A DNA stretch of 64,000 nt from Desmonostoc vinosum HA7617-LM4 (GTDB taxonomy: Bacteria; Cyanobacteriota; Cyanobacteriia; Cyanobacteriales; Nostocaceae). Positions within the stretch are counted from its first letter, which is position 1, and each line of letters starts with the position of its first letter. Under the pieces are notes generated by a model. That model did not search any database, had not been told where the DNA came from, and saw only the letters and a program-made list of their open reading frames with translations. A program made the translations under genes and the position numbers. The stretch is from contig JAHHHC010000013.1 of assembly GCA_019359515.1 (NCBI GenBank), positions 1 through 64,000 of the forward strand, in the 5' to 3' direction. This document shows, piece by piece, positions 1-64,000 of this stretch.

Positions 1-2
1 AG

Positions 3-320
3 CTTTGCTCTAATTGTCATTATCAGATATCTGAGTTGTCGCTAGATGTGAGAACTTGGACTTGCCCAAGTTGCGGCACTCATCACGATAGAGATGGTAA
101 TGCAGCGATGAATATTAGAGCCGAAGGTATCAGAATGCTGTCCTCAACGGACACTTACTACAACGGGGGGAACCCCCGCAACGTAGTGTCCTCCTCTGGG
201 ACGGGGGAGGCTAACGCCAACGGAGAGGATGTAAGACCAATTCGCGGACGCAAATCCAAGATGCGGCAATCTTCTGTGAAGTTGGAAGCTCACACTGTAC
301 CGTCAGGTCAGTGTGGGTAG
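3..320 (+). CDS. tnpB: TnpB C-terminal part (IS200/IS605 family), 5' end outside window
   Basis: The reading frame is already open at the window edge. It encodes the last ~105 residues of a TnpB-type RNA-guided nuclease. Both halves of the zinc ribbon are visible (CSNC, then CPSC about 20 residues later), followed by HDRDGNAAMN, which carries the last RuvC aspartate of the family. The polar tail after it is typical of cyanobacterial copies. Its stop lies one base from the stop of the convergent kinase gene, so the right end of the element probably sits at that gene's 3' end. No tnpA can be seen here. Whether the full protein is intact cannot be judged. Confidence 0.88.
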   Translation, partial: LCSNCHYQISELSLDVRTWTCPSCGTHHDRDGNAAMNIRAEGIRMLSSTDTYYNGGNPRNVVSSSGTGEANANGEDVRPIRGRKSKMRQSSVKLEAHTVPSGQCG

Positions 321-321
321 T

Positions 322-1869
322 TCACTGATTTATATCTGTAGCTATGGGTAAATCTATCCAAAATTGGCTACCCTGTCTAGGTTGGGATTCTACACCAACT
401 TGCCCACCCATACGCTCGACCCCCTTCCGCACGATCGCCAAACCGATTCCTGTACCTGGATAAACTTCGCTACCATGTAAGCGCTCAAAAACATTGAAAA
501 TATTTTTCTGATATTTGGCTTCAATGCCAATGCCATTATCTACTACCCATAGACGAATCAATTCATTCTTTTTCTCCGTCCATACTTGTACTTGGGGTGG
601 AACTCCTGGTGCCACAAATTTGATGGCATTGGTTAGTAAGTTAGTAATAACTTGAATCAAAACTGTGCGATTTCCCATTACTTCAGCTAAAGGTTCTGCC
701 ACTTGCACGCTCGCCTGTTGTTGCCTAAATTCTAGTTCTAATTGTCTGAGAATTTCTGCGATTAATAAAGATAAGTTAATTGGTTGCAAAGGCATTTCTG
801 TACGGCTGAGCCGACTGTATGTAAGTAGGTCTTGAATCAGCTTATCTGCTTGCTGTGTACTTGTAATAATGTACTGCAAATAGTTTTGTTGGCGCTCAAG
901 ATTAAATTGCTCACGTTGGTTCTCTAATAAGACTGAACTAAAGCCTTGGATAGCACGTAATGGTTCTTGAAGATCGTGCGAAATTGAGTAAGCAAATGCT
1001 TCCAAATCTTGATTGGCAAGTTCTAATTTTTTATTTGTTTCGGCTAAGTCTCGATTTGCTGCTTCTAGTTGAGCAGTACGTTCTTTAACTCGTTCTTCCA
1101 AAGTTTGGTTAAGTTGCTGAAGTTCAATGTCGGTTTGTTTGCGTGCTGTAATATCTTCAATTAAACCATCTAGCACCTGTTCTCCTTCAATTTGATTCAA
1201 GGTTGTGCTTAATGCTACCCAAATGAGCGTTCCATCGGCGCGGTGCAACTGTAATTCGTCCTCTTGCTGTTGGGGTGATGGCTGTTTTTGTAACATTCGG
1301 TAATACTCTTGAATATTCAAGAGATTCATTGACGAAGCTTGAGTTAGGGAATCAACACCTAATAATTCCAGAAACGCTCTGTTGCATTCGATGAAGCTAC
1401 CATCTGAGTAAGCGCGAAAGATACCTACCTTTAATTGATTGAGTAAACCTTGAAGGCGAATTTCTAAAAGAGTAGCTCGGCGTTTGATTTCTGCTCGTTC
1501 TAGAGCAACTTTGACAGCAGCTGGTATACGAATATAGCGGTTAGGTAATTTGAGGACATAATCATCTAACCCAGATTTCATTGCTTCTACAGCGATTTCC
1601 TCACTGCCTGTGTTAGTAAACATAATTACTGGACAGTTGGGATAACGCTGTTTGATAGTGTGTAAAACTTCTAATCCGTTACTCCAGCGCAGTTGGTAGT
1701 CAGTAATTACCAAATCGAATTTACCCTCAGCTACAGCTTGAGCCAAACCTTCTGGTTCTCTAATTTCTTGTATGTGGAGTTGAGAAAATTCTCTTTGCAA
1801 TTGCCGAATTACCAAAGCGCGATCGCTCGGATTATCATCAATTACAAGGATGCGGATTTCTTGAGTCAT
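322..1869 (-). CDS. REC-PAS-histidine kinase
   Basis: Cytoplasmic two-component protein of about 515 residues. An N-terminal receiver domain (~5-125; IDDN pair, phospho-acceptor in VITDYQL, KLPN in place of the usual KP) is followed by a PAS domain (~140-245), a coiled coil, a HisKA domain with SISHDLQEPLR (~300) and a HATPase domain with DNGIGI and GTGIGLAIVRK. There is no membrane segment. I chose the ATG giving MTQEIRILVID because the receiver fold starts directly there; a start 13 residues upstream is possible. The gene overlaps by 32 bp the 3' end of a decayed sensor kinase, so the two were probably one operon. The input signal is unknown. Confidence 0.85.
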   Translation of the reverse strand: MTQEIRILVIDDNPSDRALVIRQLQREFSQLHIQEIREPEGLAQAVAEGKFDLVITDYQLRWSNGLEVLHTIKQRYPNCPVIMFTNTGSEEIAVEAMKSGLDDYVLKLPNRYIRIPAAVKVALERAEIKRRATLLEIRLQGLLNQLKVGIFRAYSDGSFIECNRAFLELLGVDSLTQASSMNLLNIQEYYRMLQKQPSPQQQEDELQLHRADGTLIWVALSTTLNQIEGEQVLDGLIEDITARKQTDIELQQLNQTLEERVKERTAQLEAANRDLAETNKKLELANQDLEAFAYSISHDLQEPLRAIQGFSSVLLENQREQFNLERQQNYLQYIITSTQQADKLIQDLLTYSRLSRTEMPLQPINLSLLIAEILRQLELEFRQQQASVQVAEPLAEVMGNRTVLIQVITNLLTNAIKFVAPGVPPQVQVWTEKKNELIRLWVVDNGIGIEAKYQKNIFNVFERLHGSEVYPGTGIGLAIVRKGVERMGGQVGVESQPRQGSQFWIDLPIATDINQ

Positions 1870-2543
1870 TGATCCCGTTGAGATTAAAAATGGCTTTTGG
1901 CAGAGCAATCCAAAAGCGACTACCTTGATCTGGCTGTGACTCTACCCCAGATCTACCGCCCATACGCTCTAGACCTTTGCGAACAATGGCTAAACCAATG
2001 CCCGTACCAGGGTAAGTCTCATTACCATGCAATCGCTCAAAGACACGAAAAATGCGCTCCTGGTGTTCGGGCGCAATGCCAATACCGTTGTCCACAATCC
2101 ATAACTGTATCCAATCTTGTTGCTTTTCTGCATAAATGTGTATTTTTGGTTGTATTTCTGGCTGGACAAACTTGATCGGTTTATGCAGCAGAGATTGTTG
2201 AATAGCGATCGCTAATTGGTCAGTTACCTCTGTGGCAATTTCTAAATCTTCTTGAGTAAATGCCGCAGTTTGAGGGGAAAAGAGAATGAGGTTGCCAAAT
2301 CGCTTGTAAAATCAAACGGTTCCACGCTGTTTGCTGCAACTTAATTTGGCTTAAGCGTTTTTGCTGACTTAAATTGTCTAAAATTAAACTAGTTAGCTCC
2401 TCAAAAGCAGTATCAATGGTAGAGTTAGCTTGCTGGTAGGGTTCGAGAAATTCCCGACAACAGCAACAGCAGGATAATCGGTAAAGCGATCGCACTAGTT
2501 AATCTACGCCTAAATACGGCTTGAGTAATTTGTAACAAGGGAA
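1838..2543 (-). pseudogene. decayed membrane sensor histidine kinase
   Basis: Remains of a sensor kinase in several frames. On the minus strand a hydrophobic start (AIALPIILLLLLSG) is followed by a frameshift, a helical stretch, then the end of a GAF-like domain (GNLILFSPQ...EDLEIATEVTDQLAIAIQQ). That runs directly into the middle of a HATPase domain (PIKFVQPEI...LWIVDNGIGI...GTGIGLAIVRKG). The HisKA region is missing, so an internal deletion has joined GAF to HATPase in frame, and the upstream part carries at least one stop and frameshifts. The last 85 codons closely resemble the downstream intact kinase. The 5' end stops at a heptameric repeat block. Confidence 0.75.
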
Positions 2544-2660
2544 TTCGTAATTCGTAATGACGCGACGCTCCTGTGTCGCTCTAAGCGAAGCTATGCCGTA
2601 GGCTTTACGCTGACGCTCGAGGACTCGCTACCGCTGCGAAGCGCGTAATTCGTAATTATT
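2541..2660. repeat. dispersed palindromic repeat bounded by ATTCGTA heptamers
   Basis: About 120 bp, flanked on both sides by copies of the heptamer ATTCGTA, with a core rich in short inverted segments such as CTAAGCGAAGC and CGCTACCGCTGCGAAGCG. Related blocks lie at 19258-19424 (opposite orientation) and 44166-44340 (same orientation), with a shorter relative at 25946-26033. It separates the decayed kinase from the rhodanese gene. Confidence 0.8.
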
Positions 2661-2711
2661 TACTCTGCCCCTGCCTCCCCTGCTTCCTCATCCCCCTCAT
2701 CCCCCTCATCC

Positions 2712-3071
2712 CTAATACTTAGGAACCGATGGGTCAACTAAAAGAGAGTAGGCATCAATCCCACCTGCGATATTTTTAACATTTGTAAATCCTTGAGCTA
2801 CTAACCACTGGCACATTTGAGCAGAACGCATACCGTGGTGACACAGCACAAGGGTTTCACTATGAGGGTTGAGGAGAGTGGGGATTTGCTCGCTCCATTG
2901 AGCAAATTCGCTTAAGGGTAAGTTGACAAAACCCTCAATACTAGCGATCGCAATTTCTTGTGGTTCGCGTACATCCACTAGCTGAATACCTGACTCTCCA
3001 GAGGATAGACGTTGTGCAAGTTCCTCTACACTTATTTGTGTAAAGGATTGACCAAAAGATTTCTCTGTCAT
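2712..3071 (-). CDS. single-domain rhodanese-like sulfurtransferase
   Basis: A 119-residue cytoplasmic protein made of one rhodanese domain. VDVREPQE marks the start of the fold, and the active-site loop is CHHGMRSAQ with the catalytic cysteine conserved. AGGIDAYS near the end matches the usual AGGI[DL]xW region, but with Y in place of W. Such proteins transfer sulfane sulfur to a nucleophile; the physiological acceptor is unknown. It is divergent from the DUF3352 gene, with about 150 bp between the chosen start codons. Confidence 0.88.
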   Translation of the reverse strand: MTEKSFGQSFTQISVEELAQRLSSGESGIQLVDVREPQEIAIASIEGFVNLPLSEFAQWSEQIPTLLNPHSETLVLCHHGMRSAQMCQWLVAQGFTNVKNIAGGIDAYSLLVDPSVPKY

Positions 3072-3219
3072 GAGGTTTTTTAGACAATCCCAATATTATC
3101 TATCTTACCTCGCTTTAACTGGCACCCATTTTATAGCTAAATACCAAAGTAATAAATTATACATAAATGATATGAGAATCTCTTCCCAATCCCCAGTCCC
3201 CAATCCCCAGTCCCCAACC

Positions 3220-4875
3220 ATGAACAATCAACGCTCATTTTTTGGTTTTTTCGTAGCTGGTGCGATCGCGCTACTAGTAATTGTGCTTGGTGGCTTTTAC
3301 TGGTTTTTTATTAAGAGTCCGGTTAACCTCATCAGTTCTTCTTCCCAACCAAGCGCTGCTGCTTTTGTATCAAAGCTTTCCCCTGTAACTGTGTCATTAC
3401 TGGCAAATCCAGACCGTTTGCAGGCTTTAGAGCGTGAGGGGGAACTGTCTAAGCTTAAAACCAGTTTGTTAGCCAAGAGTAGCATAGATTACAAAGAAGA
3501 TATTCAACCCTGGCTAGGAGACGAAATTACATTAGCAATCACCACCTTAGATATTGATCGCGATTCTGAAAACGGTCAGCAACCAGGGTATTTGATGGCA
3601 CTAGCTACCAACAAACCAGACAAAAGCCGTGAGTTTATAGAGTTATTGTTCTCCAAACGGGCGTTGGCTGGGGCAAACTTAGAGGTTGAGCAATACAAAG
3701 GTATTAAACTGCTGCATGACTCTCAGCCAAAGCAGGACTCGCTTGCAGGTGCAGCCATTGGTGAAAACTTTGTGTTGTTTGCCAACGATCCAAAAGTACT
3801 GCGAGAGGCTATCAATAATATCCAAGCCCCCGATTTAAATCTGACTAGTTCTCCAGAATATCAAACAGCCGCTCAACAATTACCCAAAGGTAGTTTAGCT
3901 GTTGCTTTTCTCAATTTACCCACTGTGGCGAAATTGCAAGGATTGGAACTATCAGAACAAACCTATGATAGCGAAATTATTTCCCTCGGATTGAATCCCA
4001 AAGGATTGCTAGCAGAAACTACGTTTTTGACTTCATCGCCAACTGTTGCCTCATCCCGGCTATTATCGCAACCTATAAAAGCATTGCGCTACATTCCCAC
4101 CTCAGCAGGTTTGGCAATTTCTGGCTCAAATTTGAGTAATTTAGGTGATAGCGATTTAGCCAAACTTGGGAAACAATTAACAGCAACTTTATATGGTTCT
4201 AAGGAAAATGCAACTTCTAGATTTTTGCAACCTCTAGCAGAGTTTGAAAAACGTTGGGGAATTAACTTAGCAGAGGATATTTTCAGTTGGATAAAAGGAG
4301 AATATGCGCTAGCATTATTACCTCAAAAGGCAAAGACAGATCCGAGTTGGGTCTTTGTTGTGGAACAATCAGAAGATGTACAACAGGGTGTTTCTCATTT
4401 AGATGCGATCGCCACATCAAACGGACTTAACATTATCCCCCTCACCCTCGAACAACAAAAAATTTCTGCTTGGACAGAGTTAGCCACCGCTGCCAAAAAA
4501 ACCAATACCAACAACAAACCCTCCCTCAGCATCGAAACAAAAGTTCGAGGAGTGCATACAACTGTTGGAAATTATGAAATTTTCACCTCTGATTTAGAGA
4601 TATTAGATGAAATCCTGACAAGCAAAAACAATTCTTTAATTGACAATCCAAATTTTCAAGACAGTATCGCCGCTATCCCTCAACCCAACCAAGGTTACAT
4701 ATACCTTGATTGGACAAAAAGCCATGATATTGTAGAGCGTCAGCTACCAATTCTCAAAGTAGTAGAAATTTTAGGTCAACCATTTTTTAATAGACTGCGA
4801 TCGCTCACACTCAGCAGCTATAGTAACGAAACAGGATTGCTCAAAGGCGGCGTCTTTTTTCAACTCAATCGCTGA
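3220..4875 (+). CDS. DUF3352 family membrane-anchored protein
   Basis: About 551 residues from the ATG giving MNNQRSFFGFF. The frame is open upstream, but that stretch is low-complexity intergenic repeat sequence (SQSPVPNPQSP) and is unlikely to be translated. One N-terminal hydrophobic segment (~8-30) would act as a signal anchor, leaving a large domain outside the cytoplasm. The body has repeated LxxLPxGSLAVAFLNLP-like segments characteristic of DUF3352, a family common in cyanobacteria with no established function. It is complete and unremarkable in length. Confidence 0.72.
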   Translation: MNNQRSFFGFFVAGAIALLVIVLGGFYWFFIKSPVNLISSSSQPSAAAFVSKLSPVTVSLLANPDRLQALEREGELSKLKTSLLAKSSIDYKEDIQPWLGDEITLAITTLDIDRDSENGQQPGYLMALATNKPDKSREFIELLFSKRALAGANLEVEQYKGIKLLHDSQPKQDSLAGAAIGENFVLFANDPKVLREAINNIQAPDLNLTSSPEYQTAAQQLPKGSLAVAFLNLPTVAKLQGLELSEQTYDSEIISLGLNPKGLLAETTFLTSSPTVASSRLLSQPIKALRYIPTSAGLAISGSNLSNLGDSDLAKLGKQLTATLYGSKENATSRFLQPLAEFEKRWGINLAEDIFSWIKGEYALALLPQKAKTDPSWVFVVEQSEDVQQGVSHLDAIATSNGLNIIPLTLEQQKISAWTELATAAKKTNTNNKPSLSIETKVRGVHTTVGNYEIFTSDLEILDEILTSKNNSLIDNPNFQDSIAAIPQPNQGYIYLDWTKSHDIVERQLPILKVVEILGQPFFNRLRSLTLSSYSNETGLLKGGVFFQLNR

Positions 4876-5020
4876 GTAGAGGGGATGCACTTCTTTTGTC
4901 GGAGACGCTACGCGTAGCTTGCTTCCCCATAGGAGGCTGAGGGATGAGGGGGATGAGGGAGAAAATTTCTCCGCGTCCCCACGTCTTTGCGTCCCAATTC
5001 TCCATTCTCAATTCCCAAAA
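4876..5020. repeat. intergenic repeat, upstream copy of a direct pair
   Basis: About 145 bp containing GGGGATGCACTTCT, GACGCTACGCGTAGC, GGGGATGAGGGAGAAAATTT and CTCCGCGTCCCCACGTC in this order. The same modules recur in the same order and orientation at about 5657-5805, on the other side of the secreted-protein gene. Confidence 0.75.
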
Positions 5021-5129
5021 TCTTTTATTGTGTCACATATTAATGTGGCATAATTACTGAAATTATACGGTTTTTTGATAACTAGAATATGTATATATAA
5101 TAACTATACTAGCCTGTTGGAGGGCTACT

Positions 5130-5621
5130 ATGAAATATTGTCGCCCCCGACTTCAGTTTCGTGGTGGTTGGCTGTTAGCTATACTTACCTTAATTAGCGC
5201 TACTCCGGTATTAGCAGAAACAGCCAATTTTGGCACATTAAATCTTTCGCCAGGCTTTGAGGCAAAACAGGGAATAGTACCTGGATATACAGGGGGTTCA
5301 TATTCCCTATCTGTGATTAGTAACCGCGATCGCAATCAAAATATTTGTATTGGTTTTGCTGACCCCACTCCAGATCACATCATGATTTTGGATAAAGACT
5401 TTTCTCAGTTAAAAATATTAATTGATAGTGGCAAATACGACACCACTTTACTCATTCAAGGCCCAGACAAAACGACAATTCGCTGTGGCGACGACACTGG
5501 CAAAAACAAAGACGCCAGCATCGACGATCGCAACTGGAAAAAAGGCACTTATCGAATTTGGGTAGGTGCATTTGATGCAAATGTCAAACGCAACTATACT
5601 CTAACAGTTCAGCAACCGTGA
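5130..5621 (+). CDS. secreted protein of unknown function, PPC-like beta fold
   Basis: 163 residues with a clear signal peptide (GGWLLAILTLISATPVLAET, cleavage after VLA). The mature ~135 residues are beta-rich. The arrangement YDTTLLIQGPDKTTIRCGDD, then GTYRIWVGAFD, resembles bacterial pre-peptidase C-terminal-like beta sandwiches, which fold outside the cytoplasm. There are two cysteines in the mature part. GGAGG lies 7 nt before the ATG. The gene stands alone between two direct repeats. The function is unknown; the domain resemblance is my reading of the sequence, not a search result. Confidence 0.72.
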   Translation: MKYCRPRLQFRGGWLLAILTLISATPVLAETANFGTLNLSPGFEAKQGIVPGYTGGSYSLSVISNRDRNQNICIGFADPTPDHIMILDKDFSQLKILIDSGKYDTTLLIQGPDKTTIRCGDDTGKNKDASIDDRNWKKGTYRIWVGAFDANVKRNYTLTVQQP

Positions 5622-5656
5622 GTGGGGAGTGGCACTTCGACTTCGCTCAGTGACCG

Positions 5657-5805
5657 GGAGATGAGGGGGATGCACTTCTCCTATCAAAGACGCTACGCGT
5701 AGCAAGATCCCCCAAGGTACGCTCAGTGACCAGGGGATGAGGGAATGAGGGAGAAAATTTCTCCGCGTCCCCACGTCCCCGCGTCCCATTCCCAATTCCC
5801 CAGTA
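5657..5805. repeat. intergenic repeat, downstream copy of a direct pair
   Basis: Second copy of the module order seen at 4876-5020 (GGGGATGCACTTCT, GACGCTACGCGTAGC, ATGAGGGAGAAAATTTCT, CCGCGTCCCCACGTCCCC). It differs by an extra segment with GTACGCTCAGTGACC. Confidence 0.75.
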
Positions 5806-5870
5806 CCCCAATTCCCCACTAACGATAATATGGGAGAGTAGCTTGTTGTGCTTTCCGAGGGTAATATCTC

Positions 5871-6635
5871 GTGCTATCTACTTTGAGTGCTGACTTTCGT
5901 ATCATCTTTGAACGTGACCCAGCCGCCCGCAATTGGTTGGAAGTTTTGTTTTGCTACCCAGGTTTGCAAGCCTTGCTATTTCATCGGCTGGCTCATTGGC
6001 TGCATATTGTTGGTATTCCTTTTATTCCCCGTTTTATTTCTCATCTAGCTCGATTTTTGACGGGAATTGAAATTCACCCAGGTGCAGCGATTGGTCAAGG
6101 GGTATTTATTGACCATGGCATGGGGGTAGTGATTGGTGAAACTGCGATCGTAGGAGATTATGCCTTAATTTATCAAGGTGTCACCCTTGGTGGTACTGGT
6201 AAAGAAAGCGGTAAACGCCACCCAACTGTAGGCGAGAACGTTGTAGTTGGGGCTGGTGCAAAAGTATTGGGTAATATTCATGTTGGCAACAACGTTCGTA
6301 TTGGTGCTGGTTCGGTTGTGCTGAGGGATGTGCCTTCAAATTGCACTGTGGTAGGCGTACCTGGACGCATCATCTATCGTTCTGGAGTCCGGGTTGCACC
6401 ACTAGAACACAATAATTTACCAGACTCAGAAGCCGAAGTAATTCGCGCTTTAGTAGACCGAATTGAGTCATTAGAAGAACAAATACAAAATCTCCAACGC
6501 GCCCTTCCTGGGACAAAAACCCCTGTTTTAGCGGGTAATTTAAGTGCTGAAAAAGATGACTCAACACAAGATACCCCCTGCTGTAATCTTAGAGATAAAG
6601 CCATACAAGAGTTTCTCGATGGTGCTGGGATTTAA
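5871..6635 (+). CDS. cysE: serine O-acetyltransferase
   Basis: 254-residue cytoplasmic enzyme that acetylates L-serine with acetyl-CoA to O-acetylserine, the precursor for cysteine synthesis. An N-terminal helical region ends in HRLAHWLH. The left-handed beta-helix of hexapeptide repeats follows (~65-180) with [20 protein letters not shown] and GRIIYRSG, all diagnostic for CysE. A ~70-residue variable tail contains a short coiled coil ([15 protein letters not shown]). The start is GTG, since no ATG lies close enough to include the whole N-terminal domain; GAGGG upstream is a plausible ribosome site. Confidence 0.93.
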
Positions 6636-6644
6636 TCACCAACT

Positions 6645-7229
6645 TCAGGGATTAACTTCTTCACAAGACCACCCTTGATTCTCGTCACGCTGGTAAATCC
6701 TTCTATTTTGTGGTTCGCCGCGTAATTCTAGATGGTCTACTTGTGTGGGGTCGAGTAGCAGTAGTCCAAAATTGGGTACTGGCTGGTTAGGATTGGGTGG
6801 TGGTGGCTCAAAAGCTGCTTGTTCTTGGCCTCTCGGTTTACCGGGATGGGGCCAGGCAAACTGTAAACGTGCTGCATCACTCAACTCTTGCCAGATAGCA
6901 ACACGCGCCGACTGTAAATCTGCGTAACATTCATCACCACCCACCAAAGTTAAACTCCCTGTAATACGAAATTGTTCCCGCGTATTGGGAAAATACCAGC
7001 AAGCCTCACCCCAAGATCGCTGTTGTATCTGGTCAACTTTAGCACTACGAGTATCAGTAACAAATTTTAGCTGGTTAGTATCCTCCAAAAAACCGCGAAA
7101 CACCAAAGTCCGATTAGCAGGACGATCGCCTGCCCGTATCGTCGCCAGTTGCAGATAACGAGCATAAACCAGACTACGATTGCGATGTAAAGCACGGGCG
7201 ATCGCACCTCGCCAAGGAGCAAAAGACAT
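6645..7229 (-). CDS. pyridoxamine 5'-phosphate oxidase-related FMN-binding protein (Alr4036 type)
   Basis: 194-residue cytoplasmic protein. WRGAIARALHRNRS, YARYLQLATI, TLVFRGFLED and FVTDTRSAKV form the N-terminal part of a PPOX split barrel. FRITGSL and the later ARLQFAWPHPGKPR are typical of the cyanobacterial/plant Alr4036-like branch. This branch lacks the C-terminal segment of true PdxH, so true pyridoxamine phosphate oxidase activity should not be assumed. It is convergent with cysE, with only 9 bp between the stop codons. Confidence 0.8.
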   Translation of the reverse strand: MSFAPWRGAIARALHRNRSLVYARYLQLATIRAGDRPANRTLVFRGFLEDTNQLKFVTDTRSAKVDQIQQRSWGEACWYFPNTREQFRITGSLTLVGGDECYADLQSARVAIWQELSDAARLQFAWPHPGKPRGQEQAAFEPPPPNPNQPVPNFGLLLLDPTQVDHLELRGEPQNRRIYQRDENQGWSCEEVNP

Positions 7230-7400
7230 AATATAATTCGTAATTTTTGAAAGTCAGATTAAATCTGAGGTTCCAGGTTTGCGTCTGTTGCCTTATCTTA
7301 GACAATTGCTACAACACAAAGTAGATAATTTTGTAATCCTCTCTGCGCCTCTGCGCCTCTGCGTGAGATAAAAATCCTGTATAAATTCGCAGCTAACCTT

Positions 7401-7727
7401 ATGGCACAAATTCAAATCGGAATCGAAGGCGAAGACGCACCAACAGCAGCCGAAGCATTGCTAGAAATCCCTGGAATATCAGGAACCTACGAAGTACCCA
7501 CCCAAAGAGAAGGAACTCTCGCCGCCATTGCTACTATTATCGGCATTGTCGGCGGTGCTGCGGCTTTAGCTGAACAAATCCGCAAATGGTATCAAGAATG
7601 GCATAAATCCCATCCAGGAAAGCAATTTGATGTGGTAATTCTTGACCCTGATACTGGCAACAGGATTTTACTCGAAGAAGCTACCATAGAGGAAATCACG
7701 GAAATCCTCAAATCTATCAGCAAATAA
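7401..7727 (+). CDS. small EACC1-like component of a CHAT-STAND conflict system
   Basis: 108 residues. It shows an N-terminal beta-strand region, a glycine/alanine-rich hydrophobic helix (~45-60, LAAIATIIGIVGGAAALA), a basic amphipathic helix (EQIRKWYQEWHK) and two closing strands. That order resembles effector-associated constant component 1 (EACC1), a small protein described beside caspase-like or CHAT effectors in NTP-dependent conflict systems of multicellular bacteria. Its stop codon abuts the GTG start of the CHAT gene, implying tight co-translation. It may be an adaptor or inhibitor, or place the complex at the membrane. The family call is by pattern only. Confidence 0.6.
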   Translation: MAQIQIGIEGEDAPTAAEALLEIPGISGTYEVPTQREGTLAAIATIIGIVGGAAALAEQIRKWYQEWHKSHPGKQFDVVILDPDTGNRILLEEATIEEITEILKSISK

Positions 7728-10700
7728 GTGCAAACTATCCGCATTCAACTTCGGGAAAGTACGCAGGAAACAGTTGAACTCAGGTATTGGCTACCTCAAA
7801 AAAATCACTATGAATCACGTCGCCTGAAATTAGCAGAAATCGCTGATTTACTCAAGCAAGGTGAACGAGATTACTATAAACTGCTGCCCAATTTACCAGG
7901 AATCGGGCAGCAGTTATTTTTTTGGTTGGATGGCGATGGACGGTGGTTGAGTCGGGGAATTGCTAACTGTCGCGGTGAGGGGTTGGTAATTGCCATTGAT
8001 ACTGATCAAAAACTGGCACATCTACCTTGGGAAGTGCTGCATGATGGTGAGGATTTTTTGGTGAAGCGGGTTAATCCAGTGGTGTTACCTCTGCGCTGGA
8101 TTGAAAAAGAAACGGCAGGATTTTCTGTGGAAGCACGACAATTGCGAGTATTGTTTATGGCAACCGACCCGGAAGATGTGGAACCAAAGTTAGAGTTTGA
8201 ACAGGAAGAGGCGAGAATTCTGGCAGATACGCGAGATTTTGCTGTAGATTTGCGGGTGGAAGAAAGCGGTTGTGTTAGCGAGTTGGGTAAGGTGTGGAGT
8301 CGCTATTTTCATGACTTTGATGTGTTTCACCTCACAGGACACGCCTCAATTAAAGATGCAGCACCTTACACGCCTTACTTTATCACTGAGACGGAAATCG
8401 GGGAACGCCACGAAACCACAGCCGTAGAACTTGCCGAAGTCTTCCGGTTTCGCTTTCCCAAGTTGGTATTTTTGTCTGGGTGTCGGACTGGACAAGCACC
8501 AGATAAAGGGGCTGTTCCTTCAATGGCTGAGGCGCTAATTGCCCAAGGTGCTAGGGCGGTTTTAAGTTGGGGACGGCCTGTGGAAGATCGGACAGCTACA
8601 GCCGCAGCCGCGCACCTCTACGGCAAATTGGCAGCCGGATATCAATTAGCCCAAGCACTCGCTAGCACTTACCAGCAGTTGTTTAAACAGAATGTGCGTG
8701 ACTGGCATTTGTTGCGGTTATATGTCCAGGGAGAATGTCCCGGTGCGTTGGTGGAAGTGTTGGGAGATGTGCCATCCTCAGCGCCGGAACCTGCTTATGA
8801 ACAGTTTTTAGATCCCGATACCCAATTGGTGCGGGTGGCGAAACCCTCTGAGTTTGTGGGGAGACGGCGGACTTTGCAACGTTGTCTCAAAGCGATTCGC
8901 ACTTCATTAGGGGTACTAATTCACGGACTGGGGGGTGTGGGTAAGAGTACTGTGACGGCGCGACTTCTGGAAAGGATGGTTGGCTATCACAGGCTGGTGA
9001 ACTTTCGGCAACTCGATGAGGACAAACTGCTCAAAACCCTGGCTGAACAATGTACCTCGGAACGCGGGCATGATATTCTCAATGGCAAGTTACCGTTGAT
9101 GCAGCGCCTCACCAAGTTTTTCACTGAAGGACTGAATACCAAAGAACAGCGTTTCGTCTTTGTGCTGGATGACTTTGAGGCTAATTTGGATTTACGCAAT
9201 GGGGTTTATGTCTTGCAACCACAAGTTGTGGATGTACTGCTGGCGTTGCTGAAGGCGATGCAAAATTCCCAACTTCCCCACAAGGTAATTATTACCTGTC
9301 GCTACAATTTCACATTGTCGGAACTGAATCATCGTCTGTACCGCGAACCTCTGGGGGCTTTGTGTGGGGCAGATTTAATTAAAAAGTATAATCGTCTGGA
9401 TTCGTTTAATGGCAGTTGGCAATTTCAGCCAGATTTGCCGGAACGTGCCAAACAAGCAGCAGATGGAAATCCTCGGCTGTTGGAATGGTTAAATAAGATT
9501 TTGCAAAATTCCCCGAAGTCGCCGGAAGCGGAGAGGGGAGTTGAGATGATTCTGCAAAAGATGGCAGATAAGGAAAAGGAATTTCGTGAGGATATTTTGG
9601 CACAGGAATTGCTGAAGCAGCAAACTCCAGCATTGCGGAAGATGTTGGGGAAGTTGTTGGTGTATGAGTTACCTGTTCCTCTAGCTGCTATTGACCCGAT
9701 TTGTGAAAATATCTCAAGTTGGGAAAGTCATATTCAACGCGCTGAAATTTTGGGTTTGTTGGAAGTTACCCTTACCAACAACACAGAGAGGTTGTATCGT
9801 GTTCCCCGGATTTTGTCACCGTTGCTAGAGTTTCCAGAAAACCCCAAGGGTGAAGAGTTGTATAAACAAGCTGCACAACTTTTGTATCATCTGTGGTGGG
9901 AGGAGACGGAAAGTATTAGGGAAGCACAAGCTTTAGAGATTCATCGCTTGGCTTTGTTGGGGAAGGATGGAGAAATCGCGGGGAAAATAGGTAATTTATT
10001 GGCGGGACGTTTTCGGAATCAAAGTCGATTTCGGGAAGCAATACATCTGTGCAAATCAACTTTAGAAATTACTAAAAACCATAGTGTTCTCAGCAAAATT
10101 GCTTATTGTGAACACCAAATAGGTGAGGTTGATCAAGCATTAAACTATTACGAACAAGCTTTAAATCTTTGTCCCGCAGAAGATGAACAAGAATTAGCTT
10201 CAATTTATCATCATTTTGGGATGTTTAAAGCCGACAAAGGGGATGTGGATGAAGCGATCGCACTCTACATTCAGTCTTTGGAAATAACTGAACGCATTGG
10301 TAATGTCCAAGGCAAAGCGGCGACGTTGCACCAACTGGGAATGATCTACGCCAACAAAGGGGATGTGGATGAAGCGATCACACTCTACAATCAAGTCCTT
10401 GAAATTGATGAACGCATTGGAAATGTCCAAGGCAAAGCGGCGACGTTGCACCAACTGGCAGGTATCTACGCCGACAAAGGGGATGTGGATGAAGCGATCA
10501 CACTCTACAATCAGTCTTTGTCAATAAATGAACGCATTGGAAATGTCCAAGGCAAAGCGGCGACGTTGCACCAACTGGCAGTTATCTACGCTGACAAAGG
10601 GGATGTGGAGCAAGCGATCGCACTCTCTAATCAGTCTTTGTCAATAAAAGAACGCATTGGAAATGTCCAAGGCAAAGCGGCGACGTTGCACCAACTAGGA

Positions 10701-11678
10701 CGTATCTACGCCAACAAAGGGGAAGTGGATGAAGCGATCGCACTTTTCAATCAGTCTTTGGAAATAGATGAACGCATTGGCAATGTCCAAGGCAAAGCGG
10801 GGACATTGCACGAACTGGGACGTATCCACGCCAACAAAGGTGAAGTTGATGAAGCGATCGCACTTTTCAATCAGTCTTTGGAAATATCTGAACGCATCGG
10901 TGATGTCCAAATTAAAGCGTTGACGTTGCAAAATCTGGGATATATCTACGCCAACCAAGGGGAAGTAGAACAAGCGATCGCACTTTTCAATCAGTCTTTG
11001 GAAATAAATGAACGCATTGGTAATGTCCAAACTAAAGCGTTGACGTTGCAAAATCTGGGATATATCTACGCCAACAAAGGGGAAGTGGAGCAAGCGATCG
11101 CTCTCTACAATCAGTCTTTGGAAATAGAAGAAGGCATTGGTAATGTCAAAGGCAAAGCGGCGACGTTGCACTGTCTGGGATATATCTACGCCAACAAAGG
11201 GGAAGTGGATCAAGCGATCGCACTCTACAATCAGTCTTTGGAAATAAAAGAACGCATTGGTAATGTCCAAGGCAAAGCGGCGACGTTGCACCAACTGGCA
11301 GGTATCTACGCCAACAAAGGGGATGTGGATCAAGCGTTTGCACTCTACAATCAGTCTTTGGAAATAGAAGAACGCATTGGTAATGTTCAAGGTAAAGCGG
11401 CGACGTTGCACTCTCTGGGAATTCTCTACGCCAACAAAGGGGATGTGGAGCAAGCGATCGCACTTTTCAATCAGTCTTTGGAAATAACTCAACGCATTGG
11501 AGATGTCCGAACTCAAGCAATGACTCTGTGGTGGTTAGGAGAGTTGGCAGAACAGCAGGGTGAATACACTAAAGCGATATCGTATTTGCAACCAGCTTTA
11601 GAGATTTTGCAGCGATTGCAGTCACCGGATGCTGAAAGTGTGAGTGCAAGTCTTGATAGGATAATTCGTAATTCGTAA
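7728..11678 (+). CDS. CHAT protease-like, STAND NTPase and TPR-array protein
   Basis: 1316 residues, GTG start directly after the upstream stop codon. Domains: an N-terminal ~130 residues of unknown type; a CHAT caspase-like domain (~135-350) with the expected dyad, His about 205 in LTGHAS and Cys about 251 in LSGCRTG; a STAND-type NTPase with FVGR at its start, Walker A GLGGVGKST (~400) and Walker B VFVLDDFE (~480); a helical region; then about 12 TPRs (~790-1290), most of them near-identical 40-residue units. Such proteins are read as NTP-gated proteases that release the CHAT domain when the repeats bind a ligand. The last residues, RIIRNS and the stop, come from an ATTCGTA heptamer repeat. 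The biological trigger is unknown. Confidence 0.86.
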   Translation: MQTIRIQLRESTQETVELRYWLPQKNHYESRRLKLAEIADLLKQGERDYYKLLPNLPGIGQQLFFWLDGDGRWLSRGIANCRGEGLVIAIDTDQKLAHLPWEVLHDGEDFLVKRVNPVVLPLRWIEKETAGFSVEARQLRVLFMATDPEDVEPKLEFEQEEARILADTRDFAVDLRVEESGCVSELGKVWSRYFHDFDVFHLTGHASIKDAAPYTPYFITETEIGERHETTAVELAEVFRFRFPKLVFLSGCRTGQAPDKGAVPSMAEALIAQGARAVLSWGRPVEDRTATAAAAHLYGKLAAGYQLAQALASTYQQLFKQNVRDWHLLRLYVQGECPGALVEVLGDVPSSAPEPAYEQFLDPDTQLVRVAKPSEFVGRRRTLQRCLKAIRTSLGVLIHGLGGVGKSTVTARLLERMVGYHRLVNFRQLDEDKLLKTLAEQCTSERGHDILNGKLPLMQRLTKFFTEGLNTKEQRFVFVLDDFEANLDLRNGVYVLQPQVVDVLLALLKAMQNSQLPHKVIITCRYNFTLSELNHRLYREPLGALCGADLIKKYNRLDSFNGSWQFQPDLPERAKQAADGNPRLLEWLNKILQNSPKSPEAERGVEMILQKMADKEKEFREDILAQELLKQQTPALRKMLGKLLVYELPVPLAAIDPICENISSWESHIQRAEILGLLEVTLTNNTERLYRVPRILSPLLEFPENPKGEELYKQAAQLLYHLWWEETESIREAQALEIHRLALLGKDGEIAGKIGNLLAGRFRNQSRFREAIHLCKSTLEITKNHSVLSKIAYCEHQIGEVDQALNYYEQALNLCPAEDEQELASIYHHFGMFKADKGDVDEAIALYIQSLEITERIGNVQGKAATLHQLGMIYANKGDVDEAITLYNQVLEIDERIGNVQGKAATLHQLAGIYADKGDVDEAITLYNQSLSINERIGNVQGKAATLHQLAVIYADKGDVEQAIALSNQSLSIKERIGNVQGKAATLHQLGRIYANKGEVDEAIALFNQSLEIDERIGNVQGKAGTLHELGRIHANKGEVDEAIALFNQSLEISERIGDVQIKALTLQNLGYIYANQGEVEQAIALFNQSLEINERIGNVQTKALTLQNLGYIYANKGEVEQAIALYNQSLEIEEGIGNVKGKAATLHCLGYIYANKGEVDQAIALYNQSLEIKERIGNVQGKAATLHQLAGIYANKGDVDQAFALYNQSLEIEERIGNVQGKAATLHSLGILYANKGDVEQAIALFNQSLEITQRIGDVRTQAMTLWWLGELAEQQGEYTKAISYLQPALEILQRLQSPDAESVSASLDRIIRNS
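10230..11510 (+). repeat. 120-bp in-frame tandem repeat encoding 40-residue TPRs
   Basis: About 10.7 units of exactly 120 bp with no indels (unit starts at 10230, 10350, 10470 and so on to 11430). Each unit contains TACGCC[AG]ACAAAGG, an AAGCGATCGCACT block (HIP1 in most copies), CAATCAGTCTTTG and GAACGCATTGG. Differences cluster in a few codons, for example the bases coding DEAI/EQAI and those after GAAATA. Confidence 0.95.
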
Positions 11679-11844
11679 TTACAGCACCGAAAAATTTTTT
11701 ATCTCACGCAAAGGCGCAAAGAAGAACGCCAGAGTGTTTTCTAAATAAATCAAAATTGCTGTAATGAGTCTTTGATAGTGATTAACGTATTGTGCAACTT
11801 CTTTCTCTCAAACTTAACCTCCAACCTCTTACCTACAAGGGAGG

Positions 11845-12007
11845 CTACCGTGTACACACATCTAAATGCTGTGTAGAATGTGGTTTGATCCCCCTAAATC
11901 CCCCTTAAAAAGGGGGACTTTGATTCCAGTTCCCCCTTTTTTAAGGGGGGTTAGGGGGGATCAAAAGTCTGTGGTGCTAGGTTATCAGATTTGTGTGTAC
12001 ACCGTAG
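11845..12007. mobile_element. MITE-like element with 16-bp terminal inverted repeats
   Basis: The 163-bp element is bounded by CTACCGTGTACACACA on the left (11845-11860) and its inverted copy with one mismatch on the right (11992-12007). The interior is a long GC-skewed hairpin made of CCCCCTAAATCCCCC and its complement. It has no coding capacity. A degraded relative lies at 12420-12540. Confidence 0.75.
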
Positions 12008-12079
12008 CTTAAAAAGGGGGACTTTAAGAACTTTTTCCCATGTTTTCAAGGAGTGTAAAGGGATAAACACTATGAAACT

Positions 12080-12406
12080 ATGATGAACAACCTCAACAGT
12101 AGCAATTTTCATTTACCTTACAATCCAAAGCTTGTAGAAAGAGCAAAAGAACTTCGCAAAAATATGACTCCAGCAGAAAAAAAGCTGTGGTGTGAATATC
12201 TGAGTGATTTTCAATTTCGGGTTTTAAGACAAAGACCAATTAATCATTTTATAGTTGATTTCTACTGTCCTACTTTACAAGTAGTTATTGAAATTGATGG
12301 GGATAGCCATTTTACAGATGAAGGTCAAAATTATGACATAGAGAGAACACGTATTCTAGAAGGCTATGGTTTAAAGATTATTAGGTTTACAAATAGTCAG
12401 TTTTAA
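12080..12406 (+). CDS. DUF559 domain protein (Vsr-like endonuclease fold), C-terminus shortened
   Basis: 108 residues. RAKELRKNMTPAEKKLWCEYL, FRVLRQRPINHFIVDFYCP and VVIEIDGDSHF are diagnostic for DUF559, a restriction-endonuclease-like fold related to very-short-patch repair nucleases. DFYCP and EIDG hold the candidate metal-binding acids. The usual last ~15-20 residues after RFTN are replaced by SQF and a stop next to the second MITE-like element, so activity is uncertain. The whole gene sits between inverted flanking repeats, which suggests it was moved or captured together with them. Confidence 0.8.
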   Translation: MMNNLNSSNFHLPYNPKLVERAKELRKNMTPAEKKLWCEYLSDFQFRVLRQRPINHFIVDFYCPTLQVVIEIDGDSHFTDEGQNYDIERTRILEGYGLKIIRFTNSQF

Positions 12407-12419
12407 ATCAATTTGATAG

Positions 12420-12540
12420 TGTGTGTGAGCAGATACAGGGTTTAATCCCCCCTAACCCCCCTTTTAAAAGGAAAATTTCTTAAAGTCCCCCTTTTTAAGG
12501 GGGATTTAGGGGGATCAGATGATTTGTGTGTACACGGTAG
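12420..12540. mobile_element. degraded partner copy of the MITE-like element
   Basis: The right end is a perfect inverted match (12525-12540) to the CTACCGTGTACACACA terminus of the element at 11845. The interior again has CCCCCCTAACCCCCC and CCCCCTTTTTAAGGGGG. The left terminus is eroded to GTGTGTGAGCAG. Confidence 0.65.
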
Positions 12541-12580
12541 TCCCTTGTAGGGAAGGGGTTGGGGGTTAGGTTTCAAACAC

Positions 12581-12805
12581 CTACGCTGCATATCTAATAA
12601 TCTCAACTTCTGCGCCATTACTCACAGCAACTTCTGCCCTATTTAGCACTTGTTCAGTAATAACATCACTTAGATAATACTCACCACAATTATCACAAAT
12701 TTCTGCTGGGACTTTTTTAATCACCACAATAGATTCGTCTCTTTCTAAAGTCACCGTCACTAAGCCCGGTTTAGTTTTTCCATGTTTACAAATAACGCAT
12801 TTCAT
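12581..12805 (-). CDS. YgiT-type zinc-finger antitoxin candidate
   Basis: 74 residues with two CxxC pairs (CVIC and CDNC) spaced as in the N-terminal zinc finger of MqsA/YgiT-type proteins, plus the ICDNCGEYYLS motif. There is no C-terminal helix-turn-helix, so it corresponds to the zinc-finger part only. It starts 5 bp after the DUF4258 gene, the usual order of toxin then zinc-finger protein for this pair. Likely role: neutralising partner. Confidence 0.75.
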   Translation of the reverse strand: MKCVICKHGKTKPGLVTVTLERDESIVVIKKVPAEICDNCGEYYLSDVITEQVLNRAEVAVSNGAEVEIIRYAA

Positions 12806-12810
12806 TAACC

Positions 12811-13047
12811 TTACCTCCTAGTTTTAAAATCATCTGACCAAATATTTGCATCAGGAGTATAAGCTGTCACTACATATCCTGTATCTGTAGATTCATCATA
12901 AGAAAATACAACATGAATTGGTTTACCTCCCACGAAATCAAACAGGAGATAACTAGGAAATGGCTGATCATTAGGAGTTTCTTCTATTATTTCTCCATAA
13001 CCTACCACTGATTCTACTTCTTGCTTACTGATGCGACGATAAAACAT
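12811..13047 (-). CDS. DUF4258 family toxin candidate
   Basis: 78 residues. RRISKQEVESVVGYGEIIEE, PSYLLFDFVGGKPIHVVFSY and GYVVTAYTPD fit DUF4258, a BrnT/RelE-like small-protein family usually found next to a YgiT-type zinc finger, as it is here. Expected to act as a toxin, probably an RNase; no catalytic residue can be assigned from the sequence alone. Confidence 0.7.
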   Translation of the reverse strand: MFYRRISKQEVESVVGYGEIIEETPNDQPFPSYLLFDFVGGKPIHVVFSYDESTDTGYVVTAYTPDANIWSDDFKTRR

Positions 13048-13116
13048 TTATTGAATAGCATGACGAGAAAAAATTAGATTTTGACAATACATTAGTATCT
13101 AGTAAATAATTTATAC

Positions 13117-13395
13117 TCATAAATTAACTTCTCTTCCTGGTGACTTATCCCGTAGATTTTCAAAAGTATCATCATCAATACTTTCTAAATTAACCCTTTG
13201 TCTAAAGTCTTGTAAAGCTGACCAAAAATCAGTAATGTCTTTACTTTCTCTTAAATTTTTTTGATGTTCAGATATAGAAAATGGTTTTTTAACTGATAAT
13301 TTATATTGAAGAAATTGAATAAAATCTAAAACTTCTTGCTGTTTATCTGGTGGTAATTCTCGGAATGTTTGTAGAACTGTTTGTTCAATAATCAT
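13117..13395 (-). CDS. DUF2281-like antitoxin, apparently orphan
   Basis: 92 residues. It opens with a helix ending in LPPDKQQEVLDFIQFLQYK, the core of DUF2281/VapB-like proteins, and ends with FENLRDKSPGREV, a tail common to cyanobacterial antitoxins paired with PIN toxins. No PIN gene follows downstream (the next gene, 70 bp on, is the DUF4258 gene), so its usual partner is missing or elsewhere. Confidence 0.65.
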   Translation of the reverse strand: MIIEQTVLQTFRELPPDKQQEVLDFIQFLQYKLSVKKPFSISEHQKNLRESKDITDFWSALQDFRQRVNLESIDDDTFENLRDKSPGREVNL

Positions 13396-13528
13396 AGTTT
13401 TACCTCTGCTAGATGAGATATGATTACATTATAAAAAAATTGCTGTAATAAGGCTTTGATATTCGTAGATGAGTCTTTGAACTCCATTAATGAACCTCAG
13501 AGCTTCGTTAATGAGTGTTTATAGCAAT

Positions 13529-14269
13529 TCAGGACAGAGAATCTGGATCTATGCCGAGCGATCGCAACTGCTCTGCTAATAATTGAGCTTTTTGTTCTGC
13601 TTGTTGAGCTTTTTGTTCTGCTTGTTGAGCTTTTTGTTCTGCTTGTTGAGCTTTTTGTTGAGCAAGTTTTTTGTCTTCTTCTGGTGTTAAAAACCGTTGT
13701 CCTTGCTGGTTATACCAATACATCCACTCGCGGGGAATGCCTACATAAGTTCCCTGTTCTATGCCAATTCCTAAACCTATTTCTGGTAGCCAAACAGGAT
13801 TACCATCTTGAAATTCATAAACATTGTTAATTAATTTGTAAACTTCTAAACGTGGCTTACGACGACGAAATGGATTGTAAACTACATAATATAAAATCTC
13901 TAATCTTGCATACTGTGCTTTTTTAGTTGAGTACTCACCGCGATATGTCTGAGATACTACCTCTAGAACTAACATGGGTAGTTTCTTCTCTTCCCAAAGC
14001 ACATAACTGGGGCGGAGGTTTTGATCATAAAATCGCTCTACGCCCAAACTCAAAAACCCATCTGGGACTATTGCTGGCAAATCTGGATCATAATAAATAC
14101 CCATATCTACGCCAAAAAACCAATCCATGCGTTCTGGCCAAGCCATCGCCAAAAGCGTTTTCAGTAAACCGGGAATTAAATCTTGTAATTCGTTATCCAC
14201 TGGGGTATCGTCAGAGTCTGGCAGTTCCTCAGATGAGGGCAAACAAGCTAATGGATCGTACTTTAGCAT
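13529..14269 (-). CDS. Uma2 (DUF820) family protein, copy A, with coiled-coil tail
   Basis: 246 residues. The Uma2 domain, a PD-(D/E)xK restriction-endonuclease-like fold abundant in cyanobacteria, shows PAIVPDGFLSLGV, LPMLVLEVVSQTYRGEY and Y.RLEILYYVVYNP, with the candidate catalytic acids in PDGFL and LEVVS. The C-terminus is a coiled coil of heptads such as QQAEQKA, encoded by a 21-bp tandem repeat (13590-13655), before the closing LRSLGIDPDSLS. Close paralogue of the genes at 14705 and 16917. Function of the family is unknown. Confidence 0.82.
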   Translation of the reverse strand: MLKYDPLACLPSSEELPDSDDTPVDNELQDLIPGLLKTLLAMAWPERMDWFFGVDMGIYYDPDLPAIVPDGFLSLGVERFYDQNLRPSYVLWEEKKLPMLVLEVVSQTYRGEYSTKKAQYARLEILYYVVYNPFRRRKPRLEVYKLINNVYEFQDGNPVWLPEIGLGIGIEQGTYVGIPREWMYWYNQQGQRFLTPEEDKKLAQQKAQQAEQKAQQAEQKAQQAEQKAQLLAEQLRSLGIDPDSLS

Positions 14270-14377
14270 GATGGGTTTACTCTTCCTCAGTTATTAGTAC
14301 ATCTTTATTTTATAAATGAATCTTGATGGTAACTTAGATAAAAGAATCTGGATCTACGCCAAGCGTAGTGAAGCGAT

Positions 14378-14398
14378 GTCTACGACGGGCTACGCCTA
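14378..14398 (+). repeat. 21-bp small dispersed repeat inserted in HIP1, copy 1
   Basis: Between GCGAT and CGC of a HIP1 octamer lie 21 extra bases beginning GTCTACGACGG and ending CTACGCCTA. Because 21 is a multiple of three, it adds MSTTGYAY-type residues to the TPR frame without shifting it. Confidence 0.85.
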
Positions 14399-14518
14399 CG
14401 CACTCTACAATCAGTCTTTGGAAATAAAAGAAGGCATTAGAAATGTCCAAGGCAAAGCGGCGACGTTGCACGAACTGAGAAGAATCTACGCCAACAAAGG
14501 GGAAGTGGATCAAGCGAT

Positions 14519-14539
14519 GTCTACGACGGGCTACGCCTA
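14519..14539 (+). repeat. 21-bp small dispersed repeat, copy 2
   Basis: The same 21 bases at the corresponding HIP1 position of the next TPR unit, 141 bp after copy 1 (120 for the unit plus 21 for the insertion). Confidence 0.85.
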
Positions 14540-14704
14540 CGCACTTTTCAATTAGTCTTTGGAAATAAAAGAAGGCATTGGAAATGTCCAAGGCAAAGCG
14601 GCGACGTTGCATAATCTGGCATATATCTACGCCAACAAAGGGGAAGTGGAGCAAGCGAGAGTCTTTGATACTCGTGGATGAGTTTAATGAGTGTTTATAG
14701 CAAT

Positions 14705-15424
14705 TCAGGACAGAGAATCTGGATCTATGCCGAGCGATCGCAACCGTTCTCGTAATAATTGAGCTTCTTGCTTTGCTTGCTGCGCTTCTTGTTTAGCTTG
14801 CTGTGCTTCTTGTTGAGCAAGTTTTTTGTCTTCTTCTGGTGTTAAAAACCTTTGCCCTTCTTGGTTATACCAATACATCCACTCCCTTGGTATGCCTAGA
14901 TAAGTTCCCTGTTCTATGCCAATTCCTAAACCAATCTCTGGTAGCAAAACAGGATTCCCATCATGTAATTCATAAACATTATTCACTAATTTGTAAACTT
15001 CTAAACGAGGCTTGCGGCGACGAAATGGGTTGTAAACCACATAATACAAAATTCCCAATCTTGCATACTCTGCTTTTTTGGTGGAGTACTCACCGCGATA
15101 TGTCTGAGATACTACCTCTAGCACTAATACTGGTAGTTTCTTTTCTTCCCAAAGCACGTAACTAGGGCGAAGGTTTTGATCGTAAAATCTCTCTACGCCT
15201 AAACTCAAAAATCCATCTGGGACTATCGCTGGTAAATCTGGGTCATGATAAATCCCCATATCTATACCAAAAAACCAATCCATCCGTTCTGCCCAAACCA
15301 TCGCTAAGATAACTTTGAGTAAACCGGGAATCAAATCTTGTAATTCATTATCCACTGGGGTATCGTCAGAATCTGGTAGTTCCTCAGATGAAGGCAAGCA
15401 AGCTAATGGATTGTACTCTAGCAT
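14705..15424 (-). CDS. Uma2 (DUF820) family protein, copy B
   Basis: 239 residues, nearly the same as copy A across the nuclease-like domain (PAIVPDGFLSLGV, LEVVSQTYRGEY, YYVVYNPFRRRKPRLEVYKL). The coiled-coil repeats have drifted to QQAKQEA units. The flanking sequence on both sides also matches copy A (upstream CCTCAGTTATTAGTACATC, downstream GTTTATAGCAATTCAGGACA), so gene plus flanks were duplicated as one segment. Confidence 0.82.
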   Translation of the reverse strand: MLEYNPLACLPSSEELPDSDDTPVDNELQDLIPGLLKVILAMVWAERMDWFFGIDMGIYHDPDLPAIVPDGFLSLGVERFYDQNLRPSYVLWEEKKLPVLVLEVVSQTYRGEYSTKKAEYARLGILYYVVYNPFRRRKPRLEVYKLVNNVYELHDGNPVLLPEIGLGIGIEQGTYLGIPREWMYWYNQEGQRFLTPEEDKKLAQQEAQQAKQEAQQAKQEAQLLRERLRSLGIDPDSLS

Positions 15425-15522
15425 GATGGGTTTACTCTTCCTCAGTTATTAGTACATCTTTATCTTATAAATGAATTTTGACAGCAATTCAGGTGAGAGA
15501 ATCAGGATCTATGCCGAGCGAT

Positions 15523-15543
15523 GTCTACGACGGGCTACGCCTA
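15523..15543 (+). repeat. 21-bp small dispersed repeat, copy 3, at a Uma2/TPR junction
   Basis: Same insertion. To its left is GATCTATGCCGAGCGAT, the sequence at Uma2 gene ends; to its right is CGCACTCTACAATCAG of the TPR array. Confidence 0.85.
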
Positions 15544-15663
15544 CGCACTCTACAATCAGTCTTTGGAAATAAAAGAACGCATTGGAAATGTCCAAGGCAA
15601 AGCGGCGACGTTGCATAATCTGGCATATATCTACGCCAACAAAGGGGAAGTGGATGAAGCGAT

Positions 15664-15684
15664 GTCTACGACGGGCTACGCCTA
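15664..15684 (+). repeat. 21-bp small dispersed repeat, copy 4
   Basis: Same insertion, one TPR unit (141 bp) after copy 3. Confidence 0.85.
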
Positions 15685-15961
15685 CGCACTCTACAATGAG
15701 TCTTTGGAAATAGATGAACGCATTGGTGATGTCCGAACTCAAGCAATGACTCTGTGGTGCTTAGGACATTTGGCAGAACAGCAGGGTGAATACACTAAAG
15801 CGATATCATATCCTATTTGCAACCAGCTTTAGAGATTTTGCAGCGATTGCAGTCACCGTATGCTGAACAGGTAAAGGCGATGCTTGAGAGAATAATTCGT
15901 AATTCGTAATTTGAAAAAGCCGGGGATCTGGTTTTCTGGTGATTGACAAGCGATCGCTTTC

Positions 15962-16387
15962 TCAAAATTCTGAGTACAGAAGTGCGATCGCCTCTCGCAT
16001 ATCTACCACCATTACTCCCTCTAATTCCTGACCATAAAATGAACCAAAATGTGTCTTATCACCCGTTACCAAAAGGTCTGCTCTACTCTCTACTGCTGTC
16101 GCTAAAATGGGAGCATCTTTCAAAGGTAGTCCCATCTCCATTGCCCAATTGACTCGTGTAATTGGTGCTTCTTCAACTATAGTTAGTTTGAGGATTAAAT
16201 CTTGCTCCAATCGTGTTAAAGCTTGCGGATATTTAGCTGTAATATTACGCCGTGTTTCTTCCAAAGCATGAGGCGAAGTTAGCAAAGCACAATACCCAGC
16301 AGAAGCTAATTTAAACAATGTACTACAGCGACCATCAGGACTAATCGCTGCTGCAAAGATAACATTAGCATCCAGGAATAAGCGCAT
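15962..16387 (-). CDS. PIN-domain toxin (VapC-like)
   Basis: 141 residues. RLFLDANVIFAAAIS gives the first acidic residue of a PIN RNase, with further acids in LPLKDAPILATAVES and DLLVTGDKTHFG, the usual set for metal-dependent ribonucleases of toxin-antitoxin systems. It begins 9 bp after the AbrB-type gene, the normal antitoxin-toxin order. Complete in length. Confidence 0.85.
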   Translation of the reverse strand: MRLFLDANVIFAAAISPDGRCSTLFKLASAGYCALLTSPHALEETRRNITAKYPQALTRLEQDLILKLTIVEEAPITRVNWAMEMGLPLKDAPILATAVESRADLLVTGDKTHFGSFYGQELEGVMVVDMREAIALLYSEF

Positions 16388-16396
16388 TTATATTCC

Positions 16397-16675
16397 CTAT
16401 TCAGCATCTTGAAGCTGTCGCTGAAGTTGTTTAGCTTCTTCGTCAGTTAAGCGATCGGCTATCTGAAACTCCTCGATTCGTTCGTCTGTATATATCTCAA
16501 TCGGATACACTCCAGCAGGACGTAGTAAAATTCCACCATCAGCAGTAGTTTCCACTAGTAGCATAGTTTCCCCATCCAACCCTAGACGATTAAGAATTGC
16601 TTTGGGAATAGAGACTTGACCTGTTTTTCCTAGCTTGATGACTTCCATAAATTCTAAATAACCATAATCCGGCAA
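16397..16675 (-). CDS. AbrB/MazE-type antitoxin
   Basis: Up to 92 residues; the second methionine (MEVIKLGKTGQVSIPKAILN, from 16648) is also a plausible start and gives an 83-residue protein. The swapped-hairpin DNA-binding domain is recognisable from KTGQVSIPKAILNRLGL. The acidic tail (LTDEEAKQLQRQLQDAE) would wrap the PIN toxin encoded immediately downstream. Autoregulation of the pair is usual in such systems. Confidence 0.82.
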   Translation of the reverse strand: MPDYGYLEFMEVIKLGKTGQVSIPKAILNRLGLDGETMLLVETTADGGILLRPAGVYPIEIYTDERIEEFQIADRLTDEEAKQLQRQLQDAE

Positions 16676-16754
16676 ACCGGAATTTAATTAAATCATAACT
16701 AATCAGGTTTACTCGCACCAACTTTTCTGTTGACTAATCTAGTTTACAGGCACT

Positions 16755-16936
16755 TGGTACAAAAAGCGATGTCTACGACGGGCTACGCCTACGCACTCTA
16801 CAATCAGTCTTTGGAAATAACAGAACGCATTGGAGATGTCCAAACCAAAGCGGCAACGTTACACCAACCGGGAATTCTCTACGCCGACAAAGGGGAAGTG
16901 GAGCAAGCGATCGCACTCAACCACCAAAAACCCCAA
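16755..16936 (+). pseudogene. TPR-array fragment 3
   Basis: One and a half TPR units (YNQSLEITERIGDVQ, YADKGEVEQAIAL) joined on the right to Uma2-gene end sequence. The reading frame ends within the convergent Uma2 copy C, with which it overlaps. No start region is present. Confidence 0.82.
16771..16791 (+). repeat. 21-bp small dispersed repeat, copy 5
   Basis: Same insertion between GCGAT and CGC, at the left border of TPR fragment 3. The HIP1 of the next unit (16908) is uninterrupted. Confidence 0.85.
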
Positions 16937-17612
16937 TGAGAGAATCTGGATCTATGCCGAGCGATCGCAACTGTTCCGCTAGTAACTGTACTTTTTGTTG
17001 GGCTTGCTGAGCTTGTTCTTCTGGTGTTAACAACCGTTCCCCTTGTTCGTTATACCAATACACCCACTCGCGCGGAATGCCTAAATAAGTTCCTCTTTCG
17101 ATGCCAATTCCTAAACCAATTTCTGGCAACCAAACACGATTTCCATCATGCAATAATTCATAAGCATTATTCACTAATTTATAAACTTCTAAACGCGGTT
17201 TACGGCGACGCAGTGGGTTGTAAACTACATAATATAAGATTCCCAATTTTGCATACTCTGCTTTCTTAGTCGAATACTCACCGCGATAAGTTTGAGATAC
17301 CACCTCAAATACTAATATTGGTAGTTTCTTCTCTTCCCAAAGCACATAACTGGGGCGGAGGTATTCATCATAAAATCGCTCTACTCCCAAACTTAAAAAT
17401 CCATCTGGGAAGATCGCGGGCAAATCTGGGTCATAATAAATACCCATATCCACACCAAAAAACCAATCCATGCGTTCTGCCCAAGCCATCGCTAAGACGG
17501 CTTTGAGTAAACCGGGAATTAAATCTTGTAATTCGTTATCCACTGGGGTGTCGTCAGAGTCTGGTAGTTCCTCTGATGAGGGCAAACAAGCTAATGGATC
17601 GTAATTTAGCAT
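16917..17612 (-). CDS. Uma2 (DUF820) family protein, copy C, with altered C-terminus
   Basis: 231 residues; third paralogue (PAIFPDGFLSLGV, PILVFEVVSQTYRGEY, YYVVYNPLRRRKPRLEVYKL). In the motif LVLEVVS of the other copies, L is F here (VFEVVS), leaving the acid intact. The coiled-coil region is much shorter. The ending, DSLIGVFGG instead of DSLS, is encoded by the complement of TPR fragment 3, so the gene has acquired a new tail at the rearrangement point. Confidence 0.8.
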   Translation of the reverse strand: MLNYDPLACLPSSEELPDSDDTPVDNELQDLIPGLLKAVLAMAWAERMDWFFGVDMGIYYDPDLPAIFPDGFLSLGVERFYDEYLRPSYVLWEEKKLPILVFEVVSQTYRGEYSTKKAEYAKLGILYYVVYNPLRRRKPRLEVYKLVNNAYELLHDGNRVWLPEIGLGIGIERGTYLGIPREWVYWYNEQGERLLTPEEQAQQAQQKVQLLAEQLRSLGIDPDSLIGVFGG

Positions 17613-17947
17613 GATGGGCTAGAGTGTTTTAGTTTCGATTATTGTTTGCCGAAAATGACAAACTAGGGTTAAGTAGCGCATTAATTTTTGATATTTGTAG
17701 TATGCTTGTAGTGTTAAACTGATGACTGTGCAAGCAATAATAAGTTAATGTGCGTCTAAGCTACACTTTCTTTGGTTAGAACTGTCATTAGTTATTTGTA
17801 CTTTGTCAATACAAATGACCAATGACAAATGATAAGCGACGACCAAATAAAGTAATTATGCAATTAAGATGTATTTTAGCTTACTAAATTGTTCAAGCAT
17901 GAGGCTTGACTCAATACTTCTTGAGTGTATCTCAATTACGAATTAGT

Positions 17948-19129
17948 ATGATATCCAAATTTGAATACGCTACTCTTGCCCATGCAGAGGATGCTCAGCA
18001 TTTAGGGCATATACTTGAGCAGTGCTACATCATGTCAGCTGGTGATAGCGAACTCTATATTAACCGCGTTGGCTTAGAAAACTTGCGGATTCTTTATCAA
18101 AATCAGCAAGTTGTGGGTGGGTTGGCAATTCTACCGATGGGTCAATGGTGGGGTGGTCAATGTGTACCGATGATGGGAATTGCAGCTGTGGGTATTGCTC
18201 CAGAATATCGCGGAAGTGGAGCGGCGATCGCACTCATGCAAAACACCCTCAAACAACTTCACACTCAAGGAGTCCCGATATCTGTCCTTTATCCAGCAAC
18301 TCAACGCTTGTACCGTAAAGCCGGGTATGAACAAGCAGGTAGTTATTGCATTTGGGAAGTTTTGACCGAAAATATCCAAATCAAAGAGCAACCACTACCT
18401 TTACAATTTGTAGCTCCCAGCAATTATGAAGCCTTTTACGAGCTTTATCAACAGCAGGCAAAAATTACTCATGGATATTTAGACAGAAATCAAGCAATCT
18501 GGCTAGGATTAATTCGACCAGAAGACCAAGAAACTGTCTACAGCTATTTTATTGGTGACAAAGACCAACCCCAAGGTTACATCATTTTCAGCCAACATTC
18601 CACAGAAGACGATAGTGCAATTCTCAGAGTCAGAGATTGGGTAATTCTGACTGATGCCGCCATGCAAACTTTTTGGTCTTTTCTTGCCAACCATCGCTCT
18701 CAAATCAAAAAAGTGCGATGGAAGAGTTCAGTGATTGATTCTCTCACATTGCCGCTACCAGAGCAAACTGCTAATATATGGCGTCAAGAGCGCTGGATGC
18801 TGCGGGTGATAGATGTAGTCAAGGCTTTGGAATTACGAGGTTATCCACCGGGAATTCAAACCGAACTACACCTCGAAGTCAAAGATGATTTATTAACTAG
18901 CAATAACGGTAAATTTATTCTCTCTGTTGCCAATGGACATGGCGAAGTGAGAACAGGTGGTAAAGGTGAATTGCAATTAGATATCAGAGGATTAGCACCA
19001 CTATATACAAGCTTGTTTACTCCCTATCAATTGCAGTTATCAGGAAAACTCCAGGCTACAGAAACAGTACTTTCAGTAGCCACACAAATATTTGCAGGTG
19101 TCTCCCCGTGGATGGCTAACTTCTTTTGA
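17948..19129 (+). CDS. GNAT acetyltransferase, Eis-like with SCP2-like C-terminal domain
   Basis: 393 residues from the ATG at MISKFEYATL; a TTG 42 bp upstream is possible but less likely. GNAT core: IGIAPEYRGSGAAIALM is the acetyl-CoA-binding motif in an N-terminal GNAT fold; PATQRLYRKAGYEQAG follows; a second degenerate GNAT half occupies the middle. The C-terminal ~100 residues (LHLEVKDDLLTSNNGKFILSV, LDIRGLAPLY) are sterol-carrier-like, giving the three-part layout of Eis proteins. Likely substrate: amino groups on small molecules or proteins; not predictable here. Confidence 0.82.
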   Translation: MISKFEYATLAHAEDAQHLGHILEQCYIMSAGDSELYINRVGLENLRILYQNQQVVGGLAILPMGQWWGGQCVPMMGIAAVGIAPEYRGSGAAIALMQNTLKQLHTQGVPISVLYPATQRLYRKAGYEQAGSYCIWEVLTENIQIKEQPLPLQFVAPSNYEAFYELYQQQAKITHGYLDRNQAIWLGLIRPEDQETVYSYFIGDKDQPQGYIIFSQHSTEDDSAILRVRDWVILTDAAMQTFWSFLANHRSQIKKVRWKSSVIDSLTLPLPEQTANIWRQERWMLRVIDVVKALELRGYPPGIQTELHLEVKDDLLTSNNGKFILSVANGHGEVRTGGKGELQLDIRGLAPLYTSLFTPYQLQLSGKLQATETVLSVATQIFAGVSPWMANFF

Positions 19130-19257
19130 ATGTACTGATTTTTTTCAATAGATGATGAAGGCTGTCAAAGTAATCAACCCTCAGATAATTTGTGTCTTGA
19201 TTGAACGATTTTCAGCAGGATGAGGCAAAAATAAAACGCGAAAAAATATCTCTTCGC

Positions 19258-19424
19258 TTAATTACGAATTACGTTAGCGCAGCGGTAGCGAGTCCTCGAT
19301 AGCGTTAGCGTTAGCGAAGCGTTAGCGAAGCGGTAGCGAGTCCTCGAGCGTCAGCGTAAAGCCTGCGGCATAGCTTCGCTTAGAGCGACACAGGAGCGTC
19401 GCGTCATTACGAATTACGAATTAT
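19258..19424. repeat. dispersed palindromic repeat, inverted copy of the 2541 family
   Basis: Flanked by ATTACGAATTACG on the left and ATTACGAATTACGAATT on the right (complement of the ATTCGTA heptamer). The core contains GTAAAGCCTGCGGCATAGC and AGCGACACAGGAGCGTCGCG, the complements of segments at 2560-2610. An internal GTTAGCGAAGC stretch is expanded. It fills most of the 374-bp gap upstream of the phosphatase gene. Confidence 0.8.
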
Positions 19425-19503
19425 TTAATATCAAAGCGATCGCATCTTGATTTATCTTTTTCAGTAACAACCGAAAAACTCGTCAAACTGCTACACATAC
19501 GCC

Positions 19504-20832
19504 ATGTTAAAGTTACTTAATCGAAAAATTATTGTTTTGATAATTTTGTCTTTTGTCATATTCGCTTTCAGTTACATACCACGAATATCAGCGAATACTA
19601 ACTCCCGCTCAGGAAATGTAATATTTATTCACCCAGATGGCACTAGTGCAGCTCATTGGGGGGCAGCGCGGATGCTCTATTACGGCCCAGATGGTAGGCT
19701 CAATTGGGATAAAATGTCAAATCTCGCTGTCTATTTGGGGCATATGAAAGACCAATTAACAGCAACTTCCAACGGAGGTGCAGTGACTCACGCCACAGGA
19801 GTAAAGGTAAATGCTGACTCTTTTGGTTTGGATGAAGCAGGTAAACCGATAGTGGCACTGTCTGGCCAACCTAAAACAATTATGGAAGAAGCGATCGCCG
19901 CCCGCAAGGGAACCGCAATCATCAACTCTGGGATCATCCCCGAACCAGGAACAGGTGCGTTTTTAGCCAAATCGGCCAATCGTCGTAACTTTGCAGACAT
20001 CACCAAACAAATAGTTGAGTCTGGTGCAGACATCATTTTAGGTGGCGGCGAAGTCTGGTATCTTCCTAAAGGCACAGCAGGAAGACATAGCAGTGCTGAA
20101 CAAAGTCAGCGCACCGATGGTCTGAATCTAGTCAAACTCGCTCAAAGCAAAGGTTACAAAGTTGTTTACACCCGCGAGGAATTACTCAAATTACCAGCCA
20201 ACACCAAAAAAGTTTTGGGGATTTTTGCTGCCGACGACACATATAACGATGAATCTGAGGAAAACTTAAAAAAGCAAAGTTTACCGCTATATGTACCCAG
20301 TGCGCCCACAGTTACTGAACAGTTAGAGGTGACTTTACGCATTTTGTCCCAAAATCGCAATGGTTTCTTCATCGTGTTAGAAGAAGAAGGAAGCGATAAC
20401 TTTTGTAACTTTGATAATGCTGTTGGTTGCATAGAAGCAGTCAAACGAGCTGATGATGCAGTTGGGGTTGCAATGAAATTTATTCAAAAAAACCCCAATA
20501 CTCTTTTAGTTACCACCGCAGATAGTGACGCTGGCGGCTTAGAAGTAGTAGGGGCTACAGAAAAAGATTTTCCCTTAGACAAACCCCTGCCTGAAAAAGG
20601 TAAAAATGGCGCACCTTGGGATGGTAAACAAGGGACTGGTACCTTACCATTTGTTTCTGCCCCCGATAAACTCGGTAAACGCTTTCCCTTTGTGATCGCC
20701 TGGTCAGGTTTTGGGGATAATAGTGGTGCGATCGTTTCTAAAGCACACGGTTTAAATGCTCAGCTACTTCATGGAACTGTTGATAATACTGACATTTATC
20801 GCCTGATGTATCGCACCCTATTTGGTAAATAG
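19504..20832 (+). CDS. PhoA-fold alkaline phosphatase homologue with altered metal-site residues
   Basis: 442 residues; an N-terminal signal/anchor (~8-30) places it outside the cytoplasm. FIHPDGTSAAHW (Asp45) corresponds to the first metal aspartate, SNGGAVTHATGVK (Ser89) to the nucleophilic serine region, LEEEGSDNFCNFDNA to the EGxxID..H region, and VTTADSDAGG to the ADHxH region. By hand alignment with E. coli PhoA, the DSAA motif is TSNGG and the His after the second Asp is Ser, so zinc coordination should differ. The C-terminal KAHG..AQLLHG remains. Phosphoester hydrolysis is likely but not proven. Confidence 0.78.
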   Translation: MLKLLNRKIIVLIILSFVIFAFSYIPRISANTNSRSGNVIFIHPDGTSAAHWGAARMLYYGPDGRLNWDKMSNLAVYLGHMKDQLTATSNGGAVTHATGVKVNADSFGLDEAGKPIVALSGQPKTIMEEAIAARKGTAIINSGIIPEPGTGAFLAKSANRRNFADITKQIVESGADIILGGGEVWYLPKGTAGRHSSAEQSQRTDGLNLVKLAQSKGYKVVYTREELLKLPANTKKVLGIFAADDTYNDESEENLKKQSLPLYVPSAPTVTEQLEVTLRILSQNRNGFFIVLEEEGSDNFCNFDNAVGCIEAVKRADDAVGVAMKFIQKNPNTLLVTTADSDAGGLEVVGATEKDFPLDKPLPEKGKNGAPWDGKQGTGTLPFVSAPDKLGKRFPFVIAWSGFGDNSGAIVSKAHGLNAQLLHGTVDNTDIYRLMYRTLFGK

Positions 20833-20881
20833 TTACCAATTGAAAGGAAACAGGGAACAGGAAACAAGAGAAACTAAACTA

Positions 20882-20903
20882 CCCACTTTGAAAGTGGGGT
20901 TTT
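20882..20903 (+). terminator. hairpin after the phosphatase gene
   Basis: CCCACTTT and AAAGTGGG form a compact stem followed by GTTTTAG, 50 bp after the phosphatase stop. It could be a terminator; similar hairpins also occur at IS200/IS605 ends, so the assignment is uncertain. Confidence 0.4.
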
Positions 20904-20914
20904 AGCCTCTCGTA

Positions 20915-21019
20915 TCATGTTTGTCTGAAGACTTATCGTTAGGGCTGACGCGGGGACGCGGGGACGCGGGGACAGGGAGAAATTTTAATAATAAGTAATT
21001 ACCCGAACTTGATATCACC
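20915..21019. repeat. ~105-bp dispersed repeat, inverted partner of 61088-61192
   Basis: Contains GACTTATCGTTAGGGCTGAC, a GGGGACGC tandem stretch, and AATAATAAGTAATTAC. Nearly every base matches the complement of the segment just upstream of the asparagine-synthetase-like gene 40 kb away. Confidence 0.85.
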
Positions 21020-21149
21020 GCGTTGATCAAAACGCAAAATATTAAAAACCTACACCTGTCAGAGTCCCCTCATGCAAGTTGGTAGTGCTGTTACTCACTG
21101 GACTCACCGCGTCAACTTCAACCCGTCAATTTTGAGTTGCTAGACCACA

Positions 21150-22148
21150 CTAGTAGCGTCTACCTTCAACTTCTACCCTAATCACACGACGTGGGCAGCG
21201 CCAATTCGCCCCACTAGTACTAACATCAGTACAACCTTGCGCTTGCATTGCATCACGAGATACATCATTTGGCTTATAAAATCGCCAACGCCCTCTATCA
21301 TCTGGCCCTGACTCAGCTCTAAGTCTGCGGCTAGAGCGATAATCATTATCATCAGGACGCCACCGATCATCACCACCTACTTCTACCCTGATCACACGAC
21401 GCGGGCAGCGCCAATTCGCCCCACTAGTACCAACATCAGTACAACCTTGTGCTTGCATTGCATTGCGAGATACATCATCTGGCTTATAAAATCGCCAACG
21501 CCCTCTATCATCTGGCCCTGACTCAGCTCTAAGTCTGCGGCTAGAGCGATAATCATTATCATCAGGACGCCATCGATCATCACCACCTACTTCTACCCTG
21601 ATCACACGACGCGGGCAGCGCCAATTCGCCCCACTAGTACCAACATCAGTACAACCTTGTGCTTGCATTGCATTGCGAGATACATCATCTGGCTTATAAA
21701 ATCGCCAACGCCCTCTATCATCTGGCCCTGACTCAGCTCTAAGTCTGCGGCTAGAGCGATAATCATTATCATCAGGACGCCATCGATCATCACCACCTAC
21801 TTCTACCCTGATCATACGACGCGGGCAGCGCCAATTTGCTCCACCACCACCAACATCGGTACAACCTTGCGCTTGCATTGCATCACGAGATACATCATCT
21901 GGCTTATAAAATCGCCAACGCCCTCTATTATCTGGCCCCGACTCAGCTCTGAGTCTTCTTGTTTGGTAGTCACCTCTGTAGTTATCGACTTCAATTTGAG
22001 ATATAAGTGAAGGCGTAGCCGTAGGCTCAATCTCTTGTGCGAAAGCAGAAGATTCATGTGTATTTATAGGAAATGTCGTTAAGAGAGTACCACAAGCGGC
22101 AAAAGCCATTAACTTCGATAAATGACTTGTTTTGGCTAAACAAGACAT
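21150..22148 (-). CDS. secreted protein with four ~70-residue tandem repeats
   Basis: 332 residues from the ATG preceded by AGGAGAAAGC; the frame is open further upstream but without a ribosome site. Signal peptide (LMAFAACGTLLTTFP...SAFA), then four repeats, each with RLRAESGPD[DN]RGRWRFY, a DVSR.AMQAQGCTDV segment with one cysteine, and ANWRCPRR.IRVEVGG with a second cysteine. Two cysteines per unit suggest one disulfide each. The charge pattern alternates strongly basic and acidic. I do not recognise the domain; it could be a surface or sheath protein. Confidence 0.75.
   Translation of the reverse strand: MSCLAKTSHLSKLMAFAACGTLLTTFPINTHESSAFAQEIEPTATPSLISQIEVDNYRGDYQTRRLRAESGPDNRGRWRFYKPDDVSRDAMQAQGCTDVGGGGANWRCPRRMIRVEVGGDDRWRPDDNDYRSSRRLRAESGPDDRGRWRFYKPDDVSRNAMQAQGCTDVGTSGANWRCPRRVIRVEVGGDDRWRPDDNDYRSSRRLRAESGPDDRGRWRFYKPDDVSRNAMQAQGCTDVGTSGANWRCPRRVIRVEVGGDDRWRPDDNDYRSSRRLRAESGPDDRGRWRFYKPNDVSRDAMQAQGCTDVSTSGANWRCPRRVIRVEVEGRRY
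21167..21965. repeat. 210-bp in-frame tandem repeat
   Basis: Block starts near 21167, 21377, 21587 and 21797, with a shorter last block. The two middle blocks are almost base-for-base identical, pointing to recent duplication or gene conversion; the outer ones carry scattered changes. Confidence 0.92.
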
Positions 22149-22248
22149 ATGCTTTCTCCTTAAAAAATTAAACTCTACCGTTATCAACAATAGTATTATT
22201 ATCAAATAAGATAATAATACCCTCACCCAGTCAGGTGAGTTAGTTAAA

Positions 22249-22288
22249 TGTCGATGTCAGCCACAGATTGTGTCAGCAGACATCGACA
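22249..22288. promoter_or_regulatory. 10-bp inverted repeat upstream of the repeat-protein gene
   Basis: TGTCGATGTC (22249-22258) and GACATCGACA (22279-22288) are separated by 20 bp, about 100 bp upstream of the ATG at 22148. It could be an operator or a hairpin in the leader. No partner regulator is identified. Confidence 0.4.
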
Positions 22289-23127
22289 CTTACTTGGCTT
22301 TTTGAGTCCAAGAGAAAATTGCATCAGAATTCTGACTCCATAAGGATCTGCTTCTGAGCTTTTTGAGTAAGGAATTTGAATATATAGATACAATCTTGGC
22401 TGTTTTAGTTTCAACTTTTAACCAATCTACATGTAGTAATTACGTAAAAAATTCGATTCATCTGAGAAGAGGTAGGGGGAGCAGGGGAGGAACCAATTCC
22501 CAATTCCCCTAATCCCCATTCTCCTATTCCTCGTGATAGAGGGGCTAAAAGTGAGAGTGGGGTACTTTATATCATGGGCAATTGGACACACTGGAGATGA
22601 TTTGACTTGGTGAATCAAAAAAAAGGAAAAGTGAACAGGATCGCACATCCTAACCCCAAATTTTCTGGTGATCGTGATCAATATCGTCTGCGCCTAAATT
22701 TAAGTTAATAAAATTCGTCCCCATATAATGAAATTTAGGGGCTGAAGCGTGAATACTTTGGTAAGATTTCTACAGTCTATTTGAGTACTCCAAAGGTTTT
22801 CAAGACACTGTTGTGTAAAAGTAGTCTTATCCAGCCAACCCAGTCTCTACTTGCCTCCTCTTGGCGGGTTTATTGCTAGATATAGTGCTTGAGTAATTGC
22901 AATAGCATTATTGTGAGAGATTTTGTTGTAGTTGGAGCATCTGGAAGGAACTTCTCTACGCTGCAAAAAGCCAAGAGCAAAACAGTGACACTAGAGTACT
23001 TGCCGCCTACAGCGCCAACTCACTTGGAAATAAAACTTCTATGTGAACACACACTGATGCAGTTTCATTTGCTTGAATAGCTATATTGATAAAACATTGA
23101 TACGACGAAAATTCAGAATTCCTGATT
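22289..23127. other. long intergenic stretch without a supported gene
   Basis: About 840 bp with short frames only. It contains repeat-like C/T-rich tracts (22480-22530, CCAATTCCCAATTCCCC type) and nothing recognisable as RNA genes or transposon ends. A 63-codon frame at 22889 has no ribosome site or family resemblance. It probably holds the promoter of the gene at 23128. Confidence 0.6.
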
Positions 23128-23373
23128 ATGGCAAGTAAAATCATTGATGTTAGAGAATATACTGTCAGGGCGCATAAAAGAGAGATTCACACTCGTGTCT
23201 TTCACTTTCTATGTAAAGAGTGCAACCAAGCTACAACCCGTGAGACTTTCGGTACTCGACCCTTGTATTGTGAAAAATGTCGTCCTCCCCAACCACCTAA
23301 AAAATCTTTACAACCAAATCAAAAAGCAAAACCCAGGCCAATGACTTACAAAAGTGTTAGTGATTTAGATTGA
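23128..23373 (+). CDS. small zinc-ribbon-like protein of unknown function
   Basis: 81 residues. Two pairs of cysteines, CKEC (~29) and CEKC (~48), can bind zinc, with a conserved-looking basic N-terminal strand ([19 protein letters not shown]). The C-terminal third is lysine/proline-rich and probably disordered. It precedes a winged-helix-like gene by 10 bp and is probably co-transcribed with it, suggesting a nucleic-acid-related role. No family recognised. Confidence 0.65.
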
Positions 23374-23383
23374 GTGAAGACTA

Positions 23384-24391
23384 ATGACTCAAAAAGGACA
23401 ATTAGAACCACCCCCGAAAGATTTCCTCTCTCCCTTATTGGAATTGCGAGACTACTATGCTCGTCTGACAGAAGAGTACGAACGTCTGTTTGTGCAGGCG
23501 CGATCGCAGCTTGACCATGTAGAAGCATTGTTGTCTAACTGGTCTTTTTTAAATAACAACAACCAGATTTCAACATTGACAGCGGTTGATACAACCCCCA
23601 ATCCTCGGTTTCTCTCTGGGCACGATCACATTTCTGATATTGACTTGGTTGAGTCTGTGCAATCAGAACTCAAAGACTCAGACAAATTGGAGATAGATAA
23701 TCCCGTTGCTGCTGTTACTGTTGACACACAACAAAGCCAAGCTGTAACAGCATCTTCAGAGAATTATGATGGCTCAACGAAGGTGGCAGAAGTTCCTATG
23801 CTACCCCAATATCAAACTCCAACTCGGATGGAAGCCATAAAACAACTGTTGCAAGAATACATTGGCACTGTATGTCATATAGATTTCATTGTGCGATCGC
23901 TATATGGAGAATTAGAGCCAAATCTGTTTAAAGTAGTTAAAGGTAGAGTTCAATCCTCCCTGACACAGGGTAAAGAAAGAAATTACTGGGCAGCTATTCC
24001 CGAAGAGCCAGGTTGTTACACGCTGGATTTAAGTTTGGTAATTCCCAATAAAAAGAATGACGCTTCTGGGAGTGTCAAACATAAAAAGAAAAAATCCTTT
24101 GTGCCACCGAAGACAATAGTAGTACCGATGCTCAAAGTTTTTGAGGGTCAATTTTTGATTGATGCCATCACTTCTCTATTGCAACAAAATCCCGGCAGAA
24201 TTTTTACCGTAGCTGAAGTCATCGATGGTATCTATGGAGAACTAGATGCACAGCAACTCAGAGAAATCAAAAATAAGGTTTTGAATGAGTTATCTAGAGG
24301 CTATCGGATAGGGAGATTCTCTAGGGTTCCCAACCAAATTGGTCTCTATACCTGGGACTCTAATTTGATATCACAAACAAGTTCCCGCTGA
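23384..24391 (+). CDS. protein with two copies of a winged-helix-like module
   Basis: 335 residues. An N-terminal coiled coil (LLELRDYYARLTEEYERLFVQ) is followed by a variable linker (~70-130) and then two copies of a ~75-residue module. The copies share MEAIKQLLQEYIGTVCHIDF / IDAITSLLQQNPGRIFTVAE at the start, [IV][DV]G[IL]YGEL[DE] in the middle and a G.R..RWA/F.R.P...G.YT.D ending, the outline of a winged helix. A basic linker (KKNDASGSVKHKKKKS) separates them. Possibly DNA-binding; specific function unknown. Confidence 0.62.
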   Translation: MTQKGQLEPPPKDFLSPLLELRDYYARLTEEYERLFVQARSQLDHVEALLSNWSFLNNNNQISTLTAVDTTPNPRFLSGHDHISDIDLVESVQSELKDSDKLEIDNPVAAVTVDTQQSQAVTASSENYDGSTKVAEVPMLPQYQTPTRMEAIKQLLQEYIGTVCHIDFIVRSLYGELEPNLFKVVKGRVQSSLTQGKERNYWAAIPEEPGCYTLDLSLVIPNKKNDASGSVKHKKKKSFVPPKTIVVPMLKVFEGQFLIDAITSLLQQNPGRIFTVAEVIDGIYGELDAQQLREIKNKVLNELSRGYRIGRFSRVPNQIGLYTWDSNLISQTSSR

Positions 24392-24429
24392 GCGTCTTGT
24401 GAAACTCACCCCGCGCTGCCTGGGGCGCG

Positions 24430-24480
24430 GGAGATGAGGGAGATGAGGGAGATGAGGGAGATGAGGGAGATGAGGGAGGT
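24430..24480. repeat. GATGAGGGA 9-bp tandem repeat
   Basis: Five to six perfect copies of GATGAGGGA in a purine-rich stretch between two plus-strand genes. Related GATGAGGGGGATGAGGG tracts occur at 4943 and 5660. Confidence 0.9.
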
Positions 24481-24647
24481 AGGGAGTAGAAATAACAAAT
24501 ACACCAATTCCCCATTCCCAATTCCCAATGACTAATGACTATTTATGATTGAAAAGTTAGGATTAAATCACTATCCAGTTGAGTAGAGTAGTCGTTGCCC
24601 TCAACTCTATAAATTACCAATTTTAAGTAAATCTCAATTATTTAACT

Positions 24648-25799
24648 ATGCGACGCCGTCATTATCCTCCCGCTTATTTACGCTATTTCAAAGCCAGGTT
24701 ACGGTATTTGGGACAACCTGCTTTTTGGGGAACAGCAATTTTTTTATCTGTAGTAGGACTAGTAATTTGGGAATACTCGTCAAGACTAGAAGTTGCAAGT
24801 GATCAGAAAAACAGCCAAAAAGCTGCACAAAAGCCTACTGATACTTCCTTATCAGCAGAAGATAGAGCGATCGCGGCAGACATTGATAATTTACCGGTCT
24901 TGTTTAATGATGTTGAGCAAGCTAACCTCTCTACCACCCTAAATAATCCCCAGGAAAACACTGACGATAAAAAAACCAAAGGGTTTATTGAGGATGCAAT
25001 TAAAAAACAAAAATCTGCTGCTAGTGATACCAAGTCAAATCTTGGTTTAGGCATAAATAATACACCTCCGCTAGAGGTGAATAATCCTTTTGTGCTACAA
25101 GCAGACAATCTATTGCAAGTTGGCATAAATGGCGGCAACAAAAGCCCGTTTTTAGGCGTAAATTCGTTAACGAAAGCTTCTGAACAAGCAGCGCTATTAT
25201 CAACATCCCCTAGTTCAGGAATTGGATTTACCAATCAAACCAACAAAAATCAAAATCCTGCTGATCTCAATCCTCTGCAAACAGCGCTTAACGAACTTCC
25301 TAGCCAGAAGCTATCCGGCTTTAATGGTGTTACTTCCACTCAAACAAATACCTTGGGTCGAATTTCTAACAGTGGAGCAACATTAACACCACCAACTAAC
25401 ACCTCACCCAATCCGACTGTAGTACCCAACACTGGATTAAATATGGGGGCAGGCTACACTCCGACAGGGGCAAATTTACCAGAGAATTCCTATGGTAATT
25501 TCAATAAAGGTCAAGCATTACTTAATGCTACACCAGTGACACCGCCAGTTAACTCTACTGCACCGACTAGCATTACACCCTACACTAACCAGATTCCAAC
25601 TCAAGCAACACCGACTAGCATTACACCCTACGCTAACCAGATTCCAACTCAAAATTTTGCCACTCCCATAGCTCCAGGGGGATACGGCAATTATGGCAAT
25701 TCAGGCTTACAACAACAACCTACACAACAACCGCAGTCTAATTGGTCGCCAGAAAGACAACAACTTATTAGGGAGTATGTAGGTAGAGGATACAAATGA
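24648..25799 (+). CDS. membrane-anchored Asn/Thr/Pro-rich protein
   Basis: 383 residues. A basic N-terminus, one membrane helix (~27-45, AFWGTAIFLSVVGLVIWEYS), then a long low-complexity region rich in N, T, P, Q and S, probably outside the cytoplasm. Near the C-terminus is a direct repeat of PTSITPY[TA]NQIPTQ. It ends in an ordered-looking WSPERQQLIREYVGRGYK. No family recognised. A clear hairpin terminator follows 70 bp downstream. Confidence 0.62.
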   Translation: MRRRHYPPAYLRYFKARLRYLGQPAFWGTAIFLSVVGLVIWEYSSRLEVASDQKNSQKAAQKPTDTSLSAEDRAIAADIDNLPVLFNDVEQANLSTTLNNPQENTDDKKTKGFIEDAIKKQKSAASDTKSNLGLGINNTPPLEVNNPFVLQADNLLQVGINGGNKSPFLGVNSLTKASEQAALLSTSPSSGIGFTNQTNKNQNPADLNPLQTALNELPSQKLSGFNGVTSTQTNTLGRISNSGATLTPPTNTSPNPTVVPNTGLNMGAGYTPTGANLPENSYGNFNKGQALLNATPVTPPVNSTAPTSITPYTNQIPTQATPTSITPYANQIPTQNFATPIAPGGYGNYGNSGLQQQPTQQPQSNWSPERQQLIREYVGRGYK

Positions 25800-25870
25800 G
25801 AGGGAACAGGGAATAGGAACAGTTACTAATGCAACTGATAACTGATTTGATGTATCGTTGATAGATAGAT

Positions 25871-25905
25871 AGACCTTGCCTTACCTGACAAGTAAAGCAA
25901 GGTCT
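25871..25905 (+). terminator. rho-independent-like terminator
   Basis: AGACCTTGC (25871-25879) pairs with GCAAGGTCT (25897-25905), and TATTTAC follows. It lies 72 bp after the stop of the Asn/Thr/Pro-rich gene. Confidence 0.65.
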
Positions 25906-25945
25906 TATTTACGAAAAATGTAAAAGTTTAAAGCCAACTGGGTTG

Positions 25946-26033
25946 GGCTACGCTCTAAGCGAAGCTATGCCGTAGGCTTTACGCCTCGCTGCGTACCCTT
26001 CGGGATCTTGCTACGCGGAGCGTCTCGAAGAGA
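25946..26033. repeat. short relative of the 2541 dispersed repeat
   Basis: Contains CTCTAAGCGAAGCTATGCCG and TAGGCTTTACGC as in the other copies, then a different right half with TACCCTTCGGGATCTTGC and CTACGCGGAGCGTCTCG. No heptamer flanks. Confidence 0.7.
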
Positions 26034-26096
26034 AGATTGCCCGTTGTGGACGAAGAAATCCTTGTTTCACTTAGCATTCCCTGTTCCCTGTTCCCT

Positions 26097-26477
26097 TTAT
26101 TTAACTTCACTGGCGGGAAAAGCAGTGACTTTACCCTTTTTCAGTGCAACCACCACATCGTAAGTTGCACAATAAGCGATCGTGATATTATTGGTTTTAT
26201 TGTAAAGATTGACTACCATACCTGCACCACCGGGTTGAACTGCGATCGGCAGCAGATCACCAAAAAAGAAACGACGTAACTGATCGCCACTACCAATTTG
26301 ACCTTTATTCTTGGTTAGTAAGTCAATTTTTTGTTGAGTAGTCAAACCTGTAGAATCTTTCATTTCCTCAGCTGATGCTTGAACTAGTGAAGGATTTACA
26401 GCCTGAAGTGGAACATTCCAAACTGTTAGCATTCCAGCGAGGGCAACACTTGTAAGCAACGATGAAGCCAGTTTCAT
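26097..26477 (-). CDS. small secreted protein of unknown function
   Basis: 126 residues from the ATG preceded by CAGGAGACACAA; the frame continues 36 bp upstream without a good ribosome site. Signal peptide (KLASSLLTSVALAGMLTVW). The mature part carries LTTQQKIDLLTKNKGQIGSG, RRFFFGDLLPI and a C-terminal strand region with one cysteine. Not recognised. Confidence 0.62.
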   Translation of the reverse strand: MKLASSLLTSVALAGMLTVWNVPLQAVNPSLVQASAEEMKDSTGLTTQQKIDLLTKNKGQIGSGDQLRRFFFGDLLPIAVQPGGAGMVVNLYNKTNNITIAYCATYDVVVALKKGKVTAFPASEVK

Positions 26478-26781
26478 TTGTGTCTCCTGAACTTTGATCC
26501 TCTGACAACTCAAAGTATCTCAGTTCGCACTGAGGCTGATATGAAACTCAGCTATAAATTTCCTGAATCTATTGGTTGAAAAAATTTAGTTTAAATTCAG
26601 CGTTTTCTCAGCTATTTGTGATTATGTCAAAATAACATGTAATTCATAATTATTATGACTGGAGCATACAAACCCCCAATTATTAAAGACTACCACTAAA
26701 AAATTATGATGCTTGTTCTGTATCCTCTTTAATTACGAATTACAAATTACGAATTACGAATTATATTGTAGTGGTGTTATT

Positions 26782-27813
26782 GTGACCAGAACGAAAAAAC
26801 ATCTTATTTACAAAATACCAGGTCAAACTTATCTCTGGTTAGCAATTCTAATTTTTGGTGCATCTAGTGCAGTTACCCGCAAGCTGACAGAAATAGGTGC
26901 CCAACATTTTATAGACGATCGCAATCCGATTTCTCTGTGTAATGTTTTGTTTGTGGGAAATCTCTGTGCCTTGATGGTTCTAATATTAATTCATTGGCGA
27001 CAGTTGAACAAAACATTTTTTCAACAACTCTCAAGTAAAGATTGGTTAAGTTTAATAGTAGTCTCAATTCTAGCAGGGGCACTAGCCCCTGGCTTAATTT
27101 TCCAGGCTTTAGCACTGACTCAGGTCAATAATGTCATTTTGGTTGGACGGCTGGAACCTCCTTTAACGTTGGCTTTATCAGTTTGGTTATTGCGAGAGAG
27201 GGTAAATATTTGGGAAGTTGTGGGAGCGATCGCAGCTTTTATTGGTGTTACTCTAACTATTATCCTTCAGACCCCAACAGCAAACATGATGAATTTGGGG
27301 GGCTTTCATTTAGGTGTAGGAGAACTGTTAGCAGCCACTGGGGCCGTGGCTCTAGTTATTGCTACTGTTGTGAGTAAAACTCAACTCTCTGATATCCCCT
27401 TGGGAATTTATGGTGTTTTTCGTACTGCCTTAGGAACTGTAGTGTTTTTCTTCCTGGCTTTAATATTGTATGGCAGCGACCATTTTATGGGTGTCTTCTC
27501 ACCTTTTTTATGGCAGTGGATGTTTCTCTACGGTACCATCATTGTGGTATTGGGTCAGTCGTTTTGGGTTAGAGGCTTAAGAGCTACTACTGTGTCTACA
27601 GCTTCCTTAGCTAGTTCTTTTGTTCCTATTGTAGGCATTCTAGCAGCTTATTTGATATTAAATGAAGCCCCTACCTCTGCACAATATATCGGTGGTAGCT
27701 TGATTTTAGTTGGTATATTTATTAGCCAAATTGGCAATCGTCGTCAGGCTACGCGTGGCATGACTCCAACGAAACAAGAACTAGAAAATAGCATGGGATT
27801 TAAAGGGATTTGA
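26782..27813 (+). CDS. DMT-superfamily (EamA) transporter
   Basis: 343 residues from the GTG at TRTKKHLIYK; the open frame upstream is translated heptamer repeat (NYELQITNYEL) and is rejected as coding. About ten hydrophobic helices in two EamA halves: YLWLAILIFGASSAVTRK begins the first, ELLAATGAVALVIATVVSK the second. ASLASSFVPIVGILAAYLIL with EAPT is typical of the second-half ending. Inner-membrane exporter of small metabolites; substrate unknown. Complete. Confidence 0.82.
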   Translation: MTRTKKHLIYKIPGQTYLWLAILIFGASSAVTRKLTEIGAQHFIDDRNPISLCNVLFVGNLCALMVLILIHWRQLNKTFFQQLSSKDWLSLIVVSILAGALAPGLIFQALALTQVNNVILVGRLEPPLTLALSVWLLRERVNIWEVVGAIAAFIGVTLTIILQTPTANMMNLGGFHLGVGELLAATGAVALVIATVVSKTQLSDIPLGIYGVFRTALGTVVFFFLALILYGSDHFMGVFSPFLWQWMFLYGTIIVVLGQSFWVRGLRATTVSTASLASSFVPIVGILAAYLILNEAPTSAQYIGGSLILVGIFISQIGNRRQATRGMTPTKQELENSMGFKGI

Positions 27814-27978
27814 CTTAAATTATTTGTAACGATTGTAGTATATTTGTCTACTATTGATAGAATAAATTAGAATTTATTCTAAAAATAATCAGTTATCAGT
27901 TGTGAGTTGGAAAATTTATCTTTAATTCCTCACTGATGACTGGCTATTGTTGATTACTGACTGATTTTGCGAGGAGTT

Positions 27979-28620
27979 ATGCTGTTAACCGAGCGTCGCG
28001 CTGATCGGGTAGTTCTCTACAATATCAGTTGGCAACAATTTGAGAATTTATTAATAGACTTAGGGGAAAGCCGTATCGCTAGGATAGCTTATGATGATGG
28101 CACATTAGAGATTATGACACCATTACCAGAACACGAATATTACAAAGAAATAATTGGTGACATCATCAAAGATATGGCTGAAGTTTTAGAGCTAGATTAT
28201 GAGTGTTATGGCTCAACTACCTGGAAACGAGAACTCAAAAAGGCTGGAATAGAATCTGATAATTGTTTTTACTTCCAAAATGAAGCATTAATTCGAGGTA
28301 AACTCAAGTTTGATTTAAATCAAGACCCTCCACCCGATTTAGCTTTAGAAATTGATGTTACTAGTAAATCTTTAGATCGCTTTCCCATTTATGTGCGGTT
28401 AGGTGTACCTGAAATTTGGTGTTATGATGCTGGACAAATAAAAATTTATCAGTTGCAAAACAACGAATATCTCGAAAGAGAAACAAGCTTAGTGTTTCCT
28501 AATCTAAACATTCAAGAAATTCCATCGCTTATTGAAAAATACCGCATGGCAGGAAGACGAGTTTTTCGACAGGCAATTAGGGAATGGGTAAGGGGACAGA
28601 TGCGTGAGGAAAACACATAA
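27979..28620 (+). CDS. Uma2 (DUF820) family protein, second subtype
   Basis: 213 residues from the ATG. SWQQFENLL, RIAYDDGTLEIMTPLPEHE, PDLALEIDVTSKSLDRFPIY and LGVPEIWCYDAGQIKIYQL define a Uma2 subtype different from copies A-C. The candidate catalytic residues are in PPPDLALEIDVTSK. AGGAG lies only 2-3 nt before this ATG; a TTG 12 bp upstream is an alternative start. Stand-alone gene. Confidence 0.82.
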   Translation: MLLTERRADRVVLYNISWQQFENLLIDLGESRIARIAYDDGTLEIMTPLPEHEYYKEIIGDIIKDMAEVLELDYECYGSTTWKRELKKAGIESDNCFYFQNEALIRGKLKFDLNQDPPPDLALEIDVTSKSLDRFPIYVRLGVPEIWCYDAGQIKIYQLQNNEYLERETSLVFPNLNIQEIPSLIEKYRMAGRRVFRQAIREWVRGQMREENT

Positions 28621-28680
28621 TTTATTTGTAATATCTCAATATATGCGTGCAGTTAAGACTAGCACTCATTAAGCGATCGC

Positions 28681-28866
28681 CTAAGCTCGACTTTATCCAA
28701 ATCAAAGAATGTAATCCTTCTTATCTGGCAGAAGTTCTGGCTTTGTGGCAAAAACTTTTCCCTACGTCACTAGTTTTGATGAAATCTTAAAAGTCAGGAG
28801 CTAGACACCATGAGGGTTTTAGCATATGCGATCGCGTTGCCGGAAAATGGATAAAGTCGAGCTAAG
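28681..28866. mobile_element. MITE-like element with 18-bp terminal inverted repeats
   Basis: CTAAGCTCGACTTTATCC (28681-28698) and its inverted copy with one mismatch (28849-28866) enclose 150 bp with no long reading frame. The interior may derive from an eroded gene, but I cannot identify it. Confidence 0.6.
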
Positions 28867-28881
28867 AGGTTGTTTGAAAAG

Positions 28882-29044
28882 TCTAAATTAATACTAAAAT
28901 AGGCGATTAGAAATCGCGACTATACAGACAAAACCCACCTCCGTGGGTTTCAAGAACTCGATTTTCCGTGTTTTCCAAAGGAGGTGGACTTCGCTTGTGT
29001 AGTAGCGAATTATATTCGCCCAAAACTTTTAAACATCCTCTAAG
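28882..29044. repeat. 163-bp dispersed repeat with flipped hairpin, copy 1
   Basis: Matches 44348-44499 over nearly the whole length (TCTAAATTAATACTA, CTATACAGACAAAACCCAC, TTTTCCGTGTTTTCCAAAGG, ATTCGCCCAAAACTTTT). It has a hairpin AAACCCAC-CTCC-GTGGGTTT at 28931-28950. No coding capacity. Confidence 0.85.
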
Positions 29045-29249
29045 CCCACTTGTGTGGGAATATTTAGGTAATCTTTCCATAACTTCTGCACCCCGACGCA
29101 CCTCACAAGGGGTTCCTTTATCGATGACTTGCGATTTTCAACTTATTTAATACTTTTTCAGCAAGCCCTGATTACTGAGCAGGAAAAGCGATCGCTCTCC
29201 TTAAGCCTCAGTGTATGAGTGAAAAATCTGAAAAAATATCATATCTAAC

Positions 29250-29425
29250 TTTTAGTCCCCTTGGGGGGAAGAGAGATGGGAAATTAATTAATATAATTAT
29301 CCAGCATCTCACGGATTAATATTTTCGCCGTTGCAGGGAATCAATCTTGAATTGATTTGATTCCTATTCAGCATAAGACGAGTGTTTGTTTCCGTTCCCT
29401 TGCGAGAAATTGTACATACCAACTA
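29250..29425. CRISPR. possible decayed CRISPR array (three degenerate repeats)
   Basis: Three segments share a weak motif with a TTG centre and G-rich right half: TTTAGTCCCCTTGGGGGG (29251), TTTCGCCGTTGCAGGGAAT (29323) and GTTTCCGTTCCCTTGCGAG (29388). Their TTG cores are 70 and 69 bp apart, the spacing expected for a ~36-bp repeat plus a ~34-bp spacer. The third resembles cyanobacterial GTTTCCGTCCCCT-type repeats. Similarity among the three is poor, so this is suggestive only. It lies at the downstream end of the type III operon. Confidence 0.25.
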
Positions 29426-29836
29426 TTTTAACTTATTCATTAAGATATCTTTTATCTGCTGTAATTTCTTAAAAGATTCATTAACTTCTGATTGGTGACT
29501 TTTAAAATAATCTATTGCACTTATATATTTTATACCTCTACCTTCTAAATACCTAGCTTTTTGACTCGCGCTTTCCAAATCGTTATAAAGTTTCTCCAAT
29601 TCCCTGCTATCTAGTTTCTTTGCAAGCTGACGAACATAGCCTCGGCGAGAGTCATGGGGAGATTTTTCAGGAAATTGAGTTGATATATCATCTCCGCTTT
29701 TAGAAGCATAATACTCTACCCAGTGCAATGCTGCGTAAAAGCACATAGTTACTGTCCAATCAGGATAAGCACTCTCAGTACTGCGTGCTGCATTTTCATT
29801 GCTTTGAGCTTGCACAAGGTAGCGTTCATCGGTCAT
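29423..29836 (-). CDS. HEPN-like helical protein
   Basis: 137 residues, all-helical by composition. WTVTMCFYAALHWVEYYAS followed by SPHDSRRGYVRQL and SASQKARYLEG matches the layout of a HEPN-like family often annotated simply as HEPN protein. The canonical RxxxxxH ribonuclease motif is not visible, so catalytic activity is doubtful; it might be an antitoxin-like or structural HEPN. It is the last gene on the minus strand after the type III cas genes, 27 bp after its neighbour. Confidence 0.5.
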   Translation of the reverse strand: MTDERYLVQAQSNENAARSTESAYPDWTVTMCFYAALHWVEYYASKSGDDISTQFPEKSPHDSRRGYVRQLAKKLDSRELEKLYNDLESASQKARYLEGRGIKYISAIDYFKSHQSEVNESFKKLQQIKDILMNKLK

Positions 29837-29863
29837 GATTTATTGGCGCGGAACTAGAGGTAA

Positions 29864-30367
29864 TTAAAGCACAATGAAGTCAGGAGAATTAATTGACCAA
29901 ATTTTTGGTTTACTTACTACCTCTATATGTCTTTTTTCGTCAGAATCGGCTATTTTTGCATCTCCCAGTAAATAAAATCTCTCTACTATCTGAGGACGAA
30001 AATACCATTCTTCAGCAGAATCATCTATTAATTTCCATTCGCAGTCAATTACCATATCCTGAATTTTATCCCAGTTTTCATCTGATAATTCGATATCTGC
30101 TTTCAGCATGATCTGAAAATCGACCCAATGAATATCTGGGAAACTTGTAGCTACTGCTATAACTCTTTGTACTCCTTCTATTTTTTCAACTAAGTCTTCA
30201 ACTAATTTTTGTATTTCAGGAGGAATCAAATTAGAAGTTTTTGCTTTTTCGGAAGTAACTAAGTGTAAATGAGACGAACTAGGGTTACTCCAATTAGTTT
30301 TAATTTCAACTTCCCTACCAAATTTGAGTAATAAATTTTCCGACGTTGAACTCCTAATATATGTCAT
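29864..30367 (-). CDS. unrecognised protein downstream of the type III cas genes
   Basis: 167 residues, soluble, mixed alpha/beta. A helix IPPEIQKLVEDLVEKIEGV is followed by a beta-rich part (VIAVATSFPDIHWVDFQIML) and acidic stretches. There are no cysteine pairs, P-loop or nuclease motif that I can recognise. It starts 2 bp from the stop of the 71-residue gene, so the two are translationally linked. Confidence 0.6.
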   Translation of the reverse strand: MTYIRSSTSENLLLKFGREVEIKTNWSNPSSSHLHLVTSEKAKTSNLIPPEIQKLVEDLVEKIEGVQRVIAVATSFPDIHWVDFQIMLKADIELSDENWDKIQDMVIDCEWKLIDDSAEEWYFRPQIVERFYLLGDAKIADSDEKRHIEVVSKPKIWSINSPDFIVL

Positions 30368-30369
30368 CC

Positions 30370-30585
30370 TTATGCCTTTAAAAATTCATCTAGTCTGTCT
30401 CTCAAAAATGCTGCGTGCTGTCGAGTAAACGCAAAATTTATTGGATGTCCAGTTGATGCTTTTTGCTCATCTTCCTCAAATGGACTTCTTGATAGCATTC
30501 CTGCTATTAATATCCTATGTTCCTCATCAATTGCTACACGCACACCTGTAACAAATAACACTTTGTTTGGTTCTTCTTGACTCAT
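30370..30585 (-). CDS. small unrecognised protein, pair with the 167-residue gene
   Basis: 71 residues. VLFVTGVRVAIDEEHRILIAGMLSR forms two likely strands, and a C-terminal helix follows (RQHAAFLRDRLDEFLKA). The size and coupling resemble a small adaptor or antitoxin, but no family is recognisable. Confidence 0.6.
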   Translation of the reverse strand: MSQEEPNKVLFVTGVRVAIDEEHRILIAGMLSRSPFEEDEQKASTGHPINFAFTRQHAAFLRDRLDEFLKA

Positions 30586-30718
30586 ATTTACTTTTAACCT
30601 CTACTTTATCTAAAAACGAGAGAGTTAAATGCTGTAGTTAATACGGGATTTTCTCTCTCTAAATTTTATGGTAGCTCTACAAGAAGTAGAGCTTAACCAT
30701 AATCAAGCAGGCTTGTTG

Positions 30719-30898
30719 TTAGACTACTTTAATGATGAAAGTAGGATTTAAAGCCAGGGAAATAGGAGAACAAGTAAGGATCTGGAGTGTTACTTGAGAC
30801 TGAGTAACAGTTTTGTATTTTTGTTGAAAAGATTCACAATGCGTCCATGCAGAATAAGAGTCAAATCCTGTTTTGAAGTTTGAGTTTGATTCAGTCAT
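30719..30898 (-). CDS. possible small gene within the 30.6-31.0 kb gap
   Basis: A 59-codon frame (MTESNSNFKTGFDSYSAWTH at the start) has AGAGG about 7 nt before its ATG, a better ribosome site than most genes nearby. No homology recognised. It is the only coding candidate in the 405-bp gap between the 205-residue gene and the 71-residue gene; the rest of the gap is AT-rich. Confidence 0.35.
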   Translation of the reverse strand: MTESNSNFKTGFDSYSAWTHCESFQQKYKTVTQSQVTLQILTCSPISLALNPTFIIKVV

Positions 30899-30990
30899 AA
30901 TCTAACCTCTAAAAACTTATACCTTGATTATACGGAATTTTACTGCCAATATCATCAAATTCCGCAATATTTTTATACGAAAACTACAAG

Positions 30991-31608
30991 CTAAGTATAC
31001 TTAACACTCTTAATGCTCCCATCATCCTTAACAGACAAAATTTTCACCTTTACCGTCTGTCCTTCATGGAGAGAACTAGCCTGCTTCGGTTCCTTCTCAG
31101 TTAACTTAATCGTCCCCAAAATTTCATAGGTGACTTTGTTACCATTGATTTTGGTAACTTTAGCTGCGATAATTTGCTCAACTTGGAAGTTTTGCGATTG
31201 AGCAACTTTAGCAATTTCCGCTTGACGTGCTGACTCGAAAACAGGCGTTGTCGGAGGTGCAATTTCCCCAATTGGTACACCAGCATCTTTGTAATAACGC
31301 ATCAGGCGTGATACCCAGCCTAAAATTTGCAGCATGGTATAAGCATCGCTTACGCCTTTAAGAGCATAGCTACAAGCTTTCTCGATACTGCGGTAATAAT
31401 CAATAGTTTTACTGCTGTGTCCAATTTGTCTACCATTACTGATGAGAGTTTTTAGGTATTGGAAAAACTTGGAAGTAGCATTTGGCTGGTTTACAGAGGC
31501 GCGGAGATAAGCAACGGCTTTACTTAACTCGTTGACATCTGTATTATCTTTGACTAATGTTTGGGCAATTTTATGTGCTGTATGCCATTGTTCTTCATTC
31601 ATAGTCAT
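30991..31608 (-). CDS. last linked gene of the type III operon: helical protein with OB-like tail
   Basis: 205 residues. The first ~115 residues are helical (WHTAHKIAQTLVKDN, SKFFQYLKTLISNGRQIGHS, YYRSIEKACSYALKG) and resemble small-subunit-sized Cas11-like helical proteins. The C-terminal ~70 residues are beta-rich and end in GQTVKVKILSVKDDGSIKSV, an OB/S1-like pattern that may bind RNA. It starts 2 bp after the upstream RAMP gene, so it belongs to the operon. No named Cas family assigned. Confidence 0.62.
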   Translation of the reverse strand: MTMNEEQWHTAHKIAQTLVKDNTDVNELSKAVAYLRASVNQPNATSKFFQYLKTLISNGRQIGHSSKTIDYYRSIEKACSYALKGVSDAYTMLQILGWVSRLMRYYKDAGVPIGEIAPPTTPVFESARQAEIAKVAQSQNFQVEQIIAAKVTKINGNKVTYEILGTIKLTEKEPKQASSLHEGQTVKVKILSVKDDGSIKSVKYT

Positions 31609-31610
31609 AA

Positions 31611-32639
31611 TTAATACATTCCAGATGGGGGTTCGCGATCGCTAGGAAAGCGCAGTATATTTGTCAGCTGCTGGAGTTGTTCAGTTTGTACTAAACGGGA
31701 TGAATATGCAGCTTGAATTTGCTGTTGTATATACTTTTGTAAAGCTTCACCCGTGAGACGGTTACTTTCTGGAAGGGTGTAGGAAGTGTAGCGATCGCGC
31801 AAATTATCCGCTTGTTCAATTTCAAACACTGTTACTGTCATCGTTCCCATACCAATAGGCTTTCCACCTCCCACCTTCAAAGCAATTGGATGCTTTGGAT
31901 CTTGTCCAAAAACAATTAATAAAGTGCCTAATTCTTCTGATTTCAGGTTTTTGAAATGTAATTTGGTTGTAAAAATATATTCTCTACCTGCCTGCTGTAC
32001 TGGGATGCCAGCATTTTGTCCTTTATCAATAGCTCTAATTGTATGGTAATAAAATTTACGCCCTGCTACACGACCTTGGGTAAAATACGCACGTCGTTCG
32101 TCGGGACGAGGGCGGTACAATGACGGCATAAAACCAGTGGTAAAACCGATGCTTTCACATTTGGCATCGCTAAATTCCAGCAAGCCTTGCCAATCTAATG
32201 CGCCAAATAGTTGCGATGCGGGGCAGAGTTGTTCTTTATTTTTACAGGGTAGACGTTCTGAGGGTATGCGATCGCGATATCTAGAGGTAATTATCGCCAA
32301 GGTACTGTTAGTAATTGCTTCATAAACAGCGCGAATGCAACCTTTAAGTGAACTACCTTGAATAGACAACTTTTGATCAACATCCTGCACCATAGTTTTA
32401 ATTAAAGGGATGCGGTTGTTACCAACATCGCTACCCATGACAACAACGCCAGTGGAGACATGGAGAGGGGTTTGCACTTTTAAACGCAAAGATAACGCAC
32501 CATGTAGCCTATCAGTGCGGTACTTATGATGTCCCACTGGACGCTGTTTTGTAGGCGGTTCTTTGGGGAAGGAAACAAATTCATAGGGTTTTGGTGCAAT
32601 TTCGTCTTGTTGACGCTGTTGCGGACGATTAATAGTCAT
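31611..32639 (-). CDS. type III RAMP protein, TIGR03986-like
   Basis: 342 residues. LSLRLKVQTPLHVSTG begins the ferredoxin-like RAMP fold, LSIQGSSLKGCIRAVYEAI is the conserved GSSLKG helix, LCPASQLFGALDWQG the middle motif, and VGGGKPIGMGTMTV the glycine-rich loop that binds crRNA in this superfamily. The basic, disordered N-terminus (RPQQRQQDEIAPKP) and a ~60-residue helical tail are extra. It resembles the large RAMP found with Csx19 in cyanobacterial III-D loci. Its ATG overlaps the stop of the preceding gene (ATGA). Confidence 0.8.
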   Translation of the reverse strand: MTINRPQQRQQDEIAPKPYEFVSFPKEPPTKQRPVGHHKYRTDRLHGALSLRLKVQTPLHVSTGVVVMGSDVGNNRIPLIKTMVQDVDQKLSIQGSSLKGCIRAVYEAITNSTLAIITSRYRDRIPSERLPCKNKEQLCPASQLFGALDWQGLLEFSDAKCESIGFTTGFMPSLYRPRPDERRAYFTQGRVAGRKFYYHTIRAIDKGQNAGIPVQQAGREYIFTTKLHFKNLKSEELGTLLIVFGQDPKHPIALKVGGGKPIGMGTMTVTVFEIEQADNLRDRYTSYTLPESNRLTGEALQKYIQQQIQAAYSSRLVQTEQLQQLTNILRFPSDREPPSGMY

Positions 32640-33172
32640 TTATGTTCTCCTTCTAGGGTTAAAGCAACAAATTGCACTGCTGATGTTTCGCCATCAATAA
32701 AATATCTTTGTGCTAAAACTGGCTTACTTTTATCATTTTCCTCAATCCGTACATTAAGAGTTTTTGAATAAATAAATTCTTTAGGAAAGCGCACTTCATT
32801 GCGAGGATACCCATAAGCAGGATATGCATAGTAGGGGAATTTTTCTTGATTATTTGGTTCTATTTTCCAGCTATGGCCTACAGGTGTGAAATCAGAATAA
32901 TCACCTGCAATACTTAATAACAGAACATCATAAAGATTATTGTGTTGTAGTTTCCATCGGAGTTCATATTTGTGATTGAACATTTGCCCTTCCATCATAG
33001 GAAAGTCAATTTCGGTAGGTTGTTCTTCTCGAATTCCACTAACTTTGTGAGTCCAACGCAAAAAGTAATAACTAGGTTCAATTGCAAGTTTTGTAATTAA
33101 ACTTTGCAGTTTTAATCTTGAGAACAACTCTTTGCCAACACCAACAAAAGGCTTCATTTCTTCTATTTGCAT
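32636..33172 (-). CDS. csx19: Csx19-like type III-D subunit (tentative)
   Basis: 178 residues with no RAMP glycine-rich loop. YYFLRWTHKVSGIREEQP, MFNHKYELRWKLQHNNLYDVLLLS and a tyrosine/proline-rich stretch (FPYYAYPAYGYPRNEVRFP) are its main features. Size and position between two RAMP genes fit Csx19 of III-D systems; the assignment is from context more than motif. Stop overlaps the next start (ATGA), so stoichiometric expression with the complex is likely. Confidence 0.5.
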   Translation of the reverse strand: MQIEEMKPFVGVGKELFSRLKLQSLITKLAIEPSYYFLRWTHKVSGIREEQPTEIDFPMMEGQMFNHKYELRWKLQHNNLYDVLLLSIAGDYSDFTPVGHSWKIEPNNQEKFPYYAYPAYGYPRNEVRFPKEFIYSKTLNVRIEENDKSKPVLAQRYFIDGETSAVQFVALTLEGEHK

Positions 33173-33197
33173 TTTTATAGATAAATTTTAAACTAAA

Positions 33198-34148
33198 CTA
33201 TCTTGCTGTACTTAACAATAAATCTTTCCAAGACCTCACAGCACGTTCAAATAAATCTGTGATTTTACCTTCATGCCAAATTAACTGAACTCCAAAACCA
33301 AAATCCATTTCTCCCGCAGCAACAGGTGTATCTTGAAAATCAAGTTTTGGAAACCCATAAACATCTGCATCATCAACAAATTCACCAGCACCTAATAGCA
33401 TGGTATTCGACCAATCTTGATTACCTTTCAAGCTGTGAATTCGCCCATTCCGTAGTATGCAACCAGGATATTGCACAACAGCTTTTTTATATTCAACCTT
33501 TACCGTACCCAAACCGCGAGATTTAGCAAAACCCAAGCCAAACCAACCGTCATTTAAATCTCGCAATACTAAACCAATTAAACCCAATTGGGAGAGAGTG
33601 AAGTTTTTTAAATGAATTTTAGTTTTAAATTCCCCAGCCGTACAAACTTGATAATTGAAAGGCCCAACTGCTACTGAACCAAAAACTCTATCAATTGCTA
33701 CGCCATTACGTTCTTCAATTTTGAGAGGCTGAGACTTATCTGGATAAGCATCTTCAATTCTCAATCTGCTGGCAATAGAAGTATTACCAAAGATTTGATC
33801 AGTAAAACTAGATAGTTTGTAAATATCTGGTGCAGGTAAATCTTTACCATCTCTAGTTTTGAGATAATCATATTTATCACTTAACGGATCATTAGCCCAA
33901 AGTAATTTTTTAGAGTTGGGTTTTTCATCACCCACCGTCCTCACAATTCGCTCTGCATGGGCGCGAATCGCACCTTTTAAGCTACTTCCAGGTAAATATA
34001 TAGAACGTCCACCAGCATGATAGGTTTCCACAAATTCCATATCAGGTTTAGTGGGATCTGCTCCTTGTTTATCCGATTTAATAAGAATCGGCCCGTCAGG
34101 AATTAGGGTTAAGTTAATAGTGCAGTGATTAACAAATCTTTTGTGCAT
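33198..34148 (-). CDS. type III RAMP protein, Csm3/Cas7-like
   Basis: 316 residues. INLTLIPDGPILIKSD starts the fold; IYLPGSSLKGAIRAHAERI is the GSSLKG helix; DQIFGNTSIASRLRIEDAY and NGVAIDRVFGS are middle motifs; WFGLGFAKSRGLGTVKVEY is the glycine-rich loop. An aspartate-rich segment before the helix (GADPTKPDMEF) could supply the target-cleavage acid of Cas7-type subunits. A C-terminal ~70 residues extend beyond the core. Probably a backbone subunit. Confidence 0.8.
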   Translation of the reverse strand: MHKRFVNHCTINLTLIPDGPILIKSDKQGADPTKPDMEFVETYHAGGRSIYLPGSSLKGAIRAHAERIVRTVGDEKPNSKKLLWANDPLSDKYDYLKTRDGKDLPAPDIYKLSSFTDQIFGNTSIASRLRIEDAYPDKSQPLKIEERNGVAIDRVFGSVAVGPFNYQVCTAGEFKTKIHLKNFTLSQLGLIGLVLRDLNDGWFGLGFAKSRGLGTVKVEYKKAVVQYPGCILRNGRIHSLKGNQDWSNTMLLGAGEFVDDADVYGFPKLDFQDTPVAAGEMDFGFGVQLIWHEGKITDLFERAVRSWKDLLLSTAR

Positions 34149-34178
34149 GACTATATTTAGTTAATGACCTATTGCAAA

Positions 34179-34799
34179 TTAAGCTGCTACTAAATTATTT
34201 AGTTGTACTTCGCATTGTTGGAAGACGAAGTTAACGATAGCAAATAATTTATCTAGTTCATAAATAGTGAACGGAGTAATATTTTTTGTGAAAAAATTAC
34301 CTTCTAACTTACCAAATTGCCATACTCCGCCATTAGAAACAATTCCGTAGATAGTGATTGGGTATTCTCCATTTAATCTTTGAGCAGCAATCATCTCTGC
34401 TAAACATTGCGCCCAACCTGTTTCAAAGTTATCTTGCTTTGCTTCTACTAAAATGAAGTATGGTTTGTCAAATACAACTTTTCCTAATGGAGAACGTTTA
34501 GCTAAAATATATTCAGGAAAGCCAGATAATTTTTCGTCATAATTCAACGATTGGTGACTCCATAAAATAAAATGGTGTCGATAGATTTTCCAAACTTCTT
34601 TGATAACGGGATAAATGAGATTTTCGCAGATAGCAAACTCTGAATTGTCAACAACTGCATCCCGCATCATTAGTTCTAAATCTTCACGAAAATAATCAGA
34701 AACGGTAAAAGTAATTTCACTAATAAAATTTGCTTCGGTGTAAGTTACTTGGAACGCTTTAAGAACTTCACCAATGGTTTTGAAACTACTGAAAGCCAT
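34179..34799 (-). CDS. PD-(D/E)xK-like protein embedded in the type III operon
   Basis: 206 residues. SGFPEYILAKRSPLGKVVFDKPYFILVEAK followed by a helix with a conserved glutamine (WAQCLAEMIAAQRLN) matches the PD-(D/E)xK core: an acid before a strand, then ExK on the next strand. TIYGIVSNGGVWQFGKL supplies further strands. Relatives are common as stand-alone genes in cyanobacteria. It has no visible sensor domain. Lying between two RAMP genes with 10- and 30-bp gaps, it is transcribed with the complex and may be an accessory nuclease. Confidence 0.72.
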   Translation of the reverse strand: MAFSSFKTIGEVLKAFQVTYTEANFISEITFTVSDYFREDLELMMRDAVVDNSEFAICENLIYPVIKEVWKIYRHHFILWSHQSLNYDEKLSGFPEYILAKRSPLGKVVFDKPYFILVEAKQDNFETGWAQCLAEMIAAQRLNGEYPITIYGIVSNGGVWQFGKLEGNFFTKNITPFTIYELDKLFAIVNFVFQQCEVQLNNLVAA

Positions 34800-34809
34800 A
34801 TTAACCTCC

Positions 34810-35682
34810 TCAAGAATTTTGTGTTGCTTCGGTTGTATGAGTCTTAGCTTTATTTTCTCTTAAATAATTGATCAGCGAGTTCGTCCAATCTTCTTTCAAA
34901 GTTAATTCTTTAACATCTTGATGGCTTGGTAGTTTCTCACCTGGATTGCTGTTTACCAATTCTTGGAGGTATGTGAGTAATTTTTCTGGATCGTTATTGA
35001 CATCAAGCCAGTACATCTTGTCAATTTCTAGTTTAACGACACCCAAGCCACGCGATCGCCCTCCACCCAAAGGTATTTGTTCGGTTTCAAACTGGTGTAA
35101 ACCAATCATCAACAGTCCCAGTTCCCAAGGTTCTGCATTCTCGACTACAGCCTTAAACTCAAATTGTGTCGCGGCTGGAACTACCTGAAAATCGTAGAGT
35201 TTCCCATCTGCGGCTGTTTCAGTGTCTCTATCAATGGCTACACCATCTCTTTCTTGATATTGTCCAAACCAGGTGTTAGAAACCACTATTAAATCTCGCA
35301 CTTGAAATTTACTAGCAATCCAAGGTGAACCGAATAAATGAGAAACTGCATCAGTAATTTTTAAGAAAGCTTGTGTTAAAGCAATATCATCATTTTGATA
35401 CCGTTCTTTGTAGGTTTGAACCAATTTATTTCTTTCTATGCTGATAAAATTTGCAGGGTCTTCCGCTAAACTAGAATCAATTCCACGTAAGAAACTTTCA
35501 AGACGCGATCGCAACGCACCTTTAAAGCTAGAACCTGGTATTAATGGTCTACCCAAAGCATCTTTAATCACAGGTAAATCAGAACCAATAGGTTCAGTAG
35601 AGCGTCCGGCGCTAATTCGTAATGCGGTGACTGTCCAAAGAGTTCCTGTTATTTCTAGGCGGTTTTTAAATATTTCAAACAT
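34810..35682 (-). CDS. csm3: type III RAMP protein, Csm3-like
   Basis: 290 residues from the ATG at MFEIFKNRLEITG; a start 24 bp upstream is less likely. RISAGRSTEPIGSDLPVIKD carries, in IGSDLPV, an aspartate where Csm3 has its target-RNA-cleaving Asp; GRPLIPGSSFKGALRSRLE and LGGGRSRGLGVVKLEI complete the Csm3 pattern, and SHLFGSPWIASKF, DGVAIDR are middle motifs. Predicted backbone subunit that cuts bound target RNA. Confidence 0.83.
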   Translation of the reverse strand: MFEIFKNRLEITGTLWTVTALRISAGRSTEPIGSDLPVIKDALGRPLIPGSSFKGALRSRLESFLRGIDSSLAEDPANFISIERNKLVQTYKERYQNDDIALTQAFLKITDAVSHLFGSPWIASKFQVRDLIVVSNTWFGQYQERDGVAIDRDTETAADGKLYDFQVVPAATQFEFKAVVENAEPWELGLLMIGLHQFETEQIPLGGGRSRGLGVVKLEIDKMYWLDVNNDPEKLLTYLQELVNSNPGEKLPSHQDVKELTLKEDWTNSLINYLRENKAKTHTTEATQNS

Positions 35683-35702
35683 AGTTTCAATGTATAAGAA
35701 AT

Positions 35703-36149
35703 TCAATTTGTCTTGCCATCTCGTAAATATTTGAGATGGCGACTACCATAACCAAGATAGCGCCGAATTAATTCAATCCATACTAATTTAATATCAGATG
35801 AATCAGCTTCTTTAGCAATACTTTCTGCTAACTGTACTAAACGACCACCTTTACTTTCTGTACCAATATCACTAACTATTTTTTCTGCTAGCGATTCTTG
35901 GCCTCGACCCCATTTTTTGTCACGTCCTACCTGATAACGAAGAAAATTTTTAATTACCTCCGGACTATCTGTGGTATCTGCAACTCGTAATAAATTACGA
36001 AATTGAGATTCTTCTAAATCACCATAAGATTGTCTATTATCTAAAGCCTCTTGAATCCAGATTACTAATTGGTCTTCAACTTGACGAATGCCTTTTTGAA
36101 TTTTTAATTGAACTTGCTGTTCTTGATGCTGTTCAGCAGCTTGACTCAT
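35703..36149 (-). CDS. Cas11-type small subunit candidate (Csm2/Cmr5-like)
   Basis: 148 residues, entirely helical and charged. SQFRNLLRVADTTDSPEVIKNFLRYQVGRD and WGRG are its distinctive segments, and WIELIRRYLGYGSRHLKYL closes it. Size, helical nature and position next to Csx10 and Csm3 fit the small subunit that lines the target-binding groove. Start and upstream stop overlap (ATGA). Identification is mainly by context. Confidence 0.6.
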   Translation of the reverse strand: MSQAAEQHQEQQVQLKIQKGIRQVEDQLVIWIQEALDNRQSYGDLEESQFRNLLRVADTTDSPEVIKNFLRYQVGRDKKWGRGQESLAEKIVSDIGTESKGGRLVQLAESIAKEADSSDIKLVWIELIRRYLGYGSRHLKYLRDGKTN

Positions 36150-37450
36150 GCTAGATTACCTCGCAATATACTATGAAACTCATTACAAATTTGCACTTGT
36201 CCGAAGCCTTCAGAAGTGCGATCGCCTACTCCCCAAAACTCTATTTTTTTTAACTTATCTAGCCATAATTCTGGTTTATCAGTACTAAATAAATATACTG
36301 CACCACGATTGATAACTAACTCCATATCTTTCATTAGTCCCCAAGCAGAATTCCACCCAGAGCGATTATCATAACTGCTATAGGCGACTTCTAGCTTTAA
36401 TGGTATATCAGTAACTTTGGCAAATTTTTTGAGCATTATTTCTGTAATTACAGTTGTATGTCGCCAATTATCTAAAAGAATAGCGTCAGATTGTAAATCA
36501 AGTGTAAAAAAAGTACGACCATTCAAGAGATTTTCTTGAGGACTACCAAAAACTGATTCGTAAAGACTCCAACGCTCTTTGAGTGTATGATTAAATTTAT
36601 CAATTCTTGTGTCTATTTCTGTGCAATAATCATTGATATCTGCTTTTATTGTCACTTTACCTAACCCGCGAGAAGTTGCACCACCTAAGCGAAATGTATT
36701 AGAATGACGATTGACAAAAGCAGCTAGTTTATCAGCAAGTTCTTCATCCTCAACTAAAATTGAACTACGATAAACATAATCTTCCCAATGTTTAACTTTC
36801 GCTTGAGGATTTTTTAAGAAAGATTCATTTAAAACTTCAATACTATAAAGAATCTCTTCTTGAGAAGTAGAGCGACGACGGTTAATACCCACACGAGTTA
36901 AAAAGCGTGTATTTACAGAATGATTGCGATATTTATATTTAAGCTTGTCGTCACTACTTTTACTGTAAAACCCACCATAAGGTTCAACTCGTCCTAAATC
37001 TTTGGGACAATTCGGTTCATAAGTAAAGTTGAATGCTTCTGCACAAAAACGGTCAATTAGAGTGTCAAAAACCCCGTTACCTTTAGTAGGAAGAAAACCA
37101 GGATTTGTTTTAGAACTAACAGCAGTTGCGGGTAATATCATTACCACATCATCAACTATTTGATTAATGGTTTCCTTTTTAGAGTTAGACTCATCGACAA
37201 CTTTAGCAACTGCTGGGTAAGCGTTTTGAAAGATAGCTGCATTATCTTCCAAAAATAAAGCCTGAAAATCTCCGCCATTCTTACTTAAATCTGTAAACTG
37301 CTGTCCCGATTGTTGTAAAATTTGTGTTGCGATCGCACCCCGAATCACAGAACCGGGAATATGATCTAATGCTTCGCTGACGGAACCTGGTTTTTTATGT
37401 GCGATCGCCAGTGGAGATTTTGCTGTAATCTTTAACTTAATCTGCTTCAT
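36146..37450 (-). CDS. csx10: Csx10-like RAMP protein of type III-D
   Basis: 434 residues from the ATG at MKQIKLKITAKSPLAIAH, which overlaps the upstream stop (ATGA). HIPGSVIRGAIATQIL replaces the usual GSSLKG helix, as in Csx10; TRVGINRRRSTSQEEILYSIE and FRLGGATSRGLGKV follow; a second RAMP-like half ends in VGDRTSEGFGQVQI. Two RAMP halves and the ~430-residue length are typical of Csx10, the Csm4/Cmr3-type (Cas5-like) subunit near the crRNA 5' tag. Confidence 0.82.
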   Translation of the reverse strand: MKQIKLKITAKSPLAIAHKKPGSVSEALDHIPGSVIRGAIATQILQQSGQQFTDLSKNGGDFQALFLEDNAAIFQNAYPAVAKVVDESNSKKETINQIVDDVVMILPATAVSSKTNPGFLPTKGNGVFDTLIDRFCAEAFNFTYEPNCPKDLGRVEPYGGFYSKSSDDKLKYKYRNHSVNTRFLTRVGINRRRSTSQEEILYSIEVLNESFLKNPQAKVKHWEDYVYRSSILVEDEELADKLAAFVNRHSNTFRLGGATSRGLGKVTIKADINDYCTEIDTRIDKFNHTLKERWSLYESVFGSPQENLLNGRTFFTLDLQSDAILLDNWRHTTVITEIMLKKFAKVTDIPLKLEVAYSSYDNRSGWNSAWGLMKDMELVINRGAVYLFSTDKPELWLDKLKKIEFWGVGDRTSEGFGQVQICNEFHSILRGNLA

Positions 37451-38160
37451 TTTGACATCTTTGGTAGTAACTGCATCCAAGCAGAGTCATCTTGAGGTAG
37501 TTTTTCCAGTTCCTCCCAGTGCAACCAACCTAACCCCGCAGATTTACTTCCACCCAATGCATGAATATGCCGCAATCCAGCTAAAATTAAGGCTTTGGCA
37601 TAGGATGGATATCCAGGTAATAAGTGAATTGCGCCTTGAAATTTCAATTGTGAATTAGGGGGAGAAGTTTCTAGAAAATAAAGCTTTTGGTTTTCTGCGG
37701 TACGTCTTCTACGGTTAATAGTTACCCCAGGACGAAACGTTTCTTGTAAAGTATCTTTTTCCCAATCACATATCAAATCATCAACAACTATTCGTGATGG
37801 TAAAATCGGATTACCAAAAATTTTTGAAATCGGACAGTGATAACCTTTATAGTTCTCTAGTTTATAGTCTGAATGATATTTACTATCAACTTGTGCTGGG
37901 GTAGGACAAAGTTCTTTTGCTATTGGTGCGAAAAAAATTTGCCATCCTAATCCTTGCATTATTTTTTCACATTCGTGACGTAATCTTCCTTTTAGCTGCG
38001 AAGCGGGAATAATTAATTGTCCTTTGGCATTGCGGACAACAGTTTTATCAGCAAGTGTCCCATCTGAACCACCTGCACCAATACATAATGCAGTATCAAT
38101 AACTGCGCTGAGGTTAATTGATGTTACTCGATTTTCAGTTAAATTGTTTAATAAAATCAT
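37447..38160 (-). CDS. csm3: type III RAMP protein, Csm3-like (short)
   Basis: 237 residues. INLSAVIDTALCIGAGGSDG starts the fold; LADKTVVRNAKGQLIIPASQLKGRLRHECE gives the conserved aspartate region and SQLKG helix; GVTINRRRRTAENQKLYF and LGGSKSAGLGWL complete the pattern. ISKIFGNPILPSRIVV is the middle motif. The Asp in LADKT aligns with the target-cleaving Asp of Csm3. The predicted function is crRNA binding and target RNA cutting. Immediately downstream of cas10 (37 bp). Confidence 0.84.
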   Translation of the reverse strand: MILLNNLTENRVTSINLSAVIDTALCIGAGGSDGTLADKTVVRNAKGQLIIPASQLKGRLRHECEKIMQGLGWQIFFAPIAKELCPTPAQVDSKYHSDYKLENYKGYHCPISKIFGNPILPSRIVVDDLICDWEKDTLQETFRPGVTINRRRRTAENQKLYFLETSPPNSQLKFQGAIHLLPGYPSYAKALILAGLRHIHALGGSKSAGLGWLHWEELEKLPQDDSAWMQLLPKMSK

Positions 38161-38197
38161 GACTAATCACCAAATTTTCCTATGATTTTAACCAGTT

Positions 38198-40525
38198 TCA
38201 AGCTTGGGTATTCTCGTGACTCTCCTCTTTGTTTGTAGGGAGGAGTTCGGGGTTAGGTGTTTTTGGAATAAAAGGATATAAATCTACTAACTCGCGCCAA
38301 ATAGTTTCATAGGTCGTTTTCGACTTATCATTATTTTTACTATTTTCTTTTAAAGACATCCAAGGTGCTAAATTACCATTATTTTTAGGGTCTTTTGGTT
38401 TACACCATGCCTCATCAAACAGAGTTTTAAGTAGTTTCTGAGCTTTTTTATCACTTAATCGTACTCTAAAATAACGGTAATTTAATATTGCTGTTTGCTT
38501 ACCTCGTTCTAGTAAACTACGGATTTGATAAAGTTGCGATCGCGGAAAATCAGCTTCTTTTAATGCCTTAGCTGTTTCTAAAATTCCACCAATTTCATCT
38601 AAAGTATATGGTGCGCCGTAAAGTTTTAGTTTTTGTTCACCAGGGCCAGCTTTTATTAAACCTTGTGTGCGAAATTCACCCACATTTGATGAAATCATTG
38701 TCACTGCTTTCATGACTAAAAAATCTATAGTTCCACCATAGTATTTTTTTTCCTTTAATTCTTTAGCATATTTCTTTGCAGACTTCATCAACTGACTTGT
38801 AAGTTTCTCTGCATAGTAAATAGGCGTATCTTCAGCCGCAATTAATACACCTGCCGACATACTTAACCTACATTGACTTCTATTATCTAGTTTATTCTTA
38901 GCCTCCAGTTGATTTTCTGTCTGAGGTGGATGATAGCGATGTACAAACTGAGAATTATAAGTTTCATCTGTGATATATGGATTTTTAGGTTTATCTGTTG
39001 TACTTTCATTACTTTTAGTTTTGAGAATCTCTTCAAACTCTTCACAGATAGTTTTAGTAATAGCTAACGCTTTATCAGCAGGAACAATCAAAAATACATC
39101 ATCACCACCAATTGTAATAATTTCAAAGGGATGAATCCATTTATCGTTACGTTTTTCTTTCTCTTTATCTGGGATATTTCCTAATTTATGCGGATGTAAA
39201 TGTTGAAATAATGCTTTGTATACAGACTTTTCAGTTGCTTCAGAAACATCATTACTGAAATTTTGATATTCCTCCGGCGATTTGATTTTTTGGATATAGC
39301 CACCCATATTATTACCATCAGCATAAATATAAGCAACAAAACCCTTGGGTTGACTTGAGTTACCAATTTCAATTAATGAACGCGCTTCAGTTACTTCTGA
39401 TTTTGGCAAATCGCCGTAATACAAATTTTCTAATTGATTTTCTTTTAAGTAATTCTCAAACTTTTCTACCCAACTTTCAATATATATCTTTTCTCCTGGC
39501 TGCCAAGTAAATTTTCTATAGTAATACCAATTATTAGAAATATTGCTACGTTTAGCTATATTTCCTACTAGACGTTTACGTGCTAAAGATTCAGAAAAAT
39601 TGGGTTCCCCAGGAAGTTCCCCAACTCGCATGACAGCAGAAGCATTATCACTTGTGTCCCTAACTAAATAAGGATGTGTCTCAAATATTGCGGGATAAAG
39701 TCTAGTTGGGCGGTTGTCTGCGGTAATATTTCCACTACGACGTTGGTTAAATAAAGAAGTTAGCTTAGTAACTGTTTCATTAAAACTCTTACGCGCTTCA
39801 AACTGCTTATCTATATCTGCAATATCAGGTTGAGCAAAATATACCTGGATAATTTCATTATTTTGATTTTGACGATATTTTTCTAACCAAAATGTATTTT
39901 CGTTAATTTGATCTGGAAGTAAGCCAAAGCGCATTTCTATTAACTTAAACTTAGCACCAACAGCACAGGAATTTGCAGTTAAAGTTTCTTGTGTATAACG
40001 TCTTTCAATAGCATTTGCTAAGTCATCGATAAACTTTGCAGGGCAAAATGCTAACAGTTTACCACCTGTAGAATAGATTAATAATTGTGGAATTAATGCT
40101 ATTTCTACACTAGGAAAATTATTCTTCAACCATTGCGATTCGTATTTACCAAAAAAAGCAGGCAAATCGACTAAATTGATTCTATCGAGTAGCGCCGATG
40201 CACCGCGAATATCGGGAAGTTTGGTTTGTTCAAAGACGTATTGCTTAACTTTAGTAACACCACCATAAACTAAGCCAATTTGAGAATTCCAAAGTTGTGG
40301 ATAGTCTTGTTGATATTTTTTTAATTCCTCTACTGTCTGGGGAAACGGTAGGTTTTGCAACACCTGTACTTGTTCAAGATAGGGAAGTATTTCTGTTGGA
40401 ACCTCTTTTTGTGCTTGCAATTGCTGTCGCATTCTTTGCATTGCACTTGTGTCATCACCTGCATCGTTGCAAAACAGACACCAAGCTAATCCAATATCAA
40501 TTTTGTTGAGTAATTCTAACTTCAT
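38198..40525 (-). CDS. cas10: Cas10, type III-D, cyclase-competent, no HD domain
   Basis: 775 residues. Two Palm domains: YADGNNMGGYIQKI (~400) in the first position and IGGDDVFLIVPADKAL with GGDD at residues 473-476, the active site for cyclic oligoadenylate synthesis. RLSMSAGVLIAAEDTPIYYAEKL follows, then the helical D4-like end. The N-terminus (WCLFCNDAGDD) shows no HD phosphohydrolase motif, so target-activated DNA cutting is not expected. KLPDIRGASALLDRINL is a typical Cas10 segment. Large subunit of the effector complex; its product would signal to an effector nuclease. Confidence 0.93.
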   Translation of the reverse strand: MKLELLNKIDIGLAWCLFCNDAGDDTSAMQRMRQQLQAQKEVPTEILPYLEQVQVLQNLPFPQTVEELKKYQQDYPQLWNSQIGLVYGGVTKVKQYVFEQTKLPDIRGASALLDRINLVDLPAFFGKYESQWLKNNFPSVEIALIPQLLIYSTGGKLLAFCPAKFIDDLANAIERRYTQETLTANSCAVGAKFKLIEMRFGLLPDQINENTFWLEKYRQNQNNEIIQVYFAQPDIADIDKQFEARKSFNETVTKLTSLFNQRRSGNITADNRPTRLYPAIFETHPYLVRDTSDNASAVMRVGELPGEPNFSESLARKRLVGNIAKRSNISNNWYYYRKFTWQPGEKIYIESWVEKFENYLKENQLENLYYGDLPKSEVTEARSLIEIGNSSQPKGFVAYIYADGNNMGGYIQKIKSPEEYQNFSNDVSEATEKSVYKALFQHLHPHKLGNIPDKEKEKRNDKWIHPFEIITIGGDDVFLIVPADKALAITKTICEEFEEILKTKSNESTTDKPKNPYITDETYNSQFVHRYHPPQTENQLEAKNKLDNRSQCRLSMSAGVLIAAEDTPIYYAEKLTSQLMKSAKKYAKELKEKKYYGGTIDFLVMKAVTMISSNVGEFRTQGLIKAGPGEQKLKLYGAPYTLDEIGGILETAKALKEADFPRSQLYQIRSLLERGKQTAILNYRYFRVRLSDKKAQKLLKTLFDEAWCKPKDPKNNGNLAPWMSLKENSKNNDKSKTTYETIWRELVDLYPFIPKTPNPELLPTNKEESHENTQA

Positions 40526-40632
40526 ACTAAAAGTAATTGTTTATCTATGTAACAAATTTTACGCGATTGTCACGATATAGATGAATTAGATACCTATATC
40601 TTCTGAGAATTCAGCTGAATTAAGAAAGATTC

Positions 40633-41583
40633 TTAATTTTTTGATATAAAAATTGACTTCATATACTTAAGTATATTTTCTGAAACACTTTTTACCTGTC
40701 CTCGCACCCAAGGGCCACTTGTAATTTCTAAATATGGTTCTGAACGATGCACCTCCTCTACCTCCGACAAACTACTATGAATTACTGCTACAGGGATTAA
40801 ATTGCCTCTATCTCGACAAAATTCATGCCATACACCTACCGCTTCTGGCTTTGAACTAATAATTAAGTAGTGGGTACAAGCTTCTAAAATTGGTAGTTTC
40901 TCTGGCTGTACCATGCCACCCACATCGACAATTACTAAAGATTTTTGTCGTCGCAGTTGCAATATTGCTTGAGCATGATAGGGAAAAAACCTTTCTGTTA
41001 ACGCACCCTTGTTACGTTGTTTGAAGGCTTCGATTTCTGCATCAGTCGTCTGTTGCCCTAATTCTAAAACGTAGTTACCTTCTCCATCCCAATGAGCGCG
41101 TTGTAGGTAAATATCAGGATGCTCAGATAATAGTGCTTGAAACAAAGCGTGAGAGAGTACACTTTTGCCACTGTCTGGGGGCCCGACAATCATCACTGCT
41201 GGACATAAACCAGTTTCTACGTTTCTTGGCTGAATAAGTTCATGATTTTGCCGTCCATTTGGTGGACTGACGGGAATTACTTGACCGATGTAGACTTGAT
41301 GTGAGTTAGTGACGGATACAACTGCTCCTATACGAGGATCATAGCAAGCTACCCAAGCGGTAGGATGCAGTTCGTGGGTTAAATATGAATAAATCCACAT
41401 CGGTGCGCGACCAGAAATCACCACACCACCTGTAGTATCAATACCAGAGGGCAATTCCAGATTTTTGATATCCTGTGGTTGTATTATGTGATCGCTACTG
41501 GTCAATTCAATCGATAGCACTTGATACTTCAAATTTTGTACCAGCAGCGATTTACTTAAGTGTAAGTGCAGAGATATAATCAT
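40633..41583 (-). CDS. csx3: Csx3-AAA fusion, predicted cyclic tetra-adenylate ring nuclease
   Basis: 316 residues. The first ~105 are Csx3: VVISGRAPMWIYSYLTHELHPTAWVACYDPR with His73 and Asp82 at the conserved positions, and VVSVTNSHQVYIGQ. Csx3 family proteins degrade cyclic tetra-adenylate. A P-loop domain follows (Walker A GPPDSGKS, 134-141; VIVDVGGMVQPEK as a Walker-B-like strand), the AAA/kinase-like fusion seen in cyanobacterial Csx3. It would switch off signalling by Cas10 (107 bp downstream). The role of the ATPase part is unknown. Confidence 0.87.
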   Translation of the reverse strand: MIISLHLHLSKSLLVQNLKYQVLSIELTSSDHIIQPQDIKNLELPSGIDTTGGVVISGRAPMWIYSYLTHELHPTAWVACYDPRIGAVVSVTNSHQVYIGQVIPVSPPNGRQNHELIQPRNVETGLCPAVMIVGPPDSGKSVLSHALFQALLSEHPDIYLQRAHWDGEGNYVLELGQQTTDAEIEAFKQRNKGALTERFFPYHAQAILQLRRQKSLVIVDVGGMVQPEKLPILEACTHYLIISSKPEAVGVWHEFCRDRGNLIPVAVIHSSLSEVEEVHRSEPYLEITSGPWVRGQVKSVSENILKYMKSIFISKN

Positions 41584-41810
41584 CCCCTCCTCAAATTTTT
41601 AGGAATTTTCGTTTCTTTGCATATTCTGTCATACTTACTAGAAGATAGGTCTTCTACTGAATTAGTTATTACAACATCAAGAATGTAAATAAATACAGAT
41701 CCGCTAATTATGTCATCATCAATTCATTACCTCACATGAGTTTTTAAAGTTTAACAGTATTTTTAAACACATATAAGCGCTCAATATTAAGTAAAATTAA
41801 ATACCTTTTA
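41584..41810. promoter_or_regulatory. divergent promoter region between csx3-AAA and the WYL regulator
   Basis: 227 bp, AT-rich, between two divergently transcribed genes; it must hold promoters for both. The A/T-rich stretch TATTTTTAAACACATATAAG (41758-41777) could include a -10 element, but no inverted repeat strong enough to call an operator was seen. Confidence 0.4.
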
Positions 41811-43337
41811 TTGAGAGAAAAATCGATTGATTGTACTGGTAGTTTGATTAAACAGGTTTTCAATTTGACTCAAGAATTTTATTTATTGGCTACACCACAA
41901 ATGTTGCAATGGCTAGCAGCTGGACAATTAGCAAATCGGCTGGTGCGATCGCTGCGGTTATTGGTGCTGATCAATAAACTCTATAATAGTGAAACAGGCT
42001 GGAAAGACAAACTACCTATAACTTTTACATACTCACAGTTACGCGATCGCTTGTTTGCTGCTCATCACCCCAAAAGCGAGAAATTAAATGCTCAACAAAT
42101 CGCAACATTGTGTAGCGAACGCAGTTGTATTTGTCATCAAACTTTTGCAGAAATTGTATTTGAGCAGAACTTCCAGCAACCTGACACTCAATGGGAAGAT
42201 GAAATTATTCTATTGACTGGAATTGAGCAAAAACAGTTACAAGATACACTGCATAAATGCCCTTTTGCTACAGTGCATCGTTCTATTCGTGATGACTTAA
42301 AACAGTTAGTCAAGTTGGGGTGGTTATATTCCCCTGGTCAAGGAAAGTATCGATACCTGACAAAGCAAGAATTACCAAAAGTTTCTACTTCTACCTTAGC
42401 AACTACAAATAACCTAAATAGCTTATCATACCTTTCAGAAGAACAGACTTGGGAACTGTTACGAGTGTTAGAATCAATATCTTTTGTGCAACCAAATTTA
42501 TCATTAATTATTGGCAAATTATGGGAGCGAATCACAGATAGTTTCTCAGTTGGTAGGTTATATGATCAAGATCCGCCCCAAAGAATATTCTTGCATTTAG
42601 ACTACATTCTTTCTTTGCCAATGCAAGACCGTGTAGACAATTACCAACAACAGATAGAAGAACTTTGGCGCAAGCCACCTGGTGGTGTAATGCAGTTTGA
42701 GTATTGGATTGCAACCCAAGAAAATAAAGTCAAAGTTACTGTCTATCCAGTATGTTTGCATTACTGGCGACGCGCTAAATATCTTAGTGCTTATGGAATA
42801 GACCTTAATGGCAATATTGGATGGCATAATTATCGCTTAGATCGGATTGCTAGCGATCGCCTCAAAGTTTTGCCTTGGGGAGACCCTCTTGTGCCGCAAC
42901 AATTAAAGCAGATGTGGCGAACAGGAGATTTACCCACATCAGAATATATAGCTAAGGAATTAAAAGCCGCTTGGGGTTTTAATTTCTATCTCAAAAAAGA
43001 ATTGCTGATCCTCCGTTTTCCAGCAGATTTTGCTAAGTGGTATGTAGATAATACCACCAGACATCTTACTTTTCGTGAGGTTTTACATGACCAACTACCA
43101 CAATTGATCACTCAAAATATTTCCCATGCACAAGAACGCCAACAGTTATTAAAAATTATTAGTCAATCTCCTCAAGAAGATGTATATTACATGGCTTGGA
43201 TACGCGCTGGTGACATTAACGTTTCTATGCGTTTGCGAGAATGGCGACCGAATGGCGAAGTTATTGCCCCACTATCTATTCGTCAACAAATGATATCAGA
43301 AGTTACACAAGAATTAGAAAATTATCAACATTGTTAA
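41811..43337 (+). CDS. WYL-domain CRISPR-associated regulator, TIGR03985-like
   Basis: 508 residues. An N-terminal region (TPQMLQWLAAGQLANRLVRSL) includes winged-helix-like segments (TVHRSIRDDLKQLVKLGWLY) for DNA binding. A WYL-type ligand domain follows at ~300-400 (LHYWRRAKYLSAYGIDL then GWHNYRLDRIAS), and a C-terminal extension (YYMAWIRAGDINVSMRLREW). The pattern matches the cyanobacterial TIGR03985 CRISPR-associated family. No ATG exists near the start; TTG at 41811 is the first usable codon. It probably controls the divergent cas operon. A nucleotide ligand is possible but unproven. Confidence 0.75.
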   Translation: MREKSIDCTGSLIKQVFNLTQEFYLLATPQMLQWLAAGQLANRLVRSLRLLVLINKLYNSETGWKDKLPITFTYSQLRDRLFAAHHPKSEKLNAQQIATLCSERSCICHQTFAEIVFEQNFQQPDTQWEDEIILLTGIEQKQLQDTLHKCPFATVHRSIRDDLKQLVKLGWLYSPGQGKYRYLTKQELPKVSTSTLATTNNLNSLSYLSEEQTWELLRVLESISFVQPNLSLIIGKLWERITDSFSVGRLYDQDPPQRIFLHLDYILSLPMQDRVDNYQQQIEELWRKPPGGVMQFEYWIATQENKVKVTVYPVCLHYWRRAKYLSAYGIDLNGNIGWHNYRLDRIASDRLKVLPWGDPLVPQQLKQMWRTGDLPTSEYIAKELKAAWGFNFYLKKELLILRFPADFAKWYVDNTTRHLTFREVLHDQLPQLITQNISHAQERQQLLKIISQSPQEDVYYMAWIRAGDINVSMRLREWRPNGEVIAPLSIRQQMISEVTQELENYQHC

Positions 43338-43549
43338 CAAATTTAAGCCCCTCTATATCCTGTGTACGTCCGTTTATAAGGTGGTTGTAGCCCTAACCAC
43401 AATATGACTTTATTTATGTAGCTAAGTTCTCTGTGTTCCTCTGCTACCTGGTGCGTTTAAAAATGTTCTGACTTAACTAGAAATCGCTATATTAGTTTTA
43501 ATAGAAATAATCTCCACGTCAAAACCTAAAATTTTATTTAAGTATCTAA

Positions 43550-44182
43550 GTGATGATGCAGCGATTAACTCAAGAACAATTAAGCCAAATAATCACTGAA
43601 GTAGAAGGACTAAAATCCCGGCAAGAAGCTGAACTCGATCAACAGCAGGTGAGGGAAATTCTACAGGAGTTAAACTTACCGCCAGAGTTGCTAGATGAAG
43701 CGCTAATTCAGTTACGGCGTCGGCAAGTGTTAGAAGTGCAGCAACGGAGAAATCGTTGGATAGCCTCTGGGGTAGTTGTGGTTTTAGTGGTGGCGATCGC
43801 ATCTACAATATTTTTCATGCAGCAGCAAAACTCTACACTTTCGCGGGTATCTGCTCAACAAGACCGCATTACTTTAGTGCAGGCTAGTAATAGCAACCTC
43901 AAAACTATCTCCCGTCAAGACAATCTAGAGGTTTTTTATCGTGTCACTTTGCAAGATGCACCTATCGGGAAAACCTTAAATCTCTCCTGTAATTGGATTG
44001 ATCCTAATGGTAAAATTGTCAAGCAAAATAGTTATCAAACCCGCGAAATTAATACGTCTGTTTGGAATACCCACTGTCGTTACACAATTAATTCTGCTAC
44101 ACCCGTTGGTAATTGGCGAGTGCAGATGTTCTTAGAAGGGCGGCAGCTTAGCGATGAAACATTCACAATTCGTAATTCGTAA
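43550..44182 (+). CDS. single-pass membrane protein with Ig-like extracytoplasmic domain
   Basis: 210 residues. A cytoplasmic N-terminal helix-rich part (LTQEQLSQIITEVEGL, VREILQELNLPPELLDEAL) is followed by a membrane helix (~72-92, IASGVVVVLVVAIASTIFFM) and a ~100-residue beta-rich domain with a Cys pair (LNLSCNWIDPNG, NTHCRYTI, VGNWRVQMFLEG). GTG start; two ATG codons follow at once. The last residues, TIRNS, and the stop are formed by an ATTCGTA heptamer repeat. Function unknown. Confidence 0.68.
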   Translation: MMMQRLTQEQLSQIITEVEGLKSRQEAELDQQQVREILQELNLPPELLDEALIQLRRRQVLEVQQRRNRWIASGVVVVLVVAIASTIFFMQQQNSTLSRVSAQQDRITLVQASNSNLKTISRQDNLEVFYRVTLQDAPIGKTLNLSCNWIDPNGKIVKQNSYQTREINTSVWNTHCRYTINSATPVGNWRVQMFLEGRQLSDETFTIRNS

Positions 44183-44340
44183 TTCGTAATGACGCGACGC
44201 TCGATGACTCGCTCTAAGCGAAGCTATACCGCAGGCTTTACGCTGACGCTCGTACCGACGCTCGATGACTCGCTCTAAGCGAAGCTATGCCGCAGGCTTT
44301 ACGCTACGCTATCGCTACCGCTGCGAAGCGCGTAATTAAG
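44166..44340. repeat. dispersed palindromic repeat, expanded copy of the 2541 family
   Basis: It begins with three ATTCGTA heptamers, then GACGCGACGCTC as at 2541; CGACGCTCGATGACTCGCTC and CTAAGCGAAGCTAT each occur twice, so the core has been duplicated internally. It ends in CGCTGCGAAGCGCGTAATT, as the 2541 copy does. Confidence 0.82.
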
Positions 44341-44347
44341 TTTTGTA

Positions 44348-44499
44348 TCTAAATTAATACTAATAACCCCGGCTATACAGACAAAACCCACGGAGGTGGG
44401 TTTCAAAATCTTGATTTTCCGTGTTTTCCAAAGGAGGTGGACTAAGCTTTGTGTTGTAGCGAATTATATATTCGCCCAAAACTTTTCAAACTCTAAGAG
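44348..44499. repeat. dispersed repeat with flipped hairpin, copy 2
   Basis: Partner of 28882-29044 in the same orientation, but the hairpin reads AAACCCAC-GGAG-GTGGGTTT, the loop being the complement of the one in copy 1. It lies just upstream of the first DUF3131 gene. Confidence 0.85.
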
Positions 44500-44573
44500 A
44501 CGAACGTTAGTTCAGTTTCCAAGTTGGGAAGAATGAGTTTGTTTAAACACCTCAAGCAAGAGGTAGCTTGCAA

Positions 44574-46013
44574 ATGAATTCTGACTTTGAACCACCGCCT
44601 AAAAGCCTGTCTTTACTAGCTTCCGTAGGAGGAGTTATTACTGCTGTAGTTGCGATCATTAGTCTCAATTATTGGTCTAAGCAACTTTCTGTCACTTCTT
44701 CTGTAAAGAAACCTGAAGTTGCAAAACTCCAGACTGCTTCTTCACCCAAGGCGGCTGATACATTAGCAAAACTTGATGCTAAATCTATGGTTTTGCCAGG
44801 GACGCCAATTACTAGCAGTCAACTTATAGCTATTACTCCCTACATTGCTCCCCAAGTTGGAACCCTAACCCCAGAGGAAAAGCTAACTGCACGTCAAGCT
44901 TGGTCATATTTTAGGCGCAACTGGAACGAACAAACTGGCTTAGTTAATTCCGTCGATGGTTTTAGTTCCGTGACAATGTGGGATCAAGCAGCTGCGATCG
45001 CTGCTTTAGTTAGCGCCAAAGAGTTAGGTATCATATCCATAGCCGAATTTGATGCCAAACTCAGCCGGATGTTGAAAACTCTGGCATCAATGCCTCTGTA
45101 TAAAAATGAACTACCCAATAAAGTCTATAACAGTAAAACTCTCATTCCTGTTAACTACGGTCAACTAGACAAACGTGAAGAAATTGGTTGGTCAGCTTTA
45201 GATTTGGGACGGATGGCAATCTGGCTGAAGATTGTAGAGGCAAAATATCCCCAGATGCGATCGCGCACTCAAGCCGTGTGGCAGCACTGGCGAGTAGAAC
45301 GCCTCACCAAAAATGGGCAAATGTACGGTACTGCTGTTGTGCAAGGTAAAGAACAGTACAATCAAGAAGGCCGCTTAGGCTATGAAAATTATGCCGCCTA
45401 TGGTTTGAAACTGTGGGGTTTAGATGTCAAGCAAGCCTTAAACTATCAATCGAATGCCGCATTTGTCAATCTCTACGGTCAAGGAGTTCCCTACGACAAG
45501 CGCGACTCTCAAAACTCTGGTGCAAATAACTATGTTCTTAGTGAACCCTACATACTCGACGGCATAGAAACAGGGTTTCAGGCTTTGCCAAAAGCTTATG
45601 CAGATAGAATTCTAGCTGCTCAAGCCGCTCGTTATCAAGCCACAAAACAATTAACTGCCCTCACCGAAGATAATCTAGATCGCGCTCCTTATTTCGTTTA
45701 CAGCAGCTTGTTCGTCAACGGGCAACCTTGGGCGACGATCGCAGATACTGGAGAAAAACACAACAACTTGCGCTTTCTCAGTGCCAAAGCTGCGATCGGC
45801 TGGCATGTACTTTATAATACAGCTTACACGCGCTCTTTGTTTGATTTTGTGCAAACAAATCTCAAATCCGATCAAGGTTGGTACAACGGCTATTATGAGT
45901 CTTTGGGCGAGCCAAACAAAGCTCTAACCGCTAACAATAATGGAGTGATTTTAGAGAGCTTGTTATACAAACAAGTGGGACAACCGCTGATTGTTTGGGC
46001 CGGCATTAAGTAA
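44574..46013 (+). CDS. DUF3131 protein, single domain, membrane-anchored
   Basis: 479 residues from the ATG at MNSDFEPP. One N-terminal membrane helix (~14-34, LASVGGVITAVVAIISLNYW), a linker, then a DUF3131 domain (~100-475) with LTPEEKLTARQAWSYFRRNW, GFSSVTMWDQAAAIAAL, IGWSALDLGRMAIWL, EGRLGYENYAAYGLKLWG and WYNGYYESLGEPNKALTANN. DUF3131 has the outline of an (alpha/alpha)6-barrel glycan-active protein; many acids and tryptophans line the motifs. Located outside the cytoplasmic membrane, it probably acts on the polymer made by the glycosyltransferase downstream. Confidence 0.8.
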   Translation: MNSDFEPPPKSLSLLASVGGVITAVVAIISLNYWSKQLSVTSSVKKPEVAKLQTASSPKAADTLAKLDAKSMVLPGTPITSSQLIAITPYIAPQVGTLTPEEKLTARQAWSYFRRNWNEQTGLVNSVDGFSSVTMWDQAAAIAALVSAKELGIISIAEFDAKLSRMLKTLASMPLYKNELPNKVYNSKTLIPVNYGQLDKREEIGWSALDLGRMAIWLKIVEAKYPQMRSRTQAVWQHWRVERLTKNGQMYGTAVVQGKEQYNQEGRLGYENYAAYGLKLWGLDVKQALNYQSNAAFVNLYGQGVPYDKRDSQNSGANNYVLSEPYILDGIETGFQALPKAYADRILAAQAARYQATKQLTALTEDNLDRAPYFVYSSLFVNGQPWATIADTGEKHNNLRFLSAKAAIGWHVLYNTAYTRSLFDFVQTNLKSDQGWYNGYYESLGEPNKALTANNNGVILESLLYKQVGQPLIVWAGIK

Positions 46014-46143
46014 AAGGGAACAACTTTGAACTGACACGGAGAAGGGAGGACACGGGGACGCGGAGATATTTTTGTATAAATTTTCCCTGTGTCTTCTCTG
46101 CGTTTTGGCGGTTCGTTAAAAAAAGTATAATTACGCAACATTC

Positions 46144-48870
46144 ATGATTAAACGCTTTCAACAGAAACTCTGGAGATGGGTTGCATTGTTTTTAATTGGA
46201 ACATTAACACAATTTTGGTTTTACATCCCATTGCCAGTGATGTCGCAGACTCCCAGTGTTGCTTGTTCTAACATTATATCTGCGTTGACAACAGAAGAAC
46301 AAACCTATGCTCGTGCGGCTTGGCAATATTTTGTCAAAAATTATCAGCCTGCAACCGGATTTACTAACTCTACTGGTGGTTATCCTTCCGGTACACTCTG
46401 GGATATGGGTAATTATCTGATGGCGCTGAATGCAGCGCGATCGCTTAACTTAACCGATCAAGCCGACTTTGATGCTCGCCTTAATAAATTTTTAACGACC
46501 CTTAGCAGTTTGAAACTATTCGAGGATGCTTTACCAAATAAAGTCTATAACGCAGCTACCGGACAAATGGTGGATTATGGCAACAATCCAATCGAGCGTG
46601 GTATTGGTTGGTCAGCTTTAGATATTGGTCGAATGTTAGCTGCATTTGATGTGATTCGTACCTGCCATCCCCAATATAAAGATTGGCTACAAGGAATTGT
46701 CCAAAAGTGGCAAGTTGGGCGATCGCTTAAAGATGAACAACTCTATGGGGCTACAGTTCTACCAGATAATAAAACATTACTGGTGCAAGAAGGAAGACTC
46801 GGTTACGAAGAATATGCCGCTAGGGGATATGAACTTTGGGGTTACAAAGCACCCAAGGCGATCAATTTGCAGCCATTTAAGTTTGTTGAGATTAATGGTG
46901 TGCAAATTCCAGTAGATACCCGCGACTTCAAAAGCACTAACGCGAATAATTACGTCGTTAGCGAGTCTTATATCTTAGATGGGATTGAATTTGGCTTGCA
47001 AGGCGAGTTGGCTGATTATGCTGCTAGGGTGCTGGATGTGCAAAAGCGGCGTTATGATAGCACGGGTCAGTTAACTGCGGTGACAGAAGACAATATAGAT
47101 AAAGAACCTTATTTTCTCTATAACACCGTCTACGCTAACGGCGAAAAATGGGCAACAATCACCGATACCAACCAACCTTACCCACAGTTACGCAGCGTTA
47201 GTACAAAAGCTGCTTTTGGCTGGCGTTATCTGTTCCCAGATAATGCTTATGCTCAAAAACTGTTTGATGCTGTCAAGGATCTCAAAAGTCCAGATGATGG
47301 TTACTACGCTGGGATTTACGAGCAAACAAAGCAACCCAATAAAGCCCTAACTGGTAACACCAACGGACTAATTTTAGAGATTTTATACTACAAAGCCAGA
47401 GGAAATCGCCCCTTAATTGCTTCTGCTTTTGTTAATACTGCCTCTTCAAAGCCAAATAGCAACACCTCTGCTAATTCCCAGTCTCCACTCCCCACCCCCA
47501 AAATCACAGAGGTCAGTGTCGCACCCATACCCCCAGTCAGCAGCAAACAAGCAACACCTAAAATTAAGTTAGCTCGACCTTTAACGATCATTGAACGGCG
47601 CTACGCAGAAGCAGCATGGCGTTACTTTCAAGCAAATTATCACTCCAACAATGGATTAATTGACGATCGCAGTGATTTGAAAGGTGCTACTTTGTGGGGA
47701 TTGGGAGATTATCTCGCAGCTGTGAATGCCGCCAGAACACTCAATATTATTTCTGCAAAGGAATTTGACCAACGCACTCGCCATCTTTTAGGAGCCTTGA
47801 CAAAGTTACCATTATTTGCTAAAGAGTTACCAAGTCGGGGTTATGATACGCGATCGCTCCAACCCATAGATTATGGTGGTAATACTGTTGCTGAGGGTAC
47901 TGGCTGGTCATCTCTAGATATAGGACGGATATTGGCAGCGCTTTATAACTTAAAAAGCAATTATCCAGAATACACAAAAGCAGTTGATCAAGTTGTTTTG
48001 GATTGGTCATATCTGCGAGTTGTGCGCGAAGGTATTATTTCTAGTGCTGTTGTCACCAAAAATCAGGACGGACGCACACTTAGCCGTATAAACCCCGAAA
48101 TTCGTTTGGGTTACGAGGAATATGCAGCCCGTGCATTTCAATTGTGGGGTTTTGATGTCGAACGCTCTGCTGTGGGGGGTGAATATCAAACCACTTTAGT
48201 AGAAGGTGTGCAAGTTCCAACCCAGCGCCGCCGTTTGGATACTAACTCTAAAGTCAACCAATACACCGTTAGCAATCCTTTCTTGCTTTATGGTTTAGAA
48301 TTTGGTCTAGATCCAAAAATGCGATCGCTAGCATTACCAATTCTCCAAGCTCAAGCTAAACGCTATCAGCGCACAGGTACGCTTACCGCTTCAGGCACTA
48401 CATTAATTGACCGTCAACCCTATACTGTCCACAGTACAATCGTTGGACGGGGAGAGCCTTGGGTAGCTTTAGGAGATGATAGCAAACCTGTACCAGATGG
48501 ACGATTGGTGAGTACAGCTGTGGCTTTTGCCTATCATGCCCTACTGCCAGAAGATCAATACGCTCAAGAATTACTGCGGGCAACAACTGACCTCTATAAC
48601 CCACTTGTCGGCTTTTATGAAGGCTTCTATGAGAAAAGCGGCAAAACAGCAGTTGGTTTCACTTGTAGCACAAATAGCATGATTCTGCAATCTTTACTGT
48701 ATACAGTTACAAATCGCCAAGCCATAATTAGTCCAACCACTGCCACGAGCTCTCCTTGGTTTCAAGCAATAGCTAAGAAAGATTCTGGTCGAGGTTTACC
48801 TCATACTGCCACGCCAAAAGTCAAGTTGGTTTCTGATAGCTTTGGCAATTACTGGATTTCAGATAGGTGA
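46144..48870 (+). CDS. secreted protein with two DUF3131 domains
   Basis: 908 residues. An N-terminal signal/anchor (~12-32), DUF3131 copy 1 (~48-425; GTLWDMGNYLMALNAAR, IGWSALDIGRMLAAF, EGRLGYEEYAARGYELWG, DGYYAGIYEQTKQPNKALTG), a Ser/Thr/Pro linker (~430-480) and copy 2 (~480-870; GATLWGLGDYLAAVNAAR, TGWSSLDIGRILAAL, IRLGYEEYAARAFQLWG, VGFYEGFYEKSGKTAVGF). Both copies align with the upstream gene's domain, so the three come from duplication. In copy 2 the NKALTxN ending has become AVGFTCS, suggesting functional divergence. Confidence 0.82.
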   Translation: MIKRFQQKLWRWVALFLIGTLTQFWFYIPLPVMSQTPSVACSNIISALTTEEQTYARAAWQYFVKNYQPATGFTNSTGGYPSGTLWDMGNYLMALNAARSLNLTDQADFDARLNKFLTTLSSLKLFEDALPNKVYNAATGQMVDYGNNPIERGIGWSALDIGRMLAAFDVIRTCHPQYKDWLQGIVQKWQVGRSLKDEQLYGATVLPDNKTLLVQEGRLGYEEYAARGYELWGYKAPKAINLQPFKFVEINGVQIPVDTRDFKSTNANNYVVSESYILDGIEFGLQGELADYAARVLDVQKRRYDSTGQLTAVTEDNIDKEPYFLYNTVYANGEKWATITDTNQPYPQLRSVSTKAAFGWRYLFPDNAYAQKLFDAVKDLKSPDDGYYAGIYEQTKQPNKALTGNTNGLILEILYYKARGNRPLIASAFVNTASSKPNSNTSANSQSPLPTPKITEVSVAPIPPVSSKQATPKIKLARPLTIIERRYAEAAWRYFQANYHSNNGLIDDRSDLKGATLWGLGDYLAAVNAARTLNIISAKEFDQRTRHLLGALTKLPLFAKELPSRGYDTRSLQPIDYGGNTVAEGTGWSSLDIGRILAALYNLKSNYPEYTKAVDQVVLDWSYLRVVREGIISSAVVTKNQDGRTLSRINPEIRLGYEEYAARAFQLWGFDVERSAVGGEYQTTLVEGVQVPTQRRRLDTNSKVNQYTVSNPFLLYGLEFGLDPKMRSLALPILQAQAKRYQRTGTLTASGTTLIDRQPYTVHSTIVGRGEPWVALGDDSKPVPDGRLVSTAVAFAYHALLPEDQYAQELLRATTDLYNPLVGFYEGFYEKSGKTAVGFTCSTNSMILQSLLYTVTNRQAIISPTTATSSPWFQAIAKKDSGRGLPHTATPKVKLVSDSFGNYWISDR

Positions 48871-49102
48871 AGTATCTCATACCTACACCTGTCAGATCTT
48901 CGCCAAATCCAACCCCTTGCTTGTTAACAATCAATTGAACTTGGGAATACTGGTTTATAGAGTATCCCTGTGAAGATGAGTTAAAGATTTTATCAGTCAT
49001 CTTGACAGGGATAATTTATTGGGCGTTGCTGAATCAGAGTATGAAAACCCCCACACCCATTGTCAAGACAGTCGTCTCTCTTCCCCACTCCCCATTTTCA
49101 AC

Positions 49103-51088
49103 ATGACTTCTATTCCCATAACTAACAATTCATCAACTTTTTTAGGCAATAGCCGCTCAAAGCTCAAACAAAGAACATTACTTTTCCGCTATTTGGCAGA
49201 AATCAATTTAATTTTTGGTGCTTGGTACTTGCAATGGCGCATCACTCATTCCATTAACTTTGATGCGCTGTGGCTGTCTATTCCCTTGATGCTAGCAGAA
49301 ATTTATAGCTATTTTGGCGGCGTGATGTTTGTCATTGGGCTGTGGCGTCCTTTAGTCCGAGAGGTTAAATCTCTCGATCAATTAACACCATCTATACCCA
49401 GTTCAGACTATCCCACTGTAGATGTTTTTGTGACTTGTTACAATGAGCCGCCAGAACTAATCGAACAAACAGCTAAAGCGGCTCTAGCAATAGATTATCC
49501 CGTGACAAAACTACGAGTTTATATACTGGATGATGGTAACTCAGCTGATATGCGCTCGATGGCAGAAAAACTCTGCATAGAGGATTTGCATTCACCACTA
49601 TTACAACAAGAAGCTAATCGCATTGACGCAGAACGTTCTCATTTATATGAACATCTCCAGAAATTAGAAAAGCTAACACTTAATTCTCAAACAGCAGAAC
49701 AATGGTTAGCAGAATCAAATCTTGATCAAACTGCTGCTGGATTCGTGCAAAATCTGCAAGAGTTGATTCTTTTGTTAAAATCTGATAGTTCTAAAGAAAC
49801 GCTAAGCGATCGCCTCATTATCGAACGAACTTTATTAGAAACAGCTATCCATCAAAAAGAACAAGAATTAGTAGAAATCGCTCGTTTTCGCTACATTGCT
49901 CGTCCCAAAACGCCAGGTGTACCCCACCACGCCAAAGCAGGCAATATCAACTATGCGATTTTTTCAGGAGAAACATCGGGAGAATTTATTGTTACTGTCG
50001 ATGCCGATCACATTCTCAAACCCCAATTTCTTAAACGAGTTCTGCCATATTTTTATACCTACAATATTGTCGCCGGAAAATATGAACAAAATCGCATTGC
50101 TTTTGTCCAGACTCGTCAAGACTTTTACAACCTTCCTCCCAGCGATCCTTTTGGACATCGAGCCAATTTATTTTATGGGCCGTTGCAACAAGGCAAAGAT
50201 GGCATGAATGCGGCTTTTTACACAGGAACCAATGCAGTTTTACGACGTGAAGCGTTGGTTAGTGTCGGACTGCAAAATTTTTCTGATGAATATGCCAAAG
50301 ATGAGAAACGTTTGGATGAATTTGATTTAGTTGGTGGTGTATCTAGCAACAGTATTACAGAAGATATGAATACAGCTATGCGTTTGCATAGTGCTGGTTG
50401 GAAATCTATTTATCATAATGAGAGTTTGGCAAAAGGTTTAGCACCTGAAGATTTAAGTTCGACTTTGAAACAGCGACTACGTTGGGCACAAGGTACTATT
50501 CAAGTGCTATTAAGAGAAAACCCACTTGCAAAACCAGGGCTATCTTTTTGGCAACGTTTGCACTATTTCAAAACGATGTACAGCTATTTTTCTGGTTTTG
50601 CAACTCTCATCTTTATTTGTTGCCCCATCATTTATTTTTTTACAGAAATAGTTCCTGTAAAAAGTTATGGCCCTGATTTTGCCATTCACTTCTTCCCAGC
50701 TTTTATTATTAATCGTTTGACATTTTTAGTTGCTACTTGGGGGATTTCGGCTAGTGAAGTTTGGCGTTCGGAACAATATGCGATCGCTTTATTTCCTTTG
50801 TTGATTCAAGCTGTGTGGAGTGTATTTTCAGGACGTTCAATCAAATTTCAGGTAACACCTAAACAACGCCAGTCAGGAATTTATTTTCGGCTAATTGTAC
50901 CTCAATTAATTGTTTTTGTTCTGACTATTACCGGAATATTATGGACTCTAATTCGTTTGGCAACTGGTAATTTAAATGAACCTTGGGTTCACTTACTTAA
51001 CAGCGCTTGGGCTATTTATAACTTATCCTTGTTGTGGGCTATTATTCATGCTGCTATTTGGCAACCATCTAGTAGGGAACAGGTATGA
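49103..51088 (+). CDS. cellulose-synthase-like family 2 glycosyltransferase
   Basis: 661 residues from the ATG at MTSIPITNN; upstream codons are repeat-derived. About six membrane helices flank a GT2 domain with PTVDVFVTCYNEPPELIEQT, YILDDGNS, a long helical insert (~160-265), TVDADHIL (DxD), GTNAVLRREAL, SNSITEDMNTAMRLHSAGW (TED) and QRLRWAQGTIQVL (Q..RW). This set defines processive polysaccharide synthases of the BcsA type, though no PilZ domain is seen. It would polymerise a beta-glycan from a nucleotide sugar while moving it across the membrane. Confidence 0.88.
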   Translation: MTSIPITNNSSTFLGNSRSKLKQRTLLFRYLAEINLIFGAWYLQWRITHSINFDALWLSIPLMLAEIYSYFGGVMFVIGLWRPLVREVKSLDQLTPSIPSSDYPTVDVFVTCYNEPPELIEQTAKAALAIDYPVTKLRVYILDDGNSADMRSMAEKLCIEDLHSPLLQQEANRIDAERSHLYEHLQKLEKLTLNSQTAEQWLAESNLDQTAAGFVQNLQELILLLKSDSSKETLSDRLIIERTLLETAIHQKEQELVEIARFRYIARPKTPGVPHHAKAGNINYAIFSGETSGEFIVTVDADHILKPQFLKRVLPYFYTYNIVAGKYEQNRIAFVQTRQDFYNLPPSDPFGHRANLFYGPLQQGKDGMNAAFYTGTNAVLRREALVSVGLQNFSDEYAKDEKRLDEFDLVGGVSSNSITEDMNTAMRLHSAGWKSIYHNESLAKGLAPEDLSSTLKQRLRWAQGTIQVLLRENPLAKPGLSFWQRLHYFKTMYSYFSGFATLIFICCPIIYFFTEIVPVKSYGPDFAIHFFPAFIINRLTFLVATWGISASEVWRSEQYAIALFPLLIQAVWSVFSGRSIKFQVTPKQRQSGIYFRLIVPQLIVFVLTITGILWTLIRLATGNLNEPWVHLLNSAWAIYNLSLLWAIIHAAIWQPSSREQV

Positions 51089-51151
51089 ATTTGTGCTTAA
51101 AATTTATACCTCATTTACTTGCAATCTACTGTAAAGAGGATTTTTACACCT

Positions 51152-51841
51152 ATGAATACTAATCTAGCTCAAAGAACTGTTCTCACAATTTATTCTCATG
51201 CTGACGACGAAGTATTACCCACTGCTGGTACTCTCAGCTTGATGTCTAAGGCGGGTTGGAATGTGCGTTGTCTAATTTTAACTGATGGTAGTCTTTCTAG
51301 TTCATCGCTTAAAGGTACACGTCATCAAGAAGCAGAAGCAGCGGGTAAAATTATCGGTGCAACTTATGAATTTTATGCTTTTGAAGAGTGTAATTTTGCC
51401 ACACAAGCAGTCATCAAAGTGACTGAAGAAGCGATTAAACTTTATCAACCCGATTTGATTATTACTCACGCACCACAACCAGAAAAATATGGACATAGAG
51501 ACCATGAAGTGTGTGCGATCGCAGTTTCTAATGTTGCTACTCGCAAGAACGTTTCTTTATGGTATTCAGCCCCACCGGTTTTTTTACGTGGGTTTGAACC
51601 AAACTTTTTTGTTGATATTACTTCAGTGATTGAGGAAAAAATTGCTGCTATTGATTGTTATGAATCAGAACAATCAAAAGCATTTATGCAACTCGATGCC
51701 ATACTTGTGTTATCTCGCTTTTGGGCGCGGGAATTAGGACAAAAAGATGGATATTTTGAAGCTTTTGAAATTTCTCGCCACTGCGTTGACGGTAGTTTCT
51801 TTACGGCGATGTTAAATAGTCAAAAATTAGTACTAAGCTAG
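51152..51841 (+). CDS. PIG-L family deacetylase
   Basis: 229 residues from the ATG at MNTNLAQRTVL. HADDE (~16-20; usually HPDDE) holds zinc-binding residues, with RHQEAEAAGKIIGAT, DLIITHAPQPEKYGHRDH and CYESEQSKAFM as family landmarks. The enzymes remove N-acetyl groups from GlcNAc-containing substrates. As it follows the synthase by about 60 bp, it may deacetylate the polymer or a precursor. No signal peptide, so it acts in the cytoplasm. Confidence 0.85.
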   Translation: MNTNLAQRTVLTIYSHADDEVLPTAGTLSLMSKAGWNVRCLILTDGSLSSSSLKGTRHQEAEAAGKIIGATYEFYAFEECNFATQAVIKVTEEAIKLYQPDLIITHAPQPEKYGHRDHEVCAIAVSNVATRKNVSLWYSAPPVFLRGFEPNFFVDITSVIEEKIAAIDCYESEQSKAFMQLDAILVLSRFWARELGQKDGYFEAFEISRHCVDGSFFTAMLNSQKLVLS

Positions 51842-51945
51842 GTAATTTTTTTACAATCTATATTCTTAATTATCAAAAAAATCAGGTCTAAAACCGGACT
51901 TCGTCCAAAGTTTTTGGAGCGGGGTATAAATCCCCGTTACAAAAA

Positions 51946-51968
51946 CGACCTGCGACCTGCGACCTGCG
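51946..51968. repeat. CGACCTG heptamer repeat
   Basis: Three copies of the heptamer CGACCTG, another short tandem repeat of the kind typical for heterocystous cyanobacteria, in the gap before the STAS gene. Confidence 0.85.
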
Positions 51969-52072
51969 TTATCAACACGTCATAATTATGTAAAAAATCC
52001 CTTGCAGTTTCTATAAAGCCAATGCCACAATAGCAATGTCTAAACTACAATTAAAAACCAACATACCAAACT

Positions 52073-52423
52073 ATGAGTCCTACTGTTAAAATCCTTGAAC
52101 CTGCTGGAATTTTAGACGGAATTAGAGGTAATCAATTGCGTCGTGAAATTAGTGATATTGTAGCGGATGGAGTAGATATTTTGTTGATTGATTTGAAAGA
52201 GGTTAAATTTGTTGATAGTTCTGGTTTAGGTGCTTTAGTAGCATCAATGCAAACAGTACGAGCTGCTAATGCTCAATTATTTGTTTGTTCTGTTAGTGAC
52301 CAAGTGAGAATGTTGTTTGAACTGACCAAGCTAGATAGAATATTTAAATTATTTGCTGATCAAGATGATTTTAAACGCCAGATACTTGCACAGCCAGAGA
52401 ATATTAATAGCTACATTCAGTAA
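52073..52423 (+). CDS. STAS-domain anti-sigma factor antagonist
   Basis: 116 residues, a single STAS domain. VDILLIDLKEVKFVDSSGLGALVA contains the DSSGLG motif with the phosphorylatable serine. It is expected to bind an RsbW-like kinase in its unphosphorylated form. Candidate partners lie next door: a SpoIIE-type phosphatase (convergent) and a HATPase gene at 53928. Its last 20 bp overlap the 3' end of the phosphatase gene on the opposite strand. Confidence 0.88.
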   Translation: MSPTVKILEPAGILDGIRGNQLRREISDIVADGVDILLIDLKEVKFVDSSGLGALVASMQTVRAANAQLFVCSVSDQVRMLFELTKLDRIFKLFADQDDFKRQILAQPENINSYIQ

Positions 52424-53603
52424 AATTAACTTTTAGCAAAGATAAATCGTCATTAAAGTTTGTTTTACCGTTTAAAGTCATAATATGGGCTAATACTTCG
52501 TTTAAATCACAGGTATTCGCCCGACTACAATTGATTAGTAAATCGATGAAAGCATCAATACTCCAAATCTTTCCATCTGGCTGATTAATTTCGTAAGCGC
52601 CATCACTAAAGATGTATAAATAACTGTTAGCTTCGACATCAAAAACAACTTCCTCAAAGTTGATATCAGGTAAAAAGCCAATTGGCAGATCTAGAGAACT
52701 TAATTGTTTCGCTTGGATAGTTGAAGATGTAGGAAATAGCAGCACCGCTGATGGATGTCCGGCGCTGGCGTAGGTAAGTTGACGTTGCTGACGGTTATAC
52801 ACTCCATACCAAATTGTGAAGTATTTATCACCATGATTATTCATCTGAAAAGCATTATTGAGTGCTTTCATAACTTCACTAGGTTGACAAAAGTTAGTAT
52901 GGGGTAGAGATTGCGATCGCAAAACATTCAGTACAGATACAGACAACAAAGCTGAACCAACTCCATGTCCAGATACATCTAACAAATAAATTGCTAAATT
53001 ATCATCATCTATCCAGTAATAGTCAAAGCTATCACCCCCTAACTGTGCTGAGGGAATAAATAGAGCTTCTGTAGTTACAGATCCTACCAATGGTGAAGGT
53101 AAAAGCGATCGCACATAATCGGATGCTTCTGTCAATTCTGCTTCTAAAATTTGCTTTTGAGTGTGCAAATTCTGATTTAATACTTCCAAAGCTTGTTTTT
53201 GAGTATGCAAATCCTGATTCAACTGATGTAACCTTAATCCGGCTCTTACACGTGCTTTTAATTCATTCATTTCAATTGGTTTAGAGACAAACTCATCCGC
53301 ACCAGCGTCAAGTCCTCTAACTCTATCTTCTTCCTCCCCTTTGGCAGCTCCTCTAGCAGTCAGCAAAATGAAAAAAGTAGTTGCCATCTCTGGATCTGCT
53401 TTAATTTGCCGACATACTTCCAGTCCATCTAAGTTTGACATCATCCAATCGCAAATAATTAGAGCCGGATGTATTTTTTTTGCTTGAATAATGCCTTCCT
53501 CGCCATTGCTGGCTACAGTAGTATCATAACCTTGGTTTTGGAGTGTTCTTTTGAGTGCTACTCGCACAATTGGATCATCATCAATAATCAGGATTTTAAA
53601 CAT
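52404..53603 (-). CDS. response regulator with SpoIIE-type (PP2C) phosphatase output
   Basis: 399 residues. The receiver domain (~1-120; IIDDD, ALIICDWMMSNLDG, VSKPIEM) is followed by a coiled coil built of QNLHTQKQ repeats (~125-165) and a SpoIIE phosphatase (~190-395) with AQLGGDSFDYYWIDD, LLDVSGHGVGSALLS and DGAYEINQPDG as metal-binding motifs. On phosphorylation it should dephosphorylate the neighbouring STAS protein. The sensor kinase is not adjacent; the hybrid kinase at 55097 is a candidate by proximity only. Confidence 0.88.
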   Translation of the reverse strand: MFKILIIDDDPIVRVALKRTLQNQGYDTTVASNGEEGIIQAKKIHPALIICDWMMSNLDGLEVCRQIKADPEMATTFFILLTARGAAKGEEEDRVRGLDAGADEFVSKPIEMNELKARVRAGLRLHQLNQDLHTQKQALEVLNQNLHTQKQILEAELTEASDYVRSLLPSPLVGSVTTEALFIPSAQLGGDSFDYYWIDDDNLAIYLLDVSGHGVGSALLSVSVLNVLRSQSLPHTNFCQPSEVMKALNNAFQMNNHGDKYFTIWYGVYNRQQRQLTYASAGHPSAVLLFPTSSTIQAKQLSSLDLPIGFLPDINFEEVVFDVEANSYLYIFSDGAYEINQPDGKIWSIDAFIDLLINCSRANTCDLNEVLAHIMTLNGKTNFNDDLSLLKVNFTECSY

Positions 53604-53814
53604 AAACTTTAACTAGATAATTGCAGGATAATTCAGAATACAACAGTCAGAATTCATGAGTGTAAAAATCTGACTTTTTGCTCATTGTAAGCTACTAAAT
53701 TTTCAATTAGGCTCCGTGCTTAAACCCAATTACATATAGGACTCCGATTTGATTAATGACATTATCTGCGTAAGTCCTGGGAGTATAGCAATCCTAAATC
53801 ATTCGTGAGAACTA

Positions 53815-53847
53815 AGATCCCCGACTTCTTAAAGAAGTCGGGGATCT
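53815..53847. repeat. perfect 16-bp inverted repeat
   Basis: AGATCCCCGACTTCTT and its exact complement are separated by one base, with no T-tract. It lies in the divergent gap between the phosphatase and RsbW-like genes. A partial relative (GCCGGGGATCTGG) occurs at 15918. A dispersed palindrome is more likely than a terminator. Confidence 0.75.
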
Positions 53848-53927
53848 GGACACCGCGAAGATTTCTGAAAAGTCAACAGTTAGCAGTTAACAATCAACAC
53901 AATCACAAAGGTTTTAGTGTTTAAAAA

Positions 53928-54344
53928 GTGCATCAACAAATCTATCTCAAAATTAATACGGATCTGAACGATTTACCTCTAGTTTTATCGTGGTTCGAGC
54001 AGATAAATCAACCTCCTTTGTCTGATCCAACAATTTGGTGGCAATCTCAAACACTGCTGATAGAAGGTTTTACTAATATTGTGGAACATGCACACAAAGA
54101 CCTACCACAAGAAACTCCTATCGAAATTCAAGTAGTTCGGTCAAGTGAAGATATAGAAATTCGCATTATATCTCAAGGAAAAGCATTTAATTTAGAGCAT
54201 AAATTGCAAGAAATATCTGAATTTGAAGACAACGAACAAGAGCGGGGACGTGGTTTGAAAATTATGTCACTCTTAGCAGATAAATTGAGTTATGAAAACA
54301 CCGCAAATGGTTGTTATTGTTTATTTATTAGTAAAAATATATAG
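53928..54344 (+). CDS. RsbW-like anti-sigma factor serine kinase
   Basis: 138 residues, HATPase_c_2 domain. EGFTNIVEHAHKD is the N box, followed by IEIRIISQGKAFN (with the D of the usual DxGxP region weakly conserved as ISQGKAF) and ERGRGLKIMSLLADKLSY as the G2 box. GTG start. It is the kinase partner expected for the STAS antagonist and SpoIIE phosphatase just upstream. Its target sigma or output protein is not visible here. Confidence 0.82.
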   Translation: MHQQIYLKINTDLNDLPLVLSWFEQINQPPLSDPTIWWQSQTLLIEGFTNIVEHAHKDLPQETPIEIQVVRSSEDIEIRIISQGKAFNLEHKLQEISEFEDNEQERGRGLKIMSLLADKLSYENTANGCYCLFISKNI

Positions 54345-54665
54345 GAATCTGACTTGATTCATGAAATTGTTTGCGTAGACAGGGAGTAGGGAGTAGGGAG
54401 TAGGGAGTAGGGAGTAGGGTAAGAGAGATTTTCAAGGTATACGGAGTTTTTTCACCAAATTAAATATGAGTCCTATAAAAGCTTAATGGCTTTTTGTGGA
54501 AGGGTGAGCCATCATTGGCAAGCTAATGCGCCTACATATTGCCCTATTTTCCGTGTAACCCTTTATTAGTCATTAGTCATTTGTATTTACCAAGGATAAA
54601 GGACAAAAGACAACCTCACCAGTTGATGTGCAATGTTTGTTTGCGTAACAGCTTATGATCATCAA
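54345..54665. other. intergenic region with AGGGAGT tandem repeat
   Basis: About 320 bp without a gene. Positions 54381-54419 hold more than five copies of the heptamer AGGGAGT. The rest is AT-rich with nothing recognisable. Confidence 0.8.
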
Positions 54666-54875
54666 TTAGGCAGACATCAAACGCCGTTTCGGTTCAGGAA
54701 TTGAACGCCCTAATTCTTGAGCAGTTTCTATCCATTCGTGCATAATAACTTCTATATTTTGCAGTGCTTCTTGATAAGTTTCACCATCAGCAGTACATCC
54801 CGGTAATTCTGAAACTTCAGCGATAAATGCTTGGTCTTCTTCACTCCAGTAGAGAATTATTTCATAATGAAGCAT
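54666..54875 (-). CDS. hicB: HicB-type antitoxin
   Basis: 69 residues. LHYEIILYWSEEDQAFIAEVSELPGCTADGETYQEAL is the HicB partial RNase-H-like fold, ending in IEVIMHEWIETAQELG. No C-terminal DNA-binding domain, as in the short cyanobacterial HicBs. It starts 4 bp after the end of the HicA-like frame. Confidence 0.85.
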   Translation of the reverse strand: MLHYEIILYWSEEDQAFIAEVSELPGCTADGETYQEALQNIEVIMHEWIETAQELGRSIPEPKRRLMSA

Positions 54876-54879
54876 CGTC

Positions 54880-55107
54880 TTAATCTCCTAGCTGATACTT
54901 GAGAATTACTGCACGAACTTGTTTAACTTGATAGGCTTTGGCTTGAGAACCTTTAGGTTGTAGGTTAAGAATTTCTTCTATTCCCTCTTGGGTAAAAATA
55001 TGGTGACTTCCACGAATACGTTCATCAAACCCTAAACTGCGTAAAAGTTGGCATAATTGGGTAAATGAAATGTCTGCATCAGATTCTTCAGTTTTCTTAC
55101 TCGTAAC
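54880..55107 (-). CDS. hicA: HicA-type toxin frame without a standard start codon
   Basis: About 75 codons. [57 protein letters not shown] shows the HicA dsRNA-binding-like fold with the catalytic histidine in GSHHIF. The frame is open from a TAA upstream, yet no ATG, GTG or TTG precedes the domain; the codon where homologues would start reads GTT, at the very end of the overlapping hybrid-kinase gene. Either the toxin has lost its start, or initiation is from a non-standard codon. The domain itself is intact. Confidence 0.68.
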
Positions 55108-58100
55108 TTTTTATTAAAAAAGTTTGAATATGCTTGACAAATTCTTCTAATTCTAGAATCAATTCAGATGAACCTCTACGCTCTGATTGATGAGCTAGTT
55201 GCTCTAATTTTTCAGCGGCTAAACGCATGGTAGTAGCACCGATGTTAGCACTAGCACCTTTGAGATGGTGAGCTTCGCGGCTAATTTGTAGAAAGTCACT
55301 TGTGGCGATCGCACTTTTAACTACTTCTAAACGAGGTTGAGTATCCTCAACGAATATCTGCAATAGTTCTAATTCAAATTCTGGGTTGTTTTCAGAAAGT
55401 TGATGCAAGTGTTGCCAATCAATTGCTAACTCAAGTGAATCAGTTTCTGTAGAAGAAATTACTGGTTGTGTTTTGAGTATTATACTTGCCCAATGATCTA
55501 AAACCTCTGCTAATTTCTCTTTTGCTACTGGCTTACTCAAATAGTCATCCATTCCGGCATCTAGACACATTTGTCTATCTTCTTTCATGGCATTAGCAGT
55601 CATTGCCACCACAACAGGGCGACGATGGTTAACAAAAGAGCTTTCTTGCAAACGATGAATTTCTTTTGTAGTATCCAAACCGTCTAAAATCGGCATCTGA
55701 CAATCCATGAGAATTAAGTCATAAGGAATTTTTTCTAACAATTGCAAAACTTCTTGGCCATTGGCAGCAACATCAGCTTTGTAACCCAAGTTTTGTAGTT
55801 GTTTGAGAGCTACTTTTTGATTCACTAAATTATCTTCGGCTAGTAAAATTCTTAACTTAGGTTTAGTGGGATAATCGCAGTTTTTTGAGGAATTCACTGC
55901 TGATTCTGCTTGTTCTGGTTCAGGTTTGGTTCCTAAGATAATCATAATAATATCGAAAAGTTGAGACGGCTTCACGGGTTTAACCAAATAAGCAGCAAAT
56001 CCGATTTTGAGTGCCCGTTGCACTTCATCCCGTTGATTAGTGGAGGTAAGCATAATTAAAGGTAGCTCAGCCATAACAGAATTAGCCTTAATTTGTTCTC
56101 CCAAGGTCATGCCATCTGTTTGGGGCATTTGCATGTCAATTAATGCCACATCATAGGCTCTGCCATGCTTGAGAGCGTCTTGAATCGCTTTTAGGGCTGA
56201 GGCGGCACTGTCAACTTCATCCACTTGCATTCCCCAATAAGTAGCCTGATGGCGGACAATTTTACGATTAGTAGCGTTATCATCCACTACTAATAAGCGT
56301 CTATTGATGAGAATCTGGCGATCGCTGATTGCACAAGCTGGCGCAACCGCAACGGCAAAAGGAATCTCAAACCAAAATGTAGATCCTTTGCCCATCTGAC
56401 TTTGCACGCCAATTTCTCCTGCCATCAAGGTCACAAGTTGCTTGCAGATAGCTAAACCCAAACCAGTACCACCATATTTACGTGTAGTAGAAGCATCTAC
56501 TTGAGTAAAAGGTGTAAAGAGTTTGCTTTGATCTTCAGGGGTAATACCAAGACCAGTATCTGTGATGGCAAAGTAAATAGTCGTGGTAGTCGCAGCGAGC
56601 GATCGCACATCCGCCTTAACTACCACTTCGCCAGCACTGGTGAATTTAATCGCGTTGCCAATCAAGTTCATGAGAATTTGTCGTAGGCGACTAGCATCAC
56701 CTTGTAAGTGGGTGGGGATCTTGTGATCAATGAATGCGGCAATTTCCAATCCTTTTTTGTGAGCCTGGGGAGCTAGTAAGTCCAAAACATCCTCTACACA
56801 GGTAGACAAGTCAAAATTGAGAGTTTCTAGAGCCATTTCCCCAGCCTCAAGTTTAGATAGATCCAAAATTTCATTGATCAGGCTTAACAAAGCATCGCCG
56901 CTAATGCGGACTGTTTCAACAAAATCTCGCTGTTCTTGGTTGAGGGGAGTTTCTAATAACAGTCCAGTCATTCCCAACATGGCGTTCATTGGGGTACGGA
57001 TTTCATGACTCATGTTTGCCAAAAAAGCACTTTTAGTTTGAGAAGCCAACTCGGCTTGACGATGAGCAATTTCTAATTCTTGTCGCTGATGCGTTTCTGC
57101 TTCTAATAGTTGGGCTTGGGCGATGGCAACGCCTACTTGGTCGGCTATTTGTCTTAAAAGGTGAGTTTCAGAACTAGACCAACAACGGGAACTACTGCAC
57201 TGGTGAACAATCAGTAAACCACAGAGTTCTTCTTTAATGAGAATAGGCACAACTAAATTAGCTTTGACCCCAAACTGTTGTAATAATTCCACATGGCTTT
57301 GTTGAATTTCCAGCAGATCTAATTCAGTGCTGGCTGAAATGTTGCCTTGGCGATATTGCTGTAAACAGTATTGCTGTAGATATTCTGCTCGGAAGTAAGA
57401 ATCGGTGATATTTTGTTGTTTGATTGCAGGCAAACCAGAAACTACTGCTTCTGTAACCACACTTTCACCGCCATTAGGAAAAAACTGATAGATTAACACC
57501 CGGTCAATCTGGAGAATTTTTTGCACTTCTGTAACGGTGGTTTGGAGAATTTCTTCAATTTGTAAAGATTGGCGAATCTTGAGGGTGATATCAGTAAATA
57601 ATTGCGATCGCAAGCTTTGACGTTGAAGTTCCTCTTTGGCTTGCTGACGCTCGATAAATTGTCCCACTTGCTCACCTATCGAACTCATCATCCTGATTAA
57701 ATCTTGGTTTGGTTGTTGGGTTTGGTGATTGAAGCAGGTAATCACGCCCAGGATGTTGTTACTACTAGGAACCGGAAAACCGAAAGCCCCACGCAGGCCA
57801 GCCGCCGCCGCAATTTTTCCTCTCAAAAATTTCGCATGATCAACGACATCACTAAACCAAACGGGTTGGTTGCTAGCCCAGACACAACCAGGTAAACCAA
57901 TTCCCTGTGCAAAAGTCAGCTGCCGACTCTGTGCAACAAAATCTCCTACCTCAAGAGATGTTCGATGCCAAACATCAAAGCAACGTAGAACATTTGCTTG
58001 GCAATCCAGCATCCAAATTTCACTCAAATCCCATTCTAAACTCTCACAGAGTGCTTGCAAAATTTGCGGAGTTGCTTCGGCAATTGTGGAGGACTCAGCT

Positions 58101-59698
58101 AAGACGCGAGTGATGTTGTATTGTGTGAGTAAATGTTGTTCCGCTTGTTTGCGATCGCTAATGTCAATACCAGTACCAACGATATATTCCACTGCTCCTT
58201 GATCGTCTTGCAAAATGGCGTTTGACCAGGCAATTAGTCGCCGAGTTCCATCTTTGGTTAACCAATAGTTTTCGTAATTACTTGCACCTTGACCACCTTG
58301 TAGTTGCTTAAATACTGCTTTGATTGGTTCTACTTCTTCGGGAAGTAAAAACAGGTTCCAGAAATATCTACCTCTGACCTCATCAAATGAGTAACCTGTT
58401 GTTTGTTCACAGGCTTGATTAAAGCGGACGATTTGCCCTTGTGAGTCCAAAACGATTACCAAAGCGCTGGCTGTATGTAGAACTGCTGAGATAAAATTGC
58501 GCTCTTGGTGTAGTGATTCTTCTACTAATTTACGTTCTGTTACCTCACGATAAATCAGGTAGTAGACTGTGGCGAGGATGAGAAAACTTAAGCAAATTGC
58601 GATCGCTAATGTCAACAATGATTTATGAGCGCTGGCTCTTGCTGCTTGTGATTCTTGTTGCAGTTGTTGCTTTTGCTCCTTCTCTATTTTCAGCATCAAC
58701 TGACGGATATCATCTATCAGATTCCTTTGTTGATTTGCTTGCATCGTCTGCAAGGCGACATTTAATCCCTGTTGTTGACGCAATTCAATAGCCTGCTGGA
58801 GTTGGATAAATTTTGCTGTAATCAACAGCCTTAAAGTTTCGATTTGCTGGTGTTGATAGCGGCTATCTGCTGCTAGGTTATTCAGTTCTTGAATTTCTGG
58901 ATTAACGTTAATTCGTGCTTGTTGATACCGAGTCAAATCGGCTGCGTTCCCCGTCAGGATGTAACCGCGCTGGGCAGCTTCGGCATCATTCATTAACGAT
59001 AGAAGTTCTTTGAAAGAGTTAATTTTTGCTTGGGTTTTTCTGACTTGGTTATTAGTATTAATTAAAACTTCGTAGTTATGGTATGAAACTGTGCCAATTA
59101 AAACTAAAATTGCTGATGCTAAAACAAAACCTCCGGCAATTTTTTTAAAGAATCGCTTGTGTACCTGATGTTTTTGTTGACTGTGATTAGTTGCAAGTAC
59201 CAAAGAAGCTAAATTCCGTCGCAATTCCATCTGCTTGATGACTTGGCGACCTAAGATTCGTAACGCTTCTACCTGTTGTGGAGTTAGTTCTCGCGGTACG
59301 TAGTCAACGACGCAAAGTGTACCTAGAGCATGTCCTTCAGGATTTGTCAAGGGGACGCCAGCATAAAACCGGATATGGGGGTCAGAAGTTACGAATGGAT
59401 TTGTGGCAAATCGGACATCTGCTGTGCTATCAGGCACAATAAACACATCATTTTGTAAAATAGCATGGGCGCAAAATGCGACATCGCGGGGAGTTTCTAG
59501 CGCCTCTATCCCAACTTTAGACTTGAACCATTGACGATTGCTATCAACTAAACTAACTAAAGCGATCGGAGTGCCGCAAATATACGAAGCTAAATGAGTA
59601 AGGTCATCAAAGCTTGCCTCAGAGGGCGTGTCAAGGATTTCATATTGTAAGAGTGCTGCGATTCTTTGTGCTTCATTATTAGGTAATGGTGCTTTCAT
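55097..59698 (-). CDS. hybrid histidine kinase GAF-CHASE3-PAS-GAF-GAF-HK-REC-REC-HPT
   Basis: 1533 residues. An N-terminal GAF (~20-165), membrane helix 1 (~192-210), a CHASE3-like extracytoplasmic domain (~215-350; [13 protein letters not shown]), membrane helix 2 (~367-388), PAS (~405-520), two GAFs (~545-680 and ~695-850), HisKA with [19 protein letters not shown] (~890), HATPase ([27 protein letters not shown]), two receivers ([11 protein letters not shown] and [13 protein letters not shown]) and HPT with [12 protein letters not shown] complete internal phosphorelay. The first GAF is unusual in preceding the membrane helices. Output regulator unknown. Confidence 0.9.
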
Positions 59699-59948
59699 CC
59701 TTGCGCCTTATATTTATCTGAAGTCAAAAAATTTATTGTTGTTTACCACTAACCACTTCATGAACCACTTTTGATAAAAAAGTGAGAGTAATTTCACTGA
59801 ATAATTTTTTATTTATTCGATGATCACTGCTGTTATCTATGTAAATTTACGTTGGTAAAAATTATATGTCGATGTCAATATTTTGAAATTGTTCTAGAGC
59901 CAATACATTTATGTATAGGGTTCTCTCCCCCTGCCCCTTGTCCTCGAC

Positions 59949-61049
59949 TTGATATCAAGGTGTAACTTGGCCAGTTTATTTTTTAAGTATCTACAATTGC
60001 AATTGGCATTGATTGTAAGCATCAGTATTTTTACCTTATGGGAAGCTAAATTACTAGCTGCACCGGAAAATTTTAATCCTGGTTTGCGGATACCACCAAA
60101 ACTACCACAACAGACTAACTCCTCGCCAACATCTAGCGAATCAGTAAAAGCGATCGCGATTTTAGAAAGTATTGAAACAGACTACCGTTATGATACAGAT
60201 AACTTTGGTCAACGCAATTTATTCATTGAACCAACAGCCCGGTTTCGATTGAGTAATGGTAACAAAATCTTCTTAAAAACAGGTGTTAATTACTTTGAAC
60301 AGCGCAATATTGAATCAATTACCAACATTCCTTTTCAAGTGGGATGGCAAGGAAAAATTGATCAAGTTACTCTGCAAACAGCAGCCGGAATAGATGTTTT
60401 CAACCGTCTACCCGCAGCTATCAATTTCAATACCAAGATTGAAGCACCAATTATTCAACCGCAAGTTTCACCATCAGGTAAATTAGAGTCGATTGTAGTG
60501 CTGTCAGGTAACTTAGAGCAAGGGCCATATAAGTCTAATGCCCGAACTTTAGAAAATCAAATTACTGCTTGGCGATTTGGGCCTGATTTATACTGGCAAA
60601 TCGATCGTTATACTAGCTTGTTTTCATCATTGCGTTTAGGGAATTACAACGATGGTAATTCCGATGTGCAATCTTTTACTCGACTAGAGCGCAAATTTGG
60701 ACAATTTTCGCTAGCAGCGAATTTGTTTAACTGGAGTTACAAAAATGATTTTGAACGCCAAAGTGGTTATTTTTCTCCTCAAGATTTCCTTGTTTACAAT
60801 GCTGAATTAGCTTGGGAAGGAGATATTGCAGAATTTTTACGCTGTCGGTTTGCTGCTAGCTTGGGACAACAAAGATTAAAAGGAGAATTTGATCAAGCTA
60901 ATACTTATCAAACTCGTTGTACTGTGAAATTTTCGTCCAACATAGAGGCAGATGTGGGCTATAACTTCTCTAATGTTCGCAATCAAGATACAGGAACAAG
61001 CACCTACAGTGGTGACTCTTTAGTAGGGCAAGTACGAATTAAGTTTTAA
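59949..61049 (+). CDS. probable outer-membrane beta-barrel protein
   Basis: 366 residues from a TTG start (a second TTG lies 18 bp downstream). Signal peptide (LQLALIVSISIFTLWEAKLLAAP), then alternating polar/apolar strands: FIEPTARFRLSNGNKIFLKTG, YTSLFSSLRLGNYND, FGQFSLAANLFNWSY, NIEADVGYNF. The last residue is Phe after VGQVRIKF, the C-terminal signature recognised in outer-membrane barrel insertion. Could be a porin-like or export channel; no POTRA or plug domain. Confidence 0.62.
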   Translation: MISRCNLASLFFKYLQLQLALIVSISIFTLWEAKLLAAPENFNPGLRIPPKLPQQTNSSPTSSESVKAIAILESIETDYRYDTDNFGQRNLFIEPTARFRLSNGNKIFLKTGVNYFEQRNIESITNIPFQVGWQGKIDQVTLQTAAGIDVFNRLPAAINFNTKIEAPIIQPQVSPSGKLESIVVLSGNLEQGPYKSNARTLENQITAWRFGPDLYWQIDRYTSLFSSLRLGNYNDGNSDVQSFTRLERKFGQFSLAANLFNWSYKNDFERQSGYFSPQDFLVYNAELAWEGDIAEFLRCRFAASLGQQRLKGEFDQANTYQTRCTVKFSSNIEADVGYNFSNVRNQDTGTSTYSGDSLVGQVRIKF

Positions 61050-61087
61050 TTAAAAGATACTTCTTTTAATTACGACTTGCTAGTCTA

Positions 61088-61192
61088 ATATCAAGTTCGC
61101 GTAATTACTTATTATTAAAATTTCTCCGTGTCCCCGTGTCCCCGCGTCCCCGCGTCAGCCCTAACGATAAGTCTTCAGACGAACATGATATA
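61088..61192. repeat. ~105-bp dispersed repeat, inverted partner of 20915-21019
   Basis: GTAATTACTTATTATTAAAA, TCCCCGCGTCCCCGCGTCAG and CCCTAACGATAAGTCTTCAG in this order. It ends 2 bp before the ATG of the asparagine-synthetase-like gene, so the leader of that gene is the repeat itself. Confidence 0.85.
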
Positions 61193-61194
61193 AC

Positions 61195-62934
61195 ATGGGT
61201 AACATTCCTCAGCAATTTCTTGGGTATTGGGGTTACGGTTCTCGATACAAATTGGAAGCGCTGTTAAATAGTGTAAATACGCAGGTAAACCAATCCTCAC
61301 CACAAGAGAGTCATCTTAATCTCATCTGGAATGTTGTTTACATCGGACTGGATAAAAATGATTTTCCCTCGCAAAATCGGATTGCGGCGATTTCAGCATC
61401 AGGACTATCGACTACACCTGATGCTTGGGTGAGTGTACAAGAAAACAACTGCCTAATTTTAGGTAGAGAACCCTTTGGGAGAGTACCTTTGTACTGGACT
61501 CAGCAAGGGCAAGTGATTTGGTTCGCATCTCAATTACAATTACTCTTACCGATTCTAGAACAGCCAGAAGTCAGTATTGGTGGCTTATACGGCTACAGTT
61601 GTTTTTCTTATGTGCCAACTCCCTTAACTCCCGTGGATGGAGTGTTGGCAGTGGCGGCAGGAACTCAGGTGATTTGGCAAAGCGATCGCTCATCAGGTAT
61701 ACTCTCAACACCCCAATCCATAAATATACACTCTTGGCAAGAAGCGCCTGAACAGATAACAGACGCAGCCACAGCAGTTACCCAACTGCAAACTCTCCTG
61801 CAAAACACAATTCAGCGCCAGATTGCCGATTTAAAAGATGAACCCGTGGGGGTGTTGCTTTCTGGTGGACTTGATTCTTCGGTGGTGGCGGCGTTACTGG
61901 TGCAAGCAGGGGTAAAAGTCCATGCATACACGCTAGATTTTGGTTCGGCTGGTATCCCAGAATCTACATATGCCCAACAGGTAGCCGAGTTTCTCAAAAT
62001 TCCTTTAGTCAAAGTTGCGGCAACTCCCAACTTGATTGAGAATGCTTTGATTCCCACTGTACAAGCTTTAGATTTGCCCTTTGGCGATGGGGTATGTGTT
62101 CCATTGTATCTTTTAGCCGAGAGGGCTAGTCAGGAAACTCAGGTGATTTTTAATGGTGAAGGCGGAGATCAATTGTTTGCAGGTTGGACGAATAAACCCT
62201 TAATCGCCGCAGGTGTGTATCAGGCAGGAGAGGAAAATTTTATGCAGCAGTATTTACGTACTTTCCACCGTCTTTGGGGCTATGAAGCTCAAGTTTATCA
62301 GCCACAGGTATACGCACAGGTACAAAATTTGCAACCCCAAGATTGGCTATTGGCAGCCCTCGAACCAACTAGGTGTAAATCTTTACTGCATCGCCTGCGT
62401 CGTGCCAACTTGATGCTGAAGGGGGCGCAAAATATTCATCCCCGCGCTACTGCTTTGGGTTTTGCTCATGGGTTGTGGGTGCGATCGCCTTTTTGTGATC
62501 TATCTTTAGCAGAGTGGACATTTGGTTTATCTGGCGAACTCTGCTTACAGGGGGCTTGTGAGAAGTATATCCTCAAAAGGGCTGTGGAAAATTGGCTACC
62601 AGAGGAAATTGTGTGGCGACAAAAACGCGGTATGGGTGTTCCTTTAACCTCGTGGTGTTTAAATGACTTCTGGTATCAGCTTGGTAGCTGGTTAAATCCG
62701 GGTATAATTTATGCTGAAAATCGCTTTTTACCCGACATTGCCGCGAAAATCGTTGCAGGCGAACTAGGTGCAGCTATTCAAGGGCGACGAATTGGGGAAA
62801 TTCTTTGGTTACTAATTATGTGGGAACTTTGGCGATCGCATGTTTTAGGTGAAAAATTAGGTAAACAGTCTTGGAATCATCCGTTTTGGCTACCTAGTTG
62901 GATATGGAGAAGTTACAAGCGATGGCAAGCCTAA
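61195..62934 (+). CDS. asparagine-synthetase-like ATP-dependent amide ligase without the N-terminal cysteine
   Basis: 579 residues. The N-terminal half keeps the class II amidotransferase fold (LILGREPFGRVPLYW, LYGYSCFSYVPTPLTPVDGV), but the protein begins MGNIPQQF, with no Cys at position 2, so glutamine hydrolysis is not expected. The synthetase half has the PP-loop SGGLDSSVV (~222-228), EGGDQLFAGW and the family's C-terminal RQKRGMGVPL. It should adenylate a carboxylate and accept ammonia or another amine. The next gene overlaps by 13 bp. Confidence 0.82.
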   Translation: MGNIPQQFLGYWGYGSRYKLEALLNSVNTQVNQSSPQESHLNLIWNVVYIGLDKNDFPSQNRIAAISASGLSTTPDAWVSVQENNCLILGREPFGRVPLYWTQQGQVIWFASQLQLLLPILEQPEVSIGGLYGYSCFSYVPTPLTPVDGVLAVAAGTQVIWQSDRSSGILSTPQSINIHSWQEAPEQITDAATAVTQLQTLLQNTIQRQIADLKDEPVGVLLSGGLDSSVVAALLVQAGVKVHAYTLDFGSAGIPESTYAQQVAEFLKIPLVKVAATPNLIENALIPTVQALDLPFGDGVCVPLYLLAERASQETQVIFNGEGGDQLFAGWTNKPLIAAGVYQAGEENFMQQYLRTFHRLWGYEAQVYQPQVYAQVQNLQPQDWLLAALEPTRCKSLLHRLRRANLMLKGAQNIHPRATALGFAHGLWVRSPFCDLSLAEWTFGLSGELCLQGACEKYILKRAVENWLPEEIVWRQKRGMGVPLTSWCLNDFWYQLGSWLNPGIIYAENRFLPDIAAKIVAGELGAAIQGRRIGEILWLLIMWELWRSHVLGEKLGKQSWNHPFWLPSWIWRSYKRWQA

Positions 62935-64000
62935 AAAAGAGTTCTCCTAATGTGCCTTTTTCTCAAGAGTTTGCTCAGGAGTTATTGAATACCTATGGTT
63001 CACCACTGTATGTTTATGATGGCGATCGCCTACGTCAAACTATTGAGCATATTACCAAGGCAGTGAGTTATCCTCGCACCAAATTTCGTTTTGCTAGTGT
63101 TACGAATGGTAACGTTGCGCTGTTACAAATTTTTCGCTCCAACGGGTGGGGACTCCACGCCAATACACCAGGAGATGTTTATCTGGGGTTGCAAGCAGGT
63201 TTTGATGCGAGTGATATTGTTTACAGTGGCAGTAATTTACACCCAGCGGAGATGGCACAAGTTTTAGATTGGGGAGTGACAACTCTCAATCTTGATAGTT
63301 TGGCTCAGGTGCAGTTATGTTGTGAAATTTTTGTTAATTATAAATACCCTTCTCTGCGTTTGGGTTTACGGCTGAATCTACCGGGAATTACTGACAATAA
63401 TCGAATTGGTGTGTATCCGATAGAGTTTGCTGAGGCGATCGCTTTAACTCGTGGAGTCGGATTAAAAGTTAGTGGTTTGCACTTTTATCGGGGGACTGGA
63501 ACCAATGCTACAGCAGCGTTTACCCAGGTGATTGATTCTGTGATTAACGTCGCTCAACAATTACCAGATTGGGAATATCTAGATTTTGGTGGTGGCTTTG
63601 GCTACCCTTATCATCATGGTGGTGTAGCATTTGACTGGCAAGTATTTGGGGCTGAGTTGACTGATAGAATCACTCGCCTGGGACGAGAGATTGATTTGGT
63701 AATTGAACCGGGACGAGCTGCGATTGCAGGATGCGCTACTTTGCTTGCCCAAGTTGTTTCTGTAAAATGGCAAGGAGATAAACAAATTGTAGGTGTTGAT
63801 ACTAGCGTTGCCAATCTCTCTGTACCCTCAGTATACGGTGGATACCGAGAGATTGTCACTTGGAAGCAAGGAGGATTACATAATTCCCAATTCAAAACTG
63901 ATATTTGTGGTAACACGACCTATTCACGAGATTATTTAGGTAAAAATTGTCAGTTACCAGCTTTAAAAATTGGCGATATGATTGCCATTTTAGATGTAGG
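62922..64000 (+). CDS. fold-type III PLP decarboxylase-like protein lacking the PLP lysine, 3' end outside window
   Basis: At least 359 residues; the frame is open to the window edge. TYGSPLYVYDGDRL is the LysA-type start. The usual Y-A-x-K-A-N-x-N becomes FASVTNGN, with Val60 where the Schiff-base lysine belongs. LHANTPGDVYLGLQAGF, YLDFGGGFGYPY (phosphate-binding glycines), VIEPGRA and DICGNTTYSRDYL are otherwise conserved. The gene is translationally coupled to the amide ligase. It could be a non-catalytic PLP-binding-fold protein or use another chemistry. Confidence 0.8.
   Translation, partial: MASLKKSSPNVPFSQEFAQELLNTYGSPLYVYDGDRLRQTIEHITKAVSYPRTKFRFASVTNGNVALLQIFRSNGWGLHANTPGDVYLGLQAGFDASDIVYSGSNLHPAEMAQVLDWGVTTLNLDSLAQVQLCCEIFVNYKYPSLRLGLRLNLPGITDNNRIGVYPIEFAEAIALTRGVGLKVSGLHFYRGTGTNATAAFTQVIDSVINVAQQLPDWEYLDFGGGFGYPYHHGGVAFDWQVFGAELTDRITRLGREIDLVIEPGRAAIAGCATLLAQVVSVKWQGDKQIVGVDTSVANLSVPSVYGGYREIVTWKQGGLHNSQFKTDICGNTTYSRDYLGKNCQLPALKIGDMIAILDV

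What the first reader, a model, noticed from the sequence alone, without database searches (positions are those of the whole stretch)
40633..43337. Csx3-AAA ring nuclease and a WYL regulator share a divergent promoter region next to cas10
Csx3 proteins remove cyclic tetra-adenylate. Here Csx3 is fused to a P-loop domain and faces a TIGR03985-like WYL regulator across 227 bp. WYL domains bind ligands, sometimes nucleotides, so the regulator may read the same signal that Csx3 degrades. That would make a feedback loop: Cas10 makes the signal, Csx3 clears it, the regulator senses it.
Basis: partly seen in the sequence, partly recalled or inferred. Interest (0 to 1): 0.65.

Follow-up and report, generated by a model that had tools for sequence, protein, structure and literature searches.

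The report
CRISPR regulator with its DNA switch
A cyanobacterial CRISPR defence operon carries, in its own promoter, a conserved DNA site that very probably binds the neighbouring WYL regulator, so a proposed feedback circuit gains a concrete switch to test, although the signal it responds to is still unknown.

Summary
The gene pair is real: a Csx3–P-loop fusion (40633-41583, -) faces a TIGR03985 WYL regulator (start more likely TTG 41865 than 41811) beside a type III cas10 operon. Databases already name both families. New here: a perfect inverted repeat, TAGAAGA-N4-TCTTCTA (41639-41656), in the csx3 promoter. It belongs to a family-wide motif, NNGAA-N8-TTCNN: 24 of 56 WYL upstream regions at spacer 8, 0-2 at any other. 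It precedes 37 of 58 csx3 operons but 13 of 412 other operons; a -10-like box follows it in 36 of 36 distinct sites. Half-sites follow the WYL recognition helix, with exceptions. WYL tracks Csx3 more than Cas10, and WYL, operator and csx3 stay together while Cas10 types swap. So "the regulator acts on this region" is well supported by inference; repression is likely from position. That it reads cyclic oligoadenylate is untested and not excluded. Ring-nuclease activity here is doubtful: the H80 position is Asn in the window and six relatives, and two of those have lost more catalytic residues while the P-loop stays invariant. The P-loop domain looks SIMIBI-like rather than AAA+.

The parts
40633..41583 (-). 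csx3 fused to a P-loop NTPase domain (316 aa); Csx3 about residues 20-105, P-loop GPPDSGKS at 134-141, Walker B-like VDVGG at 219-223
   Evidence: PF09620 6.3e-29, TIGR02579 94.7 bits, PADLOC Csx3-AAA 1.8e-99; H57/H60/D69/R71 positions kept, H80 position is Asn
41639..41656 (.). operator: perfect inverted repeat TAGAAGA-TAGG-TCTTCTA (core TAGAA-N8-TTCTA)
   Evidence: found by the repeat finder; only exact match to the pattern in the 7.2 Mb genome; same element upstream of csx3 operons in relatives; family-wide N8 spacing
41623..41628 (-). putative -10 hexamer of the csx3 operon (CAGAAT, 4 of 6 matches), 10 nt past the operator
   Evidence: read; a -10-like hexamer (4 of 6 or better) lies 5-12 nt after the operator in 36 of 36 distinct sites, shuffle mean 9.0, max 16
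41865..43337 (+).
   Evidence: TIGR03985 348 bits; WYL PF13280 25.5 bits; start by alignment to 8 relatives
38198..40525 (-). cas10/cmr2 with GGDD cyclase motif, next gene of the operon led by csx3
   Evidence: TIGR02577 168 bits; FEIITIGGDDVFLI
30991..38160 (-). rest of the effector operon: three Csx7-type RAMPs (one over cut-off), Csx10, Csx19, Csm3-like, Csx21, and two genes without a family match (35703-36149, 34179-34799)

Best explanation
The TIGR03985 protein is a wHTH-WYL transcription factor that binds, as a dimer, the palindrome at 41639-41656 inside the promoter of the operon that begins with csx3 and continues into cas10. The site spans about -40 to -21 of the inferred promoter, so the likeliest effect is repression that is lifted when the WYL domain binds a nucleic-acid-type ligand, as proposed for CapW and BrxR. 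Inferred from sequence, strongly: where it binds and which operon it controls. Inferred from position and precedent: dimer, repression. Not shown: the ligand. The regulator, its operator and the csx3 gene form one inherited control cassette that is swapped between different type III effector complexes. In the Nostocales members like this one the Csx3 part may serve more to bind cA4 (gating the P-loop NTPase) than to destroy it.
For: Spacer test: 24 of 56 upstream regions at N8, 0-2 at each other spacer 0-16; 60 shuffles mean 0.38, max 2. Hold-out: GAA/N8 was the best of 222 core/spacer combinations in 200 of 200 random halves and hit 7-17 of the other 28. Location: 37 of 58 csx3, 30 of 61 WYL, 8 of 33 other cas, 13 of 412 other operon leaders. 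Promoter fit: -10-like hexamer 36 of 36; at 5/6 match 25 of 36 (shuffle mean 2.5, max 8). Co-variation: of loci with an exact site upstream of WYL, 5 of 6 with HR(S/T)(L/I)R helices have T(A/T)GAA and 21 of 21 with other helices have (T/C)GGAA; 2 changes of operator class on the WYL tree, shuffled 6-10. In trans: in G087 WYL and the csx3 operon are on different contigs, each over 10 kb from the contig end, and the operator is kept. Same genome: the second WYL, with another helix, has TGGAA-N8-TTCCA at RT-cas1. WYL follows Csx3 among 71 Cas10 genomes: 37 both, 3 WYL only, 4 Csx3 only, 27 neither. Cas10 type changes 14 times on the WYL tree (shuffled 13-21), csx3 branch 5 (10-20).
Against: Many loci lack an exact 5-bp-arm site: 21 of 58 csx3 operons and 32 of 56 WYL upstreams. 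The GAA core was first noticed in the same loci; without naming a core the spacer-8 excess is smaller: 33 of 56 against 11-26 at other spacers and a shuffle mean of 12.2, max 23. Synechocystis 6803 has no exact site between slr7080 and sll7078. The helix/half-site rule has exceptions: L012/L013, L069, L008/L066, and a second GGAA-type site in L085. Loci are related and divergent csx3 and WYL leaders often share one site, so counts are not independent. The position does not exclude an activator. No binding or expression data. The WYL structure model was too poor to use (pLDDT 50).
Confidence: 0.75

Rival explanations
1. One reading: the WYL domain binds cyclic oligoadenylate itself, so Cas10 makes the signal, Csx3 removes it and WYL reads it.
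For: Cyclase-competent Cas10 accompanies it: 45 of 46 Cas10 examined have GGDD, one AGDD; 37 of the 46 lie in a locus with a recovered WYL. WYL tracks Csx3. CARF regulators of another fold (Csa3) recognise cA4 (PMC8699464, abstract in listings).
Against: 63 of 105 Cas10 loci have neither WYL nor a PF09620 hit within 15 kb, so the regulator is not general for type III loci. Several associated Csx3 domains look catalytically impaired. WYL domains with known ligands bind ssDNA or ssRNA (PMC9122601 passages; PMC11804915 and PMC12340889 abstracts in listing).
Confidence: 0.2
2. The palindrome binds another dimeric regulator (a global CRP/NtcA-like or LexA-like one) and WYL is only a passenger.
For: Palindromes are typical of many regulators; WYL binding is not shown; exceptions to the helix rule exist.
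Against: The exact site occurs once in the own genome, and sites with up to 2 mismatches are at control level (46 vs 50), unlike a global regulon. Half-site class follows the WYL tree. The own-genome III-A locus without WYL has no exact site in 20 kb (a weak control, since under one is expected there by chance at the shuffle rate).
Confidence: 0.1
3. WYL is an activator (as PafBC or DriD) rather than a repressor of the csx3-cas10 operon.
For: The site overlaps the -35 region; the scan finds only promoter pairs at shuffle level in the window region (2 found, mean 2.4); PafBC and DriD activate (abstracts in listing).
Against: A centre near -30 of the inferred promoter is closer to steric blocking (inference); BrxR, CapW and Sll7009 are negative regulators (passages).
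Confidence: 0.3
4. The repeat is an RNA hairpin or terminator rather than a protein site.
For: It is a short perfect inverted repeat.
Against: No terminator-like site found in 41500-41950; it lies upstream of the -10-like box, so outside the inferred csx3 transcript; fixed N8 core spacing and half-site change by regulator clade do not fit a hairpin.
Confidence: 0.03

Closest known systems
CapW (CBASS) and BrxR (BREX) wHTH-WYL-WCX repressors
   Same: WYL regulator next to a defence operon; BrxR binds an inverted repeat near a -10 (PMC9122601 passages); CapW represses its own defence promoter (PMC9122588 passages)
   Different: no significant sequence match of TIGR03985 to WYL proteins in the PDB by profile search (E 0.36 or worse); its site is a fixed GAA-N8-TTC core (BrxR's repeat is 11 bp with a 5-bp spacer), and its partner is a Csx3 gene
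Sll7009, WYL negative regulator of CRISPR1 (I-D) in Synechocystis 6803
   Same: cyanobacterial WYL regulator of a CRISPR operon (as told in PMC4012209, passages)
   Different: different CRISPR type; sequence and operator not compared here
sll7078 / slr7080 of Synechocystis 6803 CRISPR3 (TIGR03985 / Csx3-AAA)
   Same: same divergent gene pair, 228 bp apart (slr7080 identified by position and family)
   Different: no exact operator found there, and the slr7080 product lacks histidines at the H57, H60 and H80 positions (read against the close relative L044); window keeps H57/H60
Crn3/Csx3 ring nuclease (A. fulgidus)
   Same: window Csx3 domain matches at 65 bits and keeps H57, H60, D69, R71 positions
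   Different: H80 is Asn; fused to a P-loop domain

Membership tests
TIGR03985 CRISPR-associated WYL family | score above NCBIfam cut-off of 60 bits | tested here: met
   348 bits, profile 1-249 of 249
WYL domain (PF13280) | score above gathering cut-off 21.8 | tested here: met
   25.5 bits
CapW/BrxR-like defence WYL repressors | sequence relationship to CapW/BrxR | tested here: inconclusive
   profile search of PDB sequences gives WYL-named proteins only at E 0.36-1.4; WYL model unusable
CapW/BrxR-like defence WYL repressors | inverted-repeat site in the promoter of the neighbouring defence operon | tested here: met
   (site present; binding not shown)
CapW/BrxR-like defence WYL repressors | represses the operon; released by ligand | not testable with these tools
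   needs expression and binding assays
Crn3/Csx3 ring nuclease | Csx3 family score | tested here: met
   PF09620 100 bits (cut-off 21), TIGR02579 94.7 (cut-off 55.4)
Crn3/Csx3 ring nuclease | H57, H60, D69, R71 kept | tested here: met
   alignment to AfCsx3 and relatives
Crn3/Csx3 ring nuclease | H80 kept (called absolutely conserved in PMC7371418) | tested here: not met
   Asn in window, L019, L062-L065 and L073
Crn3/Csx3 ring nuclease | cA4 cleavage | not testable with these tools
   biochemical assay needed
AAA+ ATPase (label of the fused domain) | AAA+ fold | tested here: inconclusive
   PF13191 AAA_16 21.7 bits, under cut-off 32.6; closest structures ParF/MinD/ParA, Z 13.9, 2.7 A over 155 residues, model pLDDT 69
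Type III-D CRISPR effector operon | Cas10 with Csx10 and Csx19 | tested here: met
   TIGR02577 168 bits, TIGR02674 429 bits, PADLOC Csx19 7.8e-39; that these define III-D is recalled and from the models' labels

The most novel reading that the evidence does not exclude
The WYL regulator and the Csx3-P-loop protein together form a cyclic-oligoadenylate-gated transcription switch: the fused Csx3 domain, with a decayed active site, senses cA4 and drives a SIMIBI-type NTPase, and this protein or its linear adenylate product releases WYL from the csx3-cas10 promoter, so the type III operon amplifies or damps itself according to its own second messenger.
Probability: 0.2. Interest if true: 0.85.

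Novelty: new variant of a known kind. Interest (0 to 1): 0.6.

Why it matters
How type III CRISPR operons are switched on in cyanobacteria, and what WYL domains read in immunity, are open. An 18-bp operator, a regulator with largely predictable half-site specificity and a control cassette that moves between effector complexes make this testable with one gel-shift and one reporter. The decay of Csx3 catalytic residues beside an invariant P-loop suggests that some annotated ring nucleases may be sensors.

Tried and rejected
WYL structure: the 9-sequence AlphaFold model was too poor (pLDDT 50), so no fold search was run with it. PDB searches with the WYL protein or a 42-row profile gave no significant match (best E 0.79, 0.045); the gp120 rows there are judged chance. 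CARF effectors in the own genome: two PADLOC families gave nothing, but the tool warns that nothing rang anywhere, so absence is not claimed. A whole-genome regulon by the operator pattern: sites with up to 2 mismatches are at control level (46 vs 50), so none is claimed; of the five 1-mismatch places I looked at two (C75, C12; loci L079, L080), and both lie inside ORFs that match none of my gene clusters. No CRISPR array was found in 26000-44600; the tandem-repeat list for the whole window shows none that I recognise as an array. The promoter scan of the window region alone is at shuffle level. AAA+ structures do not appear among the 50 rows shown; this is no proof of absence.

Literature: nine searches, with terms such as slr7080, TIGR03985, Csx3+WYL+cyanobacteri, WYL+CRISPR+Synechocystis, Csx3+ring nuclease+AAA and operator/repressor/promoter terms, listed no paper that I recognised as describing this operator. 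Only open-licence PMC papers are held. Seven papers were opened, all by 'find' passages only (PMC9676260, PMC7371418, PMC7283877, PMC4012209, PMC12409355, PMC9122588, PMC9122601); the others were seen as listings.

Rows dropped before counts: L001-L003 and L075-L078 (duplicates of other loci). Regions around 58 places were fetched (56 for TIGR03985 genes over cut-off, of which L021 holds two genes, and two for sub-cut-off fragments, L060 and L061; the window itself covers one more); 57 WYL genes were recovered by my ORF caller, L013's was not; the spacer test used 56, L048 being too short upstream. One search uses 61 WYL and 58 csx3 operon leaders over all loci held then, including near-identical pairs (L007/L068, L008/L066, L072/L084). 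One search drops repeated 22-nt flanks and hits too near an end. One search uses Cas10 rows over cut-off and under 950 aa as listed (105 rows; longer ones were left out as presumed I-D, and the tool did not list all rows). Csx3 branch labels contained errors of my pattern and were redone. Cas10 types are crude (similarity cluster and length).
Full report
What is there. The window holds a type III CRISPR effector operon on the minus strand. From its 5' end it runs csx3-P-loop (40633-41583), cas10/cmr2 with GGDD (38198-40525), then Csx7-type, Csx10, Csx19, Csm3-like and Csx21 genes and two genes without a family match. Facing it is a TIGR03985 WYL protein (348 bits). In 7 of 8 relatives the longest possible ORF starts at the residue coded by TTG 41865 or one residue later, so the gap is probably 281 bp. 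The own genome has a second, 31% identical TIGR03985 gene beside RT, cas1 and RAMP genes, and only one PF09620 hit.

Is the pairing more than chance? In 386 cyanobacterial genomes, 50 have TIGR03985 over cut-off, 47 have PF09620 and 43 have both. Both could simply be type III genes, so I used Cas10 as a control. Among 71 genomes with a listed Cas10 under 950 aa, 37 have both, 3 WYL only, 4 Csx3 only and 27 neither. At locus level (15 kb) the counts are 24, 11, 7 and 63 of 105. WYL follows Csx3, not type III in general. The PF09620 search also misses some divergent Csx3-like genes (G019, G076 and G093 had none, but their loci L026, L044 and L045 hold Csx3-like proteins), so the link is if anything understated. 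The divergent layout is not obligatory: in L070, L071 and L074 cas1 lies next to the csx3 operon (an exact operator remains in L074, not in L070 or L071), and in L065 three CRISPR-repeat-like units lie between the two genes.

The operator. Aligning the intergenic regions of the window and five relatives showed a palindrome upstream of csx3 that stays while much of the rest diverges. In the window it is TAGAAGA-TAGG-TCTTCTA at 41639-41656, the only exact match to TAGAAGANNNNTCTTCTA in 7.2 Mb. Other subfamilies have TTGGAA...TTCCAA, TTGAA...TTCAA and CGGAA...TTCCG, with eight bases between GAA and TTC. Test: palindromes with 5-bp arms ending in GAA occur in 24 of 56 upstream regions (210 bp) at spacer 8, in 0-2 at every other spacer from 0 to 16, and in 0.38 of 56 on average in dinucleotide shuffles (max 2 in 60 shuffles). 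Without naming a core the excess is smaller: 33 of 56 at spacer 8, 11-26 at other spacers, shuffle mean 12.2, max 23. Because the core had been noticed in the same loci, I ran a hold-out: among 222 core/spacer combinations, GAA/8 was the best in all 200 random halves and hit 7-17 (mean 12.0) of the other 28 loci. By location: 37 of 58 csx3 operon leaders, 30 of 61 WYL, 8 of 33 other cas and 13 of 412 other leaders; csx3 and WYL leaders often share one site, and at least three of the 13 (L047, L049, L050) share a region with a counted cas operon. In the csx3 direction a -10-like hexamer (4 of 6 or better) follows within 5-12 nt in 36 of 36 distinct sites (shuffle mean 9.0, max 16), at 8-10 nt in 32 of them; at 5 of 6 matches it is 25 of 36 against a shuffle mean of 2.5 (max 8). 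In the WYL direction it is 23 of 36 at 4 of 6 (shuffle mean 11.1, max 18) and 1 of 36 at 5 of 6. The element is therefore part of the csx3 operon promoter; a weaker role at the WYL promoter is possible.

Why WYL is the likely binder. Among loci with an exact site upstream of WYL, 5 of 6 proteins with an HR(S/T)(L/I)R recognition helix have T(A/T)GAA half-sites (window, L019, L006, L029, L039; L012 has TGGAA), and 21 of 21 with other helices have (T/C)GGAA. On a 63-row WYL tree the half-site class needs 2 changes (36 tips; 200 shuffles: 6-10). In G087 the regulator and the csx3 operon lie on different contigs, each over 10 kb from the contig end, and the operon keeps TAGAA-N8-TTCTA; in G195 they are also on different contigs, but near contig ends. 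In G282 the csx3 operon lies about 13 kb from WYL and has no exact site. In the own genome the second WYL, with helix VRKSLQ, has TGGAA-N8-TTCCA sites at RT-cas1 and at a gene of a NYN-domain cluster, though not directly upstream of itself; the III-A locus without WYL has none in 20 kb, a weak control. Against: L012 and its relative L013, L069, L008/L066 and a second L085 site break the rule; 21 of 58 csx3 operons and 32 of 56 WYL upstreams have no exact site (some have 4-bp-arm versions); Synechocystis 6803 has none between slr7080 and sll7078. Nostoc edaphicum pNe_2 has a perfect one.

A cassette that swaps effectors. On the WYL tree the Cas10 type changes 14 times (36 tips, shuffles 13-21), the Csx3 branch 5 times (46 tips, shuffles 10-20), the operator class twice. 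The window's WYL sits in a 5-row clade (SH-aLRT 100); the three other members for which a Cas10 type was read have Csm1 (III-A type), whereas the window has the long III-D-type Cas10. So WYL, operator and csx3 behave as one module that is recombined with different effector complexes.

The Csx3-P-loop protein. The window keeps the positions of H57, H60, D69 and R71 but has Asn at H80 (numbering by an offset of 6 on the chain). L019, L062-L065 and L073 share the Asn; L065 also lacks H57/H60, and L073 lacks H57, H60, D69 and R71. In a second branch, a 101-121 aa Csx3-like protein that keeps its histidines stands before a ~305 aa Csx3-like P-loop protein; of ten such long proteins (L020, L024, L026-L028, L030, L032, L034, L036, L037) nine have lost both H57 and H60 and L036 has lost H60. 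In the 14-row alignment the P-loop motifs GPPxSGKS, HWDGEGNY and VDVGG are invariant. In AfCsx3, H60A and D69A were inactive and R71A and H80A 'highly reduced' (PMC7371418, passages). The predicted P-loop domain is closest to ParF, MinD, ParA, GPN GTPases and CTP synthetase (Z up to 13.9), i.e. SIMIBI-like (the class name is recalled), on a model of pLDDT 69.

Mechanism. Best supported: a WYL dimer on the operator in the csx3-cas10 promoter. The operator covers about -40 to -21 if the hexamer is at the usual -12 to -7 (recalled convention), which favours repression; BrxR, CapW and Sll7009 are precedents (passages). Activation is not excluded. The ligand is unknown. All but one of 46 Cas10 examined have GGDD, so a cOA signal is available; but WYL domains with known ligands bind ssDNA or ssRNA.

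Known and new. Already known: both families, their association with type III loci (PADLOC labels; Csx3 long form in cyanobacteria), and WYL repressors of defence operons. I found no report of the GAA-N8-TTC operator, its half-site code, or the swapping of the WYL-operator-csx3 cassette in the searches listed under Tried and rejected.

Noticed in passing
L055:9134-9718 and downstream of WYL in other loci; L087:9302-9883: An HD_4 (RelA/SpoT-type HD, function recalled) protein gene of about 194 aa is the next gene after WYL on the same strand in 12 of 57 WYL loci (Pfam), and in Synechocystis 6803 it lies 23 bp after sll7078. A possible nucleotide hydrolase in the same cassette; not next to WYL in the window.
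   Followed up: partly
L087:6672-7604 (slr7080 by position and family): Slr7080, called a putative ring nuclease in PMC9676260 (passages), lacks histidines at the H57, H60 and H80 positions by sequence.
   Followed up: partly
L020, L024, L026-L028, L030, L032, L034, L036, L037: Tandem of a short, histidine-keeping Csx3-like protein and a longer Csx3-like P-loop protein that has lost H57 and/or H60: possible catalytic plus sensing pair.
   Followed up: partly
G000:C69, C64:73950, C80:27509: The own genome has three type III Cas10 loci: this one, a second beside the other WYL, and a III-A locus without WYL or exact operator.
   Followed up: partly
L033, L038, L040, L041: A TIGR03985 branch faces genes that look like chemotaxis CheA/response regulator genes (recalled from sequence, not family-searched), with a GGAA-N8-TTCC site upstream.
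   Followed up: no
window WYL residues C101, C106, C108 (508-aa numbering): Conserved C-x4-C-x-C(-H) cluster in the N-terminal part of TIGR03985; CxC nearly invariant over 42 rows. Could bind metal.
   Followed up: no
window 29423-29836 and 29864-30367 (-): Small gene pair past the effector operon; the first has a weak HEPN match (E 0.0011, 19.5 bits, under cut-off 22), the second none. Possible toxin-antitoxin pair.
   Followed up: no
L066:5333-5689: A 23S rRNA-intervening-sequence-type protein (PF05635 1.8e-26) is the next gene upstream of csx3.
   Followed up: no
window 10230-11508, 21169-21956, 44195-44310: Tandem repeats of period 120, 210 and 61.
   Followed up: no
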